From the NCBI GenBank assembly GCA_903900335.1, contig CAIUMP010000033.1:1-64000 (forward strand): a stretch of DNA of 64,000 nucleotides, written 5' to 3'. Position 1 is the stretch's first letter; the number at the start of each line of letters is the position of its first letter. The position numbers were made by a program, and so were the translations under genes. The stretch is from an uncultured Ignavibacteriota bacterium (GTDB lineage Bacteria > Bacteroidota > Ignavibacteria > Palsa-1295). Below are positions 1-64,000 of the stretch, piece by piece. The notes below the pieces were generated by a model. It was given only the letters and a program-made list of their open reading frames with translations, had not been told where the DNA came from and did not search any database.

Positions 1-1
1 C

Positions 2-1537
2 ATCTATGTGGATATGGTCAACCAGGCAACCAAAGTATTGCCAGTTCAGCCCTATAGCGTTGCAGCTTTCAATATCCCAATCTCATGGGAGGTGAAGACA
101 AGCGGAATCCTGGAGCACAAAGGCCTGCACATTTGGAGTACGGAAGGGACTATCTCGGCATACGTGATGTCCCACAACCCCTATACCTCTGACGGCACGG
201 CGATCATTCCGCCACGGGCGTGGGGCAGAGAGTATGTCGTTGCCGCGTACAACGGACTCTACGGAGACACCTCGAAACGGGATTACCCATCGGAATTTCT
301 GATCGTCGCTGATCAGGATAACACAGTATGCACGATCACACCAACAGCAGATATTCGACAGGAGTCCGCGCCGCACTTATCACCGAATATTGTACTTCAC
401 CGAAAAGGCGTCCCATTCGTGGAAATACTGAACAAAGGCGATGTCATTCAATACAAAACGACGCTCGTGAAGAATGCTACCGATTACGATCTCACCGGCA
501 CCTACATCCGCTCCAATTATGCTATCGGCCTGTTGGCTGGCGCACAATGCACGAATGTACCGAGCAACTTCACAACTCCGAGCCACTTGTGCGAGATGAT
601 ACCGCCCGTGCGGTTATGGTCGAAGCAATACTACTCCGTGCCATTCTATCCAGCGAATCCTGGTAAACAATGGAGCACGTTCCTCGTTATTGGCACACAG
701 CCCAATCAGATCATTCGCCGGCTTGACCCCTCTGGGCCGGAGCACGTCGAGTGTGTTTTCTCCAAAAAGTACGACCATCACTACAGCGATAGCATCGACC
801 AGTGCAGCCGCTGGACAAGCGATGCGCCGTTCCTGCTCGTGCAGTACGTCGTTGGCTCGACGTATCCCGATAGCATCAATGGAGAAGGCGCTCCGTCCGA
901 AGTGATCGTCTCGCCGGTCGAGCAATGGTCGAAACGGGTAGTGTTCCAAACGCCGGTGAGCATCGGCAGTGTGTCTCCATATAGGAATTACGTGAATATC
1001 CTTGTAAGGAACTCTGCGATGAACTCAACAAAGTTTGAAAATCAAGGGATCGCAAACTTCACGCACCTGCAGATTGATAGCCTCTATTCTGTTTACCGCG
1101 TCTCCGGAGTAAAAGCTGGCGCTCACAGCGTTGTTTCAGACTCGAACGTGGGCGTCTATATCTATGGCTACGGACAAGACGAGGCCTACGCCTGGGGCGA
1201 GCCGATCAGCGCATTAAGTGTGCCGCCTGATACAGCAACACTGCCAGCGGACACCGTTACGGCAGATGTCGCGCCACCACATGCACAAACACCAACTGCC
1301 CACGCAACGCTTACCCTCTCCGCCGACGGTCGAACCGCCCACGCAAACATACCGCCCGACTGGACGCAACCCTTCGCGTTGGTGATCGAGAATCTGCTCG
1401 GCACCAAGGTGCTTTCCCTCTCTGGCGCCTCAGTCCCGCACGACTTCGATCTCCGCGCGCTGCCGAACGGAGCCTACATCTATCGCCTTTCCTCCGGCAC
1501 CGAAAGCGCCGTGGGGAAACTTGTGATTCAACGGTGA
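2..1537 (+). CDS. IgGFc-binding-like T9SS surface protein, 5' end outside the window
   Basis: The reading frame is already open at the window edge (codons for Ile-Tyr-Val precede the first in-window start), so the N-terminus and signal peptide are missing. The visible ~510 residues match the middle and end of the four paralogues downstream: the blocks VLPVQPYSVAAFNIP, MSHNPYTSDG and PANPGKQWSTFLVIGT are nearly shared with the proteins at 9492 and 13063. This is the pattern of the IgGFc-binding-protein N-terminal domain. The last ~80 residues (ending GTESAVGKLVIQR) have the form of a T9SS type A sorting domain, so the protein is probably exported and surface-attached. It lacks the long Ig-like middle region of its neighbours and goes almost straight from the IgGFc-like domain to the sorting tail. 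Ligand unknown. Confidence 0.85.
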   Translation: MYVDMVNQATKVLPVQPYSVAAFNIPISWEVKTSGILEHKGLHIWSTEGTISAYVMSHNPYTSDGTAIIPPRAWGREYVVAAYNGLYGDTSKRDYPSEFLIVADQDNTVCTITPTADIRQESAPHLSPNIVLHRKGVPFVEILNKGDVIQYKTTLVKNATDYDLTGTYIRSNYAIGLLAGAQCTNVPSNFTTPSHLCEMIPPVRLWSKQYYSVPFYPANPGKQWSTFLVIGTQPNQIIRRLDPSGPEHVECVFSKKYDHHYSDSIDQCSRWTSDAPFLLVQYVVGSTYPDSINGEGAPSEVIVSPVEQWSKRVVFQTPVSIGSVSPYRNYVNILVRNSAMNSTKFENQGIANFTHLQIDSLYSVYRVSGVKAGAHSVVSDSNVGVYIYGYGQDEAYAWGEPISALSVPPDTATLPADTVTADVAPPHAQTPTAHATLTLSADGRTAHANIPPDWTQPFALVIENLLGTKVLSLSGASVPHDFDLRALPNGAYIYRLSSGTESAVGKLVIQR

Positions 1538-1575
1538 GAAACGGTGTTCTCCTGATAGTAAACGTACCTCTTCGG

Positions 1576-4260
1576 ATGAACCTCAACGCGCGTCTCGTCC
1601 TTCTTCACTTTTTCGCAGGGATGCTGCTCATGCTTGCATGCACAACCTGTTCACGCGCGCAGCCGTCCTCCGCGTTTCACGAGAAAGTCACCCATGCCGC
1701 GAACGACCTTGCGCCTGCCACGAGCCGCGACTTCTGGTTTGCGCCAGCTTTGAATTACGCAGAGTGGTCAGGCGAGTCGTACACCCTCTTCGTAACTTCC
1801 CGTAAAAAGACCCTCGCTCATATTCAACTTGCGGATTCGGCCATTCACAGCATTTCTGTTTCCGCCGACTCGATGACAGCGTTCCGAATACCGCTTTCTT
1901 GGGAGATCAAGTCGAGCTCGATTGTCGAAAATAAAGGTATTCATCTCTGGTCCGACGGCCCCGATCTCAGTGCTGTTGTCGTGTCACATGCTCCGTACTC
2001 CAGTGACGCTATGCACCTCATTCCAACGAATGAATGTGGAACGGATTACGTCGTCGCTTCTGCCTTCAATGAGAATGAAGAGACAAACGAATTCTCCGAT
2101 ATTCCGAGTGAGATTGTTATCATTGCCACCCACGACTCCACGATTGTCAACATCACTCCGTCGGCAGATTTTTGCATGGAGGATTCCGAAGGCTCTTGCG
2201 GCGTTTGCACCATTCACCCTGCTGGAATTCCATTCGCGGAATCCTTGTCACGGGGCCAGACTGCGCAATACAAAGTAACCATTGTGTACCAAGGAAACCG
2301 TGACGCAAGCGGTACAATCATTCGTTCCAATTGGCCAGTCGGAGTAGTTGGCGCGGCCCAATGCTCGAATGTCCCCGGCAACTACAACTATTGCGATCAT
2401 CTCTGTGAAATGATACCGCCAATCGTGGGTTGGGGAAGCTCCTACTACACCGTACCATTCGATAGCGCGAAGGGAGGGAGCTCGTTCCTCGTTATTGGAT
2501 CCATTGCAAATCAAACTATCTATCGAACTGACACAACACTCGGCAAGACAGTCTTTTGCCAACTGGGGAAGGTCTCCGATATGGCTTGGAATTATGCGAT
2601 CTCACTTCCGAGCATGTGGGAAAGTGACGCGCCATTCCTTCTGGTGCAATATATGAACAGCGCTTCCTTTCCCGACGATCTGAATGGGATTGGCGATCCC
2701 TGTATGATGGTCATCCCCTCGGTCGATCATTTCGCAGCATCATCCTCATTCATCGTCCCTGATACCACCGGCAGACCACGGCCGCCACAGAATGGAACAA
2801 ACGCTTACGATTGGTACATCAATGCCATGGTCAATCATCGGTCCAGCAGCATGACATACGACGGCAAAAGCCTTCGCACGTTTCCGAAACACGCCGTTGA
2901 CAGCCTGTATGACATATACACGATCCCTCACGCGAAGCCTGGTGCCCATGTCATCCTTGCAGACTCTGGCGTTGGTGTGGACGTGTATGGCATCGGCTAC
3001 TACGAAAGCATGGCTTACGGCACACGCGCGGGTTTGCAACCAACGATGAACGTTGTTTTCCGCGAAGAAGGCTCGTGTCTCCGCGCACTAATTTCGGATA
3101 GCCTTTCTCGCATTGCGAGTGTCGTGCTGGACAGTGCCAGCCATCTTTCCTTCGCTCTCGATCAGAACTTCAAACCCGGGCTTTCTCAGGCCACCTCCGT
3201 ACAGCTCTGCTCCAATAATAAGGACTGCACCGGCAGCGCAACGTTCTCCGTCTATGACAGCGTCGGAAAACGAACGCAGGTGGAAATCGCATTCAACGCC
3301 AACAGGCTCGATGTGCAGACACATGACTTCGCTCCCGTGAAGATTGGCTCTACCACGACGAAGGCCGCTGTTACCTTCACGAATCCCGGACCATGCCCCA
3401 TAACGCTTGATTCGATATTCATGCTCAACACGTACACTGGCTGGGCTCCTGTCTTCACGTTGAACGCTGCCGATTCTTCAGCCAACCGCCCCCCGATTAC
3501 GATTCCCCCGTATGGCTCCCACACTTTTAATATCACGTTCTATGAACAATTTCCCGGCCTTGACTCTGCGCGTCTGGTCGCTCGTGAAACAGATGGTTCT
3601 TTTCAGGACGCGCTTATCCGCGGCTCAAGCATTTCGGACGCAGATTTCCTGATAACCCCTTTCGTATTCGACAGTATTAAACTTGGCGATTCCGTCTCGA
3701 ACCCGACATCCACGGGTGAGAAGACCATTAAGATTAGGAATCTCTCCAAGACATTTGGAATTGCCATAGATACCATTTGGACGGATAGCAAAGAGTTCAA
3801 GCTTCTCTCGCCGGTGCAGTTGTTTCTAAAACCAGGCTCCGACATCGTTGTATCCGTTCTCTTCAAACCCTCGGATTGTGGCGCCCGCTCCACGCCTTGG
3901 CATGCGATGAGTCATACGCTTGCTGCGGACGGCCTGCCTCTCGGCGTTCGCAACAGCACGCTCGCGGGCTTCGCATTCTGCGAAGGGGTTACTTCGCTGA
4001 CAAGCCAGAAGAACCCCGCGCGCATACTACTTCGCGACGACGGACGCACCGCCCGCGCAATCCTCCCACCCAATTGGACAAACCCCGTTTCGCTCCTGAT
4101 CGAAAACGTCCTCGGCATTCGTGTGCTATCCGCTACAGACGCATCCATCGCACCAGTTCCACTCGACTTCGACATTTCCACCCTCCCCAATGGCGCGTAT
4201 TTCTATCGCCTGACCTGCGGCACCGAGAGCGCCGTGGGGAAACTTGTGATTCAAAGGTGA
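1576..4260 (+). CDS. IgGFc-binding-like T9SS surface protein
   Basis: I chose the ATG at 1576 because it gives a clean signal peptide (MNLNARLVLL...CSRAQ) aligning with the start of the next paralogue; a GTG 42 bases earlier overlaps the previous stop and adds residues not shared by the family. The protein has about 894 residues. Residues ~35-480 form the IgGFc-binding-like domain (RDFWFAPA, SSIVENKGIHLW, CEMIPPIVGW). Residues ~560-800 look like Ig-like/ASH-type beta domains (SITLDSIF-like strands, NPGPCPITLD). The last ~80 residues are a T9SS sorting domain ending GTESAVGKLVIQR. The start is 38 bases after the previous stop, so the two may be cotranscribed. The stop region is nearly identical to that of the preceding gene, which points to recent duplication or gene conversion. 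Ligand unknown. Confidence 0.88.
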   Translation: MNLNARLVLLHFFAGMLLMLACTTCSRAQPSSAFHEKVTHAANDLAPATSRDFWFAPALNYAEWSGESYTLFVTSRKKTLAHIQLADSAIHSISVSADSMTAFRIPLSWEIKSSSIVENKGIHLWSDGPDLSAVVVSHAPYSSDAMHLIPTNECGTDYVVASAFNENEETNEFSDIPSEIVIIATHDSTIVNITPSADFCMEDSEGSCGVCTIHPAGIPFAESLSRGQTAQYKVTIVYQGNRDASGTIIRSNWPVGVVGAAQCSNVPGNYNYCDHLCEMIPPIVGWGSSYYTVPFDSAKGGSSFLVIGSIANQTIYRTDTTLGKTVFCQLGKVSDMAWNYAISLPSMWESDAPFLLVQYMNSASFPDDLNGIGDPCMMVIPSVDHFAASSSFIVPDTTGRPRPPQNGTNAYDWYINAMVNHRSSSMTYDGKSLRTFPKHAVDSLYDIYTIPHAKPGAHVILADSGVGVDVYGIGYYESMAYGTRAGLQPTMNVVFREEGSCLRALISDSLSRIASVVLDSASHLSFALDQNFKPGLSQATSVQLCSNNKDCTGSATFSVYDSVGKRTQVEIAFNANRLDVQTHDFAPVKIGSTTTKAAVTFTNPGPCPITLDSIFMLNTYTGWAPVFTLNAADSSANRPPITIPPYGSHTFNITFYEQFPGLDSARLVARETDGSFQDALIRGSSISDADFLITPFVFDSIKLGDSVSNPTSTGEKTIKIRNLSKTFGIAIDTIWTDSKEFKLLSPVQLFLKPGSDIVVSVLFKPSDCGARSTPWHAMSHTLAADGLPLGVRNSTLAGFAFCEGVTSLTSQKNPARILLRDDGRTARAILPPNWTNPVSLLIENVLGIRVLSATDASIAPVPLDFDISTLPNGAYFYRLTCGTESAVGKLVIQR

Positions 4261-4300
4261 GATTGGGTGTTCTCTTGATAGTGTTAGTATACAATCACGG

Positions 4301-6646
4301 ATGAACTTCAACCCGCGTCTCGTCCTTCGCCTCTCCTTCGCAGGATTGCTGCTCATCCTCGCGTGCGCACCCGGTTCGCTCGCGCAGTCGTCCTCCGCGT
4401 TTCACGAGAAGGTCACCCACTTCTACCACGACCGCACCCCGACGCCAAGTAGGGATTTTTGGTTTGCACCGGCGATGCTGTATGACCAAGCGTTTGAGAG
4501 AACCACGCTGTTAATTTGTGTGACAGCCAAGCACAACACCACTGCATATATCCAAATAGCGGATTCATCCGTAAGGCAACTCCCGATCCTTGGCAGCTCG
4601 ATGACTTCCTTCCAAATTCCTTCTTCCTGGGTAATTCTCAGTAGTTCCGTCGTAGAAAATAAGGGTATTCATCTCTGGTCGAACGATGCCGATCTGAATG
4701 CAATAGTGGTCTGCCATGAGCCATACTCCGGCGACGCGATGCACCTTATCCCCACCAATGAGCTTGGGACGGACTACGTCGTCGCCGCATCTGCGGGCTT
4801 CATCAATCAGTTCGGCGGATACGATGATATTCCATCGGAGTTCGTCGTCGTGGCCACGCATGATTCAACCATTGTGTCGATCACCCCGAACGCCGACCTC
4901 CGAAAAGAACTGACACCGGGAAGTGGCAAGTGGGTCTTCCACCCGCGTGGATTCCCGTTCACGGAGTTGCTTGAGAGAGGGCAAGCGATTCAGTATGAGT
5001 CCTCCGAGAATTGGAACAATACGGATGTGACAGGAACCTACATTCACTCCAATTACAATGTTGCCGTCATTGGCGCAAACCAAATCGGTGGCGTTCCGGT
5101 GAATTGGCCGTACGAAGATTTCTTATGTGAAATGCTGCCGCCATTGGACGGTTGGGGAAAGCTCTACTACACCGCCCCTTTCAAGGGAGCGCAGGGAGGC
5201 AGCACTTACCTAACAATCGGATCGGTGCCGAATCAGTTGATCTACCGCACGGACACCGCAGATGGCAAAACACTCTTTTGCAAACTCGGCCCTCAGTTCG
5301 ATACCTCCTTGAATTACGACATCAAACTGCCTTCCAAATGGGAAAGCGATGCGCCTTTCCTCCTCGTGCAATACATGAACAGTTCGACCTATCCCGACGG
5401 GGTCGAAGGAATCGGCGCTCCCTGTATGGCGGTGGTTCCGCCTGTCGAGCGATTCTCAGACTCGGCTATGTTTGTCGTGCCAGACACGAACCAGAGTTTG
5501 TATCAAACGCCTAACTCCTATGATTGGTACGTCACCGCAATAGTCAACCGCCACTCAAACTCCCCTACCTTCGATGGTCATGACCTACGACTATATGGGT
5601 GGTACGCCATCGACAGCTCATATTCCGCCTGCATCATTCCCCACGTTTTGCCAGGTGCGCACACTGTCCTCGCAGATTCCGGTGTCGGTGTAGTCGGCTA
5701 TGGATACGGCTATGACGAGAGCATGGCTTACGGTGTAAATCCTGGCCTCGGCGCGACGATGAGCTTTGCCTTTATTGAAGAGGGAAATTGCTTGCGAGTT
5801 GCTATTGCCGATAGCCTGTCGCGCATCGCCTCAATCAGGCTCGACACTCTAATTGGCTTCTCGTTCGAAGCAGACCCCAATTTCACAGCCGGGGTAAGCT
5901 TGGCAACTTACGCACAACTTTGCACAACTGGTAAGTTATGCCGCGACACGGCTCGGTTCGTTGTCACTGACATTCATGCCAATCGTTCGGAGATTGAGGT
6001 TACCAGTACAGCTTTGCCTCTAAGTGTTCCGAAGAACATGGACTTTGATAGTGTTTTAGTTGGATCGGTCAAACATGATTCCGTGACAGTTTCTAATAAT
6101 TCATCCTGCCCGGACACAGTTACTGCTCTATGGCTTCCCTTTCCCCAGACCGCTTACCAAAATAGCTTTGAAATCGACTCCCAATTCCTCGCAGCTAACC
6201 CGTTACCGTATAGCCTTCCGCCGGGTGCCTCTCGAAATATTGCACTAACATTTACTCCGTGGGTTGCGACTCGTTTGTTCGGAGTCCTTGCTCTCGCTCA
6301 ATCGGATGGACAGGTTCTTCAAGTGGCGCTTACAGGTACTGGCGTTACGCCAGCCGAGGTTCATGAGACACCCACGACTACTGGCTACGCGAGTCTGGTC
6401 TCGATTTCTCCAAACCCCGCCGGAAAATCTCTGACCCTCAGCTACAGTTCGAATCACCCCTCCCCCACCGCCTTCGAAGTCTTCACCCTCCTCGGCACCT
6501 CCGTCTTCCGGTGGCACGGAGGCGCAGATGCAGCCGGGCAGCAGCGCGAAACGTTTGATGTCAGCACACTTGTAGAAGGCAGCTACATTTACCGTTTTGA
6601 CTGCGCAGGTGAGGTGACTTCGGGTAAACTTTCCATTGCACGGTGA
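4301..6646 (+). CDS. IgGFc-binding-like T9SS surface protein
   Basis: This 781-residue protein begins with a signal peptide (MNFNPRLVLRLSFAG...SLAQ) almost matching that of the gene before it. Residues ~30-490 are the IgGFc-binding-like domain, with the family blocks GRD/RDFWFAPA, SSVVENKGIHLW, CEMLPPLDGW and GSTYLTIGS. One Ig-like segment follows at ~560-680. The C-terminal ~85 residues are a T9SS type A domain (SISPNPAGKSLTLSY... GSYIYRF... GKLSIAR). The short spacer (40 bases) from the previous gene repeats the spacer before that gene. The middle region is shorter than in its neighbours, so members differ mainly in the number of Ig-like modules. Surface exposed by inference; binding partner unknown. 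Confidence 0.88.
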   Translation: MNFNPRLVLRLSFAGLLLILACAPGSLAQSSSAFHEKVTHFYHDRTPTPSRDFWFAPAMLYDQAFERTTLLICVTAKHNTTAYIQIADSSVRQLPILGSSMTSFQIPSSWVILSSSVVENKGIHLWSNDADLNAIVVCHEPYSGDAMHLIPTNELGTDYVVAASAGFINQFGGYDDIPSEFVVVATHDSTIVSITPNADLRKELTPGSGKWVFHPRGFPFTELLERGQAIQYESSENWNNTDVTGTYIHSNYNVAVIGANQIGGVPVNWPYEDFLCEMLPPLDGWGKLYYTAPFKGAQGGSTYLTIGSVPNQLIYRTDTADGKTLFCKLGPQFDTSLNYDIKLPSKWESDAPFLLVQYMNSSTYPDGVEGIGAPCMAVVPPVERFSDSAMFVVPDTNQSLYQTPNSYDWYVTAIVNRHSNSPTFDGHDLRLYGWYAIDSSYSACIIPHVLPGAHTVLADSGVGVVGYGYGYDESMAYGVNPGLGATMSFAFIEEGNCLRVAIADSLSRIASIRLDTLIGFSFEADPNFTAGVSLATYAQLCTTGKLCRDTARFVVTDIHANRSEIEVTSTALPLSVPKNMDFDSVLVGSVKHDSVTVSNNSSCPDTVTALWLPFPQTAYQNSFEIDSQFLAANPLPYSLPPGASRNIALTFTPWVATRLFGVLALAQSDGQVLQVALTGTGVTPAEVHETPTTTGYASLVSISPNPAGKSLTLSYSSNHPSPTAFEVFTLLGTSVFRWHGGADAAGQQRETFDVSTLVEGSYIYRFDCAGEVTSGKLSIAR

Positions 6647-6680
6647 ATGGTTATCAGTGCAGAATGCGTTTAGGGGAGGA

Positions 6681-9254
6681 ATGAGAAAGCAACTCTTTTT
6701 TGCCGGAGTAGCACTTGCCCTTGCGTGTGGCATCTTCTCCTATGCCTCGCCCGTAGTGGGGCAAACCTCCCGCATCTCCCACAGCTTTGTCGGTACACAC
6801 AGCGCTTCGCCGCAGTTGGGCCGGGAGTTCTGGATTCCAGTGATGATGATCGGCGATGTTCAAACGGGAAAGGTCATTACGCTAAGCATCACATCTGCCA
6901 AACCAACTACAGCTTACATTCAGTACTTCGGCAACGCGACGGTTCCCCTCAAGGTTAACCCCTATAAGAAGACCACCTACTCCATACCCGTCACCTCGGA
7001 GATCAATTCAAGCAGCATCATTGAGAACAAGGGGATACGCGTGTGGTCGAATGATGCGGATCTATCCTGCACGCTGCTTTCCTTCATCAGCGGTTCGTCC
7101 GAAGGCTTCTATGTCAACCCTGTTATCGGCTGGGGACGTGAGTACGGCGTAGTTGCCTATCCTGCTATGTCGGATAGTCTCCGTCACGACCGCCCTTCGG
7201 AGTTCGCCATCGTCGCCAATCAGGACAACACGATCGTTACTATCACACCATCCTGCGATATTCGTCGCGAGGTGACGCCACACGCCTCGAGCACTGTGAT
7301 CGCACATGCAAAGGGTGTTGTCTTCAGTGACACACTTCGTCGCGGCCAAACGGTGCAGTATGAGAATGTGCTTGCCACCGATTGTACAAACTACGATGTC
7401 ACCGGCACGATCATCCGCGCCAATCATCCCATCGGGCTCACCGCTGGCTGCGTGGACGCCGAGCAAACCTGCACTGCAGGCATCGGCGATTATGTTGCCG
7501 AAATGTTGCCACCCACGCAATCGTGGGGTAAGACATACTACGCATCCGGCACGAATCAACTGAGCACGATCGTCATCGGCACGAAAGCAAACCAGATCAT
7601 CCGCAAGTATGACTCGATAAGCCACACGCTGACAACCGTCTGCACGCTCGCAAGGCCCTTCGATCATTTCACCATACCAAACAACAACCGCGCAACGCGC
7701 TATGAAAGCGACACGGCTTTCCTCGCCGTGCAGTATCTCATCTCCAGTGCCAATCCTGCAAGCGTTGTGCTCAAGCCTGTAGAGCAGTACCAGAGTAGGA
7801 CGATCTTCCAGGTTGATTCCTCTATTAGCAATTCGGTCTTTTCCAACTTCGCGAACATCGTCGTCAATGCAAATGCCATCGGTTCGACAACATTGGATGG
7901 CCTTCAACTCAAAGGATTTGCTCGTGCTGGCATTGATGGCAAGTACTACGTGTACACCGGCTCCGTCAAGCCGGGCGTCCACCTGCTATACTCTGACTCT
8001 GGTGCGGATGTCTATCTCGGCGGCTACACAACGAACGAGTTCTATGCACGAACGGGAGCGTTGGGCACAAGCGTGTACAACTCCCCCGATCAGACGCCGC
8101 CGATAGCCGTGCCTCAAGATCAATGCTATGGCACACGCATGATGCTCTCCGACACGGGCATTGCTCAAACCGGCATCCTCTACATCGCGCTTGACACACA
8201 GTTCAACTTCGACTATCGCATCGACTCCACCTGGATCGAAGGCACTGAGCGCGGCACCACCTATTACGACATTCACGTGCACGACAGCACGAAGCCTGCG
8301 CAGCTTCGCATTTCGATCTACGATTACGCTGGCAACAAGACTGCGATCTTTAGCGAGTACATTCCGCAAGCCGCGCTCATCGCACCGCTCATCCAGGATT
8401 TTGGATCGGTAAATGTCAAGGCAAAAAGCCCCGCGTTCTTGTACGACACCCTCATCAATCAAGGGGATGTCTCCTTCCCGATTCGTACATTTCAATTCGG
8501 CACCGGTGACACTTCCGTCTTTACGATTGACAGTCTCTCGCTAACGCCGCTTGCTCCGCAGGAAAGGCGCGCGATCAAGATCGGCTTTTGGCCGAAGACA
8601 ACAATCGCAACGTGGGCAACGCTGCTCTTCGGCGATGAATGTATTCAGCAGGAGGTGCTGCTGCGTGGCGCTGGCGCAGCTGCCGATTTCTCCGTCACAG
8701 ACGCTGACTTCGGCGCCGTGCATGTGCAATCGCGGCGCAATGATTCAGTCTATGTCATCAACGCCTCCGCGCTCATTCCCGTGACCGTTGCAAACATCGC
8801 AATGGATAGCAGCGTTTTCACACTTCTTCCCAACGCACTTCCGATCGTCGTCCCACCGCTTGGGCGAAAGAAAGTCTATATCGCTTTCACACCGAGCGAT
8901 TGTGCTCCCGTTGCCTCTCGCATTCATGTCACGAGTATCGAAGGAGACGTGCGGAGCGCAACGCTTAAAGGCGTCGGCGATTGTGCGGACGTACGATCCC
9001 AGCAGCTTGGTGGTACACAACCTCCTCTTAACATCACCTCTACCGGATCACTGCGTGTCGCCTTGCCTTCGAATATTCAGCTCCCTGCTACTCTCGAACT
9101 TTCCGATATTCTCGGCAAATCAATCCTGCGCTTTTCGCTCTCTTCCACCTCGCAGGAGATTGACACCCGTTCCCTGCAAAGCGGCGTCTTTTTCTATCGC
9201 TTAACAAACGGCAAGGAGTCGGCGAGCGGGAAGATCGTGATAACGGCAAAGTAG
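6681..9254 (+). CDS. IgGFc-binding-like T9SS surface protein
   Basis: I place the start at 6681 (MRKQLFFAGVALALACG), directly after a purine-rich GGGGAGGA; an upstream ATG at 6636 overlaps the previous gene and would bury the signal peptide. The protein has about 857 residues: signal peptide, IgGFc-binding-like domain (LGREFWIPVMM, SSIIENKGIRVWSND, ATRYESDTAFLAVQYL), a segment beginning DQTPPIAVPQDQCYGTRM that is shared with the next two paralogues, two Ig-like repeats (~590-770), and a T9SS tail ending SGKIVITAK. It is more divergent than the other members in the middle of the IgGFc-like domain, where the usual CDHVCEMIPP block is reduced to EMLPP. It ends in TAG, one of several genes here using this stop normally. 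Confidence 0.87.
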   Translation: MRKQLFFAGVALALACGIFSYASPVVGQTSRISHSFVGTHSASPQLGREFWIPVMMIGDVQTGKVITLSITSAKPTTAYIQYFGNATVPLKVNPYKKTTYSIPVTSEINSSSIIENKGIRVWSNDADLSCTLLSFISGSSEGFYVNPVIGWGREYGVVAYPAMSDSLRHDRPSEFAIVANQDNTIVTITPSCDIRREVTPHASSTVIAHAKGVVFSDTLRRGQTVQYENVLATDCTNYDVTGTIIRANHPIGLTAGCVDAEQTCTAGIGDYVAEMLPPTQSWGKTYYASGTNQLSTIVIGTKANQIIRKYDSISHTLTTVCTLARPFDHFTIPNNNRATRYESDTAFLAVQYLISSANPASVVLKPVEQYQSRTIFQVDSSISNSVFSNFANIVVNANAIGSTTLDGLQLKGFARAGIDGKYYVYTGSVKPGVHLLYSDSGADVYLGGYTTNEFYARTGALGTSVYNSPDQTPPIAVPQDQCYGTRMMLSDTGIAQTGILYIALDTQFNFDYRIDSTWIEGTERGTTYYDIHVHDSTKPAQLRISIYDYAGNKTAIFSEYIPQAALIAPLIQDFGSVNVKAKSPAFLYDTLINQGDVSFPIRTFQFGTGDTSVFTIDSLSLTPLAPQERRAIKIGFWPKTTIATWATLLFGDECIQQEVLLRGAGAAADFSVTDADFGAVHVQSRRNDSVYVINASALIPVTVANIAMDSSVFTLLPNALPIVVPPLGRKKVYIAFTPSDCAPVASRIHVTSIEGDVRSATLKGVGDCADVRSQQLGGTQPPLNITSTGSLRVALPSNIQLPATLELSDILGKSILRFSLSSTSQEIDTRSLQSGVFFYRLTNGKESASGKIVITAK

Positions 9255-9281
9255 GCCCCCGTTAATACCGACTTCTCACTC

Positions 9282-9355
9282 TGTCATTTCCGCGATGGCG
9301 GGAATCCAGATTCGAGTATTGCCTGGCCTGGATTCGCGCGTTCGCGGGAATGACA
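9282..9355 (+). repeat. Palindromic intergenic repeat (CATTCCCGC family), copy 1
   Basis: A 28-base left arm (TGTCATTTCCGCGATGGCGG onwards, to CCAG) and a 28-base right arm (CTGGATTCGCGCG to AATGACA) form an imperfect inverted repeat around an 18-base loop. Related shorter copies lie at 12197 and 16611. It falls downstream of the gene ending at 9254 and could form a large hairpin in RNA. Similar small palindromes are widespread as REP- or MITE-like elements; that assignment is inference. Confidence 0.75.
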
Positions 9356-9414
9356 TGACCAACATTTTCTTCAAGGATTTGCCCAATCCACCCTCCTTTC
9401 GCCCCTTCCCAATC

Positions 9415-9455
9415 TTTCTACATTAATTTTTGTAACCGGAGCCGACTTTCGCGTT
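9415..9455 (+). promoter_or_regulatory. Conserved 41-bp element upstream of the paralogue at 9492
   Basis: This block (core TTTTTGTAACCGGAG then CGACTTTCGCGTT) is matched at 38 of 41 positions by 12987-13027. In both places it ends 35-36 bases before the ATG of an IgGFc-like paralogue. It is AT-rich at its left end and probably includes promoter or operator sequence, but I cannot assign -35/-10 (or Bacteroidota -33/-7) boxes with confidence. Confidence 0.55.
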
Positions 9456-9491
9456 TTACTATATGGATAGACTCTTCTTCATACCAACACC

Positions 9492-12167
9492 ATGCGCTTG
9501 ATTCACCGGTTTCTCCTTACGTTCGCTCTCGTTGCATCGCTCGCTGCCTCCGTCTGTGCGCAGAGCGCGCTTATCACGCACACCATCACAACACAGAGAC
9601 ACGTCCCGCCGCAATTGGGGCGAGACCTCTGGTTCACGATGATAAAGAACTACGACGATCAGGGCGGCAAATACTACAACCTCTACGTCACATCGCCACA
9701 GCAGACGAACATCTACGTCAACATGATCGGCATGGTGACGAAGGTCTTACCCGTCCAGCCGTTCACCGTTGCTTCGTTTAATATCCCGCTCGGATGGGAA
9801 ATGAAGACCAGCGCGATCGTCGAGAACAAAGCCATCCACGTTTGGTCGAATGACGGCGACATCTGCGCCTACCTGATGTCCCACAACCCCTACACCTCCG
9901 ACGGCATGTACATCATCCCCAATATCGGGTGGGGCAAAGACAACGTCGTCGCGGCATACAATGCGCTCTTCGAGGGCTTCGGAACCTACACCTATGACTT
10001 CCCCTCAGAAATGGCGATCATCGCCAATCAGGATAACACCGTTGTGATCATCACACCATCGTGTGACATCCGTTTGGAGTCTGCGCCACATGCCTGCAAA
10101 ACGTGCGTTGCGCATCCTAAGGGAATGCCGTTTTTCGAGACTCTTAACAGAGGACAGTGCATTCAGTACGAATCTCTCCTCGCGCAAGATGCCGAGAGTT
10201 TCGATATGACCGGCACTGTCATTCACGCCAACAAGCCAGTCGGCGTGGTTGGCGGTTCGATGTGCCCGAACATTCCCATGGGTTATCCATACTGCGACCA
10301 CGTCTGCGAGATGATCCCGCCCATCCGCACGTGGGGGAAGACCTATATCTCCGCGCCATTCTACCCAGGAAATCCCGGCAAGCAGTGGAGTAGCTTCCTG
10401 GTGATAGGCACAAAGGCAAATCAGATCATTTATAGATCTGATCCCACATACCCTAAATCAGTGTACACCATACTCGGGGCACAATACGGCTGTTACTTGC
10501 GTGACGACATCGATCAGCCAAGCAGATGGACAAGCGATGATCCGTTTCTTCTCGTGCAATACATCAATAGTGCGACCTACCCCGATGGCGTAAACGCAGA
10601 CGGCGACCCAGCGGAAGTAGTACTCTGCCCCGTCGAGCAATGGACGAAGAGCGTCATCACGCAGACACCAATCAGCATTGGCAACCAATCGCCATACAAG
10701 AATTACGTCAATATCCTTGTCCAGAATCAAGCCGTCAACTCAACGCTTTTCGATGGACAACCCATCAAGTTGCAAACCCACCTCCCAATCGACGCCGACT
10801 ATTCCGTCTATCGCATTAGCGGAGTAAAAGCTGGTGCGCATACCGTGACATCGGATTCCAATGTAAGCGCCTATGTGTACGGGTATGGCTTCGATGAGTC
10901 CTATGCATGGGCGGGCACGCTGGGTACGGGGACGTTCAACTCGCCGGATACCGTGTCGCCTGTCGCTGTCACTTCGGGGCAGTGCTACTCTGCGCATGTG
11001 GAGCTTACCGACCGAGGCAAGACAGATAGCCAACTCGCGTTCATTCGGTTGGACTCGATCTATAATATGAGCTACAGTGTCGATCAGAATTGGATGGAAG
11101 GCAAGGGAGTGCCTACATCCTTCTACGATATGCACGTCATTGACAGCACACGCACCGCATATCTGAAGGTCTCTGTGTTCGATCTCACCGGCAACCTGAC
11201 GACCATCGTCAGCAACTATGCCGCGCAATCAGCTGGCATCGGGCCGCGCAATCAGCTCTTTGGGCTCGCACCACTTCCGGACACTACTCCTACCATCCTG
11301 TATGACACTATCGCAAACCTTGGCGCAGCACCATTCACAATCGACTTCCTTCGCTTGTTGCACGGCAAATCTGAAACCGGCTTCCAGATCGACAGCGCGA
11401 TCACAACTCCGCTTGCCGTCGGTGAACGCCGATTGATAAAGATCTCCTTCGCACCAACGAAGCCGGGGACGTTCAACGACACCATCCTCTTCGGCACCGC
11501 GTGTGCAATGCAATTTGCGTTCGTCTCCGGACACGCCAACACGACGAATTACCGGCTGGGCCGGTACGATTTCACTGGCGTACCCATTGGTGACTCTGCG
11601 GTGAACCCCGACAACCGCAGCATCATGAATCTCGAAGTCTTTAACTTATCCGAGGCGCTTGCAGTCACCATTGACAGCATCTGGGTGGATAGCACCGAAT
11701 TCCGCTATCTCGATAAAGTACCCTTCACCGTTCCACCAATGGGCGATATCATTCAGCACTTCAGTTTCACACCTCGCTATCCAGCGCAGGTCATCTCGCT
11801 CTGGCACGCACGCAGCCACACACTCGGCTGGGACGGCCTACCCCTCGGCGATCGCAGCACCATTCTCACAGGCTACGGCGTGCTCGTCCCGCTTAGTGTT
11901 GAGGCCGACTCACAGCAGATCTATTCCGCCGGACTTGTCAGCATAAAGGGTGGCCGCGGCTTCCACGCTGTGCTGCCCACTCGTTGGAGCGGCCCAGTCT
12001 CGCTTGAAGTCACCGATTTGCTCGGCAAGGCAGTCTATTCCACCTCATTCGATGCTGGCGCACCGCCCTCCTTCGAGCTGGGTGACGTGGCCTCCGGTGT
12101 CTATTTCTATCGTTTGACGAATGGCAAGGAGTCGTCGAGCGGGAAGATCGTGATCACGGCAAGATAG
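9492..12167 (+). CDS. IgGFc-binding-like T9SS surface protein
   Basis: This 891-residue protein starts with a signal peptide (MRLIHRFLLTFALVASLAAS...CAQ). Residues ~35-470 form the IgGFc-binding-like domain with LGRDLWFTMIKNYDDQGGKY, TSPQQTNIYVN, MSHNPYTSDGMYIIP and CDHVCEMIPPIRTW. A shared linker (FNSPDTVSPVAVTSGQCY) and two Ig-like modules follow. The C-terminal ~80 residues are a T9SS sorting domain ending SGKIVITAR. It is closest to the paralogue at 13063; both have the same upstream element. No Shine-Dalgarno sequence precedes the ATG, which is common in Bacteroidota. It ends in TAG. Exported and surface-bound by inference; function otherwise unknown. Confidence 0.9.
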   Translation: MRLIHRFLLTFALVASLAASVCAQSALITHTITTQRHVPPQLGRDLWFTMIKNYDDQGGKYYNLYVTSPQQTNIYVNMIGMVTKVLPVQPFTVASFNIPLGWEMKTSAIVENKAIHVWSNDGDICAYLMSHNPYTSDGMYIIPNIGWGKDNVVAAYNALFEGFGTYTYDFPSEMAIIANQDNTVVIITPSCDIRLESAPHACKTCVAHPKGMPFFETLNRGQCIQYESLLAQDAESFDMTGTVIHANKPVGVVGGSMCPNIPMGYPYCDHVCEMIPPIRTWGKTYISAPFYPGNPGKQWSSFLVIGTKANQIIYRSDPTYPKSVYTILGAQYGCYLRDDIDQPSRWTSDDPFLLVQYINSATYPDGVNADGDPAEVVLCPVEQWTKSVITQTPISIGNQSPYKNYVNILVQNQAVNSTLFDGQPIKLQTHLPIDADYSVYRISGVKAGAHTVTSDSNVSAYVYGYGFDESYAWAGTLGTGTFNSPDTVSPVAVTSGQCYSAHVELTDRGKTDSQLAFIRLDSIYNMSYSVDQNWMEGKGVPTSFYDMHVIDSTRTAYLKVSVFDLTGNLTTIVSNYAAQSAGIGPRNQLFGLAPLPDTTPTILYDTIANLGAAPFTIDFLRLLHGKSETGFQIDSAITTPLAVGERRLIKISFAPTKPGTFNDTILFGTACAMQFAFVSGHANTTNYRLGRYDFTGVPIGDSAVNPDNRSIMNLEVFNLSEALAVTIDSIWVDSTEFRYLDKVPFTVPPMGDIIQHFSFTPRYPAQVISLWHARSHTLGWDGLPLGDRSTILTGYGVLVPLSVEADSQQIYSAGLVSIKGGRGFHAVLPTRWSGPVSLEVTDLLGKAVYSTSFDAGAPPSFELGDVASGVYFYRLTNGKESSSGKIVITAR

Positions 12168-12196
12168 GTCGTCGATCGGTCACCCAAATGCATGTT

Positions 12197-12222
12197 GTCA
12201 TTCCCGCGAATGCGGGAATGAC
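12197..12222 (+). repeat. Perfect palindromic repeat (CATTCCCGC family), copy 2
   Basis: The sequence GTCATTCCCGC - GAAT - GCGGGAATGAC is an inverted repeat with perfect 11-base arms and a 4-base loop, 30 bases after the stop of the gene ending at 12167. It is a minimal version of the longer repeat at 9282 and may also act as a transcript-end hairpin, although no T-run follows. Confidence 0.75.
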
Positions 12223-12326
12223 GGTTTGAGACCGCACCTCCTGAGGGGGGGCACGGGCTAGGACGAGCCGTTCCTGCGCACACAGGCTTACCGAACTAAT
12301 CATTTCCAAATATTCTTTCATTCGGT

Positions 12327-12548
12327 ATGAGCACCCTTGAATTGATTTCCGGAAAAGCACGGCGTCTTCCCCAAGCGTTGCAGGAGGAAGTTGCGGATTT
12401 CACCGATTACCTTTTGCACAAATTCGAGCAACATACTTCGCTGGCCGATCGGCAGTGGTCTGCGGCTTCGATGTCGAATGCTGTCCGCGGTTTCGAAGAC
12501 GATCCGGTTACATATTCCAATAGCGACGTGAAGGGAAATGGCTTATAG
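12327..12548 (+). CDS. DUF2281-like antitoxin
   Basis: This 73-residue protein starts MSTLELISGKARRLPQALQE and contains the helix pattern EVADFTDYLLHKFEQ typical of DUF2281 proteins, which often sit before PemK/MazF or VapC toxins. Its C-terminal half is rich in polar residues, as expected for a toxin-neutralising tail. Its stop overlaps the start of the PemK-like frame at 12538 by 11 bases, the usual tight antitoxin-toxin coupling. The pair is flanked by T9SS genes and an intergenic palindrome, suggesting that this spot accepts inserted DNA. Antitoxin function is inferred from family and context. Confidence 0.7.
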   Translation: MSTLELISGKARRLPQALQEEVADFTDYLLHKFEQHTSLADRQWSAASMSNAVRGFEDDPVTYSNSDVKGNGL

Positions 12549-12894
12549 TCCCGGCGATATTGTCATTGCACCATTCACTCACACCGACCTAACCGAAGGC
12601 AAGAACCGTCCCGTCCTTCTTTTGGCGCGGCTCCCCCACTACGAAGGCGACTGGCTCGGTTGCCTGATCACCTCGTAGATGCATCATTTCACTGAAGGCA
12701 TTGATATCACCATTCGCGAGTCGGATCCTGATTTCAACGACTCATCACTGAAAGCGTCGAGCCTCATCCGCGTAACGCGGCTAATGGTCATTGCGGAAGA
12801 CCAAATGAGGGGCCGTATCGGTACGGTCTCGAAGGAACGGTTCGCACAAGTAATTTCTAATCTGACCCTTTGGCTTTCGCAGCAATTGGCCTAA
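12538..12894 (+). pseudogene. PemK/MazF-like toxin interrupted by an in-frame TAG
   Basis: Translation from the ATG at 12538 gives MAYSPGDIVIAPFTHTD, KNRPVLLLAR and GCLITS, the start of a PemK/MazF-type endoribonuclease. A TAG at 12676-12678 interrupts it. The same frame continues directly with MHHFTEGIDITI, SSLIRVTRLMVI and GTVSKERFAQVI, giving ~118 codons in total, a normal length for the family. In relatives the position after SS/TS is commonly Gln, so the TAG is best explained as a CAG-to-TAG change. The gene is either inactivated or depends on amber readthrough; a second product could start at the ATG at 12679. The antitoxin upstream is intact. Confidence 0.72.
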
Positions 12895-12986
12895 CAGAAA
12901 AATTGACACTGGGGCGAGGACGCTCCTTGCCACGCGTGGCACCGTTCCGACCGCCAAATCCAACCCAGTTTCCCCACTTCCAAAAC

Positions 12987-13027
12987 TTTCTTTATTAATT
13001 TTTGTAACCGGAGACGACTTTCGCGTT
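12987..13027 (+). promoter_or_regulatory. Conserved 41-bp element upstream of the paralogue at 13063
   Basis: This is the second copy of the element at 9415-9455, with 3 differences in 41 positions and an intact core GTAACCGGAG. It ends 35 bases before the ATG at 13063. Since the flanks outside the block diverge more, selection for promoter or operator function is plausible, but recent duplication could also explain the match. Confidence 0.55.
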
Positions 13028-13062
13028 CTTGTAGAGTATTCCCATCCCTACACAACTCGAAC

Positions 13063-16000
13063 ATGACTTTCAGCAAGCTGTTTTCCGCTCTGGCTCTCCT
13101 ACTATGTTGTGCCACTTCTGCTTTCGGACAGAACGCCCGCGTCACCCACACCATCACGCGCCAAACCCACGCACCCGCCACGCTCGGCCGCGACCTGTGG
13201 TTCACGATGGTCAAGAATTACGACGATCAGGCGGGGAAGTATTACAACCTCTATGTAACTTCGCCGCAGCAGACGAATATCTACGTGAATTGTGCCAATC
13301 AGGCGACGAAGGTGCTGCCTGTTCAGCCGTACAGCATCGCTTCGTTCAATATCCCACTTGGATGGGAGATCAAAACCAGCTCGATCCTCGATCACAAGGC
13401 TATCCATATCTGGTCGAATGACGGGGATGTCTGCGCATATCTGATGTCCCACAACCCCTACACCTCGGACGGGATGTACATCTTGCCATCCATTGCATGG
13501 GGAGACACAAATGTCGTGGCGGCTTATGGAGCGCTCTATGAAGGCTTTGGGACGTACCAGTACGACTTCCCATCGGAATTCTGCGTCGTCTCAAACCAAG
13601 ACAACACCGTCTGCACCATCACCCCCTCGACAGATCTCCGCATTGAATCTTCGCCACATGCCTGTAAGACCTGCATTGCCCATCCAAAGGGAGTACCGTT
13701 CACGGAAGTCCTGAACAGAGGCGACGCAATTCAGTACTTGTGCCTGGAAGCTCAAGATGCGGAGAACTATGACGTGACCGGCACCGTGGTCACCGCGAAC
13801 CACCCGGTTGGCATCGTCGCGGGCTCGATGTGTCCGAATATCCCTATGGGCTACCCCTATTGTGACCACGTCTGCGAGATGATACCGCCGGTGCGCCTGT
13901 GGGGAAAGACCTACATCTCCGCGCCGTTCTACCCGGCAAATCCCGGCAAGCAGTGGAGCAGCTTCCTTGTCATCGGTACGAAAGCAAATCAAGTAATCTT
14001 CCGCGCGGACCCCACACTCGCGAAGAGTCAGTACTGCATCTTGAGCACGAAGTTTAGCAGCTACCTGCGGCCGGACATCGATCAGGCGAGCATTTGGACG
14101 AGCGATGCCCCTTTCCTACTCGTGCAATATATCAACAGCTCCACCTACCCCGATAACACCACGGCGCAAGGAGACCCAGCGGAAGTTGTGGTACCCGCGG
14201 TGGAGCAGTGGCCAACATTCGTTGTTACTCAGGCTCCGATCAGCATTGGCAACCAGTCGCCCTATAAGAATTACGTGAACATCCTAGTTCACAACGGAGC
14301 GATCAAGTCAACGAAGTATGACGATCAAGGCATAGCGAATTACACACACCTACCGGTCGACAACGACTACTCGGTCTATCGAGTCAGCGGGTCGAAGGCG
14401 GGGGCACATATGGTTACCTCCGACTCCGGCGTTGGAGTCTATACCTACGGCTACGGCTACGACGAATCCTATGCCTGGAGCGCCCCGATGAGCACGGGGA
14501 CGTTCATGTCACCGGATACCAGCGCACCACGCGTCACCGCGACCGGGCAGTGCTTCGCAGCCCACGTTTCCCTGCTGGACAGCGGAGTGAACCAGAGCAA
14601 ACTCGCCTTCATCCGGTTGGACACCATCTACAACATGGCCTACAATCGCGACGACCCAAACTGGGCCGAGGGGCCCGGTCGCACCTCCTCCTATTACGAC
14701 ATGTATGTCCTCGATAGCAGCAAGCCTGCCTTCCTGGGCATCTCCGTCTTCGATGCCGCGGGCAACCGAACGACGATCAGGAGCAGCTATGCGCCGCAGA
14801 TGGCGGTCATTCGGCCGCCCGCGCAGGATTTTGGAATTGGCAACCTGGGAGGAAGACCGGTGTATGCCTATGATACGATCATCAACATCGGCACGGTGCC
14901 ATTCTCGTTCACGGATCTTCGACTGTTAAACGCGGGGGATGGCGTAGGGAAGTCTGGATTCACGGTAGATAGTGCCGTCAAGTCACCTCTGTCTGTAGGT
15001 GAGACTCGAATTATCAAGCTGGCATTTATACCACAAACTGGAGCAACTTCCTTTGATACCATCGTCTTCGGCGATGCCTGCGTCCAGCAGAAGGTGATCG
15101 TCTATGGTAGCGGAGGGGGTGGCGATTTCCGCATCACGGATTACGATTTTGGCATTGTTCCCATCCTCGATGCCTCAAATACAGCGGGGAACAACCACAA
15201 GAGTGACCCCGCAGCAAGATCAACACAACCAGGCACACACATCGTGAACCTCTCGAAGCTTCTTGCGATTGTGATAGATAGTATCTGGACTGACGATCCC
15301 CACTTTGTGATGGATCCTACGCTTACACTACCGCTCAACATCCCAGCCGGCGGCGATCTTGCGATTGAATGCATTTTCACCCCAACAAGTAGTGGCAAGG
15401 TACGGGCACCTTGGCACGCTCATTCGACCTCCATTGACCAGAACGGAGCATCTCTCGGCACCCGCAATGCCATTCTTACCGGCGCTGCCGCAACCTTTGG
15501 TCAGCAATTCTTCCGCGACACGCTGGTTGTAGAGACCTGCCCCACTGGTAACGATTCTGTCCATATCCTGGACACCCTTTTGGCCACCGGCGCGCTCGGC
15601 GCGGATATCGTGAATATCACGCACTCTGCCGCAAACGACCCACGTTGGACGGGCTTCGAAGTGTTCACTCAGAACGGAAGCATCGCGGACTTCAAGAGAA
15701 ATCCAGAGCATATTTCCACTGATGAATTCCTTGTCGTTGTCGAGAACTTCCACCCGCCAGTCGGGGTCACCAAGGCGTACTACGACACCATCACCGCCAC
15801 AACCGCCACTGGTGAGGTTCTGCACGTCCACACCACCATACAGACCGTCTTCCACGGCACCATCGTCACCCCGAAGACCGTGCGCTTTCCCAAGGTGCCC
15901 TACAAGGACCCCGCGCCACCCGCGCAGAGCCTGTACGTCATCAACAGTGCGGATACTGATTTGAACGTCGGATCGATTTGGACTCCTGGACCCGGAAGTA

Positions 16001-16473
16001 AGTATGACGCTGCCTACAAGATCGCCTCTATCACTCCTCCGCTTCCTGCGACGCTACGTCCAGGCCAATCAGTACGCGTGGATATCACATTTGACCCGAG
16101 TTTCAGCCCGGACTCCGATCAGACTTCTCAAATTGAGGTCTACACCGACGCCTGCAACTCTCCGGAGTCAGTCACACTGCTCTCGCAGTCGAATGCCGCA
16201 GGTGTTGCCGCGGTGGATGAAAGCCCGAACATCCGTGTGGAAAGCGCAGATGGTGGCCGGCTGCTTCGCGCCTCGCTCCCATCCTCTTGGAGCGGCCCAG
16301 CACACCTCGATCTCGATAATCTTCTCGGTGTGCATGTGCTAAGCGCACTCGGTATAGAAACTACCGGCGGAGCCACCCAATTCGATGTCCACGGGCTTGC
16401 AAGCGGCGTCTATTTCTACCGACTTACCTGCGGCAGCAATGTTGGCAGTGGGAAGGTAGTGATACAGAAATGA
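13063..16473 (+). CDS. IgGFc-binding-like T9SS surface protein, longest member
   Basis: This 1136-residue protein begins with a signal peptide (MTFSKLFSALALLLCCATSAFG). Residues ~35-475 form the IgGFc-binding-like domain (LGRDLWFTMVKNYDDQAGKY, CDHVCEMIPPVRLWGKTY). The shared linker (FMSPDTSAPRVTATGQCF) and two Ig-like modules follow. An additional ~220-residue stretch (~810-1040, starting near FFRDTLVVETCPTGNDSV) is absent from the other members and looks like further Ig-like/ASH repeats. The tail (ending GSGKVVIQK) is a T9SS sorting domain. No clear Shine-Dalgarno sequence precedes the ATG. The extra module suggests growth by internal duplication and reach further from the cell surface. Ligand unknown. 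Confidence 0.9.
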   Translation: MTFSKLFSALALLLCCATSAFGQNARVTHTITRQTHAPATLGRDLWFTMVKNYDDQAGKYYNLYVTSPQQTNIYVNCANQATKVLPVQPYSIASFNIPLGWEIKTSSILDHKAIHIWSNDGDVCAYLMSHNPYTSDGMYILPSIAWGDTNVVAAYGALYEGFGTYQYDFPSEFCVVSNQDNTVCTITPSTDLRIESSPHACKTCIAHPKGVPFTEVLNRGDAIQYLCLEAQDAENYDVTGTVVTANHPVGIVAGSMCPNIPMGYPYCDHVCEMIPPVRLWGKTYISAPFYPANPGKQWSSFLVIGTKANQVIFRADPTLAKSQYCILSTKFSSYLRPDIDQASIWTSDAPFLLVQYINSSTYPDNTTAQGDPAEVVVPAVEQWPTFVVTQAPISIGNQSPYKNYVNILVHNGAIKSTKYDDQGIANYTHLPVDNDYSVYRVSGSKAGAHMVTSDSGVGVYTYGYGYDESYAWSAPMSTGTFMSPDTSAPRVTATGQCFAAHVSLLDSGVNQSKLAFIRLDTIYNMAYNRDDPNWAEGPGRTSSYYDMYVLDSSKPAFLGISVFDAAGNRTTIRSSYAPQMAVIRPPAQDFGIGNLGGRPVYAYDTIINIGTVPFSFTDLRLLNAGDGVGKSGFTVDSAVKSPLSVGETRIIKLAFIPQTGATSFDTIVFGDACVQQKVIVYGSGGGGDFRITDYDFGIVPILDASNTAGNNHKSDPAARSTQPGTHIVNLSKLLAIVIDSIWTDDPHFVMDPTLTLPLNIPAGGDLAIECIFTPTSSGKVRAPWHAHSTSIDQNGASLGTRNAILTGAAATFGQQFFRDTLVVETCPTGNDSVHILDTLLATGALGADIVNITHSAANDPRWTGFEVFTQNGSIADFKRNPEHISTDEFLVVVENFHPPVGVTKAYYDTITATTATGEVLHVHTTIQTVFHGTIVTPKTVRFPKVPYKDPAPPAQSLYVINSADTDLNVGSIWTPGPGSKYDAAYKIASITPPLPATLRPGQSVRVDITFDPSFSPDSDQTSQIEVYTDACNSPESVTLLSQSNAAGVAAVDESPNIRVESADGGRLLRASLPSSWSGPAHLDLDNLLGVHVLSALGIETTGGATQFDVHGLASGVYFYRLTCGSNVGSGKVVIQK

Positions 16474-16610
16474 TCAATCACAAGGCGGTGATCAAGATTG
16501 GATGCTGATTCAAGAGGACCTGCAGCTTCCATTCGTGATCCTGCGACTGGGCCAAACAACTGGTCTTAAGACGGGACTCGTTATGAAGTCAGATTGCATG
16601 TCGGTGCCCT

Positions 16611-16637
16611 GCCATCTCCGCGAACGCGGGAATCCAG
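16611..16637 (+). repeat. Palindromic intergenic repeat, partial copy 3
   Basis: The sequence CCATCTCCGCGAACGCGGG followed by AATCCAG matches one arm of the repeat at 9282 (including the CCAG end), with CGCGAACGCG at its centre. The second arm is missing or strongly diverged, so this is probably a decayed or half element. Confidence 0.6.
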
Positions 16638-16716
16638 GCTGGAGCTGCAAGCAGAACCACCGATACCTGAAACACCGCAACTACGGGTGATCGGGTTTCC
16701 TATGACACGACAGCAC

Positions 16717-16793
16717 GCTAAGCAACGAAGCTCCGTCAGCTTGGCTGTGAGTCTCCCCACGTGCCTCTCTGACGGAGCTTTGATAAACTTAGC
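16717..16793. terminator. Large hairpin between convergent genes
   Basis: A perfect 12-base inverted repeat (AAGCTCCGTCAG / CTGACGGAGCTT) encloses a 29-base loop. Outside it a second 6-base pair (GCTAAG / CTTAGC) is separated by small internal loops. Its symmetric position between two convergent genes fits a bidirectional terminator, but there is no long T-run. A remnant of a small mobile palindrome is the alternative. Confidence 0.55.
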
Positions 16794-16846
16794 GACCTTA
16801 GTCTCACGGACAGGCCTCGCCCGTCACGCTTCTTTGCTAATACAGA

Positions 16847-17707
16847 TCAGTCCTTAACAACCATCACGTTCCTCGTCTCATGCCGCGAGCCACTCGTCGC
16901 CTCGACGTGCAGCATGATCGCTCCTGCGCAATTCATTAGGCCCTTAAGATCCAAACTGTTGCTGCCCGCACTGACTTGCTTGAATGCACGAAAACATTCA
17001 CGGCCCGCCGCATCAAATCCGGTGACGGTAAGACTCGCCATGTCATTCGTATTAACCAACAGCGCACCGCTCACCCCAATCGGATTCGGATATGGCGTAA
17101 CGGTACCGAGCAGAGCCGTGGTTTGTCCGGCATCTGCCACGCCGCCCTGCTGCCCGGGATCCATGTTGTAATAAATGGTGATCACGGCATCCTTCCAGTT
17201 CGAGTAGTCGTGTATGTCCATCGTATTGTGCATGATGTCGATGTCGAAGGAGGAAGCCTTCGTCATGTCCAACATGACCATGTTCGTCGCGCTGGCGGGA
17301 GTTACCTGTATGGAACGCACGATGGATGGGATCTTCGTTCTATCCCACACCAAGTGCGCCGGGTACGTACCTCCGTACAAATGAAATTGATACTGCAGGG
17401 CCCCGTCATTCTGTGGCTTTGGCAGTATGTCGATTCGCGTACCGGTGCTCTGCTGAGCTATGACGCTATCGTCATACGTAAAATACACTGCCCCAGCACC
17501 CGGCGGCCCCCCGAACGCGGGAAAGTCTTCTTCACCAAAGAGCGCATCCTTCCCGTAGGTAGCTCGCGAGTCATAGCCAAAAGTCAGGGTCTGCACAAAG
17601 TCGCTCGTCTCCGAGTAATGCAGCACAAAGCCAAACTCCGCAGACTGCGCCTGCGCGAGCAACGGAGAAACTGCCAAAAGTATTAATCCAACGATCCACC
17701 GATTCAT
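16847..17707 (-). CDS. Secreted protein with T9SS-like C-terminal domain
   Basis: The start is well supported by AGGAGG five bases before the ATG. The 286-residue product begins with a signal peptide (MNRWIVGLILLAVSPLLAQAQ). The middle resembles beta-rich secreted proteins of this phylum (FGFVLHYSETSDFVQTLTFGYD; DDSVIAQ; SIQVTPASATNMVM), and the last ~85 residues (TPYPNPIGVSGALLV... MLHVEATSG... VMVVKD) fit a T9SS sorting domain. It is the last gene of a minus-strand run of five secreted proteins, but a hairpin before it suggests separate transcription. I do not recognise a specific activity. Confidence 0.75.
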   Translation of the reverse strand: MNRWIVGLILLAVSPLLAQAQSAEFGFVLHYSETSDFVQTLTFGYDSRATYGKDALFGEEDFPAFGGPPGAGAVYFTYDDSVIAQQSTGTRIDILPKPQNDGALQYQFHLYGGTYPAHLVWDRTKIPSIVRSIQVTPASATNMVMLDMTKASSFDIDIMHNTMDIHDYSNWKDAVITIYYNMDPGQQGGVADAGQTTALLGTVTPYPNPIGVSGALLVNTNDMASLTVTGFDAAGRECFRAFKQVSAGSNSLDLKGLMNCAGAIMLHVEATSGSRHETRNVMVVKD

Positions 17708-17741
17708 TATATCCTCCTGAAGAAACGTCTAGATGCTCAAA

Positions 17742-17773
17742 GCGGAAGCCGCTTGTTGATAAGCAGCTTCCGC
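17742..17773 (-). terminator. Stem-loop downstream of the gene at 17843
   Basis: GCGGAAGC and GCTTCCGC pair across a 16-base loop, extended by AA/TT with a bulge. On the minus strand this lies just after the stop of the protein starting at 20767. The following T-run is weak (TTTGAG), so termination efficiency is uncertain. Confidence 0.5.
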
Positions 17774-17842
17774 CTTGAATAACTCCCTATGACCTGGTTT
17801 GTTACAGATCAGCGCCCCTTTTTGATCAGGGCCGAACCTCAC

Positions 17843-20767
17843 TTATTTCGTGAGGGTCATGTGCTGAGTCTGAACAAAATTGCCAGCCTTCATTGTGTAG
17901 TAGTACGTGCCAGCCGGAAGCTCTGTTCCGTTGAACACTGCCTCGTGTGCGCCGGCGGAGACGACCTCGTTAACGAGAGTCGAAACAACCTGACCGAGTG
18001 CATTATAGACTACGAGCGATACTGGAACCTCCTGCGGCACCGTGTAGCGGATCGTCGTCATCTGAGCACCGAACGGATTCGGTACATTCTGCTCGAGTGC
18101 ATAGGTGGCGCCATTCGTCGGTACGCCATCGGCGGACTTCAGAGCAACGACAACCGAACCGAGCGTAGCATCACTGATCGTTACGACACCACCGTTGGTG
18201 GCAGTACCGATAACGTTGCCGCGAAGGTCGCGAACCTCTGCTGTTCCCTGAAGATTCGAGAACGACATCGACACTGGGTAGCTGGCCGACTTGAGGTTGA
18301 CAGTGTATGTCGAGTGATTGTAGCTGATGTTTCCATTGGTCGCTGCAAAGCGTGCATCGAAATCACGGAACGGAGCCGGCATCTCGAAGAAATTCTCTGC
18401 CTGCGAAGTGGAAGCCGCACCGCAATAGAGGCGCTGACCATTCTGATCGGCGTCCGTTACGGTAATGCGAGCAAGCTGACCTTCGAGAGCCATACCGACC
18501 GCTGCCTTACCGGCAGGACCGTCATGCTTCTCGGTCGCGATACGTCCGCTTGGCGGAACCGGTGCGTGCAAGCTATAGAAGCCTGATGCATCAACCTTGA
18601 TGAAGTAACCGCGACCTGGGATGATGAAATTGCTCACATCATAGCCTGTCTGTGGTGTGAACTCCCAAATCGAGGAAAGCAACTGAGGCACCGTCGGAAC
18701 ACCCTGGTTCGGGGTGAGGAGGATGTTGTCCATCGTCGCTGGACCTGTGACGCCACCGATGGTATTCCAACCATGATCAATGTGCACATTGTCAACTGAG
18801 TAGGACTTGACACCCGCGACCGTTCCATCCGGTCCGATGTAATCGCCATAGCGGATCATGTAACCACGGCCAAACTGGAGGTTATCACCAGGAGCCTGGT
18901 TCCAACCGCTGTTCGTGCTGTATGACCACGGCACACCGACTGCGTTCGGGAAGATCACCTGAGCGTTCGGATTCGGAGGCATGACTGGCAAAGAGATCAA
19001 CGTCCAGCTGTACTTCTTGATGAAGGCAGTGATGTTCACGATCGTTGCTGGCGTGTACTCAATGTAGAACGAATTGATGCGGTGATCGGAGATCGTGACG
19101 CAACGGTTACCGTTCTGATCGAGCGTGGCATTACGAAGGTCGATACCTTGCTCCGAGCCATTGAGCGTAAACTTCATCATGATGCGCGAGCCGTCTGGGA
19201 AGTCCTGCGTGTTCACGCAAACCTTCACAGGGTAGCAATTCGGATCACCTGGGCTGAATACAACCTGATAGATCAGGGTGGTATCCGTCAGATCCGAGCG
19301 AATATCGCGGGTAATACCCACAAAGTTCGGATCGAGGAAGCGCGGATCGACCGTGTTGTTAAGTGGCTTGAAGTATGCATAGCAACGCTGGCTAACTACC
19401 ACGTTCGAATCGTAGGCGATAGTGTCTGCAATTGTAACTGGCTTCTCACCATAGAGGAGATCGATACCCTCTGTTGCACCGGCACCGGTACCGAAGGCAA
19501 TCGTGTTCGTGCAAACCGGATTGCAGCTATTGGAAATGTTCAGACGTACGCCCGTTCCCTTACCGCCTGGGGCTGGCTCACTTGGATTCGCGAGGCGAAT
19601 GAAGCGAACAAGCAACTTAGCTGGGTTATTAAGAGCACCATCGCTGGTGAAAGTAACCGTAGCGTAGTAGATTCCCGGTGCGAGGCTTGCCGGATTCGGA
19701 ATGTTGAGGTAGAGTGGTGGTTCTTGTGAACCAAAAGCCGACGTAAAGTCGATCTTCTTGATGTACTGGCACTGCGTGCCACCCACTGCCGAGTTCTGAC
19801 TGAGTACCAGCCAAGAGACGTTCGAGCAGATGTTCACATTATCCAGCTCTGTACCACCGACTCCGTCGCGGATGCCCATCAAGCGAGAGATCGAAGTAGC
19901 TCCTGTTGTAGGATCGTACACAAGATCCGCCGTCAACTGATAATTTGCATTATCAATGGCGTAGATCTGCGAAAGCGGACGAAGGTCGAACGTCGGCTGC
20001 GCTGTCAACTGGACGAGGCCAAAGCCCTTCTTGTTCTGACCGTTCAAGCCGATACCACCGCCAAAGTTTCCATGACGATAGTCGTACGAAAAACCACCAA
20101 TCGCGTTGATCAATGAATCACCAAGGTGATCATTGAAACGAGAAGAATCAAGGCTGATCTCTCCCGCGTTGACCGGGCTCACGTTAACCTTAAAACGAAG
20201 CCAGAGCAATACACCGTTGTTTTCGGTACAACCAGAATCTGATGTATTCGAAAGCGGAAGCGGCGTCGAGCTAGCTCCCGACAAGCGAATGCGATGCAGG
20301 TATGGATTACCCGTCGATACATCAGGCTGATCGCTGAAGTTAACGAAGAACGACTTTGCCATTGCGGTATCTGTCGGTCCAGGACCGATCATAACCACGG
20401 GGCTGCCGTGTGCTGGATTGATATCCAGAACCATCGCCTGCGTCAGGTATGTGAACTGAAATTCGAAACTACGAATAGGCTCCAGGTGCTGCCCGAAGTA
20501 CTGCCCGTTCGTGTTCGGGTTGAATGTTGTGTCAACCTCATTGTAGCACCAAACGGGTACCAGAAAATACCGCTCGCCGCCAGCTGCGGGATAAGGAATT
20601 CTCTGAATGCCGTCCGGGTAGCAATGGAAGTTCCGAAGGGATAACGTCGGATAATACCTAATACCCTGAGGGGTCTGAGCAAAAACCGACGAAATACCGA
20701 GCAGGACTACCAGGACCGCGAGCATCGTTGCTGCTGTCCATGAGCCGTAACGCTTGCGCATGGCCAT
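17843..20767 (-). CDS. Large secreted T9SS protein with a cohesin-like N-terminal region
   Basis: I start at 20767 (MAMRKRYGSW) since AAGGAG lies just upstream; the ATG at 20761 (MRKRYGSW) has better spacing and is equally possible. The product has ~974 residues with a signal peptide ending near SSVFAQ. Residues ~80-230 look like a cohesin-type beta sandwich (IRSFEFQFTYLTQAMVLD, then GVLLWLRFKVNVSPVNAGEI). A segment near 330-400 (LAPGIYYATVTFTSDGALNN) resembles a BACON-like domain, and one near 620-750 (GWNTIGG, GRGYFIKVDASG) is common in T9SS cargo. The end (NVPNPFGAQMTTIRYTV... LPAGTYYYTMKAG) is a textbook T9SS type A domain. Neighbouring genes also encode cohesin-like domains. No enzymatic motif seen. 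Confidence 0.8.
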   Translation of the reverse strand: MAMRKRYGSWTAATMLAVLVVLLGISSVFAQTPQGIRYYPTLSLRNFHCYPDGIQRIPYPAAGGERYFLVPVWCYNEVDTTFNPNTNGQYFGQHLEPIRSFEFQFTYLTQAMVLDINPAHGSPVVMIGPGPTDTAMAKSFFVNFSDQPDVSTGNPYLHRIRLSGASSTPLPLSNTSDSGCTENNGVLLWLRFKVNVSPVNAGEISLDSSRFNDHLGDSLINAIGGFSYDYRHGNFGGGIGLNGQNKKGFGLVQLTAQPTFDLRPLSQIYAIDNANYQLTADLVYDPTTGATSISRLMGIRDGVGGTELDNVNICSNVSWLVLSQNSAVGGTQCQYIKKIDFTSAFGSQEPPLYLNIPNPASLAPGIYYATVTFTSDGALNNPAKLLVRFIRLANPSEPAPGGKGTGVRLNISNSCNPVCTNTIAFGTGAGATEGIDLLYGEKPVTIADTIAYDSNVVVSQRCYAYFKPLNNTVDPRFLDPNFVGITRDIRSDLTDTTLIYQVVFSPGDPNCYPVKVCVNTQDFPDGSRIMMKFTLNGSEQGIDLRNATLDQNGNRCVTISDHRINSFYIEYTPATIVNITAFIKKYSWTLISLPVMPPNPNAQVIFPNAVGVPWSYSTNSGWNQAPGDNLQFGRGYMIRYGDYIGPDGTVAGVKSYSVDNVHIDHGWNTIGGVTGPATMDNILLTPNQGVPTVPQLLSSIWEFTPQTGYDVSNFIIPGRGYFIKVDASGFYSLHAPVPPSGRIATEKHDGPAGKAAVGMALEGQLARITVTDADQNGQRLYCGAASTSQAENFFEMPAPFRDFDARFAATNGNISYNHSTYTVNLKSASYPVSMSFSNLQGTAEVRDLRGNVIGTATNGGVVTISDATLGSVVVALKSADGVPTNGATYALEQNVPNPFGAQMTTIRYTVPQEVPVSLVVYNALGQVVSTLVNEVVSAGAHEAVFNGTELPAGTYYYTMKAGNFVQTQHMTLTK

Positions 20768-20873
20768 TTTCTCCTTGATTGTAAAATTGTTAGGGTTCAT
20801 CATACCTGACAACTAATTGTTCTAATTACACTTTGTTACACACCAAATGGTGTTTTCTTCAATTTTTCTATGG

Positions 20874-22091
20874 CTACGGTCCGACGACCAGCGTACGGAC
20901 GATCTGAAAACTGCTTCCGCGCTTACGCAGAACTACCCTGTAGAGCCCAGCTGTGGTGCCTCTCGGAATCTCTATCTCCTTCAGCAACCGCGCGCTTTCG
21001 AAGCACACTGCACCTAAAGGGTCGTAAATTTTGACTGAATACTCTGCCTCATCAGGAGGCACGATTGTAAATCTTGCACTTGTCGGGTTTGGAAACACCT
21101 CGAAGCTTCCCGAACCATAAAACTCGTTGACGCTTAGCTTTCTAAAAGCTCCATAAAGCGTAATTGAGTCGATCAGGTAATCGATGCTTCCACGCAAAGA
21201 GCTACTATTTGTAGCAATCCAGTGAGCGGATTGGAATACGGTGGATTCTGTATCCGTACCAACAAGGGCGGTGAATGAAAGCCAGAGAACTGTATCTGAC
21301 CCCATTATTCGCTGACCCTTCGCCAATAAATTGACGTCTACGTTGCCCGACGTACTCGACAAGGAACCGATGCCCACATCCGAAGACTCCTTCGTGGAAG
21401 CTCCCGTGAACAAAAGTCTTTGTACATCATACGAAAAGCTAAACCTTGCGGACTGTGTGCCTGCCCTTGAAATGTCTGAAAGCATCACAGGCACGACGGT
21501 CTTCACAGAGTCGGCCGTGTAACCATCGCTTTGTCCATAAATGATGACTCTTGGAATCGTAACAGCCACATGCCCAGAAGCCTGCGGCGTCCTCGCCCAA
21601 CCGTCCACTTCCTCGATGCTATCGATGCCGTAGGACGAATCACCAAACATTGCCACTGATTGATCCCAACGAAGCCATGCGGTGTCACTCAATTTGGAAT
21701 TCAGAACCGCCTTGAGTCTAAATAGAACCGGGTTTGCAAGGTCGATTTCCTGATTCGACTGGCCCGCAGCCAAGAAGCCGATCACAGAGGGAGAAATCGT
21801 GTCCAAGATGTATAGCAACGATGTTGCCGTACCCGAGGTCTCAATACTCACTACGTGAATTAGGCTGGAATCGTATATCAGACGAGCGATTAGACTTCTA
21901 AGATTGTGCGGCTTTGAGCCGCTCAAATCATATCGCACACCGATCGTTACCGAGTCACCTGCATTACCTGAGATCCTATCCACTGAAGCACGGAAGATGT
22001 TAAGTCCCTGTGCCTCGGAATCGCTTGAAAAAGAGATAACCGAGAGGACTACTACTGCTCCGATCAGGAATCGCAATATCCTCTTAGCCAT
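20874..22091 (-). CDS. Secreted protein with two cohesin-like domains and T9SS tail
   Basis: The 405-residue product has a signal peptide (MAKRILRFLIGAVVVLSVISF...EAQ). Residues ~28-180 read as a cohesin-like fold: NAGDSVTIGVRYDLSG, then LIARLIYDSSLIHVVSIE, then VLFRLKAVLNSKL. Residues ~185-320 repeat this pattern (VKTVVPVMLSD, SARFSFSYDVQRLLF, DTVLWLSFTALVG). Residues ~325-405 are a T9SS sorting domain (GSFEVFPNPTSARFTI... AGLYRVVLRKRG). Known cohesins bind dockerins in cellulosomes and related assemblies; the next gene upstream (22162) carries dockerin-like repeats, so a partner relation is possible but unproven. It lies 61 bases beyond the gene ending at 20874 on the same strand. Confidence 0.75.
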   Translation of the reverse strand: MAKRILRFLIGAVVVLSVISFSSDSEAQGLNIFRASVDRISGNAGDSVTIGVRYDLSGSKPHNLRSLIARLIYDSSLIHVVSIETSGTATSLLYILDTISPSVIGFLAAGQSNQEIDLANPVLFRLKAVLNSKLSDTAWLRWDQSVAMFGDSSYGIDSIEEVDGWARTPQASGHVAVTIPRVIIYGQSDGYTADSVKTVVPVMLSDISRAGTQSARFSFSYDVQRLLFTGASTKESSDVGIGSLSSTSGNVDVNLLAKGQRIMGSDTVLWLSFTALVGTDTESTVFQSAHWIATNSSSLRGSIDYLIDSITLYGAFRKLSVNEFYGSGSFEVFPNPTSARFTIVPPDEAEYSVKIYDPLGAVCFESARLLKEIEIPRGTTAGLYRVVLRKRGSSFQIVRTLVVGP

Positions 22092-22115
22092 AGATTGTCA
22101 AAGAACGATTTGCTA

Positions 22116-22150
22116 TTATATCCGGCGCGCGAACCGTGCGCCGGATATAA
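22116..22150 (-). terminator. Strong stem-loop downstream of the gene at 22162
   Basis: Perfect 13-base arms (TTATATCCGGCGC / GCGCCGGATATAA) enclose a 9-base loop, 11 bases after the stop of the minus-strand gene at 22162 and 24 bases before the ATG at 22091. Position and strength fit a terminator or mRNA-stabilising hairpin; the T-run is short (TATAAT). Confidence 0.6.
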
Positions 22151-22161
22151 CGAAGCTTGGC

Positions 22162-24078
22162 TTAGCGTACTACCTGCATCTTCACGCTCTGCGTGAAGTC
22201 CGGCGTTACGATCTGATAATAGTAGAGCCCATTGGCAACTACATTTCCATTGGCATCGCGGCCATCCCACTCAACGGTGTTGTAGCCAGCAGCGCGGTAC
22301 TCATTACCTACCAGGTTACGAACTTCATGACCGAGCATGTCAAACACGCGAAGAGTCACGTTCTCTGAATTCGCAAGCTGGAATCCGATCGTCGTATGTC
22401 CAGAAACACTCGCCAGGAAAGGATTCGGTACGTTCTGATCGAGTGAGTTCACAGTAACGTTGTTACCGCCAACACCCGAAAGCTTGAGTGCGACTGTCGA
22501 GCCCGGCATGTCACGGTCGTTGACCTGGACACCACTCAGTTCGAAAGCTGCGTTGCTCTTGTTCGCCACGTTGAACTCCAAGTAGCCGACCGTAGCGCCA
22601 TCCTCGTAGTTACCGCTTGTTGCAAGAGTAACCTTACCGGTAGATGCATTCGCAAAGATACGGCTTCCGTTCGTTGCGCGTGTGCCGACAAATTGAAGAT
22701 CATTGCTATTGATACCCTTGACATTCATCTCCAAGGAGAGTGGACCATTCACGTTGCCACGAACAGTTACTGGTACGAGGAGGGTATTGCCGTTCATTAC
22801 CACATTGGCCGCATCCGCCACGATACCCGATACGTCAGTGGACTTAATGTCCGACGACTTGTATCCTGGCACCGGCAGACCTGCTGGCCAAGGAAGCACT
22901 GGCAACTTCGCTGCGAGATACATCATGATGTAAGCCGCATCGTACGAGGTGCAATAATAGAAGTACGCGCCGTATGTTGGATTATAGACGCGACCTGTGT
23001 GATTCGCGTCGCCATGGAAGGCAGCGTGTCCTTCAACCGAATCCAAAGGAACATTGTTGGCACGCGACTTCAAAATGAGGTCCGCATCCGTTAATGTCAC
23101 GAAGCGATTCTGGTTATTACGAACCGTCGCACTTGGGTTGTAGATCTGATCGAGGTTCACATCACCATCGCCCCATTGAGCGAAGTTACCGCGACCCTGC
23201 GGAACGATCTGGATCGCGCGACCAGGAAGGCACGTCGCTGGTGGCCAGCAGGACGAACGCGCCGTCGTGTTCAAGCGGGTAGAGTCGCCATTGAACGTTG
23301 TTGAAGCAAACAGTGCATTCATGTGCGTGAATCCCGCGGAGTCATCTGCACCAACTGCTGCACCAACCGTTTGTACAGTCGAGCCGAAACCGATCGGACC
23401 GTACTGAAATTCAAAGGTAGCACGCTTGTCTGGAATCGCCACATCGTTTGCGAGGGGGTTCTCCAGAATACGGAGCTGGAAAGAAGCTATCGAATTCGGA
23501 TTCGTCTTGTCCAGAATGTTCAGATCCTTCCACTCAATCGTGAATGTGTGGATCATCGAACCTGGCAAAGAATTCTTGTTCGTATCCGGCACGGCCGTCG
23601 TTGAATAAGAGATCCTTGTCGGACGAAAACCCGGCTCGAGTGTGCGATAGTAATGGTCACCCCAGAACGGCGCAAGTGTTGCGTTCGGCGAGGTAGAGGT
23701 GAATAGGTTGTTGTTGTTATTCGGTGTGACGGCAATCGCATGATTACCGACGCCGACCCATCCATTCACGTTCACGTTGACCGTGCTGTAAAGGTTACCA
23801 TTATAGTCAAAGACAAAGCCAGTTGGCAGGCCCTGACTATTTGGCCCGGTGTAGGTTCCGTCATCATGATCGGCCACCTGACTGAAATTGAAGAACGAGT
23901 CAGCCGGAAGCAGATTCGCACCCGCGAGCGGGTTATAGAACTGATTCACGTACTGCACCGCGTAATTAGCCCAAAGAGGCGCAACGCCAGCCTGCTGCGC
24001 TTCGCTCTTGGTAGCCCCGCCGGCCACTCCCAAAAAGAGTGCGGCACTGGCGACGAGTAACCGTTGATAAAGTTTCAT
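22162..24078 (-). CDS. Secreted T9SS protein with dockerin-like repeats and a cohesin-like domain
   Basis: The ATG at 24078 gives a signal peptide (MKLYQRLLVASAALFLGVAG) and an AGGAG sits 10 bases upstream; longer frames run into the previous gene. The product has 638 residues. Residues ~40-290 form a secreted beta domain (GSMIHTFTIEWKDLN). Two dockerin-like repeats follow: GDGDVNLDQIYN with VTLTDADLILKSR (~296-335) and HGDANHTGRVYN with SYDAAYIMMYLA (~350-390). Each has an unusual insert between the calcium-loop part and the helix. Residues ~405-530 look cohesin-like (LLVPVTVRGNVNGPLSLEMN, YLEFNVANKS). The tail is a FlgD/T9SS domain (NVPNPFLAS, YNTVEWDGRDANG). A scaffold or surface-assembly role is inference. 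Confidence 0.75.
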   Translation of the reverse strand: MKLYQRLLVASAALFLGVAGGATKSEAQQAGVAPLWANYAVQYVNQFYNPLAGANLLPADSFFNFSQVADHDDGTYTGPNSQGLPTGFVFDYNGNLYSTVNVNVNGWVGVGNHAIAVTPNNNNNLFTSTSPNATLAPFWGDHYYRTLEPGFRPTRISYSTTAVPDTNKNSLPGSMIHTFTIEWKDLNILDKTNPNSIASFQLRILENPLANDVAIPDKRATFEFQYGPIGFGSTVQTVGAAVGADDSAGFTHMNALFASTTFNGDSTRLNTTARSSCWPPATCLPGRAIQIVPQGRGNFAQWGDGDVNLDQIYNPSATVRNNQNRFVTLTDADLILKSRANNVPLDSVEGHAAFHGDANHTGRVYNPTYGAYFYYCTSYDAAYIMMYLAAKLPVLPWPAGLPVPGYKSSDIKSTDVSGIVADAANVVMNGNTLLVPVTVRGNVNGPLSLEMNVKGINSNDLQFVGTRATNGSRIFANASTGKVTLATSGNYEDGATVGYLEFNVANKSNAAFELSGVQVNDRDMPGSTVALKLSGVGGNNVTVNSLDQNVPNPFLASVSGHTTIGFQLANSENVTLRVFDMLGHEVRNLVGNEYRAAGYNTVEWDGRDANGNVVANGLYYYQIVTPDFTQSVKMQVVR

Positions 24079-24137
24079 GGGTCTGATACTCCTAGAAAGT
24101 TGACGTATTAAACTTTGTAAATCGTTTCGTTGAACTC

Positions 24138-24169
24138 GCCACCCGCAACACTTGTGAATTGCAGGTGGC
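24138..24169 (-). terminator. Stem-loop downstream of the giant beta-helix gene
   Basis: GCCACCCGCAA pairs with TTGCAGGTGGC across a 10-base loop with one mismatch. It lies 13 bases after the stop at 24183 (minus strand) and is the probable terminator of the 1969-residue gene. No strong T-run follows on the minus strand. Confidence 0.5.
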
Positions 24170-24182
24170 TTGTTCTTTAACT

Positions 24183-27100
24183 TTACTGACGATTTAAGAT
24201 CATCTTCTGCGAAGAAGTGAAGCTGCCGGCGGTCATCTGTACGATGTACGAGCCGTTTGCCATTTCCTGGCCGTTCGCATCCGTACCATCCCACGTTACT
24301 GGGTAGGTGCCTGGATCAAGCTGCTCTCCGACGAGCGTACGGACCAGCGTACCCTTCACGTCGTAGATCGCGATACGAACTGTCGAGCGCTCGGCAACCG
24401 AGAAGTCGATCGTCGTTGCCGACGAGAACGGATTCGGATGGCTTGGCTCAAGAGCGAACTTGCTTACTGGAGCTGCCGTCTGCTCGACACCGCTATTCGC
24501 AGGTACGAATACGATGAGCGCATTAGCAAGCTTCGAGTCACGAACTCGCATGACCATGGAGTCGGAGCCTACGCGAAGAAGCGTGTACAAGCTCGGATCA
24601 ACTGGGCCACCACCGTTAAACATGTTCACAGAGAATTCCTGTGGGTTCTGCGGATGACGGAGATAGAAGTGACCCGTCTTGAACGTACCGGCTGGAAGCT
24701 TCGCAGGATCCATGCAGGACGGTCTCCAGCAGATGTCCATCGGGAACAGGTTGCCAGACTGGCCACCTTCGTTACCGGATTGGAACTTGACCTGCCAGGT
24801 GATCGGCGCATTGCCCGTCGTTACGTCACGACGAATGTCAATGTACGTACCTTCGATCTGACCACCGATCGGCAATTCCCAACGTGCATCGAAGACACCA
24901 GCGTACGGAGACGGCGGCACTTCCATTTCGCAATAGCGAATGTCAAGCGAGTCCGTTCCAAAGCGGCCTGCTCCGAAGCAGAGGCGCTGGACATCCTGTA
25001 AAGGATGCGTGGCCGTGATGACGTTATAGACATCAACGAAGCAAGAGAAGGTAGGCGCATCACCGATGTGAATTGCGTACACGATCTCGTTCGTGTTACC
25101 CGCTGCGTCTGTCACCAAGAGATGTACAGAGTCGGCTGGCGGAGGATTCGTGCTGAAGTAAGAATCATCCTTGTTCGGCGTCGAGCATACATGGATGGTT
25201 ACCGTGTCATTGCTCAATGTACCAACGGCCGTGCCTGGGGTAACCTTATAGGCTGTATCCAGGGACGTGATCGTGATCGTCTCAATGCAACCTGGGCGGA
25301 GGAGGTCCTTATCCTGAACCTTTACGCTATCGCAGAATGCAATGTGATTGGTTACGCAAATGTCATGCGGTCCCTTCACGAATGACGGCGGATGCTGCAC
25401 GCTGTCCACGCTAAGAAGAAGCGTCTTCCACGTCGTAAGATGGCACTGATCCTGAACAACGATCATGACCGTGTCCTGTGAACCGCAATTCGTCGTCGCG
25501 GTGCGAGGAGCGTCAGAGATCAACGGTGTACCCGTGAGTACTCCTGAGTAAGGATCAATGTGCAACCAACGTGGCGTCGTACCAGTCAGGAGGGTCTTAC
25601 CCACTCCGTAGTTAGGATCACGGTAGACCGTCTGCGTGTCACCCTCGTAAACGAGCTGATACGTGTGATAGTCGGCGTAGTTAGGATCGTAGATATTGAT
25701 CTTCGTTACCTTCGTGGTATCTTCGAAGTTCAAGCTATAATCGAAACCTTCCTTCGCGTCCGGAAGCGTGTCGGTCGTTATCGCAGGGGCGATGTTGACC
25801 TGAACATTCCAACGGGACACGGACTTGCCGGTGTGACCGTCATGCGCCTCGACTGCGATGATCGTATCGAAGTTCAACTCGCCATTTACCTGAGGCGTTG
25901 GCGTGAGGAGGTTCTTTACTGCATAGGCAGAGTCAATGCGGACATTGATAATACCCTTCTGCGTAAAGTTCGCGGCGCGCGAAGCTGGGCTAAGCGTGTC
26001 GATCTGACCATACTTACCCGAACCAGCATCAAACTTCATCCAAGACGGACGCGTAAGGAAGCGATAGCTCGTGCGACCATAACGGAAGTCCCATGCCTCT
26101 GGAGTCTCTGCGGCTGCAGCAGCGTCCTCAGCTTCGTCGTCCGTATTGATGTCATACGTATAGCGCAGGGAGTCTGTCAAGCTCGCCCAGCAAGCCGGAG
26201 GGGCCGTGCTCGTGAAGCGTGGAAGACTATCCATAACGAAAATACGGAAGTGGTATGTCGTTGCTGTAGAGCGTACACAAAGCGTATCTGGCTCAAAACC
26301 TGGCTGTGCACAACCTGGCGTATTCCAGTTCATGTACGGCGGGAATGACCAAAGGCTCAGCTGAAGGCTGTCTGCACCGAGTGCGGCACCAAAACCGGCA
26401 TTACGCAATGCCATTTCGGAAGCGGAGTTCGGTGGGAAGTTTGTCACTGTTGCAGTGACGCCTTCGCCCGAAGGTACTACGTCAGCGTTGTGCGGCTGGC
26501 CAGTCAATAAGACATAACCATTAGAGCCGATAACGTTCTGGTTGAACACCGTTGACTGCTTGAGCCACTTGTAGAGACGAACGTGGTTCGTATCTGGGTC
26601 GCCCGGGAGCAAGTCATACGATACGTTGTACGCCAACTGGGTGTACATTCCCTGATTGAACAGGAAGCGTGGATCGTAGAAATTGTTCGGATCATAGCCA
26701 CCAACGCGGAAGAGCGTGTGCGCGAGATCACTTGCATCGTAGTTGACATCCTCGTGGATGAAGCGACGATTTGGCTGATACTGATCCGTCGCAAGGTTCG
26801 GGATGTCGTTGGTGAACTGCGGCGCAGATACGTCACCGATCACGAACTGAAGACCATGCGATGTGGCATACTGTGCACCATACTTCCAAAGAAGCGTACG
26901 GCTAATGACAAGGATCTTGTCGCCTGGGCGCACTGGAAGCGTATGATAACGCTCGCCTGCATACCATGTGCTCGTGCCGAGGACACCCTGATTGCAAATC
27001 GTGTCACCTGCTGTCGTTCCCATCATGTCCGAAGGCGCGAGTGAGTACTGACGGCCGTCAAGAGCCGCAGAATCCTCAAGCTTCGAAGCACGCTGGATCT

Positions 27101-30092
27101 CGAAATAGGACATCGTCGCTGGACGGAGGAGCGAAAGCGTGTACAGTGCCTTCTGACGAGAGAAGAATGTACGCTTTGCGATCGTTGAATCCGGTACGAA
27201 GTCAAGACGTCCCTGATAGATCTGCTGCGGACCAAGACCCTCGTCCTGAACCGTCTCCTTAGCATTGACGCGGACGAACTCGCCGGTGGTCGTATTCTGT
27301 ACGATGAGCACCGAGAAGTTACGTGCGTAGTTGTCGCGATTGCTGTCAACCGTCGAAACGTCAGCCTGCAGGAAGAGCGGATAGCCGATCGGATGCGGAC
27401 CAGTCATATCTGTCTGGTATAGATCGATCTTGCTAACATACGTCGGATCTGTATTGAAGATGTCGCGAGTCCAGCGATGCAGGCGAACCACATCACTTGG
27501 CAAACCAAGCGAGAATGCTTCGGCCGGAGCCATACGGCGGTTCGCGTAGTCAGCGACCTTCATGTCGGTACCCTGATCATAGAGGTCATACACACGACCT
27601 TCCATGAGAAGCGTATCTGGAATCTGTCCGATCGGAGCCGGCGTGTAGGACGACGGCGGATTGCGGTTCGGCTCATAAACGTTGCCGAAGCAGCCCTTGT
27701 AGAAGTCCAGGAAGAATGTCGCCTGCTCGGAACCCGTCGGAGGATTGATCTGAGTAAGGATGCCAGGACCCGTCTCACCCCAGAAGAGGCCACGAAGGGT
27801 ATCTGCACCACTACGTCCAGAGAGCGGAGCTGCGCTTGGTAAGCGGAGAATATAACGAGCGGTGTTGTCGTAGATAGCATCGCCGCGTGAGTTAGACTCA
27901 TAGGACGGAAGCCCGCCTTCGAAGTCACCCCAGATCGTTGCACTTGCGTTGACATCCTCAGGATTCGAGATACCCTTGAGGGCACCCGATGTATTGAGGT
28001 CAACTGCTGCGGAAAGGATCGAGTTACCCGTCGTGTGGTTATTCGCGATCAAGCAGAGATTCGAAAGAATTCTCATGTCGTAAGTCGCGCACCACAGTGC
28101 CGAACCGGAGTAAGCATAATTCTGCTCCATACGGACACGGCTGAGAATCGTGGAGTCGGCAGATGTTGTACCACCATTGCTGATGTACATCGCACCACCG
28201 CGACCATGTGGGTTGCCACCAACGTTCGTGAACAGTACCGCTGAGTCAGCAGCTGTGCCGAGATAGCAATGGTTGTTCAAGAAGCGCGTGAGCTGGCGTG
28301 GGTCGAACGGATACGGCGTAGCCGTGATGTTCTGAGCATTAAAACCGTCTTCTGCCCAATAACGGCTGACCGCATTGGCATTACCTGAAGTTGTCGGCGC
28401 ATAATCCAAAACCGCACCACCGTTACCACCCTGTACAAAGTTGCCCGTGTACTCAGTAGCGAACGTGGAGTCGTCGCGACCAACGTATTCTGCGCCGCCG
28501 CCCTCAACCATCAGGCCATAGGTTGCGTGTGCATTAATACGCGGGTCCGCGCAATTCACGCTGTTCTGCAGATACCACACGCGACGATTAACGATCGCTG
28601 GGTAACCACTTCCGGCTGTGCTCAAGTAAACCGCACCACCGCCGACACCGGCGACGTTGTTGAAGTACTTAACGCGCATTTCAACCGGGTAAGCGCCACC
28701 TGGCCACGGGAAATTCTGAGGAGCAAGGTAGCCCTTTACGAAAATTGGGGAGCTCGTATAGATAGCGCCGCCCTTATAGTAACCGACGTTACCGTTGAAC
28801 GAGATCATGCCAGAATCACGGATACCCGTGCCAGACATAATGTTCTCTGCGTCGATATTAAGGTAAGGATAGGAAACGCCACCAACGAAGTCGATCTGAA
28901 TTGCACCGCCGAGACCGGCGACGCAACCGTTAAAGCTAGCGGTCTTGAGAATCGTCAAACCCGCCGTGATCGTACCCGGCGTTGGCTGCGGCAACACACC
29001 ACCGACTGGCGGAGGAAGATTGAAGCCTGGCTGAGCCGAAGTGGAACTGAGCGCGATAGCACCACCCCATGTATTGAGGTCAAGCGACGGATGCGCCATG
29101 ATCGCCGAGTCATTGTTGAACGTCGCGCGCTCGATGACAAGACCGGTCTTAGTACCGACGTAGATCGCACCGCCCTTAGCGAAATTGCTTGCGCCGCCCG
29201 TGTTGTTTGCCGAGCAACGCTCGAAGAGCATCACGTCCTGGCTGTCTGCGAAGAATGGTCCCTTCTGGTTTCCGAGGAAAGCCGTAAGATAGGTAGCGCT
29301 CGCACCACCATTGGATGCCATGTAGATAGCGCCACCCAAGGCATTGACGTCTGGATACGCGCCACCGCCGGACTCACCGTTGTAGCAACGAGTGTCGCGA
29401 ATGGTAAGGCGACGCACCTGGCTGTTAGCCAAAGCTAGACGACCATCGTCGTTCGGGAAGTACGAATTGACGGGAGCCTGTAAGAATGCAAAGGCACCAC
29501 CGCGATAAGAAGTCTGGCAGCTATCAACGATAGCATCCTCGATCCAGGTCTTCGCCGAGAAGGTAGTAATGACAGCGCCATTACCATTCGCAGCATTGTT
29601 GATCGCCTGTCCGTTTGCAGCCTGCTGGCCGACCGTACCATAAAGGAAGGTCACGTCAACGGATGTGCGCTTCTTGAAAAGCGCAAAACGAACATTCGCA
29701 AAGAAGCACGAATCCGCACCAGGAAGGATCAGGAAATGACCCCACTCGTACGAATTTGGGTTGACCGACTCGCCACGAAATTGAATTCGGCGATTCAGGC
29801 CTGTAAACCCGTTTGCGATGATCTTGCCGCCGGTCGAATCAATGATTCGGCTGTTTGGCAGGAAGTGGACTTCGGCACCTTCCATAATGATCAGTGTACC
29901 GGCGACATGGTAGTCACCGTCGATCTTATAGATGGTATCCAGAGCAGAATTACCGGGAACCCTGGGGTAGAACACCTTGGTCTGTCCGGCATTAAGATAT
30001 CCACTGATATGCGGAAGCCACTGGGCCCCCGCCTGGCTCGTAAGACCCGCAAGGCCTAAGAGCACAATAAACACGGTCAAGAAACGTCGCAT
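24183..30092 (-). CDS. Giant secreted right-handed beta-helix protein with T9SS tail
   Basis: The ATG at 30092 is preceded by GGAGG at good spacing and opens a signal peptide (MRRFLTVFIVLLGLAGLTSQ). The product has 1969 residues. Residues ~60-850 contain many short repeats with GGAIY or GGAVY motifs (AKGGAIYVGTKTGLVIERA; YKGGAIYTSS; GVGGGAVYLST), the pattern of a parallel beta-helix with a polymorphic-outer-membrane-like look. Residues ~1380-1650 contain cadherin/Ig-like segments (DPYSGVLTGTPLISD; MIVVQDQC). The tail (LEPSHPNPFSSATTIDF... YPVTWDGTDANGQE) is a FlgD/T9SS domain. It is the first gene of the minus-strand surface-protein run. Adhesin or structural role is inferred; no catalytic motif is apparent. 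Confidence 0.82.
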   Translation of the reverse strand: MRRFLTVFIVLLGLAGLTSQAGAQWLPHISGYLNAGQTKVFYPRVPGNSALDTIYKIDGDYHVAGTLIIMEGAEVHFLPNSRIIDSTGGKIIANGFTGLNRRIQFRGESVNPNSYEWGHFLILPGADSCFFANVRFALFKKRTSVDVTFLYGTVGQQAANGQAINNAANGNGAVITTFSAKTWIEDAIVDSCQTSYRGGAFAFLQAPVNSYFPNDDGRLALANSQVRRLTIRDTRCYNGESGGGAYPDVNALGGAIYMASNGGASATYLTAFLGNQKGPFFADSQDVMLFERCSANNTGGASNFAKGGAIYVGTKTGLVIERATFNNDSAIMAHPSLDLNTWGGAIALSSTSAQPGFNLPPPVGGVLPQPTPGTITAGLTILKTASFNGCVAGLGGAIQIDFVGGVSYPYLNIDAENIMSGTGIRDSGMISFNGNVGYYKGGAIYTSSPIFVKGYLAPQNFPWPGGAYPVEMRVKYFNNVAGVGGGAVYLSTAGSGYPAIVNRRVWYLQNSVNCADPRINAHATYGLMVEGGGAEYVGRDDSTFATEYTGNFVQGGNGGAVLDYAPTTSGNANAVSRYWAEDGFNAQNITATPYPFDPRQLTRFLNNHCYLGTAADSAVLFTNVGGNPHGRGGAMYISNGGTTSADSTILSRVRMEQNYAYSGSALWCATYDMRILSNLCLIANNHTTGNSILSAAVDLNTSGALKGISNPEDVNASATIWGDFEGGLPSYESNSRGDAIYDNTARYILRLPSAAPLSGRSGADTLRGLFWGETGPGILTQINPPTGSEQATFFLDFYKGCFGNVYEPNRNPPSSYTPAPIGQIPDTLLMEGRVYDLYDQGTDMKVADYANRRMAPAEAFSLGLPSDVVRLHRWTRDIFNTDPTYVSKIDLYQTDMTGPHPIGYPLFLQADVSTVDSNRDNYARNFSVLIVQNTTTGEFVRVNAKETVQDEGLGPQQIYQGRLDFVPDSTIAKRTFFSRQKALYTLSLLRPATMSYFEIQRASKLEDSAALDGRQYSLAPSDMMGTTAGDTICNQGVLGTSTWYAGERYHTLPVRPGDKILVISRTLLWKYGAQYATSHGLQFVIGDVSAPQFTNDIPNLATDQYQPNRRFIHEDVNYDASDLAHTLFRVGGYDPNNFYDPRFLFNQGMYTQLAYNVSYDLLPGDPDTNHVRLYKWLKQSTVFNQNVIGSNGYVLLTGQPHNADVVPSGEGVTATVTNFPPNSASEMALRNAGFGAALGADSLQLSLWSFPPYMNWNTPGCAQPGFEPDTLCVRSTATTYHFRIFVMDSLPRFTSTAPPACWASLTDSLRYTYDINTDDEAEDAAAAAETPEAWDFRYGRTSYRFLTRPSWMKFDAGSGKYGQIDTLSPASRAANFTQKGIINVRIDSAYAVKNLLTPTPQVNGELNFDTIIAVEAHDGHTGKSVSRWNVQVNIAPAITTDTLPDAKEGFDYSLNFEDTTKVTKINIYDPNYADYHTYQLVYEGDTQTVYRDPNYGVGKTLLTGTTPRWLHIDPYSGVLTGTPLISDAPRTATTNCGSQDTVMIVVQDQCHLTTWKTLLLSVDSVQHPPSFVKGPHDICVTNHIAFCDSVKVQDKDLLRPGCIETITITSLDTAYKVTPGTAVGTLSNDTVTIHVCSTPNKDDSYFSTNPPPADSVHLLVTDAAGNTNEIVYAIHIGDAPTFSCFVDVYNVITATHPLQDVQRLCFGAGRFGTDSLDIRYCEMEVPPSPYAGVFDARWELPIGGQIEGTYIDIRRDVTTGNAPITWQVKFQSGNEGGQSGNLFPMDICWRPSCMDPAKLPAGTFKTGHFYLRHPQNPQEFSVNMFNGGGPVDPSLYTLLRVGSDSMVMRVRDSKLANALIVFVPANSGVEQTAAPVSKFALEPSHPNPFSSATTIDFSVAERSTVRIAIYDVKGTLVRTLVGEQLDPGTYPVTWDGTDANGQEMANGSYIVQMTAGSFTSSQKMILNRQ

Positions 30093-30393
30093 AGTACCTC
30101 CATTAGTGCGAAGGAAATGTGACGGCTTCGCGCTCGCTTTACTTGCGCGTCCGTCCCTAATCGTTAAATAACTTGTCTCGTCGCCACCCGCTGAACTTCT
30201 CGCAGATCGCGAGTCACTCGGCAAAACGGTCGTGTCAAAAAATTGCATATCCAGTTTCGTATGGAATCGAGTTATGGCTACTAATTCGCTACGATTGCTT
30301 CGAAGCATAGTCGCGCCCGCTTTTGCGATCACGCCTGGTGCATCTCTGCAAATCTGTTTTCAATACACTCTAAAAATATTTCGCTCTCTGTCT
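30093..30393 (-). other. Long leader/spacer upstream of the beta-helix gene
   Basis: About 300 bases separate two minus-strand genes. I see no gene here. An AT-rich stretch around 30345-30385 could hold the promoter of the gene starting at 30092, which would give it a leader of ~250 bases; no riboswitch or clear hairpin was recognised. Confidence 0.45.
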
Positions 30394-31131
30394 CTACAGC
30401 TCGACGTTAAGCTTCAACAGCTCACGTCGTGCCGCGTCATCGAATTGCGTCGATGGATACACTTCTGCTATTTCGCGATAGATGCGAATGGCATCGTCAC
30501 GCTTGCCGCCCTGCGGCTGATCGTAGTCCCGAGCCGCAGCCAAAAGGTAATCGGCATTCAACGGATTGCCCTTGTCCCGGCGTGCGGCTGACTCTAATAA
30601 CTTCGCTGCTTCGATTTTGTTACCGCTATGTTCTAAAATAGCTGCACGTCCCGCCTCAATAGAAGCAAGGACGAGCGGGTAATCACTGGAAGCCTTATCA
30701 AAGGCAATGCCAGCACTGTCATAATTGCCAAGCGCGTAATACGCATTGCCAAGAGCGAGAGCGGCTTGGCTACCAGCCTCTGTCGATCCAAATTCGCGGA
30801 CGATATAGCTCAGCCCGTAAACGGGGTCGCCCTGCACCCGGCGCGTCATGTCGCCATCAATGGCCCGGCGATACTCACCCTGAATACTATAAGGAAGCAC
30901 TCGAGAGAGATACGTAGCAGCGTGCTCGCTATTGGTCTTACGCTGACCGACATACCACAAAATGCCTACGACGATGGCAACAACGCCAAGACCGATCATT
31001 CCGACCGTGCGCTGATTGCCCATGGTCCAATCGCGGATGCCCTCATAACGCAGAAGGAGCTTCTCCGTCTGCGTTAAGCGCTCTACCGTCGGCTGCTGAA
31101 CTTCAGCTAGATCTTTTTGCGATCGAATCAT
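30394..31131 (-). CDS. Membrane-anchored TPR protein (YfgM/TPR_21-like)
   Basis: The 245-residue product has a short cytoplasmic N-terminus, one transmembrane helix at ~43-61 (VGMIGLGVVAIVVGILWYVG) and then TPR repeats to the end (ALALGNAYYALGNYDSAGIAF; RAAILEHSGNKIEAAKLLESA; AIRIYREIAEVYP). This is the layout of YfgM-type proteins that act beside the Sec translocon or in envelope quality control; the exact role here is inferred from architecture only. It sits between the surface-protein run and a tRNA gene. Confidence 0.75.
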   Translation of the reverse strand: MIRSQKDLAEVQQPTVERLTQTEKLLLRYEGIRDWTMGNQRTVGMIGLGVVAIVVGILWYVGQRKTNSEHAATYLSRVLPYSIQGEYRRAIDGDMTRRVQGDPVYGLSYIVREFGSTEAGSQAALALGNAYYALGNYDSAGIAFDKASSDYPLVLASIEAGRAAILEHSGNKIEAAKLLESAARRDKGNPLNADYLLAAARDYDQPQGGKRDDAIRIYREIAEVYPSTQFDDAARRELLKLNVEL

Positions 31132-31195
31132 TCGTTGTTTCTAAAAACCCTCGTCTAATGTCGTTGTTCTACTTTGCTACTCTTCAAATTCTCAG

Positions 31196-31269
31196 TGCGC
31201 CCGGAAGGACTTGAACCCTCAACCTTTGGAACCGGAATCCAACGTTCTATCCAGTTGAACTACGGGCGC
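31196..31269 (-). tRNA. tRNA-Arg (anticodon CCG)
   Basis: Read on the minus strand the 74 bases fold into a full cloverleaf: acceptor stem GCGCCCG/CGGGCGC, D arm GTTC...GAAC, anticodon stem TTGGA/TCCAA with loop TTCCGGT (anticodon CCG, decoding CGG), and T arm GAGGG-TTCAAGT-CCTTC. The discriminator base is A and CCA is not encoded. Confidence 0.93.
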
Positions 31270-31845
31270 TCTTCTTACTTAATACACCGGCAGAGCGACC
31301 CGCCTTTGCGCGGTCTCGTAAATACACCAATTTTCACCTCCAAAACCACTGGCATGGAAGCCCCGTCGAATATATTCCTGCGAATATACGACGAAAATTT
31401 GAGCCGCACGTGAAATACTCCATTTCGGCTATCTGGCCCCACAAAATTCTCCACCTTGTAGGGCCGGGTGCTCCGAAGTACCCGAATAACTTCCGAAATC
31501 TGTTTTTGTTACACCCTGATCGAACGTTTTTTAAAGAAAATTGCAAATTCTTCGAAAATGCCGATTCCTGCACGGCTAGCGCATTTCTGTGCTAACCGCA
31601 ATGACGAAAATCGGCCGAATTGCACCGCTCAATGGCTTTCTTGATGAATTGCAAGAAAGCCATTGAGCGGAGCGAACAAAGTCCGTCTGGCAGCCACCCC
31701 CTTCAACTGAAAGGATTGCCCCCAAACCCGATCCCACTATAGGGACCGAAGGCGACTGCCAGCTAAACCCTGTTCGACATCCGCATGCCCACTCTTTTTT
31801 CAAAACTGAGAACCGGGCTAAACCTGGCTCCCTCAAAATCTTCAG
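31270..31845. other. Intergenic region beside the tRNA gene
   Basis: Nearly 580 bases contain no gene I can support. Short open frames exist on both strands but have no recognisable domains, ribosome-binding sites or family pattern. The region contains the perfect 19-bp hairpin at 31625-31670 and, near 31364-31393, an imperfect CGTCG...CGACG inverted repeat. A tRNA flank is a common integration site, but I see no integrase or clear att repeat. Confidence 0.55.
31625..31670. repeat. Perfect 19-bp inverted repeat
   Basis: CCGCTCAATGGCTTTCTTG and its exact reverse complement flank an 8-base spacer (ATGAATTG). No T-run follows on either strand, so a plain terminator is not the obvious reading. 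It could be a miniature palindromic element or an RNA hairpin. Confidence 0.75.
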
Positions 31846-31887
31846 CTAGCCGCTCTTGGTGGACCTTTAGCCGCTTTTAGTGGACCT
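31846..31887 (-). repeat. 21-bp tandem duplication of the 3' end of the rlpA-like gene
   Basis: Two adjacent 21-base units differ at 3 positions. The gene-proximal unit encodes the last residues RSTKSG and the stop; the next unit encodes the same six residues and another stop (TAG). This is a local duplication of the 3' end including the stop codon. Confidence 0.8.
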
Positions 31888-32319
31888 TCCCCACTCAATT
31901 ACTTCCAAACGAACCCTCCCCAAACCCTGGCGATCGATGCCGATTGCCTTCGCGGCTGCGAAGGTCAGGTCGATGACCCGCTCTGGCTTTACTGGCCCTC
32001 GGTCGTTGATGCGCACGGTAACGGCGGCATCGGTGGCTAGGTTTGTCACCCGAACAATGGTCCCAAATGGATAACTACGATGTGCTGCAGTTAGCTTTCT
32101 ATTGTCAAATATCTCGCCATTCGAGGTCTTACGACCTTGAAAATCATTCGAATAGTAGGAAGCAAGCCCCTGTTGCGTTGCCGCGGCCGTAATAACCGGT
32201 TTCACTGAGCAGGAATTGAGCGTCACGGAAAGCGCCGTGGCGGCTATTGCCACCAAAACGGATAATCCGAACGATTTTCCCGACAGCGTCTGCTTCAAGC
32301 TTTTGTTCTTCGTTGTCAA
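31867..32319 (-). CDS. rlpA: RlpA-like septal lytic transglycosylase lipoprotein
   Basis: The 150-residue product starts at a TTG (no ATG is available before the signal sequence) and has a lipobox (SVTLNSCS), so it is probably an outer-membrane lipoprotein. Residues ~50-145 form the double-psi beta-barrel of RlpA: GLASYYSNDFQGRKTSNGE, LTAAHRSYPFGTIVRVTN, INDRGP and RVIDLTFAAAKAIGI. RlpA family members act on denuded peptidoglycan glycans at the septum or modulate division. A SPOR domain, present in many RlpA proteins, is absent, so septal targeting by that route is not expected. Confidence 0.88.
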   Translation of the reverse strand: MTTKNKSLKQTLSGKSFGLSVLVAIAATALSVTLNSCSVKPVITAAATQQGLASYYSNDFQGRKTSNGEIFDNRKLTAAHRSYPFGTIVRVTNLATDAAVTVRINDRGPVKPERVIDLTFAAAKAIGIDRQGLGRVRLEVIEWGRSTKSG

Positions 32320-32334
32320 CCTGATCAGAACAAC

Positions 32335-32516
32335 TTATCCACAGAACATTGACATGTTCTGGGCCTTCTAATCGAATTTCAGGTGCGAAGATACAATGAA
32401 AAATATGAGATGTCAAGAGATCACTTAAAGTAAATTCTTAAGTGTGCACGTTTCCCCACAATTTGACACAATTTCGAAGAAAAAAAAGCTGTGTGAAAAC
32501 TACAAAGTTATCCACA
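32335..32516. other. AT-rich spacer with two perfect DnaA boxes and 10-bp tandem repeats
   Basis: TTATCCACA, the consensus DnaA box, occurs at 32335-32343 and again at 32508-32516 in the same orientation. Between them lie a palindrome (CAGAACAT-TGAC-ATGTTCTG, 32342-32361), an inverted repeat around CACTTAA/TTAAGTG (~32422-32444), and a 10-base tandem pair (CACAATTTGA CACAATTTCG, 32457-32476). The region is markedly AT-rich. It could be an origin, a DnaA-regulated promoter for the rlpA-like gene, or chance. Confidence 0.5.
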
Positions 32517-32537
32517 AGTTGGCCGCCTACTGCCGAC

Positions 32538-33656
32538 TCACAGAAACTCAGTCATCTGGTGACGCTTCAAATAGTCGACAATATCCCGAACTCCCTGCGC
32601 TTGGTCCCGCTTCGTTACAAGGATTGCATCCCCGGTGTCAATCACCACCATATCGGATACGCCATAAAGCGCGATGAGCCTGTCGCTGCGAGAGATAACC
32701 AGCGATCCCTTCGAATTCCGGGCGATCACATGACTGCCCGTGAGCACATTATTCTCTAGATCTTTCTCGCTGAGGCGATAGACCTCATCCCAGCTCCCAA
32801 CATCACTCCAACCGAGAGCCCCTGCCCGCAACACATAAACGTTAGGCGCGCGCTCCATTACTCCATAGTCAATCGAGACACCACGTATCGTGCTGTACGC
32901 CTCACGAAGCTTCGCTGTGAAGTCCGGCGAGTTTAGGCTCGGCAGCGTTTCAATCTGCTCCATGATTTCCGGCGTGAACTCTCGAAGAGCGGCCTCAACA
33001 GCGTCTATCCGCCAGATGAACATGCCGCTATTCCATAGGAAGTCGCCGCTCTCGACGAATCGTTTTGCAGTATCGATGTCCGGCTTTTCCGCGAATCGCT
33101 TTACACGTACGACCTCGCGAAGTTCGAACTCGGTGAAACCCACCAAGTCCTTCTGTGATGGCAAGTGCTCATCATCAAGCTGGATATAGCCGAAGCCCGT
33201 TTCGGGTCTGGATGGATGGATACCTACCGTGACCAGTGTATTCGTCTGGTGTGCCAGCCGTGCTCCGAGCTGCATCAATCGCGCAAATTCCTGATCGTTG
33301 CGAATGATGTGATCTGCTGGCAATACCACCATAATAGACTCACCGTCGCTCCGCTCACGCAATATCCGCGCACCGAGGGCGATACACGGCGCTGTGTTGC
33401 GACCAAACGGCTCACTGATGATATTCTCTGCGGGAAGATCGGGGATTTGCCGCTGAAGCTCTTCGCGCTGCATCTCGCCGGTGACGACGATGGTGTCTTC
33501 GATGGATGCAAAGTGTTTCGTCCGAGCTATCGTCGCTTGAACGAGCGACGTGCCGGGGGTGATAACATCGAGCAACTGTTTCGGCCGTTTCTCGCGGGAC
33601 TCGGGCCAGAACCTAGACCCCACCCCGCCAGCCATGATAACTACGCTTATTCTCAT
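32538..33656 (-). CDS. manC: Mannose-1-phosphate guanylyltransferase
   Basis: The 372-residue enzyme should convert mannose-1-phosphate and GTP to GDP-mannose for surface polysaccharide. The nucleotidyltransferase signature is clear at the N-terminus (MAGGVGSRFWPESREKRPKQ), followed by EPFGRNTAPCIALGA, VLPADHII, FAEKPD, WNSGMFIWR and IDYGVMERA. The length fits the single-domain enzyme; the phosphomannose isomerase domain of bifunctional ManC/AlgA proteins is absent. The start ATG at 33656 is directly before the Rossmann strand, as usual. It stands alone rather than in a visible polysaccharide cluster. Confidence 0.93.
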   Translation of the reverse strand: MRISVVIMAGGVGSRFWPESREKRPKQLLDVITPGTSLVQATIARTKHFASIEDTIVVTGEMQREELQRQIPDLPAENIISEPFGRNTAPCIALGARILRERSDGESIMVVLPADHIIRNDQEFARLMQLGARLAHQTNTLVTVGIHPSRPETGFGYIQLDDEHLPSQKDLVGFTEFELREVVRVKRFAEKPDIDTAKRFVESGDFLWNSGMFIWRIDAVEAALREFTPEIMEQIETLPSLNSPDFTAKLREAYSTIRGVSIDYGVMERAPNVYVLRAGALGWSDVGSWDEVYRLSEKDLENNVLTGSHVIARNSKGSLVISRSDRLIALYGVSDMVVIDTGDAILVTKRDQAQGVRDIVDYLKRHQMTEFL

Positions 33657-33737
33657 GACTGCAAAAATACGGCAACGACAACGGAGAGTTACGAGAAGCG
33701 AGCAACTTCCCGTAGTTCAGAGAGAATCAGAGCACGA

Positions 33738-34484
33738 TCACTGCGTCTCCACCACCATATAATTAAAAGTGAACGTGCCGCTCGGTGGTAAAATCCCTAT
33801 CTTGATGCTAAAATCCGAAGTAGTTGAGGTCGCATAAAAATCGAGCATATAACTAAGAGTTCCACCGTCGGCAGGGGTAATCATGACAATCGGTGCGGTG
33901 GTGTAAGGCTTATTGAATTTGACCGTTACGTAATCAGCCGAGTTTAGAGATGCGGACGAGGTAAAGGACACTCTACCGGCAATATCTGTCGCATTCGAAA
34001 CTGAGCATGCGGTTATCTTTACAGAATTGCTAACGCTGGTTGTCGGTGGGGTTGTTTGCTTTGAGATGAGATGCCCATCCGAAATGACAATATCACCGGC
34101 CGGAGCTGAACCTCCTCCGCCGCTGAGAGCATACGGTGCTCCGAGAATCAACGATTTCACTTCCGTGCCGTTGTCAACCGATACACCAATCGACCATCCC
34201 TGGGAAAAATCAATTGTAGATGGAAAACCCCCGCCCGGTAAGTTGCCTCCTAATGCCAAGTCAAACACGCCATTTCGGAATGAGACCTCATTCAATGACT
34301 CGGTTCCGATGAGTGATCCCACGTGATTGTAATAGTTGATCATCATCTCATGTTTACCAGTCAGAGGGATGCCTGCTGTAGTGGTCGCCAACCCCTGATA
34401 GCTGAACTGGCGTACTTGTGCGTCTGCCTTAGCCGCACCGAGGAGAATCACAATTGCAACCAGCCAAAGGTAACGTGTCTTCAT
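33738..34484 (-). CDS. Secreted protein with FSYQG-type N-terminal domain
   Basis: I use the ATG at 34484, which gives a signal peptide (MKTRYLWLVAIVILLGAAKA) in a 248-residue product. The N-terminal region (VRQFSYQGLATTTAGIPLTG, then NGVFDLALGG and LILGAPYAL) is the domain found at the start of many secreted tail-fibre-like proteins in Ignavibacteria and relatives. The C-terminal half (YVTVKFNKPYTTAPIVMITP) resembles a beta-sandwich tip domain. No T9SS tail is visible. It is divergent from the thiamine operon, so the ~150 bases upstream probably hold promoters for both. Confidence 0.65.
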   Translation of the reverse strand: MKTRYLWLVAIVILLGAAKADAQVRQFSYQGLATTTAGIPLTGKHEMMINYYNHVGSLIGTESLNEVSFRNGVFDLALGGNLPGGGFPSTIDFSQGWSIGVSVDNGTEVKSLILGAPYALSGGGGSAPAGDIVISDGHLISKQTTPPTTSVSNSVKITACSVSNATDIAGRVSFTSSASLNSADYVTVKFNKPYTTAPIVMITPADGGTLSYMLDFYATSTTSDFSIKIGILPPSGTFTFNYMVVETQ

Positions 34485-34635
34485 TGTTGTCTCAATTAGT
34501 GTGTAGAACACCGCATCTTAAAACGGGAACATTGATCGTGAAAGAGAACACGACGCTTCACAGAAAGTTACAATTGTGAGAATGGGCTTTCGCCGGAATC
34601 ATTTCTCGCCCACATTTCTTTTCACCGTCGCAATT

Positions 34636-34724
34636 CTCCGATAGGGGTGCCCGAGGAAATTCCAACGGCTGAGATGATACCCTTAGGACCTGATCTGGCT
34701 AATACCAGCGTAGGCAAAACGGAA
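34636..34724 (+). promoter_or_regulatory. TPP (THI-box) riboswitch
   Basis: The conserved TPP aptamer elements occur in order: AGGGGTGCC (34643-34651), the THI box CTGAGATGATACCC, ACCTGATCTGG, then TAATACCAGCGTAGG. TCCG before the aptamer can pair with CGGA immediately before the ATG at 34725, extending helix P1 into the ribosome-binding region. Regulation is therefore probably translational: with TPP bound the start site is sequestered. No separate terminator hairpin fits in the one-base gap. Confidence 0.95.
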
Positions 34725-38632
<3,908 letters not shown>

Positions 38633-38636
<4 letters not shown>

Positions 38637-38839
38637 GAATTCGATTAGCAGGTGAACTCCGCGAGTTCGATGAGGCTCACAGCATCAACGCATTCCTTTC
38701 GCTGATTAACATTGATGCGACAAAGAATGGCATTGCGATCGCACGCAACGGTGTGGTCATACCAAAAGCGAAGTGGCAAACCGAGCCGCTTGCCGATGGC
38801 GATTCGATCGAGATCGTCCGCGCTTCACAAGGAGGATGA
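38633..38839 (+). CDS. thiS: ThiS sulfur-carrier protein
   Basis: This 68-residue ubiquitin-like protein carries sulfur as a C-terminal thiocarboxylate for thiazole synthesis. It has the ThiS core ([31 protein letters not shown]) and the essential terminal Gly-Gly. Its ATG overlaps the thiO stop by four bases and an AAGGAGG near its 3' end serves the next gene. The partner activating enzyme is the ThiF half of the fusion at 40259. Confidence 0.95.
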
Positions 38840-38841
38840 CA

Positions 38842-39615
38842 ATGGCTGACCTGTTTCGACTTGGCGACAAAGAGTTTACTTCTCGTTTGATTCTCGGCAC
38901 CGCGCGTTATCCTAATCCTCAGGTGATGATGGATTCGCTTCGTGCAAGCGGCACTGAACTCGTCACGGTTGCAATCCGTCGTTTCAATCTCAAAGAGAAG
39001 TCGAATGACGTTCTCGATTGGATCAAGAACGAGTTCGCGCTATTACCAAACACCGCCGGTTGCTACACCGCAAAAGAAGCGATCTTCACCGCAGAACTTG
39101 CGCGCGAGGCTTTGGAAACGAATTGGATCAAGCTCGAAGTCATCGGTGATGATGAGACACTCATGCCTGATGTAGTGGAGTTACTCAAAGGCGCGGAAGA
39201 GCTTGTTCGCCTCGGCTTTACCGTGCTCCCATACTGCAACGACGACCCCATCACATGCCGCAAACTAGCTGATATCGGCTGCGCTGCAGTGATGCCACTC
39301 GCAGCACCTATTGGTAGCGGTGCTGGAATTCGCAATCCATTTAACATTCAGATCATCCGTGAGCTAGTCACAATCCCCGTTATCATTGACGCAGGCATTG
39401 GCACTGCTTCAGACGCTGCTCTCGCGATGGAGCTCGGAGCGGATGCAATTCTCCTCAACACTGCAATCTCGCGAGCGGAGCACCCCGTGATGATGGCAAA
39501 CGCGATGCGGCATGGGGTCGAGGCAGGACGGCTCGCATATCTCGCTGGTCGCATCCCGGAGACGCTCTTCGCAGAACGCTCCTCACCAAGTGAAGGGATC
39601 GTACGCCTTGCCTAA
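38842..39615 (+). CDS. thiG: Thiazole synthase
   Basis: ThiG condenses deoxyxylulose phosphate, the glycine imine and ThiS thiocarboxylate to the thiazole. The start at 38842 has AAGGAGG six bases upstream; an ATG two codons earlier overlaps the thiS stop but leaves no spacing. The 257-residue TIM barrel shows [24 protein letters not shown], the Lys-containing [26 protein letters not shown] and [14 protein letters not shown]. Length and motifs are canonical. It overlaps the next gene slightly. Confidence 0.96.
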
Positions 39616-40255
39616 ACCGGATTTCAGGCTGATCGCCATTAGCGACGACATTCGCACTCCAGGAGACTCGGAGGCGTCGCTGGTCGAAGATACGATTGAA
39701 CTTGCGGTGGCGTACGCGGCTAGCGGCATTCGCGCATTCCAGCTTCGAAAGAAGTCGTGGAGTGATCGTGCTATATTTCGAGCGGTGAATGCGCTTAGCC
39801 GAGAGGCCAGTGATTTCGATCTTGCCGTTCTCGTTAATGAGCGTGCGGACATTGCACAGCTCACGTTGGCCGACGGTCTCCATCTTCCCGAACATGGCTT
39901 ACCCCTGTCCGACGCACGAAGGATATACACCAATGGACTTATAGGGAAAAGCTGTCATTCCATTGAAGCGGCAGTGAAAGCAAAGAAGGATGGCACGGAT
40001 TACATCATCTTCGGGCCCGTCTATGAAACCGAGAGTAAGAAACAATACGGCCCACCGCTTGGTATCGAAATGTTTAGAGACGTGTGTAAGAAAGTGAAGG
40101 TGCCAGTCTTTGCGGTCGGTGGCATTGATCCTATACGCGCCGAGGAATGCCTGAATGCTGGAGCGCACGGCGTTGCTGTAATGAGCGCGCTAACGGACAA
40201 TGACAAGTTTTGGGATAACCTCAACGGCTTCGAATCCGCACTGGGAGAATTATAG
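39608..40255 (+). CDS. tenI: TenI-like thiazole tautomerase
   Basis: This ~215-residue protein is a ThiE/TenI-family TIM barrel. It resembles TenI more than Thi[38 protein letters not shown] and [20 protein letters not shown]. TenI of Bacillus converts the initial thiazole product to the aromatic tautomer used by ThiE. No ATG is available; I choose the TTG at 39608, ten bases after GAAGGG and overlapping the thiG stop, but the GTG at 39590 is also possible. Having both TenI and a separate ThiE domain next door supports the TenI call. It ends in TAG. Confidence 0.78.
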
Positions 40256-40258
40256 GCA

Positions 40259-41638
40259 ATGGTTGAATTAAGCGGTCTTCACGTCATTACATCTTCGGGC
40301 AAGCACTCACATGAGGAGATTGTCCGCATGGCGCTTGAAGGTGGCGCGAAGATCATTCAGCTTCGCGAGAAGTCGCTACCCACCGATAAACTTCTCCAAC
40401 TTGCGCAAGCGATTCGTGCACTCACGTCGCAACACGGCGCAACATTCATCATGAATGATCGCGTGGATATCGCGATGACTGTCGGTGCAGACGGTGTACA
40501 CCTGGGACAGGATGATCTCCCAGCGAGTGAAGTGCGACGTATTTGGCCGAAGGCAATTATTGGTGTGTCGTGCGGTACCGTTGGACAGGCGCTTCAAGCC
40601 GAGAGCGATGGAGCAGACTACATCGGGTTCGGGCACATGTATCCGACTCAGTCAAAGGTGAAGCTGACTCCACAACGAACGCTCGATGAATTGGGAGAGG
40701 TCGCGCGCGCTGTGGATATACCTGTCATTGCCATCGGCGGTATCACGCTCGATAAGGTGCCAGAGGTTCTCGAGACGGGAGCATCTGGTATTGCTGTTAT
40801 TGGTGCAATTGCCAACGCGGATGACCCTTCGGAGATGACGAAGCAGTTTGTGCAAGCAGTGCAGCACCGACACGCACCTGAACTCACTGGCGACGAATTC
40901 GGAAGATACTCGCGCCAACTCATGCTCAGCGAGATCGGCTTCGATGGACAGCAGAAGCTGAAGAACGCACGTGTTTGCATCATCGGCGCTGGCGGACTTG
41001 GCTCGCCAGCCGCGCTGTACCTGGCCGCTGCGGGTGTTGGCACGCTCGGTCTGGTGGATTTCGACACCGTTGATATTTCTAATCTTCATCGGCAAGTGCT
41101 CTACACAACGGCCGATGTCGGACGATTGAAAGTCGATGCCGCCTCGGAAAGACTGCGAGCGAGCAATCCAAATGTGTCAATTGCAACCCATCCAACAAAA
41201 CTGGATGAGACAAACGCGAAGCATATCTTCTCGCAGTACGACATCATCCTCGACGGCAGTGACAATTTCACCACACGCTATCTCGTTAACGATACTGCCG
41301 TTGAATTGGGTAAGCCGGTTGTCTTCGGTGCGATCTTCCGATTTGCAGGACAAGTCAGCGTCTTCGGCTTACCAGGTGGTCCCTGCTATCGCTGCCTCTT
41401 CCCAGAAGCTCCCGATCCATCCGAAGTGCCATCGTGCGCAGAGATTGGTGTGCTTGGCGTTCTGCCTGGTGTGATCGGTATGTTGCAAGCCACGGAAACG
41501 ATTAAGCTCATCACGGGCATCGGAGAGCCGCTGAAGGGACGGTTGTTGGTATATGATGCACTTACCATGAGTGTGAGTATTATTCGTGTCCTCCCAGATC
41601 CTTCCCGTCACTCTTCTCCTCATTCCATAGCAAATTAA
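40259..41638 (+). CDS. ThiE-ThiF fusion: thiamine phosphate synthase and ThiS adenylyltransferase
   Basis: Residues ~1-205 are ThiE: IIQLREKSLPTDKL, FIMNDRVDIAMTVGADGVHL, GFGHMYPTQSKVK and PVIAIGGI. Residues ~215-450 are a ThiF/MoeB E1-like domain beginning FGRYSRQLMLSEIGFDGQQK with GAGGLGSPAALYLAAAGVG, LVDFDTVDISNLHRQVLY and LDGSDNFTTRYLVND. One zinc pair is present (CYRC), but the second CxxC pair that usually closes the domain is missing: the end reads VLPDPSRHSSPHSIAN. SCAEIGVLGV keeps a conserved Cys. One polypeptide would thus load ThiS and join the two thiamine halves. Last gene of the operon. Confidence 0.9.
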   Translation: MVELSGLHVITSSGKHSHEEIVRMALEGGAKIIQLREKSLPTDKLLQLAQAIRALTSQHGATFIMNDRVDIAMTVGADGVHLGQDDLPASEVRRIWPKAIIGVSCGTVGQALQAESDGADYIGFGHMYPTQSKVKLTPQRTLDELGEVARAVDIPVIAIGGITLDKVPEVLETGASGIAVIGAIANADDPSEMTKQFVQAVQHRHAPELTGDEFGRYSRQLMLSEIGFDGQQKLKNARVCIIGAGGLGSPAALYLAAAGVGTLGLVDFDTVDISNLHRQVLYTTADVGRLKVDAASERLRASNPNVSIATHPTKLDETNAKHIFSQYDIILDGSDNFTTRYLVNDTAVELGKPVVFGAIFRFAGQVSVFGLPGGPCYRCLFPEAPDPSEVPSCAEIGVLGVLPGVIGMLQATETIKLITGIGEPLKGRLLVYDALTMSVSIIRVLPDPSRHSSPHSIAN

Positions 41639-41646
41639 GACCACGC

Positions 41647-42825
41647 TCAACGATCCTGATCAGAAGCTTTCAGCAATGAGTCGAGCTGGTTCTGGACAGT
41701 GTCACTACTTCCTATCCCACGAAAGATCACTCTGCCTTTTCGATTCAATAAGAGCAATGAAGGGTAGATTTCAACCTGCCGTTCATCGAAGCTTGGGATA
41801 GCTTGAATCTGCTCATAGTCCAAATGCTGGGCGCTAATTACACGCTGAATGGTGGTGGCAGGATCGATAGGGTTTAGGCCGACGGTTGTCAGTTGCCCTT
41901 TGCGAAAGCGTAAGGGAAGAGAATTCAAATAACTGAATTCTTTCTGACAACCGGGGCAAGCAGTAAACCAGAAAGCAATGAGGGTGTATTGGGAAGCGGT
42001 ATCAGGGAGGGGGATTTTCACTCCTGAAATTGAGGTGGCCGTTGCAGGCGAAATGAATTCTAAAGAGTCGAAGGCGCTTAGTCTCAGAGGTGTCCTAGGT
42101 GCATCAGGGAAATCCTTCCAGAACGTTCCCAGCACACGCAGCCTCTGTTCGAGATTTGAATCGGGAAATTCGTGAAGAAAATAGTGATCAATCCTCGCCT
42201 CCTTGATAGCGCTATCACCAAAAACTGAGAATCGCTGAGTGAACGAGGTTATCGTTGAATTGGAATCAATGTGGTAGGTAATTCTCAGATCAGATATCGC
42301 AGTATCCGGGAGTAGTGGAGCAGAATTTCTCAGACTTAAATCAAATCCTGAGGTAGGTGACATGCACGTCGAAAACCGCGTCTTGGGATTCGCGAGCCAC
42401 TTTTTGATACCAAACCCCCGAGATACTATTGGGGAGAATACTTTGTCGCCGAAAGCCAACCAAATTTCTTGGTGGCTAACCCGCCTCGTTTTGACGTTGT
42501 TCGCTTCCAAATCAACTTCGCACAAAACGCTGTCAGCGTAGTACCAAGTTGCGCCTTCCGATTGGAGTCGAAAAAAAAGATGTCCCTCATTCCACGAAAA
42601 CGCAAGTTCGAAAGTGTCGTGGATCCCTTCAGTATGGAAGGGTCTTTTTTCAGTAGTATAGACCCTCATCGCACCGCTGGATGTTAGCTCCAATTTCTTG
42701 AAAGCTTTTTCCATACTAAGCGGTGCGATAATCTGCCCACTAACGCATGGCGCCCCTGCAACGAACCAGAGAGCGGCAAGAAAGAAGGTCAATCTCACAT
42801 CAAGGCCCACTCGCTCACATTTCAA
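41647..42825 (-). CDS. Secreted TlpA-like thioredoxin-domain protein
   Basis: The 392-residue product has an N-terminal signal region (LTFFLAALWFVAGAPCVSG), a ~240-residue beta-rich region I do not recognise, and a C-terminal TlpA/thioredoxin domain from ~270: LIAFWFTACPGCQKEFSYLN gives a CPGC active site, followed by TVGLNPIDP and EIYPSLLLLNRKGRVIFRGIG (cis-Pro region YP). It probably acts in the periplasm on disulfides. The most upstream start is TTG, overlapping the stop of the upstream gene as TTGA, so the two appear translationally coupled; a GTG five codons later is an alternative. Confidence 0.8.
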   Translation of the reverse strand: MKCERVGLDVRLTFFLAALWFVAGAPCVSGQIIAPLSMEKAFKKLELTSSGAMRVYTTEKRPFHTEGIHDTFELAFSWNEGHLFFRLQSEGATWYYADSVLCEVDLEANNVKTRRVSHQEIWLAFGDKVFSPIVSRGFGIKKWLANPKTRFSTCMSPTSGFDLSLRNSAPLLPDTAISDLRITYHIDSNSTITSFTQRFSVFGDSAIKEARIDHYFLHEFPDSNLEQRLRVLGTFWKDFPDAPRTPLRLSAFDSLEFISPATATSISGVKIPLPDTASQYTLIAFWFTACPGCQKEFSYLNSLPLRFRKGQLTTVGLNPIDPATTIQRVISAQHLDYEQIQAIPSFDERQVEIYPSLLLLNRKGRVIFRGIGSSDTVQNQLDSLLKASDQDR

Positions 42826-43388
42826 TTAATGGTCGATCCGTTGAAAGTTATGCTATCTGCCTGAATTAGCACCCCCGAACCAACCTCAATTCCGTACAGT
42901 GCCAAAATTAACGCTGTATACTCGCAGCACCCTGAACAATTGGTTGTTTTGCAGTCCTCGCCACCAATTCCGAATGTATAGACCTCGCAGGTACCCGTCG
43001 GCTTGGCATCTCCATCGTTCGCCTTTTTGCAATCGCAAGATCCACCTCCTCCGCTCGATGGATTCAATACTGTCTTACAGGAAAGGGAACTATCAAACGG
43101 AACCCAAATCCACTTGCCGGAAGCGGATGGAAATACAAAGCCCGTATCCGTAAACGTAATTGCTCCTATCCCATAAAGCGAAGGGTAAACGCTCGTATCT
43201 GGGAGTAATAACTGGGTCGTTGCAGTGACGCTCCCGCCGCTAACAACCACAGTAAGCTGGAAATACTGTATGCCCGTTGTAGTTATCACCTTGCTCTTTA
43301 AGTGGTAAGTCGAATCGGTTAGTGCTCTTGCGTTTGAGAATGAAAAAAGGCTAAGCACAAGCAGTAAGGGACTGGCGATCTTTTTCAT
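42822..43388 (-). CDS. Small secreted cysteine-rich protein
   Basis: The ATG at 43388 opens a signal peptide (MKKIASPLLLVLSLFSFSNA) in a 188-residue protein. The first half of the mature part is beta-rich (YFQLTVVVSGGSVTATTQLL). The second half is Cys-rich: SLSCK, then SCDCKK, GTCEVY, EDCKTTNCSGCC, eight cysteines within about 60 residues, followed by a hydrophobic stretch. I recognise no family. Its stop overlaps the start of the TlpA-like gene, so the thioredoxin-fold partner may help fold or reduce this protein. That link is inference from coupling. Confidence 0.6.
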   Translation of the reverse strand: MKKIASPLLLVLSLFSFSNARALTDSTYHLKSKVITTTGIQYFQLTVVVSGGSVTATTQLLLPDTSVYPSLYGIGAITFTDTGFVFPSASGKWIWVPFDSSLSCKTVLNPSSGGGGSCDCKKANDGDAKPTGTCEVYTFGIGGEDCKTTNCSGCCEYTALILALYGIEVGSGVLIQADSITFNGSTIN

Positions 43389-43512
43389 AAGTTCAAGTAA
43401 TTGACTGTTGAAACCCAACACGAATAACGTTTTCTAAAAAAAAACCAACGACGTGCCAACTCGCAAACCCTGATATTTGGATAATCCGAGTGGTTTTCGT
43501 ACGACCCAATGC

Positions 43513-43545
43513 GTCCGATTTTGAGACGACGTCTCAAAAACGGAC
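43513..43545. repeat. Near-perfect 33-bp palindrome
   Basis: GTCCGATTTTGAGACG and CGTCTCAAAAACGGAC pair around a single central A with one mismatch. It lies between the stop of alr (43558) and the Cys-rich gene on the same strand. With so short a spacer it could be an operator or a terminator-like hairpin for alr; no T-run is evident. Confidence 0.6.
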
Positions 43546-43557
43546 ATTATTCTACTT

Positions 43558-44673
43558 TCACACCTGCACCCTCGGCACCCGTGCCGCAATCCCAGTCAAT
43601 ATCTCATACGGAATCGTCCCTATCGTCTCGGCCAGCGTCCACGCATTGATTCCATCGCTCGTGGGCGAAATGAATTCGATACGGTCGCCCACCTTCACTT
43701 CGTCGTCGCCAACATCGAGTAGTATCTGGTCCATACAGATGGTACCAACAACAGGATATGCTTTGCCACGAATGATGGCGTTCACACGGTTCGTGAGCAA
43801 GCGCGGGTAACCATCGCCATAACCGATGGGAACAGTAACGATATTGGTATCGCGAGGAGCGATCCAACGAAGATTGTAACTTACCCCCTCCCCTTTTTTT
43901 ACACACTTCTTGAAGACGATGCTGCTCGTTAGTGCAAGCGGAGGTTGTAGATCATTTGCAAATCGCTGCTGCAGCTCCATGCTCGGTGCATATCCATACA
44001 GCGCCATGCCGGGTCGCACCATATCAAATGCCGATTCCTTCGGTGCCTGAAGAATCGCGCCGCTGTTCGCCGCATGAACGATTGGGATCACAATACCGGC
44101 ATCCTTTGCCTCGCGAACCACTCCTTCAAACATTGCAAGCTGACGACGAAAGAATGTTTGATCCAATTCATCACTCGTTGCAAAGTGTGTACAAAGTCCA
44201 ACGAGTTCAACGTGCTCATGCAAACTCTCGATCTCCCGCAAGAACGGCAACGCCTCTTCCGGCTCGACACCCATGCGCCGCATCCCTGTATCAACCTTCA
44301 GGTGTACTCGTGCTCGCTTACCGAGCGCTCTCGCACGGTCTCCTATCGCATGAAGTGTCTTGATGTCGGTGAGTGTGAACTCCAGATCGTGTTCGAGGAA
44401 TTCGTCAATCTCATTGAAGAGTGTACCGGTAAGGACGAGAATGGGAAGTGACGTCATCCGTCGCAATCGCACACCTTCTTCTTCGGTGGCAACACCGAAG
44501 GCGTCGATCTCCTCGCTTCGCATCGCAGCGTGTGCGATGATGTCAAGCCCATGCCCATACGCATTCGCCTTGATGATCGCCATAATGCGCGGCCGCTCCC
44601 CGATCTGTTTGCGAACAAACTTCAGATTGGAGAGAAAATGATCGACGTGGATCTCAGCTCGTGTTGGTCGCAC
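43558..44673 (-). CDS. alr: Alanine racemase
   Basis: Alr makes D-alanine for peptidoglycan. The 371-residue product starts at a GTG that shares one base with the preceding TAG stop. The PLP-lysine motif is intact (IIKANAYGHGLDI), as are LKVDTGMRRMGV, IVHAANSGAIL, FDMVRPGMALYGYAP, the C-terminal catalytic Tyr in IGYGDGYPRLLTN and VVGTICMDQILLDVG. Length is typical. It is cotranscribed with a DnaJ-domain gene directly upstream. Confidence 0.96.
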   Translation of the reverse strand: MRPTRAEIHVDHFLSNLKFVRKQIGERPRIMAIIKANAYGHGLDIIAHAAMRSEEIDAFGVATEEEGVRLRRMTSLPILVLTGTLFNEIDEFLEHDLEFTLTDIKTLHAIGDRARALGKRARVHLKVDTGMRRMGVEPEEALPFLREIESLHEHVELVGLCTHFATSDELDQTFFRRQLAMFEGVVREAKDAGIVIPIVHAANSGAILQAPKESAFDMVRPGMALYGYAPSMELQQRFANDLQPPLALTSSIVFKKCVKKGEGVSYNLRWIAPRDTNIVTVPIGYGDGYPRLLTNRVNAIIRGKAYPVVGTICMDQILLDVGDDEVKVGDRIEFISPTSDGINAWTLAETIGTIPYEILTGIAARVPRVQV

Positions 44674-45644
44674 TATTCCAGTTTGGCTAATTCGCGTTTG
44701 GCTTGCTTCGCAGCTTCGGGCGGTGTCCGTCCATTCCGCTTCATCTTGTCAGCGACCTGCGTTGCAGCGGCAAAAGCATCTCGCGCATCGAAGGGTTTCT
44801 CTGCATGGATAAATAATGTGCCGGTCTCATACAACGCTTCCACGCGAGTCGAGTCATTCTTCATGTTATCTCGAATCAGCTCCATTGCCTCGGCATACCG
44901 ATTTCGTTTGAAATAACAATGCGATAGCCTTGTGGCGATCGCTTCATCATGCTGAGTGCGAAGATACAACTCATAATAGTCCGAGGCCATTCGCCATTCC
45001 CCGTTGCTAAAGTAGGTATCGCCGTGGAGTCGTAGCTGATCCAAACTCTCCTGCGCAAATGGCATAACATCCATCTCGCGGTTGGTCGGACGAAAGTCGA
45101 AGAGCGTGTCCATCGGCAGATTGTCAAGCTGGTGGTAGCGCGCGATAATGGCAGCAATGGGGTCGCTCGGCATTGGTGGGCGAGCAGTCATTGTCGATAC
45201 GATGACCGCTATCGGTACCAGCAACAATACTACGACCCCAGTGAAGATGAAGATTCTGCCTACTCCCTGCTTGCTTGCCGGATACTTTGCAATTGGCAGT
45301 GCTGAAGATCGGGATTTTTCGAATTGCTGATCTCGTCTCCGAATCTCCGATAGCCGCTGAGCCGTTAGCTTCTCGCGCAAACCCAGCTTCGCACGATGCT
45401 CCTCTCGCTTTACGGGATCGAACAACACGGCCTTCGCCTGGTTGATCGCCTGCATCCTTCGCCCAGCTTCGGGATCGGGATTCGAGTCGGGGTGATAGAT
45501 CTTTGCCAGCCGCCGGTATGCCTCTCGGATCTCGCGATCGGAAGCGGTGCGACGAAGGCCGAGTACTTCGAATAGATCTTGCAACTTTGTGCGGAGCGAT
45601 GGAAATGCATTCCTGATGCACGGACAGCATCCGTTCACCCACAA
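44673..45644 (-). CDS. DnaJ-domain membrane protein with TPR repeats
   Basis: The N-terminus is a J domain: LFEVLGLRRTASDREIREAY, RRLAKIYHPDSNPD with the HPD motif that stimulates DnaK, and INQAKAVLFDPVKREEH. A transmembrane segment follows at ~130-150 (IFIFTGVVVLLLVPIAVIV), then a C-terminal half with TPR-like helices (YFSNGEWRMASDYYELYL; LSHCYFKRNRYAEAMELI). The start is uncertain; no ATG precedes the J domain, and TTG at 45644 or a later TTG/GTG could be used. A membrane J-protein recruiting DnaK to an envelope task is the natural inference; it stands next to alr, suggesting cell-wall context. Ends in TAG. Confidence 0.8.
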   Translation of the reverse strand: MWVNGCCPCIRNAFPSLRTKLQDLFEVLGLRRTASDREIREAYRRLAKIYHPDSNPDPEAGRRMQAINQAKAVLFDPVKREEHRAKLGLREKLTAQRLSEIRRRDQQFEKSRSSALPIAKYPASKQGVGRIFIFTGVVVLLLVPIAVIVSTMTARPPMPSDPIAAIIARYHQLDNLPMDTLFDFRPTNREMDVMPFAQESLDQLRLHGDTYFSNGEWRMASDYYELYLRTQHDEAIATRLSHCYFKRNRYAEAMELIRDNMKNDSTRVEALYETGTLFIHAEKPFDARDAFAAATQVADKMKRNGRTPPEAAKQAKRELAKLE

Positions 45645-45705
45645 TTGCTACAAGCGGGACAAGGGTATTAGTTTCTTCTAGCTGAACGAGCCCAGCGAAT
45701 AGGGA

Positions 45706-46119
45706 TTATCCGCGGATGGGCTTGACAGCCGCGATCCTGGCCTTCGCGCGATCACGCGAAGCGCGAGCGCGGACATAGTCGATCGTGCCATCGACAGGAT
45801 GCTGGAGCCGTTCTTCCGCGCGCTCCCTGGAACGCTCGGCGCGCGCAACGTCGATGCTTGCAATGTCTTCAGCCGAGCTCGCCAGCACGGTGCCGTGGTT
45901 TTCGTGGAATTCGAGAAAGCCGCCACCAATGAGTAACCGCTCCTCCCTGCCGCCAAAGCGGTAGCGGAGAAGTCCTGGGCCCAAGGCCGAAACGATCGGT
46001 GAGTGATTCGAGAGGATGGTGAAGGGTCCCATCACACCCGGAGCCGTGAATTCTTCGACTTCACCATCGAAGATCGAGCGATCGGGAGTAACGAGCTGAA
46101 GAAGAATCGGTTTGGCCAC
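45706..46119 (-). CDS. atpC: ATP synthase epsilon subunit
   Basis: The 137-residue product begins (GTG start) MAKPILLQLVTPDRSIFDGE, then FTAPGVMGPFTILSNHSPIV and GPGLLRYRFGG, the beta-sandwich of F1 epsilon, followed by the C-terminal helices (ARAERSRERAEERLQ). Epsilon couples the rotor to F1 and inhibits ATP hydrolysis. No atpD or other ATP-synthase gene adjoins it in this window; it lies between a DUF1361 gene and a DnaJ-TPR gene. Confidence 0.92.
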   Translation of the reverse strand: MAKPILLQLVTPDRSIFDGEVEEFTAPGVMGPFTILSNHSPIVSALGPGLLRYRFGGREERLLIGGGFLEFHENHGTVLASSAEDIASIDVARAERSRERAEERLQHPVDGTIDYVRARASRDRAKARIAAVKPIRG

Positions 46120-46149
46120 GGCTGTTTCGGTAAAATATCGAACATTCTA

Positions 46150-46226
46150 TGAGGAGCAGGCGTCTCACGTTGCTCCAGGTGGAGCGGGCGTCTCGCCTGC
46201 AGCTGGACAGCCGTCCTCGGCTGTCC
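46150..46226. repeat. GC-rich repeat with GGACAGCCG hairpin
   Basis: Two similar units start GGAGCAGGCGTCTC and GGAGCGGGCGTCTC, and a perfect 9-bp hairpin (GGACAGCCG-TCCT-CGGCTGTCC, 46205-46226) ends the block. It occupies the short gap downstream of the DUF1361 gene and may serve as its terminator. Similar GGCGTCTCGCC repeats are scattered in many environmental genomes; I cannot check copy number here. Confidence 0.6.
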
Positions 46227-46243
46227 TCGCGAGCTACAAATGT

Positions 46244-46951
46244 TTAGCGCACTGGCGCGGTTCCCGCTCTTTGCGGAGAAAGGGTGCCCTGCTTAATTTG
46301 TCTGCGTTTATGCTGCTCCATCCGGTAGCGCACGCCATCGTGGAACACCTTATACACCTGGTGCACGATAATGAGCAAAACCCACATGAAACCGACGACT
46401 TTGATCACTCGGAGCTGGTCGATCACTGTCCGGCTGGAATGAAGTATCGCGCGAGGATCGCTCAAAATATCCCAGCTATTGAAGCGCGCTACGCGACCGA
46501 GGTAGATACCGATCGCCGAAAGCAGCGGAATCGCAAGCAACCCCGCCCAGCGCCACGACTTCCCCAGACGCATCCCAAGTGCATGGAGCAAACGATCCAC
46601 GGTGAACGAGTAGCACAGCAACCCAAAGAGCACCAGTGTGCTGTAGATTGGGAATTCGGTGCCGAGTAATCTCCATAAGGAGGTCTCACTCAGGCGAACA
46701 TTCTGCAGGAAGTGGATCAGATCCGTGGCCACATAAGGCGCATTGGGAAGGATCAGCATGACCAGCCCCACCTCGAAGAAAAAGGTGAAATTCCGGAGTC
46801 CGCGTCGAGGCTGATCCTGCCGACGGAAAAGCACGACTGCCAGAATCGCAGGTACCAGCGCGAGAATACCATTCCAGACCATCCACCAGAAGCCTCCGGC
46901 GTACATGAAGGAATCGTGCAAGAACTTGAAAAGTGACAATACGGGATCCAT
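46244..46951 (-). CDS. DUF1361 multipass membrane protein
   Basis: The 235-residue product has about seven hydrophobic helices. It carries the DUF1361 marks: LILPNAPYVATDLIHF and IYLGRVARFNSWDIL. The function of this family is not established. The product ends in a basic tail (MEQHKRRQIKQG). It is divergent from the BNR-protein gene at 47087 and upstream of atpC, separated from it by a repeat block. Confidence 0.82.
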   Translation of the reverse strand: MDPVLSLFKFLHDSFMYAGGFWWMVWNGILALVPAILAVVLFRRQDQPRRGLRNFTFFFEVGLVMLILPNAPYVATDLIHFLQNVRLSETSLWRLLGTEFPIYSTLVLFGLLCYSFTVDRLLHALGMRLGKSWRWAGLLAIPLLSAIGIYLGRVARFNSWDILSDPRAILHSSRTVIDQLRVIKVVGFMWVLLIIVHQVYKVFHDGVRYRMEQHKRRQIKQGTLSPQRAGTAPVR

Positions 46952-47086
46952 GCGCCCACAGTACGAGAAGCAGAGCAGGAAGGTTCAGAAGTTTGCGAGA
47001 AGCACAAGAGTAAAGGCGCGTGGAACGAATGAGGGGAGAAATTTGCCTTATTGACGTCTTGACGAATCCTCCTTACAGCACGGTCA

Positions 47087-49104
47087 ATGCGGAAACCGCT
47101 TTTCCTCCTAATCCTGCTCGTTGTTTGGGCCTCACCGGGCCGAGCACAATTGCTCCAATGGATTCAAGTGAAGAGTCCTGATGGAGGGCTGATCGAGGCC
47201 ATGGCGAGCAGTGGACCCGTGGTTGTTGTTGGCACATACTACGGGTTCTTTCGATCTAATGATAGCGGAAAGACGTGGGAGAAGTGTAAAGGACTTTCTA
47301 CAACGCTAAGCCCACGGCAAGTGGCTGCCTCAGGATCACACTTCATTGTAAATGCCGATCGGGAATATTCTGCTCAAACGATTCAGGCCTGACATGGACC
47401 ACCGCAGGCCCCCCTTGGAACAGTGGGGCGAGCAATGTGGCGTGTACCGATTCTTGCTTTTTTGCTGCGCCTGTTAGCTCTGGAAAGCTCTACCGTTCGA
47501 CAGATGTGGGTAGAACGTGGACCCTGCTTCTGCCAACTTCCTCATCTCAGGTTCTCTGTGGGGCGAAAGGACAAATCATATTGACGGGAAATATCACCTT
47601 GGGTGGACTAAGTCCCGGCATTTATAGGTCTACCAATAACGGCGATTCATGGCAGCGATCCACAAGCGTCCTGCCAGTTGAAGGCTACTATGGATTTTAC
47701 TTTACCCCCAACGCTAACTTTGCTGTCAGCAGAGACACCCCAGTTCTCCTTCGTTCAACGGACACAGGGCTCACATGGACGGTTGTGCCGGGTATTGCCG
47801 GCTTTATTTACTCCATTGTCTATTTCAAGGGAATGCTATTCGGCTGCACGGACAGCGGAGCGGTCAGCTCCACAGATGATGGCTTAACCTGGCAACGAAC
47901 ATCCGTAACAAACCCTCTGCCTCCTATCTATGTGATGACAGGTGGCTCCTCGCTGCTTGTTGGCACTTCCAGCGGGCTCTATCGCTCGGAAGACAGTGGA
48001 AGTGCTTGGCATACTTCGCAGGCGGGCCTCACTGCACAATATATCGGCGCGTTGGTGAACAGTGGGATAGCACTAATCGCTGGGACTGAGCGAGGGATCT
48101 ACAAATCAACAGACAAGGGAGCGTCATGGGGACCCGTGACAGGTCCCTTTTCCAATGACCAAATTCAAGCGATCGCTGTCACTCAACTTCTCTGGTTCGT
48201 CCAGACTCTTACGGCGCTCTACCGATCATCGGACCAGGGTACAACCTGGAGTAAGTGTGCCGTAACGGGCTCCCCCATCATCACGCCGAGGGGGATTCTT
48301 GCCTCGTCCAACAAGACGCTGTATCGTTCGCGAAACGGCGGCGTCGCCTGGGATAGCGTCGGTCAGTTCTTTTCCTCGACGGGGCCCATCCTTATGGCTG
48401 GTTACCAATCAATCTTAGCCCGTTGGAGTAATCAGGATGGACTTCTTGTCTCCACCGACTTCGGAGATTCGTGGACATACCAGAATCCGCCGGACCTCTC
48501 GCCAACGGCGATCAGCATATGTCATGGCAATATCCTTATGGGTGGTTCTGCTGGCGTGTATTTATCCACGGATACAGGGTTGACGTGGCACCTCGAATCG
48601 AATCAGGGACGTGTAAGATCCATCTCCTCGGATGGTGATTACTCTGTCTCGCTTGCGGACACGAACTACTTTCTTTCAACGGACGCGGGTGCTACATGGA
48701 AGCATGTAAGCGGCGATCTGCCAAATCTGCGATCGGGACCAGTATCGTTAACCATGACTGATCTCTATCTTGGAATCAACAACAATCAAATCTATCATGC
48801 GTCGCTGCTGCCAGAAACTGTTTCGGAATCAAAGGCGCTGATGAAAGGCATTCTCCGAGTAAACCCCAACCCTGCTCCTGGCGCGGTCCACGTTGATTAT
48901 TCTTTGAAGTATTCATCGAAAACGTTGCTGACCATCTTCGACCCCCTCGGCCGCACAGTCGCCCTTCCCGTTGCTGGTGAAACGCAAGAAGCTGGCGAGC
49001 ACATGATCACAGTGGATGCGCGAAGTCTTTCACCGGGAGTCTACACGGCGCGGCTTGTCGCAGGAGGACAGGTGTCGATGGTGAAGTTTGTCGTAGAGCG
49101 ATAG
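47087..49104 (+). pseudogene. BNR-repeat T9SS protein with a frameshift
   Basis: The first frame (47087-47392) encodes a signal peptide (MRKPLFLLILLVVWASPGRA) and the start of BNR/sialidase-like repeats (FFRSNDSGKTWEKC). After about 47355 it loses sense, while another frame, open before the first GTG at 47437, reads SGIFCSNDSGLTWTTAG and continues without interruption to 49104. Both parts belong to one ~670-residue protein, so a single-base deletion near 47350-47360 (or a read error) explains the break. The second part has many DSGLTW/DAGATW repeats and a T9SS tail (VNPNPAPGAVHVDYSL... SPGVYTARLVAGG). I see no slippery site. The intact form would be a secreted beta-propeller. Confidence 0.8.
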
Positions 49105-49111
49105 CGCCGCC

Positions 49112-49702
49112 CTACTGCACCGCGGGCTGATACCCTTTATCTGTCTTCACTGGCACATTCTTGTCATCGGCGTCGTCAAGCTTCATCGGCCGCGCGGGTT
49201 CGGTGGTTGACTTCTTTGTTACTTCCCGTGTATGCCTTGCAACCGGTGCGCTAGCAACTTGAACTGGCTTCGCCGTAACCTGCGGGCGCGTTGCTGGCGG
49301 TGACGATAGCTGTACCGGTGCATTCACTGCGTTAGGAGTTGCCGCCGATGGAGAGATCGGGGCAGTGGATGACAGCTTAGGCGCGAGATAGGCAACCGCA
49401 CCAACAGCGAGAACACCTCCAAGATAGAGCGCTGCCTTACCACCAAGCGTGCTGAGAAGCCCTCTGGTCATGGCGTGCGTGGCAAGACCCGACATGAGTT
49501 GCGCATTCGGCACTGTCGCGAACGAGGGGAGCGCTTCGACGTCACGTGCGAGCCCTGTGCGGATCGTGCTTTCCCATGCGAGCTCATCACGAAGTCCGAC
49601 TGCGGAAGTATCCTTTTGGAGTTTTGCGATCAGATCATTGCTCTCATTCGCATCCAGCTCGCCGTTCAAGTACTTTTCGATAAGTATTTCTTTTTCCATC
49701 AT
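49112..49702 (-). CDS. Putative anti-sigma factor
   Basis: The 196-residue product begins MMEKEILIEKYLNGELDANE, a helical N-terminus like those of anti-sigma factors, then a transmembrane segment at ~88-106 (AALYLGGVLAVGAVAYLAP) and a Pro/Thr/Ala-rich extracytoplasmic part. Its start overlaps the stop of the sigma gene as ATGA, the usual arrangement for sigma/anti-sigma pairs. No zinc-binding HxxxCxxC motif is present, so it is not a classical ZAS protein. The call rests on position and topology. Confidence 0.68.
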   Translation of the reverse strand: MMEKEILIEKYLNGELDANESNDLIAKLQKDTSAVGLRDELAWESTIRTGLARDVEALPSFATVPNAQLMSGLATHAMTRGLLSTLGGKAALYLGGVLAVGAVAYLAPKLSSTAPISPSAATPNAVNAPVQLSSPPATRPQVTAKPVQVASAPVARHTREVTKKSTTEPARPMKLDDADDKNVPVKTDKGYQPAVQ

Positions 49703-50346
49703 ACCATCTCCTTTGTGCGCTTCGCCGTTTTCCGTTCAATATTCACACCTGGTAGAGTGAGGCCGAGTCGTTTCGCATCATCCATCACGATCTGGCGCAG
49801 TTGCTTTCGTGCGCGCGAAGCTCTTGCCCACACTGCGTCCACCGACTTTCCCTGCATCTCCGCGATCTCGCCGAACTTATACCCACTATAGATATTCAGC
49901 ACCAGCACCTCGCGGTCTTCGAAAGGGAGCTTCTCGAATGCTTCGAGGATGATGCACTCGATGTCGGAATTTGCGTGAGAAGTTGTTTGCATGTCATCCT
50001 CCACGATCTCCCTCGTCTCGATGCTCCGGCGATGATTGTCTATGATCAAATTCTTCACCATGCGAAAGAGAAATGCGAGCGGAGAATCAATCGCTGACTC
50101 GCGTAGAGCCTGCCCTGAGCTTGTCGAAGGGTCCGTGCCTCCAGCCCGACCTCCCCTCCCCCGCTTTGCACGAAGCGCGATCACCCGCTCCCACAATTCC
50201 TGCATTACATCCTCCCACTGCTCCGGTACCACCTTCTAGCAATAGGCAGACAGGCGCGGATTGAACTCGCGGTATATCTCCGCGAAAGCTCGATCGTCGC
50301 CCGAAAGGAATTGCTGGAAGAGTGTTTGGATGTCCGGTTGATCCAT
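49699..50346 (-). pseudogene. ECF-type sigma factor interrupted by an in-frame TAG
   Basis: From the ATG at 50346 translation gives MDQPDIQTLFQQFLSGDDRA and FAEIYREFNPRLSAYC, the start of sigma region 2. A TAG at 50236-50238 (minus strand) follows, and the same frame continues KVVPEQWEDVMQELWERVIA, completing region 2. Region 4 is intact (LPFEDREVLVLNIYSGYKFG, EIAEMQGKSVDAVWARASRA). Gln is plausible at the TAG, so a CAG-to-TAG change is likely. A GTG at 50232 could start a truncated protein lacking the beginning of region 2. The linker carries a repeat-derived insertion (DPSTSSGQA). Inactivation, readthrough, or reinitiation are all possible. Confidence 0.75.
50108..50134. repeat. Dispersed CTTCGACAAGCTCAG repeat inside the sigma gene
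   Basis: The plus strand reads CCTGCCCTGAGCTTGTCGAA then GGG; its complement contains CCCTTCGACAAGCTCAGGG, an imperfect palindrome known as a common dispersed repeat in many environmental bacteria. Within the sigma frame it encodes DPSTSSGQA, which is not part of sigma factors, so it is probably an inserted element preserved in frame. Confidence 0.7.
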
Positions 50347-50392
50347 TGATAATTGGTGGTGTATGCACCCGGTCGAATGCTTAACCGGGCTT

Positions 50393-50414
50393 CGTCGGGA
50401 ATATATTCCCGACG
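50393..50414. promoter_or_regulatory. Perfect 22-bp palindrome upstream of the sigma gene
   Basis: The half-site CGTCGGGAATA and its exact reverse complement abut, centred between 50403 and 50404. It lies 47 bases upstream of the sigma-gene ATG (minus strand) and 138 bases upstream of the lipoprotein gene at 50552. A dimeric regulator could bind here and control both; no regulator is identified. Confidence 0.55.
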
Positions 50415-50434
50415 CCACACCGTTGGGTTAATGT

Positions 50435-50519
50435 GGGAGACGCGGATTTGGGCAAATCCTGACATTCGAAAAAAAGGGATTCGCTCATGTCAGGATTTAG
50501 TTGTGGGCTGCGTCTCTCC
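50435..50519. repeat. Imperfect ~85-bp inverted repeat
   Basis: AAATCCTGACAT (50454-50465) and ATGTCAGGATTT (50487-50498) are perfect 12-base arms around a 21-base loop containing an A-run. Outside them GGGAGACGC pairs with GCGTCTCTCC in the flanks, extending the match. The structure occupies the divergent spacer between the sigma gene and the gene at 50552 and could be a MITE-like remnant or a regulatory hairpin. Confidence 0.6.
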
Positions 50520-50551
50520 TGCACTGTCTGAATTTTTCTTCTGAAACCACC

Positions 50552-52291
50552 ATGAAACTACGACTACTCGCGCTTCTTACTTCACTATCTCTTCTCGGGC
50601 TTGCAAGCTGCAAGGACCGGCTTCCTTCGCAGCCACCGACGGTGGCTATCCCCGACACCATCGCCCGTTATTCTTTCGATGGCAATACCACCGATGTTTC
50701 CAATCATGGACACAATGGTATTATCTCAGGTGCCTCGAGCTACGCAACCGACCGGTTTGGGAATCCGGGAGCACTGACGCTTGGCAGCAACGCCATGGTA
50801 TCGGTAACCAGCGCCGAGGACCTAAATCTTCTTACGGACAATTCATATTCAATTTCCTCGTGGTTCTATTTAGGAAAATCCACAAGTGGCACCATCGTTT
50901 CGAAGATGCCACCAAATTCCTACGCGGAAGAGTCTGGATATGCACTCGGGGCGATTGGAACTAGCGGAATAATAACTGTGGGTGCATCCGTACTCGGAAT
51001 TAACAATGGAAATATTGCAACCGCACAACTCACACCCACGTATCAGATTGCTGGAAACGAGTGGCACATGATCACACTCGTTGTCTCCGCACATCGAAAT
51101 ATTTCAGTATATATTGATAGCGTCTTAGGGGAGACACAAGCGGTCGAGATTGGATACAAGCATGCGAATAATACTGTTCCACTCACGTTTGGGCCATTCG
51201 GCGATTCTACCAAATTGGACGACATTCTCTTCCTTCACCGAGACATGAGTGCGGCAGAAGTAAGCGCTCGCTTCCACGAAGGCGGATGGTATGCGCATCA
51301 TGACACTGTCGTTGTTCCTCCTCCGCCACCACCGAGTGCTTGGAGCAAGGGCGATTTCGGAACTTCGGACGCGATTCAAGGTGTCACTTTCCCGGGTTCG
51401 TGGATTCAAAGCCGCTATTACATGAGGGGCGACAGGGGATACGCCTGTGGTATGGGTGGCACCCTTCTCCGCTCAACCGACAGTGGTACGACATGGAATT
51501 CCCTACCGAGCGGAACAACAGAGAATCTGTACCGCATCACCTTCTACGATATTGACAACGGAATTGCTGGTGGTAATCACGGTACTCTTCTTAAAACAAC
51601 GGATGGCGGAGCAACGTGGACCAAAGTAAGTGCCCCATTTCAGACTGTCAATGGAGAGATCGAGAATATTCGCGACGTCCGATTTGTGGATCAAACTCAC
51701 GTCGTGATGGTCGGCGGGGTGGGAAATCTCTCAACGCCTTCGATGCAAGGATTCGTCATGGTGTCATCGGACGCAGGTGATTCCTGGAACCGTGTGAAGG
51801 AGTGTCCTATCAGTTTATATTCTATCGGGACGGCCTATGGTCGTTACGCGCCGGGTTATACATGGAGTAGTTTTCATGTCGTTGGCGCGCAGGGACAGAT
51901 CTACATTACGGGTGATGGCGGAGCTAACTGGAAGGACGAGTCGGTCGCTGGACAGGATTTCTTAGGCTGCGACTTTGGTAGCCAAGTCTTGGGCGCGGCT
52001 GTCAGCGCCAGCGGAGGGATCTATTTCACGAGTGATGCTGGCAGTCATTGGAATGCACAGAGCTCCGGAGTCAGCTCTTCGATCCGTACGGTGTATCTCG
52101 TTAACAACTCTGACGAAGTGTGGGCGGCGGGCGACAATGGTGTGATCCTTCATTCCATGCAAAATGGCTCCTCATGGACACGCGCCGACTTGAGCGGAGT
52201 CTCCGTTCAATGGAACGACATCGTCGCTCGGGACGCGCATCACATGGCGTTGGTAGGCGCAAATGGATCGCTCTATTGGTTGTCACATTGA
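50552..52291 (+). CDS. LamG-domain and BNR/Ycf48-like repeat lipoprotein
   Basis: The ATG at 50552 gives a lipoprotein signal (MKLRLLALLTSLSLLGLASC). In the 579-residue product, residues ~40-235 form a LamG/concanavalin-like domain (IARYSFDGNTTDVSNHGHNG; SISSWFYLG; LDDILFLHRDMSAAEVSARF). A Pro-rich linker (VVVPPPPPPS) leads to a beta-propeller of BNR/Ycf48-like repeats (LLRSTDSGTTWNSLPSG; LLKTTDGGATWTKV; YFTSDAGSHWNAQSSG). No T9SS tail is present; membrane attachment by lipid is expected. It is divergent from the sigma/anti-sigma pair. A carbohydrate- or protein-binding surface role is inferred. Confidence 0.82.
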   Translation: MKLRLLALLTSLSLLGLASCKDRLPSQPPTVAIPDTIARYSFDGNTTDVSNHGHNGIISGASSYATDRFGNPGALTLGSNAMVSVTSAEDLNLLTDNSYSISSWFYLGKSTSGTIVSKMPPNSYAEESGYALGAIGTSGIITVGASVLGINNGNIATAQLTPTYQIAGNEWHMITLVVSAHRNISVYIDSVLGETQAVEIGYKHANNTVPLTFGPFGDSTKLDDILFLHRDMSAAEVSARFHEGGWYAHHDTVVVPPPPPPSAWSKGDFGTSDAIQGVTFPGSWIQSRYYMRGDRGYACGMGGTLLRSTDSGTTWNSLPSGTTENLYRITFYDIDNGIAGGNHGTLLKTTDGGATWTKVSAPFQTVNGEIENIRDVRFVDQTHVVMVGGVGNLSTPSMQGFVMVSSDAGDSWNRVKECPISLYSIGTAYGRYAPGYTWSSFHVVGAQGQIYITGDGGANWKDESVAGQDFLGCDFGSQVLGAAVSASGGIYFTSDAGSHWNAQSSGVSSSIRTVYLVNNSDEVWAAGDNGVILHSMQNGSSWTRADLSGVSVQWNDIVARDAHHMALVGANGSLYWLSH

Positions 52292-52315
52292 GAAAGTAAC
52301 AACGGGATTTCTAAG

Positions 52316-52346
52316 GCCTGCACGATCGCTCGTGCAGGCTTTTTTT
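52316..52346 (+). terminator. Rho-independent terminator
   Basis: A perfect 10-bp stem (GCCTGCACGA / TCGTGCAGGC) with a TCGC loop is followed by seven T residues, 25 bases after the stop at 52291. This is the clearest intrinsic terminator in the window. Confidence 0.93.
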
Positions 52347-52378
52347 GCTCGTCGATTCTAAAGTGGTATATTGCAGAA

Positions 52379-54205
52379 GTGAAACGCCTTCCAGCAATAC
52401 TCCTCCTGCTCCTCCTGCTCCTCACGCTCAGCGCAGCGGCGCAGGAGCGTCCGGCGTTCTCACCAGTCCTCTCGTTCGATTTCGGTTCACCGCTGTTCCT
52501 CAATCGGAATCCGAGCACGCTGAACGCATCGGACACGACACTCACTGGCACGAGTTCTGGAGAAACCTATGGCATCGGACTTTCCTGGGAGATCCCATCC
52601 TTCTTCTCGTCGCAGTGGTCTCTGCAAACGAATCTGAGCGCACGATATTCAGTCGGTAAATTTGTCGGCGGCGGACGAAATATCGCGGGCAATGAGTGGA
52701 AGGCAGCGCTCGAAGTCTGTCCTGCCTGGACATCTGGGCCTCTCGATGTGCGCCTCGGTCCGTGGCTATCGACACGCCTCTCCGGGCTTGTTCTGGAAGA
52801 TAACATTGATGTTGCGGATTCTGGGACCCTATCCTCTCGTACGCACGTGGGCTTGCTTGGCGGGGTCGGTTGGCGATTCGGCAACTTCCCGATAGAACCG
52901 GAACTCCACGCTTCGCTGGATCTGACAGAGGTTGGTCGCGCAGGTTTCAACGCCATGAGCCTCGGACTTTCACTGACTATCCCATTGCAATCCTCCTCCG
53001 AACATGATACAAACGATCACGCGATCGAGTCACGTAGCTCTGCTCGCCCCGTTCCTTCGCGTATCCGCTTTCTTGTCAATCGCTCGGAGCTTGCTCGGAC
53101 TGTGCCATTGGAGCGCGAGGAGGTTCGCGTGAAGCAGTACACGATGCTCGATCCGGTGATACGGATAGACTCGGATGCAAATGAATTCTTTTCGAGAAGA
53201 GGACCCTTAAAGGAGTACTTCGCTGGGCCGCTATACCGTGATACCGCACACTTTTCGCTTGCCGACAATCTGCTGCCAGACATTCGACAGAACATCTTGG
53301 GGCTCTATGCCTCTCGTGTACGACAAGATCCTGCCGCGCGGTTGGATGCGCGCGTCATCGCTCTCAGTCAGGGCCTGGAGTGTGAGCAGGCGCTCCACTG
53401 GCTGTTTGATACGTTGTGGGGTGTGGGGAAGCAGGTGCGGATTCGGAGTGCAGTCGTGGAGGATCATATCGGCCCCGACACAGCGTATGTCGCGCTCTCC
53501 AGCAACGATCCCTCCATCTCGGCACCTCTTGTTACGCAGTGGATACTGCAATCGTATCACCTACCGCATCTCGCGCTCTCGTGTGAAGTAGACCGGGATG
53601 CCTGGGCGGTTATTCAGGTGTCGCCACGTACCACGCCGGGCAATCATTCGGTCACCGGCGATCCCTGTGACGCTCCAGTATATCACCGCATCTTCCTCAA
53701 CAACCCACATCGCGCGGGACTAACCTACGATACTACGATCAACCTTGAGCAGGATCGCGACTGGGTTGATGACGTGCAGCACCTCAACTCAAGCGATGCA
53801 AACATGATCGTGGCGGAACTCATTAGCCACCATCCGCCCGATTCGGTACGCGGAATCCCGTGGCAACAAGATACCGCCCGCGACACGCTACTCCTGCCTC
53901 GTGTGGACACCAGCCGCACGATAACCACGATCGTCCGCAAGCAATTTCGGTTCTTCCTGTCCGACAATTTCCAGCAATACGAACACGGCACCGAGGCGCT
54001 TGAACTGCTTCTTCGTCGAATAAAGGAGTTGCTTGCTCCTGGGGTGCAGATCACGATACTCGAGTCGGACGTAGGCAGAACAACTGCTCGACACCTCGAT
54101 CTGTTATCTCACTTGCGCGCGGCGCTAGGACCGTACGGAAATGATTTTTCCCCAATTCTTGCGGCAGACGTTTCGGCGGGAGTAATGCTCGTGATAGAGT
54201 TGTAG
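52379..54205 (+). CDS. Secreted outer-membrane beta-barrel protein with OmpA-like region
   Basis: The 608-residue product starts at GTG with a signal peptide (MKRLPAILLLLLLLLTLSAA). Residues ~25-210 show alternating barrel-like strands (YGIGLSWEIPSFFSSQWSLQ; GLLGGVGWRFGNFPIEPELH; AMSLGLSLTIPLQ). Residues ~230-600 include segments reminiscent of OmpA-family domains (HGTEALELLLRRIKELLAPG), but the canonical peptidoglycan-binding motif is not obvious. Long internal portions are not recognised. It follows a strong terminator, so it has its own promoter, and ends in TAG. Confidence 0.65.
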   Translation: MKRLPAILLLLLLLLTLSAAAQERPAFSPVLSFDFGSPLFLNRNPSTLNASDTTLTGTSSGETYGIGLSWEIPSFFSSQWSLQTNLSARYSVGKFVGGGRNIAGNEWKAALEVCPAWTSGPLDVRLGPWLSTRLSGLVLEDNIDVADSGTLSSRTHVGLLGGVGWRFGNFPIEPELHASLDLTEVGRAGFNAMSLGLSLTIPLQSSSEHDTNDHAIESRSSARPVPSRIRFLVNRSELARTVPLEREEVRVKQYTMLDPVIRIDSDANEFFSRRGPLKEYFAGPLYRDTAHFSLADNLLPDIRQNILGLYASRVRQDPAARLDARVIALSQGLECEQALHWLFDTLWGVGKQVRIRSAVVEDHIGPDTAYVALSSNDPSISAPLVTQWILQSYHLPHLALSCEVDRDAWAVIQVSPRTTPGNHSVTGDPCDAPVYHRIFLNNPHRAGLTYDTTINLEQDRDWVDDVQHLNSSDANMIVAELISHHPPDSVRGIPWQQDTARDTLLLPRVDTSRTITTIVRKQFRFFLSDNFQQYEHGTEALELLLRRIKELLAPGVQITILESDVGRTTARHLDLLSHLRAALGPYGNDFSPILAADVSAGVMLVIEL

Positions 54206-54250
54206 ATGCACGACCGCATCCACTCTCTACTATCGAGTATCCTATACCAC

Positions 54251-55837
54251 CTACTGCGCCCGCTCCCTCACAAAATCCTCTATCCCCCGCACATGCGCTG
54301 CTGCTAACGCATCCAAGAATTCCGGATCGCGTAAAGCTTGCTCTTGTTCAGGGAACATCATGTGAAGCGACTCGGTAAGCGCGCAGGGCATCCACGTTGG
54401 GCGACAAACTGCGAGGCTCTTTTTCATCGGGCCCAGATTCGGAACGCCCGTAACCTGTGCAATTTCTCTATCCAAACATCCCGCGAGATCTGCCGACTGA
54501 GGATGAAAGTAGAAGGTTGATGTGCCGTAATTCAAAAACGGATTCGTGCCATCGGGGAAAGCGTTGTTGTGCACACTCACCATCAGATCAACATTCTCCC
54601 TCACAGCAAGCGCCGCGCGTGCATCCAGCTCTTCAACCTGATTCACATCGCTCACCATGCCGTGAAGATCGGTGTGTGTTATCAGAACCTTCACGCCCCG
54701 AGCTGCCAATTGATCCCGCAGTCGGGTCGCTATCGCAAGGTTTGCTTCACGCTCCATAAGTCCCAACGGCCCCGTCGCACCCCCAGGTGGGTGACCAGGG
54801 TCGATCATGATACGAAGACCGCGCAAGGGATCGTCTTTGTCAATGTTTGGCGGACGTCGAAGCCGAACGACAAGCGAACCGAGGGAATCGTAAAATGCCT
54901 TGTATCCCCAGATCGGCGCGCTGCAACTGAATTCGTATTCGCTACCCTGTCCTGCCGCCCCAATTCCCACATCGGTCACCAGCTTGACGGAAGTATCCGG
55001 ATATGCGAATGTTGCGTGCATTACATTCCGATATACATGGACGCGCAACTTCCTACCTTCCACCGTAATTCTAAATGGACCAAAGCAGCAGGGTAACAGT
55101 AGATCGATGTAACCAGCAAATTGCAAGACGCCACCTGGCCTCGGTTTGGCTGTGAAGTTGTCACTTGCGATGAAACTGGAATCTGCCACCCACGCGTACT
55201 CATCTTTATCGAGCTCCAACTTGTAGTATTTCCCCTCGCGCCCTACCGCTTGAACGATCGTTCGACGTGGAAAAAACCATTCCCTGGTACCATCCGGCGT
55301 CGTTGCGCCAGGTGCAACATCATTGCCCGTTTGGAGAGTGTCGCTGCACTTTACAACCTGGAGCGTTCTGGGTAGGGTGAAGGCTTCATATCGGGCCTTC
55401 CGACTCTCTTCGACCTTTGATCTTGCCTTAGCATCTTCGGGATGATAAGCCACGATGAGAGAATCAGCAGCATCCCCCCTATGCGTTACAATTTGGTAAG
55501 CTTCCTTCATCGATGGCATCGGTAGGTACGCAAGAAATGCCCCATTCCTCGCAACCGGCACCGCGTATCCGTTGATCGTAAGCGTAGCATTCCCATTGCC
55601 GACTGATCCAAAGATAAAATTGGAATCGACAGCCGGACGCGCTTGCCCTTGCAATGGATAAACGACGTTGATGCGCAGTGGTGCACCCAATGGAGTTGAA
55701 GGTATCTCCACAACGGGCACAACAACGTGTGGCGGCGGCGTGACTATCCCTGTGCGCTTGGTAGCACTCTTCCGCAACTCCGCACACGAGGAGAGAAGGA
55801 GAAGGGAAGCTAACCAGAAAATTCTAATGCTGTACAT
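54251..55837 (-). CDS. N-acetylmuramoyl-L-alanine amidase, lipoprotein
   Basis: The enzyme should cleave the amide bond between N-acetylmuramic acid and the stem peptide. The 528-residue product has a lipobox (WLASLLLLSSCAELR), a long N-terminal region with an SH3-like part (~190-225, REGKYYKLELDKDEYAWVAD), and a C-terminal Amidase_3 domain. Zinc and catalytic residues are visible: IMIDPGHPPGGATGPLGLME (His and Glu), LMVSVHNNAFPDG (His) and ALTESLHMM (Glu). Family length is normal for multi-domain amidases. It is convergent with the barrel-protein gene. Confidence 0.88.
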   Translation of the reverse strand: MYSIRIFWLASLLLLSSCAELRKSATKRTGIVTPPPHVVVPVVEIPSTPLGAPLRINVVYPLQGQARPAVDSNFIFGSVGNGNATLTINGYAVPVARNGAFLAYLPMPSMKEAYQIVTHRGDAADSLIVAYHPEDAKARSKVEESRKARYEAFTLPRTLQVVKCSDTLQTGNDVAPGATTPDGTREWFFPRRTIVQAVGREGKYYKLELDKDEYAWVADSSFIASDNFTAKPRPGGVLQFAGYIDLLLPCCFGPFRITVEGRKLRVHVYRNVMHATFAYPDTSVKLVTDVGIGAAGQGSEYEFSCSAPIWGYKAFYDSLGSLVVRLRRPPNIDKDDPLRGLRIMIDPGHPPGGATGPLGLMEREANLAIATRLRDQLAARGVKVLITHTDLHGMVSDVNQVEELDARAALAVRENVDLMVSVHNNAFPDGTNPFLNYGTSTFYFHPQSADLAGCLDREIAQVTGVPNLGPMKKSLAVCRPTWMPCALTESLHMMFPEQEQALRDPEFLDALAAAHVRGIEDFVRERAQ

Positions 55838-55876
55838 GAATCAACCTAACACCCAGAACGCAGAAATTGGAACGCC

Positions 55877-56791
55877 TCAGAATCCCGTGATCCGATCGAT
55901 CATCCCACGTGCCTTCGCGACGCCTTCGATCCAGCGATAGAAGAAGAAGGAGATCGTAACACCGACAACAGAGAAACAAGCAAGGATCATCGCGAGATCG
56001 GAATTTGAGTAGAGCGCCAGTCGCGGGCTGATGGGTCGTCCACCCATTGCCGCCGAATAGCGCAACAGCCCACCTGCAAGTGCACGGCGCATCCCTTCCA
56101 GCCAGTAGGTCACGGGCATCGCGAGGCTTAACTTGCGAAGTATTACCGGCAAAATATCCGGTGGGAAATACACGGAACAGACAAGCAGCAGCATACTTGC
56201 GATGATCTCCCCCATGAACTCACCATTGCGTGTGATGACGAGCGCCAGTCCCGCGATGACTATCCCGAAGGAGAGCAGCACAGGAATTCCGAGCGCGAAA
56301 TACGTCACCAGCCAGCCCCATTGCACTGACAGCAGTGACAAGTGCAGCCCCATCCATAGGGCGCCAACAGTCAAGAGCAACACACTTGTCGAAATGCCGA
56401 TAGAAAGCCGCGCAACAGCACGTCCGATCAAATACGCGAATAGACTTACCGGAGCGGTGTAGATATACTTCAGCATCCGGTAATGCTCCCGGTCTTCCAG
56501 CACGGTCCAGGACATGTTAGCGATGGACTGCATGACGATCAAGTACAACGCGTTACTGATGTAGAGATAGTCAAAATACTCGCCGCGATGATTGCCGGCG
56601 ATTACTATATACATGAGCAGCAGAATCAGCGCCGTCGAGATCGGCCGCAATATCGCATAGATGAAGAATACGATCGGCACCGTCCAGTTGCTCTCGACTT
56701 GCCATCCAAGCCATGCCGCAATCCGGAACGTGCGCCACTCATGCTCAAGCGACGTCGAGTTAAACCTGTGCAATTTCGGAAGTGAAGTCAT
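55877..56791 (-). CDS. ABC-2 type transporter permease
   Basis: The ATG at 56791 overlaps the stop of the previous permease gene as ATGA, which fixes the start; a longer frame overlaps that gene. The ~304-residue product has about six hydrophobic helices (PIVFFIYAILRPISTALILL; VLLSFGIVIAGLALVITRNG; ILACFSVVGVTISFFFYRW), the ABC2 membrane topology. It is the last gene of an ATPase-permease-permease operon. Substrate unknown; lipid-linked glycan or drug export are typical options. Confidence 0.88.
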   Translation of the reverse strand: MTSLPKLHRFNSTSLEHEWRTFRIAAWLGWQVESNWTVPIVFFIYAILRPISTALILLLMYIVIAGNHRGEYFDYLYISNALYLIVMQSIANMSWTVLEDREHYRMLKYIYTAPVSLFAYLIGRAVARLSIGISTSVLLLTVGALWMGLHLSLLSVQWGWLVTYFALGIPVLLSFGIVIAGLALVITRNGEFMGEIIASMLLLVCSVYFPPDILPVILRKLSLAMPVTYWLEGMRRALAGGLLRYSAAMGGRPISPRLALYSNSDLAMILACFSVVGVTISFFFYRWIEGVAKARGMIDRITGF

Positions 56792-57621
56792 GACAAGCGA
56801 AGAGCAAGTGTGCCTTCCACGCGGGCTTGACGCTCCATGAATTTCAGTGATATGTAGGAAGTGGTGAGGAAGAGCACCGCGAGTCCTGCGATCAACCACA
56901 ATTCGGTCATCGGTGGAAACACCCCGACGATGGTGCCCGGAAGCAGAAGTTGCCGCAGCGCGTCAAGTCCGAAGCTAATAGGAAGCAGCGCGGAGATCAA
57001 CGAGATAACGCCAGGCACGGATGCGAAGAGTGCGCTCAATGGGAAATTCATCCCTGTCAGGAAGAACGCTGGTTCATGGAAGGCCAGCGCGAGGTGCCAC
57101 GGCTCGCGGCCCCAACGAATGAAGAGCGAACTCAATGTCATACCAAGTCCGTAGAGCGCGATGAGTGTTACTCCGAACACCAAAAAGACCAATGGCAACT
57201 GGTCGGTCGCGAAGTGAACGTTGAAGAGTAGCAGCCCCACGATCAACGTCAGAGCTGCGCGCCAGGAGGCCATCACAATGCCACCGTAACTCATGCCGAC
57301 GAGAATTGCCATGAGTGAAGAAGGCGATAGCACATAGAGTTGCAGCATCCCTTCCTTCTTCTCCCAATGCAGTTGCATCGCCATGGCCCAGACAACATTC
57401 ATCCAGTAGGCCGAGAGCACCGAGCCAAGTATAACAAACCCAACATAGGCTTCCGGCGCGTGAAGAGCACGATACAAATAGACGAATGCCGTGGTGTTGA
57501 CGAGCGGCACGAGTATTTCAAGGAAGATCCACGAGGGTTCGCGCTTCATCCCGATCATGCGTGGCACCGCTCGGGCGTGAACCGTTTTGAAAAAAAGTCG
57601 AACAGGGCTGATACTTCTCAT
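56788..57621 (-). CDS. ABC-2 type transporter permease
   Basis: The 277-residue product has six transmembrane helices with ABC-2 layout (SWIFLEILVPLVNTTAFVYL; LVFLVFGVTLIALYGLGMTL; ELWLIAGLAVLFLTTSYISL). Its ATG overlaps the ATPase stop and its stop overlaps the next permease start, both as ATGA, so all three are made together. The two permeases are different proteins and probably form a heterodimer. Confidence 0.88.
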   Translation of the reverse strand: MRSISPVRLFFKTVHARAVPRMIGMKREPSWIFLEILVPLVNTTAFVYLYRALHAPEAYVGFVILGSVLSAYWMNVVWAMAMQLHWEKKEGMLQLYVLSPSSLMAILVGMSYGGIVMASWRAALTLIVGLLLFNVHFATDQLPLVFLVFGVTLIALYGLGMTLSSLFIRWGREPWHLALAFHEPAFFLTGMNFPLSALFASVPGVISLISALLPISFGLDALRQLLLPGTIVGVFPPMTELWLIAGLAVLFLTTSYISLKFMERQARVEGTLALRLS

Positions 57622-58652
57622 TCCGTTACATCCTCCTTCAAGCTTCGCCCCACCAACTTTACGAACACATCTTCCAGCGTTGGCTCGTGCTTCTCCAGTC
57701 CCACGAGCTTCCCTCCTGCTGCACCGATCGCCCCGACAACGTCAGAAATAACCGACTCCTCCTGAAGAATGAGATTCAGGGAGTGATGCGAAGTTTCCAA
57801 GTCAAACTCTTGTGTAAGCCCGATGACACCCGTGGTGGATCGGATTCCATCTATGCCAGATTCAGAAAGCCCACCTGCCCGGATCTGAAAGACCGGCTGC
57901 GCTTGAAGCATTCGTTTCAGATTCTCCGGCGTATCACAGGCCAAGACTCTGCCTTTGTCAATAATAGCGATGCGATCGCAAAGTTCATCTGCCTCCGCCA
58001 TGTAATGCGTGGTCAATAGGACCGTGCGCTCCGGATTCTTTCGCATCCACTCGCGTGTGAACTCTCGGGTTACGCGGGCAATGTGAACATCAAGACCGAG
58101 CGTAGGTTCATCCAGGAAGAGCACTTCGGGATCAGTGATGAACCCTCGGCAGAAGTTCATCCGCTGCCGTTCGCCAGTCGAAAGTCCGGAGACGCGGGTA
58201 TCCTTCATGCCGGTAAGCTCCAACCGCGCAAGCAATTCATCCGAGCGCCGGTGTGCCTCTTTGGTCGGGACGCCATAGAATTGACTGAACATCCAGAGAT
58301 TCTCTTTCACTGTGAGAATTCCATATCCACTGGTCTCTCCACCGCTCACCATATTAATGCGTTCGCGGATGGCCTTCGGTTCTCGCACGACATCATAGCC
58401 CAGGACTTCGGCACTACCGAACGATGGTGTCAGCAAGGTGGTCAACACTTTGATGAGCGTCGTCTTTCCAGCGCCGTTCGGACCGAGAAGACCGAATAAC
58501 TCACCTTTCTCAACCTCCAATGTCACCCCATCAAGCGCGACGAGTTGGCGTGAGGAGTCCGGCGAGGACGCCCGACTCACGCGCTTTGCGGCTTTCTTTT
58601 TGTAGATGCGTCCGACATTGTCGGTCTTGATCGCGAGAGGTGATTGGCTCAT
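57618..58652 (-). CDS. ABC transporter ATP-binding protein
   Basis: The 344-residue ATPase carries Walker A (GLLGPNGAGKTTLIKVL), the Q-loop region, the ABC signature (SGLSTGERQRMNFCRGF), Walker B (EVLFLDEPTLGLDV) and the switch His (VLLTTHYMAEADE). The C-terminal ~80 residues after LKRMLQAQP form an accessory domain common in ABC-2 exporter ATPases. It starts the three-gene operon and is divergent from the CDF transporter gene, with about 84 bases between starts. Confidence 0.94.
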   Translation of the reverse strand: MSQSPLAIKTDNVGRIYKKKAAKRVSRASSPDSSRQLVALDGVTLEVEKGELFGLLGPNGAGKTTLIKVLTTLLTPSFGSAEVLGYDVVREPKAIRERINMVSGGETSGYGILTVKENLWMFSQFYGVPTKEAHRRSDELLARLELTGMKDTRVSGLSTGERQRMNFCRGFITDPEVLFLDEPTLGLDVHIARVTREFTREWMRKNPERTVLLTTHYMAEADELCDRIAIIDKGRVLACDTPENLKRMLQAQPVFQIRAGGLSESGIDGIRSTTGVIGLTQEFDLETSHHSLNLILQEESVISDVVGAIGAAGGKLVGLEKHEPTLEDVFVKLVGRSLKEDVTE

Positions 58653-58736
58653 AAGTGTTGCAATTTACGAGAATTTCGAACGGTCAGAAGCAAATTGATG
58701 GAACCTACAGCCGCCAGAAAGCATAGGATAGATCGC

Positions 58737-59651
58737 ATGTCAGGCCACCACCACCACTCCCATTCACACGATCACGCAGCGACCGCGCTCAACCGCAATT
58801 TCAAGATCGCGGTTGGATTGAACGTCTTGATCGTCGTGATCCAGGCGACATACGGCTTCGTAAGCCATTCCATTGCACTCATTGCCGATGCGGGGCACAA
58901 TCTGACCGACGTGCTCAGCCTGCTTTTCGCGATGGGAGCGAATTTCCTCGCTGCGCGCCCACCAACAAAGACCCGCACGTACGGCTTTCGCCGCACCACC
59001 ATACTCGCCGCCCTTTTCAACGCTGTCATTCTCCTTATCACCACGGGCGCAATTCTCTACGGTGCTATTGAACGATGGGCGCACCCCGTGGCCGTCGATG
59101 GGGCGACTGTCTCAATCGTCGCCACGATTGGAATCGTGCTCAATGCGTTCGCCGCGATGTTATTCCTGGACGGAAGAAAGGGCGACATCAACGTTCGAGG
59201 GGCCTTTCTTCACATGGCCGGAGACGCCGCTGTCTCGGCAGGTGTCGTCGTCGCGGGATTGCTTATCGTCGGGACCGGACTTCTCTGGATCGATCCGGCA
59301 ATGAGCATTGTCATATCCATCGTGATCGCCATTAGTACATGGAAGTTACTTCGTGAGTCGTTCAACCTTGCATCCGATGCGGTGCCGGAGCAGATCGATC
59401 CTGCGGCGATCGAATCGTACCTTCGAAGCGTGGATGGTGTGCTCGAGGTTCACGATCTGCACATTTGGGGTATGAGCACCACCCATGTCGTGCTGACCGC
59501 TCACCTTGTCATTCCTGATCGTGCGATCGAGGATGCCTTGCTGTTCGAGATTTCGCGAGAGCTTCACGATCATCATGGTATCGAGCATACGACGATCCAA
59601 GTGGAGCGTGGTGCGATTTCTTGTGAGTTGGCGGATAGCCATGTGATCTAA
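58737..59651 (+). CDS. CDF-family cation efflux protein (zinc type)
   Basis: I start at 58737 (MSGHHHHSHSHDHAATALNR), preceded by a weak AGGATAG; an ATG at 58698 (MEPTAARKHR) is possible. The His-rich N-terminus is typical of zinc CDF proteins. The 304-residue product has six helices with metal-site motifs IADAGHNLTDVLSLLFAMG and FLHMAGDAAVSAGVVVAG (the HxxxD pairs), and a C-terminal cytoplasmic ferredoxin-like domain (VLEVHDLHIWGMSTTHVVLT). It should export Zn2+ or similar ions using the proton gradient. Confidence 0.92.
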   Translation: MSGHHHHSHSHDHAATALNRNFKIAVGLNVLIVVIQATYGFVSHSIALIADAGHNLTDVLSLLFAMGANFLAARPPTKTRTYGFRRTTILAALFNAVILLITTGAILYGAIERWAHPVAVDGATVSIVATIGIVLNAFAAMLFLDGRKGDINVRGAFLHMAGDAAVSAGVVVAGLLIVGTGLLWIDPAMSIVISIVIAISTWKLLRESFNLASDAVPEQIDPAAIESYLRSVDGVLEVHDLHIWGMSTTHVVLTAHLVIPDRAIEDALLFEISRELHDHHGIEHTTIQVERGAISCELADSHVI

Positions 59652-59679
59652 GTGGGGGAGCTATCCTACACACCGTGAT

Positions 59680-60153
59680 CTAGCCTCTATTCTGCCACAA
59701 ACGCCTCGACATCACGACCTGCCCCGAATGCCATGCATCATGCCGAATGGATGCTCGCACAAGTTCGATGACTGTTCTACCACTTCCAAGGGCTTCGTCC
59801 AACTGCTCCTCCGAAAGCGCTGCAACACTGCGGCGAAGCTCATTCCGTGACCACTTCATCTTGGCAACGGCTTCCGCGACCGTTGCCGCTCCGGTCGTAC
59901 CTATCTCTTCAGGCTTGTTCGGGCGGGAGCGGATGCCAAGGTTGTAATAATCATAGCAATTTTGCAAGTGGACCAGGTGCCACAGCGCGGTGCCTGCAGG
60001 AGGATGACCACCTTCGGGAGTGACGTCACCATAAGCAGGATGCTGGTACAGCGCCTCCTCGTCGGTAAGGTCCTTAATAGCGTATTCGATAGACTCCCAA
60101 GCGTGGGTTTGGGCATCATCGAATGCGATAAGTAATTCGTCTTTTCGTGTCAT
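59680..60153 (-). CDS. DinB-family four-helix protein
   Basis: The 157-residue product has the DinB/DUF664-type helical layout: TALWHLVHLQNCYDYYNLGI near 55-75 with the first metal-site His in the HLVH segment, and VRASIRHDAWHSGQVVM near 133-149 with further His residues (HDAWHSGQ). This family includes metal-dependent thiol transferases and proteins of unknown role. No specific substrate can be assigned. Confidence 0.82.
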   Translation of the reverse strand: MTRKDELLIAFDDAQTHAWESIEYAIKDLTDEEALYQHPAYGDVTPEGGHPPAGTALWHLVHLQNCYDYYNLGIRSRPNKPEEIGTTGAATVAEAVAKMKWSRNELRRSVAALSEEQLDEALGSGRTVIELVRASIRHDAWHSGQVVMSRRLWQNRG

Positions 60154-60268
60154 TGTCTGCCAAGGAGTTCAGCCGCGAAATAGTTCGCGGCGCATGGGCG
60201 GAGCTTTTTCCCCCGCTCTTGCATTTAGGGCACTCGTTACTCACCACCCGTTACTCATACACTCCGCC

Positions 60269-60997
60269 ATGGGAAGAGCTTTCGAATTCAGAAAAGTACG
60301 CAAATTCAAGCGCTGGGACAAGATGTCCAAGGCGTTCACGAAAATTGGTCGTGAGATCGCGATCGCGGTCCGTTTAGGCGGCCCCGATCCACACACCAAT
60401 CCGCGTCTGCGCATGGCCATCACCAACGCCAAAGGGGTGAACATGCCGAAGGACCGCGTCGAAGGTGCGATCAAGCGTGCTTCGTCGAAAGAAGAGGCGA
60501 ACTTCGAGGAGATCGTCTATGAAGGGTATGGGCCGTCAGGCGTACCGATCGTTGTGGAATGCGCGACGGATAACCCGACGCGCACCGTCGCAAACGTTCG
60601 CAGCGCGTTCTCCCGAGCCGGTGGAATGATGGCAAACAGCGGCTCGCTCGATTTCCTCTTCGAGCGAAAAGGCGTCTTCAAGTTTCCGCCAGAAGGATTG
60701 AACCTTGACGATCTCGAACTCGAACTCATTGACTTCGGCGCCGAGGAGCTAACTGTCGAGGATACAACGGATGAACCGCCAGCCAAGCAGGTTACCCTCT
60801 TAACCTCCTTCGCCAATTTTGCAGGTATGCAGAAAGCACTCGAAGAGCGCAAAGTTGCCGTGTCAAGCGCAGAACTTCAGCGCATCCCCACGGTCTTCAA
60901 AGAGCTATCGGAAGAACTTGAAGAAGCCGTCCTCGAACTCATTGAGAAGCTCGAAGAGGACGATGACGTGCAGGCGGTCTATCACAATCTGAAGTAA
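60269..60997 (+). CDS. YebC/PmpR family protein
   Basis: The ATG at 60269 gives a 242-residue protein beginning MGRAFEFRKVRKFKRWDKMS, the form of YebC found in Bacteroidota rather than the AGHSKWANIK form of Proteobacteria. Conserved blocks follow: GGPDPHTNPRLRMAITNAKG, VNMPKDRVEGAIKRAS, VYEGYGPSGVPIVVECATDN, ANSGSLDFLFERKG. YebC proteins act as transcriptional regulators and, in some bacteria, help ribosomes through proline stalls. It is convergent with the aminotransferase gene 15 bases away. Confidence 0.93.
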   Translation: MGRAFEFRKVRKFKRWDKMSKAFTKIGREIAIAVRLGGPDPHTNPRLRMAITNAKGVNMPKDRVEGAIKRASSKEEANFEEIVYEGYGPSGVPIVVECATDNPTRTVANVRSAFSRAGGMMANSGSLDFLFERKGVFKFPPEGLNLDDLELELIDFGAEELTVEDTTDEPPAKQVTLLTSFANFAGMQKALEERKVAVSSAELQRIPTVFKELSEELEEAVLELIEKLEEDDDVQAVYHNLK

Positions 60998-61012
60998 CCG
61001 CCCGTTGTCAGG

Positions 61013-62215
61013 CTACGCTACGAGAGAGGGGGCTGCGGCCAGCGAGTGCACAGCCTCCGTTATCCCCTGAAGCAACTCCTCCGAGTGCTTCCGCTCGAAG
61101 GTCAGTGGCGGAAGCAATCGAAGTACTTCACCAGCGGTCACATTCGTGATGATCTGACGTTCGAACAAATGATTCTGCACGTCCTTTGCTTTGGCTGTGA
61201 ACTCCACTCCCAGCATTAACCCTTTGCCACGCACTTGTCGGATCCAGTCGGGATAGTTTTGCTGCAAGGCCGACAGTCCCTTTTTCAGGTAGCCCCCTTC
61301 GATAGCAGCATTGCTTTGGTACTGCCCGACAACAAGATCCATAACCACACATCCGGCAGCGCAGGCAAGGACATTGCCACCGAAGGTCGTGCCATGCGTA
61401 CCAGCTCTTAATTTTTCTGCGATCTCGGTGCGCGTGAGTATTGCTCCCAACGGCAATCCCCCACCGATCGCCTTTGCACAGACGACGACATCGGGCACCA
61501 GCGTCGTATGTTCGTACGCGAAGAAGCGGCCGGTGCGACCAATACCGGACTGTATCTCATCGGCAATGATCAGAAACCCAAACTTCGTGCGCAAGGCGTT
61601 CAATGCATCAATAAATGCAAGCGGCATTTCCACGATGCCACCCTCGCCCTGAATCGGCTCAACGATAACAGCTGCGGTGCGAGCAGACACGGCGGCCTCC
61701 AGCGTGGCGGCATCATACCCATGCAGACAAGCCGCACCGCCGACAAACGGTCCGAAGTCATCGCGATACTTTGCTTTGTCCATCACGGAGAGCGGTCCGT
61801 ACGTTCTACCGTGAAACCCATTTTCGACACCGAGCACCTCGGTCTTCGCTGGATCAGAGAAGTATTTGCGCACGAGTTTGATCGCTCCCTCGACGGCCTC
61901 CGTGCCAGAATTACAGAAGAACACCTTGTCCCACCCTGAGGCTTGCTTCAGCTTCTCCGCTAATGCGATCTGGGGCTCCTGAAGATAGAGATTCGAAAGA
62001 TGCAAATATTTCCCTGCCTGCTCGCGAATGGCCGCAACGATCGCCGGATGCGAGTGACCCAGGGCATTCACACCCAGGCCAGATATCGCATCCAGATACG
62101 TCGCCCCCATGTCGGTATTTATATGCACACCCTCGGCGCTTGTGACGGCACCGATGGGAAGGCGTTCGTAAGTAGCGAAGAAAGCACTTTTTTCGCGCTC
62201 GACAAGAGTTGTCAT
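61013..62215 (-). CDS. argD: Class III aminotransferase, ArgD type
   Basis: The 400-residue PLP enzyme probably converts N-acetylglutamate semialdehyde to N-acetylornithine. The ATG at 62215 is used; upstream codons lack family similarity. Visible motifs: LDAISGLGVNALGHSHPAIV, FFCNSGTEAVEGAIKLVRKY, ENGFHGRTYGPLSVMDKAKY, PIQGEGGIVE, LIIADEIQSGIGRTGRFFAY and the PLP-lysine segment CAKAIGGGLPLGAIL. Other class III omega-aminotransferases share most of these, so substrate is inferred from length and pattern. No other arginine gene is nearby. Confidence 0.85.
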   Translation of the reverse strand: MTTLVEREKSAFFATYERLPIGAVTSAEGVHINTDMGATYLDAISGLGVNALGHSHPAIVAAIREQAGKYLHLSNLYLQEPQIALAEKLKQASGWDKVFFCNSGTEAVEGAIKLVRKYFSDPAKTEVLGVENGFHGRTYGPLSVMDKAKYRDDFGPFVGGAACLHGYDAATLEAAVSARTAAVIVEPIQGEGGIVEMPLAFIDALNALRTKFGFLIIADEIQSGIGRTGRFFAYEHTTLVPDVVVCAKAIGGGLPLGAILTRTEIAEKLRAGTHGTTFGGNVLACAAGCVVMDLVVGQYQSNAAIEGGYLKKGLSALQQNYPDWIRQVRGKGLMLGVEFTAKAKDVQNHLFERQIITNVTAGEVLRLLPPLTFERKHSEELLQGITEAVHSLAAAPSLVA

Positions 62216-62380
62216 TAATTTCGAATGTTTAGATCTGTGATTGACTAATGCGACAAACACAGTCAACCGAATATCCATCCCGATCGAGATATTGCGAAAT
62301 ACAGAATTATTATTGTGCCACGGCGTTTCTTAGTCAGTCAAAATATCGCCTTTGTTTCGGAGCACAATATTCTTCCGGTC

Positions 62381-64000
62381 ATGAAAACTCTCTGCCGCAG
62401 TCTTGTCATACTTGGACTATGCTTCTTCGCACCGCGCTTGCACGCCCAGGAACTACCCGGCGTCAAAGTGTCGAATGATGACCCTCGTTGGGGAGAGAAG
62501 ATCTCTGTAACATATACAGCGGCCGCTGGCTCTGCCTGGGCTTCGCCGGAATGCGCCGACACGATGTACTGCGCCGCTATGGTTCGAGGCGCCCATCTTG
62601 AGCACGCCATTATCCAGCAAATGCGGCACGTGAGCGGCCCTACATATCAAACTGAATTGACCGTCCCCGACTCTACCCACTCGCTGTGGGTCGAGATCGA
62701 CATTCCTTCTGATCGCCTTCCCAACGGCATCACCGTCTTCACGTGTAGAACGCGAGACGGTAAGCCAACTTCTGGTGCGGTCCTGGAAACTTCGACAAAC
62801 ATAGACAGTGCGCTTGCTGTAGACCTTGCGCTCTATCCAAAGGACTATACGGCCTACCTCAAAGCGTATGACAAGATCCAGGAGCTACGCCAAAGCGGGG
62901 CGATCACGATGTCGGATTCCTTGCGGAAGGTGACGATCATCAGCTATATGGATAGACTGCTTGCTCATCCCGACAACACCGCTGCGTGGCATCTTGCGTT
63001 GGCATCCATTTACGCACGCCGTGGCCGCGATTCGCTCTCACGCATTTCGCTGGAGAACGCTGCCAAGTCACAGGGCTTCGATCCTCTCTTCAACGATGCG
63101 GAGTTCTGGAGCAGCTTCTTCGCACCAACGATGACGAAAAGCGGTCTTGAATTCCCAATGATTCCAGGGAGGATACTCGCTCCACTTGTCGAGCGTAACC
63201 CACGCACGGTGCTTGCAGCGAATTGGATCCGCCACATGGCCTTTGACACACTGCTGCCCGCGAGCAGCTTCCGCAAGGTGACGGATGCCTGGGCAGCTTC
63301 ACACGATGTTGATGTCCTGCAATCCATCGGGCAGGCATATGGATTTCCGAAAGGACCGCTCTACGATCCGAAGACGGCTCTCGTCTGGTACACCCGAGCA
63401 GAGGAAAGTGCCAGAACGCTCTCCGGCTTCTATTCAGGAGACAATATCTGGAGTGGCATGGGGCGGCTTGGCCACATATTGTCAGGCAAGGCAGCCATGC
63501 TCGCTGCATTGGGACGATCTGACGAGGCGATCACGCTGGCTCGAACCGCTATGACACAGGCAAAGCAGCCCTACGTGAAGAAGGAGATCGCCGCGGTGCT
63601 GGCAAAGGCTTATCTCGACGCCGGTCGCATAGAGGATGCAAAGCGCGCCTTCGGTATGGCGCTCTCCAGCAGCAACATCAACTCCATGGAGGGTCTCGAT
63701 CTGCTCTACGCGAAAGCGAAGCAGGGTGATGAGACCCAACCCGATTTTGCCAAGCGCCTGATCGACACCTACAGTCACGACGTCGATCTTCCACCTGTTC
63801 CGGACTTCACGTTCACCACGCTTGATGGTATGAAAGGTTCACTATCCGGGCTGCGAGGTAAGGTCGTTGTGCTTGATTGCTGGTTCACATCTTGCGCGGG
63901 ATGTGTAATCGAAAAGCCTTCGCTAAACAAACTCGTCGAGGCCTTTGCAGGAGATACGAACGTCGTCTTCTTGTCCGTTGCGCTCAATGATGCAAAGACG
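62381..64000 (+). CDS. Secreted TPR protein with TlpA-like thioredoxin domain, 3' end outside the window
   Basis: The frame opens at the ATG at 62381 and is still open at the window end (540 codons). It starts with a signal peptide (MKTLCRSLVILGLCFFAPRL). Residues ~25-140 look like a beta-rich domain, residues ~155-450 contain helical TPR-like repeats (AMLAALGRSDEAITLARTAM; VLAKAYLDAGRIEDAKRAF), and from ~470 a TlpA/redoxin domain starts (VPDFTFTTLDGMKGSLSGLR), with active-site CWFTSCAGCVIEKPSL (CAGC). It should act in the periplasm as a thiol-disulfide protein. The missing end should contain the rest of the thioredoxin fold. Confidence 0.82.
   Translation, partial: MKTLCRSLVILGLCFFAPRLHAQELPGVKVSNDDPRWGEKISVTYTAAAGSAWASPECADTMYCAAMVRGAHLEHAIIQQMRHVSGPTYQTELTVPDSTHSLWVEIDIPSDRLPNGITVFTCRTRDGKPTSGAVLETSTNIDSALAVDLALYPKDYTAYLKAYDKIQELRQSGAITMSDSLRKVTIISYMDRLLAHPDNTAAWHLALASIYARRGRDSLSRISLENAAKSQGFDPLFNDAEFWSSFFAPTMTKSGLEFPMIPGRILAPLVERNPRTVLAANWIRHMAFDTLLPASSFRKVTDAWAASHDVDVLQSIGQAYGFPKGPLYDPKTALVWYTRAEESARTLSGFYSGDNIWSGMGRLGHILSGKAAMLAALGRSDEAITLARTAMTQAKQPYVKKEIAAVLAKAYLDAGRIEDAKRAFGMALSSSNINSMEGLDLLYAKAKQGDETQPDFAKRLIDTYSHDVDLPPVPDFTFTTLDGMKGSLSGLRGKVVVLDCWFTSCAGCVIEKPSLNKLVEAFAGDTNVVFLSVALNDAKT

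Follow-up and report, generated by a model that had tools for sequence, protein, structure and literature searches.

A dockerin with inserted calcium loops beside cohesin-like domains in a conserved gene cluster of T9SS proteins in Ignavibacteria

Cohesin and dockerin modules hold cellulosomes together. Few known protein contacts are as strong as those of cohesin-dockerin pairs, which also serve as engineering parts. In Ruminococcus flavefaciens, the dockerins ScaA Doc and CttA XDoc carry inserts of 12-13 residues in the second calcium loop and retain calcium and cohesin binding; the CttA inserts brace the adjoining X-module and help the complex to withstand force (PMC5934362, PMC4266597). For Ca. 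Stygibacter (Cloacimonadota), T9SS-linked cohesin and dockerin proteins have been predicted and anchoring through the C-terminal domain has been proposed; this organism has a scaffoldin of 3,755 aa with carbohydrate-binding modules as well as dockerin-bearing enzymes (PMC8542988). Many reports describe cohesins and dockerins outside cellulosomes, those of ANME proteins among them, and find them variable between close relatives (PMC9012536; also Peer et al. 2009, as cited in PMC9012536 and PMC8542988).

The locus described here lies on contig CAIUMP010000033.1 of an uncultured Ignavibacteriota bacterium (assembly GCA_903900335.1, class Ignavibacteria), of which positions 1 to 64,000 (the window) were analysed. 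Like the type III dockerins ScaA Doc and CttA XDoc, the dockerin of its protein P0003 consists of two EF-hand-like asymmetric repeats with a calcium-loop insert. Unlike them, it has inserts in both loops, that of loop 2 reaching up to 112 residues in the family, and its putative binding to a cohesin would start from a T9SS surface protein that includes a nidogen-like domain, not from a cellulosomal scaffoldin. As in Ca. Stygibacter, a T9SS occurs together with cohesin and dockerin proteins; the differences are the lack of enzymes, the single dockerin and the syntenic five-gene cluster. With the non-cellulosomal cohesins and dockerins the locus shares a use outside cellulose degradation, whereas in contrast to those variable cases its gene order is kept over a large part of the class. 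The closest fold to the P0003 cohesin is a Clostridium perfringens cohesin-like module (2jh2, Z 10.3; 2w1n, which derives from a glycoside hydrolase, Z 9.9) at 9% sequence identity. T9SS-linked cohesins and loop-insert dockerins are already known, separately. New is their combination, in which inserts occupy both loops, enzymes are lacking, a single dockerin was found and synteny extends across the lineage; our literature search found no paper describing this five-gene cluster.

Gene cluster, T9SS tails and cohesin folds

A preliminary description of this DNA had pointed to three adjacent open reading frames for T9SS proteins with cohesin-like and dockerin-like domains. All three are present as it described them (P0001, P0002 and P0003, Table 1) and lie on the minus strand, but its boundaries were too short: the real unit is a five-gene cluster at 17843-31131, which continues upstream on the same strand with the genes of a giant protein (P0004) and a TPR protein. 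The gaps between P0004, P0003, P0002 and P0001 are operon-like (71-107 bases). Signal peptides were recognised by eye on all four secreted proteins, P0001 to P0004. Relatives of P0004 match Chlamydia PMP repeats, which points to a beta-helix-like part.

Concerning export, the T9SS tail profile TIGR04183 (cut-off 23 bits) is passed by P0001 (33.1 bits) and by P0003 and P0004 (25.3 bits each). The tail of P0002 is divergent and scores 21.5 bits, slightly below the cut-off, so that the T9SS tails earlier ascribed to all three proteins hold above threshold for P0001 and P0003. A PorU-type T9SS sortase is encoded in the same genome (687 bits, cut-off 420), and T9SS export is supported. A viral structure library returned only T9SS tails and Ig-like domains of viral proteins and gave no lead; the PHROGs search was empty.

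Table 1. Features of the five-gene cluster (window coordinates; residues are those of the respective protein)
Feature	Position	Strand	Description or basis
P0001 (974 aa)	17843..20767	-	Closes the cluster; signal peptide and N-terminal cohesin fold, then further domains (some Ig-like) and a T9SS type A tail
P0001 T9SS C-terminal domain (residues 886-974)	17846..18112	-	TIGR04183, 33.1 bits; PorZ fold match, Z 10.0
P0001 cohesin fold (residues 38-255)	20003..20656	-	Z 11.4 to 5nrm/3ul4 (AlphaFold2 model); carries insertions that classical cohesins lack
P0002 (405 aa)	20874..22091	-	Two cohesin-like segments, divergent T9SS tail; fastest-evolving of the cluster
P0002 cohesin-like segment 2 (residues 197-301)	21189..21503	-	phmmer match to solved cohesin 5nrm, weak, E = 0.06
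P0002 cohesin 1 (residues 35-152)	21636..21989	-	Best stretch for PF00963
P0003 (638 aa)	22162..24078	-	Signal peptide, N-terminal nidogen-like domain, dockerin with inserted loops (judged from sequence), cohesin fold, T9SS tail
P0003 T9SS C-terminal domain (residues 541-638)	22165..22458	-	PorU fold match, Z 11.8
P0003 cohesin fold (residues 413-536)	22471..22842	-	Z 10.3 to 2jh2, Z 8.8 to 6kge
P0003 dockerin (residues 302-400)	22879..23175	-	Loop 1 ligands D306/N308/D310/D331; loop 2 ligands D357/N359/T361/D380
Calcium loop 2 insert	22957..22992	-	12 residues here, 12-112 in the family; orthologue alignment
Calcium loop 1 insert	23104..23145	-	14 residues here, 11-16 in the family; orthologue alignment
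P0003 nidogen-like domain (residues 30-295)	23194..23991	-	NIDO matched in 11 of 72 orthologues
P0004 (~1970 aa)	24183..30092	-	Surface protein, T9SS tail, beta-helix-like and Ig-like parts; conserved in the cluster
TPR protein (245 aa)	30394..31131	-	Opens the cluster; TPR repeats and, by eye, a single transmembrane stretch

Together, P0001, P0002 and P0003 contain four cohesin-like domains, two of them in P0002. The first P0002 segment passes the cut-off of Pfam Cohesin (PF00963; 34.3 bits, E = 3.2e-8, cut-off 24.1), and the same profile is matched at E 0.01 in 9 of 68 P0002 orthologues. The second segment of the pair that had been proposed is weakly supported, by the phmmer match and by a weak match of the family profile to Scaffoldin C (residues 178-272, E = 0.011). 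The sequences of P0001 and P0003 give no match to PF00963, and their domains are therefore classed as cohesin folds only. As folds, the single segments that the earlier reading had placed in each of these proteins were borne out by AlphaFold2 models with a mean pLDDT of 85 (P0001) and 84 (P0003). The P0001 domain superimposes on type I cohesins over 128 of 141 residues (Z 11.4, rmsd 2.5), and its top seven structural matches are solved cohesins throughout (Z 11.2 to 11.4). The P0003 domain gives a middling superposition on 2jh2 (Z 10.3, 117 of 134 residues, rmsd 3.3) and also matches the cellulosomal-type cohesin CaCohA2 (6kge). Wrong folds would have spoken against the earlier reading; both models contain a cohesin fold. 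By hhalign, the P0002 family aligns with the P0001 cohesin (84% over 45 columns) and has no match to the P0003 cohesin family.

Cohesin-like domains are found in five other places of the same genome (L001, L002, L003, L005, L006), mostly right before T9SS tails; at L005, an IgGFc-binding-like part is joined with apparently three cohesins. Given their presence in other T9SS proteins of the genome, these domains may be general-purpose modules or spacers.

The dockerin region of P0003

Unusual inserts within dockerin repeats had been suggested for P0003 from its letters, and both ligand conservation and an insert-removal experiment in silico support this. In the window the repeats read GDVNLDQ..[14]..FVTLTDADLIL and GDANHTG..[12]..YCTSYDAAYIM. 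Among 72 orthologues the family pattern is WGDGDADxSQ-[11-16]-FVTxNDARxILRS followed by GDVNHNG-[12-112]-xVNEYDAALIxxYxxxRxPxLPW. Ligand positions 1 and 12 are Asp in both loops of all 72 orthologues, position 3 is mostly D/N and position 5 mostly S/T/N/D; loops unable to bind calcium, which would have undermined the earlier reading, are not what these conserved ligand positions suggest. In the AlphaFold2 model the loops are followed by helices (residues 329-340 and 378-388); of the inserts, that of loop 1 adopts short helical stretches and that of loop 2 folds into a beta-hairpin. P0003 has the two calcium-ligand repeats (positions 1, 3, 5 and 12, then a helix) that mark a dockerin (PF00404).

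Standard searches nevertheless miss this region. Pfam Dockerin_1 (PF00404) matches none of the 72 natural P0003 sequences at E 0.01, and when the dockerin region was searched in its natural form, neither Pfam nor the profiles gave anything significant, the best PDB match being an EF-hand protein (E ~0.5). Foldseek and VIA-align with the whole P0003 model yielded no dockerin among the matches listed, because the tail and cohesin domains occupy the list. After removal of both inserts in silico, by excision at loop position 6/7, Dockerin_1 matched six of six orthologues with 22.8-43.4 bits (E 1e-4 to 3.9e-11). Five of these exceeded the cut-off of 22.9, and the window's own P0003 stayed 0.1 bit under it at 22.8. 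The response was graded in the two sequences followed: no match when uncut, 16 bits with loop 1 cut, 36-38 with loop 2 cut and 42-43 with both cut. When both loops were cut out of register, with four insert residues kept in each, the score was 13-16 bits (two sequences), and none of four ligand-preserving shuffles matched. The excision points were picked from the motif, which introduces some circularity, bounded by the shuffles and the mis-register control. Since excision restores the matches, we attribute the failure of Dockerin_1 on natural P0003 to the inserts. Judged from its sequence, P0003 carries a real dockerin that calcium-loop inserts hide from standard searches, and Pfam-based surveys overlook insert-bearing dockerins of this kind.

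No other dockerin was found in the window's genome, and conventional dockerins were not found in six genomes of its family, this one included. Conventional dockerins do occur elsewhere in the class, in other families. One genome has a second insert-dockerin in an open frame of 1785 residues (G132:C11:584-1027). A second dockerin protein of 460-500 aa (L143:814-2295 (-), L145:844-2265 (-)) occurs in many genomes of the class and consists, by eye, of a cohesin, a dockerin, a cohesin and a T9SS tail; it was not found in the window's family, where the counterpart in the window's own genome is unconvincing (best E 0.002).

Cohesins and a dockerin in one cluster recall a cellulosome-like scaffold gathering enzymes, and a T9SS-linked complex of that type has been proposed in Ca. 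Stygibacter (PMC8542988). For the present cluster we consider this extremely improbable. Neither a glycoside hydrolase nor a peptidase nor a carbohydrate-binding domain was matched in the five genes, and dockerin-bearing enzymes were not found in the genome. Because the cluster has no matched enzyme and the genome only one dockerin found, we rejected its identity as a cellulosome.

Conservation across the class and the candidate partner

A profile search with the P0003 family identified 80 related loci, in genomes recorded under names such as Ca. Kapaibacterium, Ignavibacteria, Chlorobiota and Bacteroidetes. Gene order and strand are identical in all 67 loci in which the five genes are readable, down to 25-30% identity, and the slot of P0002 is filled in nearly every genome despite its fastest divergence. 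The insert-dockerin is present in 96 of 391 genomes of the class, nearly always once, and a P0001 orthologue in 99 (E <=1e-80; the next match, at 7e-46, is sharply set apart). From the overlap of these two lists, 95 genomes have both, five have one and 291 have neither; in the five discordant genomes, coordinates and frame lengths suggest that the gene sits close to the end of a contig or directly at it. Within the window's own order the cluster was found in 11 of 11 genomes searched, including all ten that are >90% complete with low contamination. All 33 positives of a phylum sample belong to this class. The five-gene cluster occurs in about one copy per genome and is restricted to part of one class. 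On contig BPHJ01000001.1 (Kapabacteria, KatS3mg039) it appears twice, in opposite orientation (L113, L119). The P0003 gene of L119 is broken into two frames, and the genes next to it score the same as those of L112, the copy of another genome; a mixed assembly is therefore possible.

Among the domains of the three proteins, conservation is highest in the dockerin (50% mean pairwise identity, versus 26% for the adjoining P0003 cohesin), which fits a conserved contact surface. The P0002 cohesins evolve fast, the second one being at 14% identity, and this is unusual for a conserved binding partner and a point against docking. The very fast divergence of P0002, together with the further cohesin-like domains of the genome, most of which precede T9SS tails, would suit another explanation, namely that the cohesin folds are plain beta-sandwich spacers of T9SS cargo, that the dockerin is calcium-stabilised and has lost cohesin binding, and that other contacts hold the surface structure. 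We regard this as rather unlikely, as the dockerin helices and ligand positions are the best-conserved part of the three proteins across the class, and the only dockerin found in the genome adjoins cohesin genes in an arrangement kept wherever the locus is readable.

Moreover, pairwise distances of the dockerin were compared with those of other domains by partial correlation, controlled for the nidogen-like domain, the middle of P0001 and two tails. The value for the P0001 cohesin was 0.18 (2 of 500 permutations), a weak signal and one of five tested; the others ranged from -0.08 to 0.06. This hints at, and does not prove, the cohesin of P0001 as the best candidate partner of the dockerin. For P0003's own cohesin the value was -0.05, no correlation beyond that with other domains. 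It bears on the distinctly unlikely alternative that the dockerin packs inside its own chain, on the nidogen-like domain or the adjoining cohesin, as a calcium-stiffened spacer like an X-module/dockerin pair and with no outside partner. Dockerin and cohesin are indeed direct neighbours in P0003, an arrangement that recurs among further dockerin proteins of the class (L142, L143, L145), and inserts of such length could reach other parts of their own chain, as in CttA XDoc (PMC5934362, PMC4266597); the linker at residues 404-413, with a pLDDT below 50, speaks against such packing, as does the missing correlation.

Proposed surface assembly and neighbouring genes

Starting from the modules, gene order, co-occurrence and conserved calcium-ligand positions observed, the explanation we favour, and to which we give an even chance, is that the cluster makes a non-enzymatic, T9SS-exported, calcium-dependent surface assembly in which the P0003 dockerin would plug into the cohesin of a neighbouring gene. 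The four secreted proteins would cross the outer membrane via T9SS, be processed at their tails and be exported together. Outside the cell, calcium would allow the P0003 dockerin to fold and to dock in a neighbour's cohesin, most likely that of P0001 and next that of P0002. The loop inserts may brace the dockerin or set a single binding orientation, as proposed for the insert-bearing dockerins of R. flavefaciens. The parts exposed for adhesion or as structure would be the giant, beta-helix-like P0004 and, on P0003, the nidogen-like domain. A wider proposal is possible, though doubtful: a calcium-clipped outer structure built from T9SS cargo, with the single loop-insert dockerin as its clip to one of several cohesin proteins, may be a core trait of the Kapabacteria-type lineage and put cohesin and dockerin to a structural instead of an enzymatic use. 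If true, a cohesin-dockerin pair can serve as a core structural clip of the cell surface, and new engineering parts would become available. Through this cluster, the cell surface of a largely uncultured lineage becomes accessible to concrete work.

The cluster is followed by a gene for a secreted-looking protein of 286 aa without Pfam match (16847-17707, -), which among 20 neighbourhoods compared is present only in the window's own family. Further along, two paralogous genes lie side by side at 9492-12167 (+) and 13063-16473 (+); each encodes a T9SS protein in which an IgGFc-binding domain was matched, with E values of 4.5e-53 and 4.9e-49, respectively. Directly upstream of the cluster lies a tRNA-Arg(CCG) at 31195-31269 (-), and a TPP riboswitch at 34633-34734 (+) precedes apparent thiamine genes.
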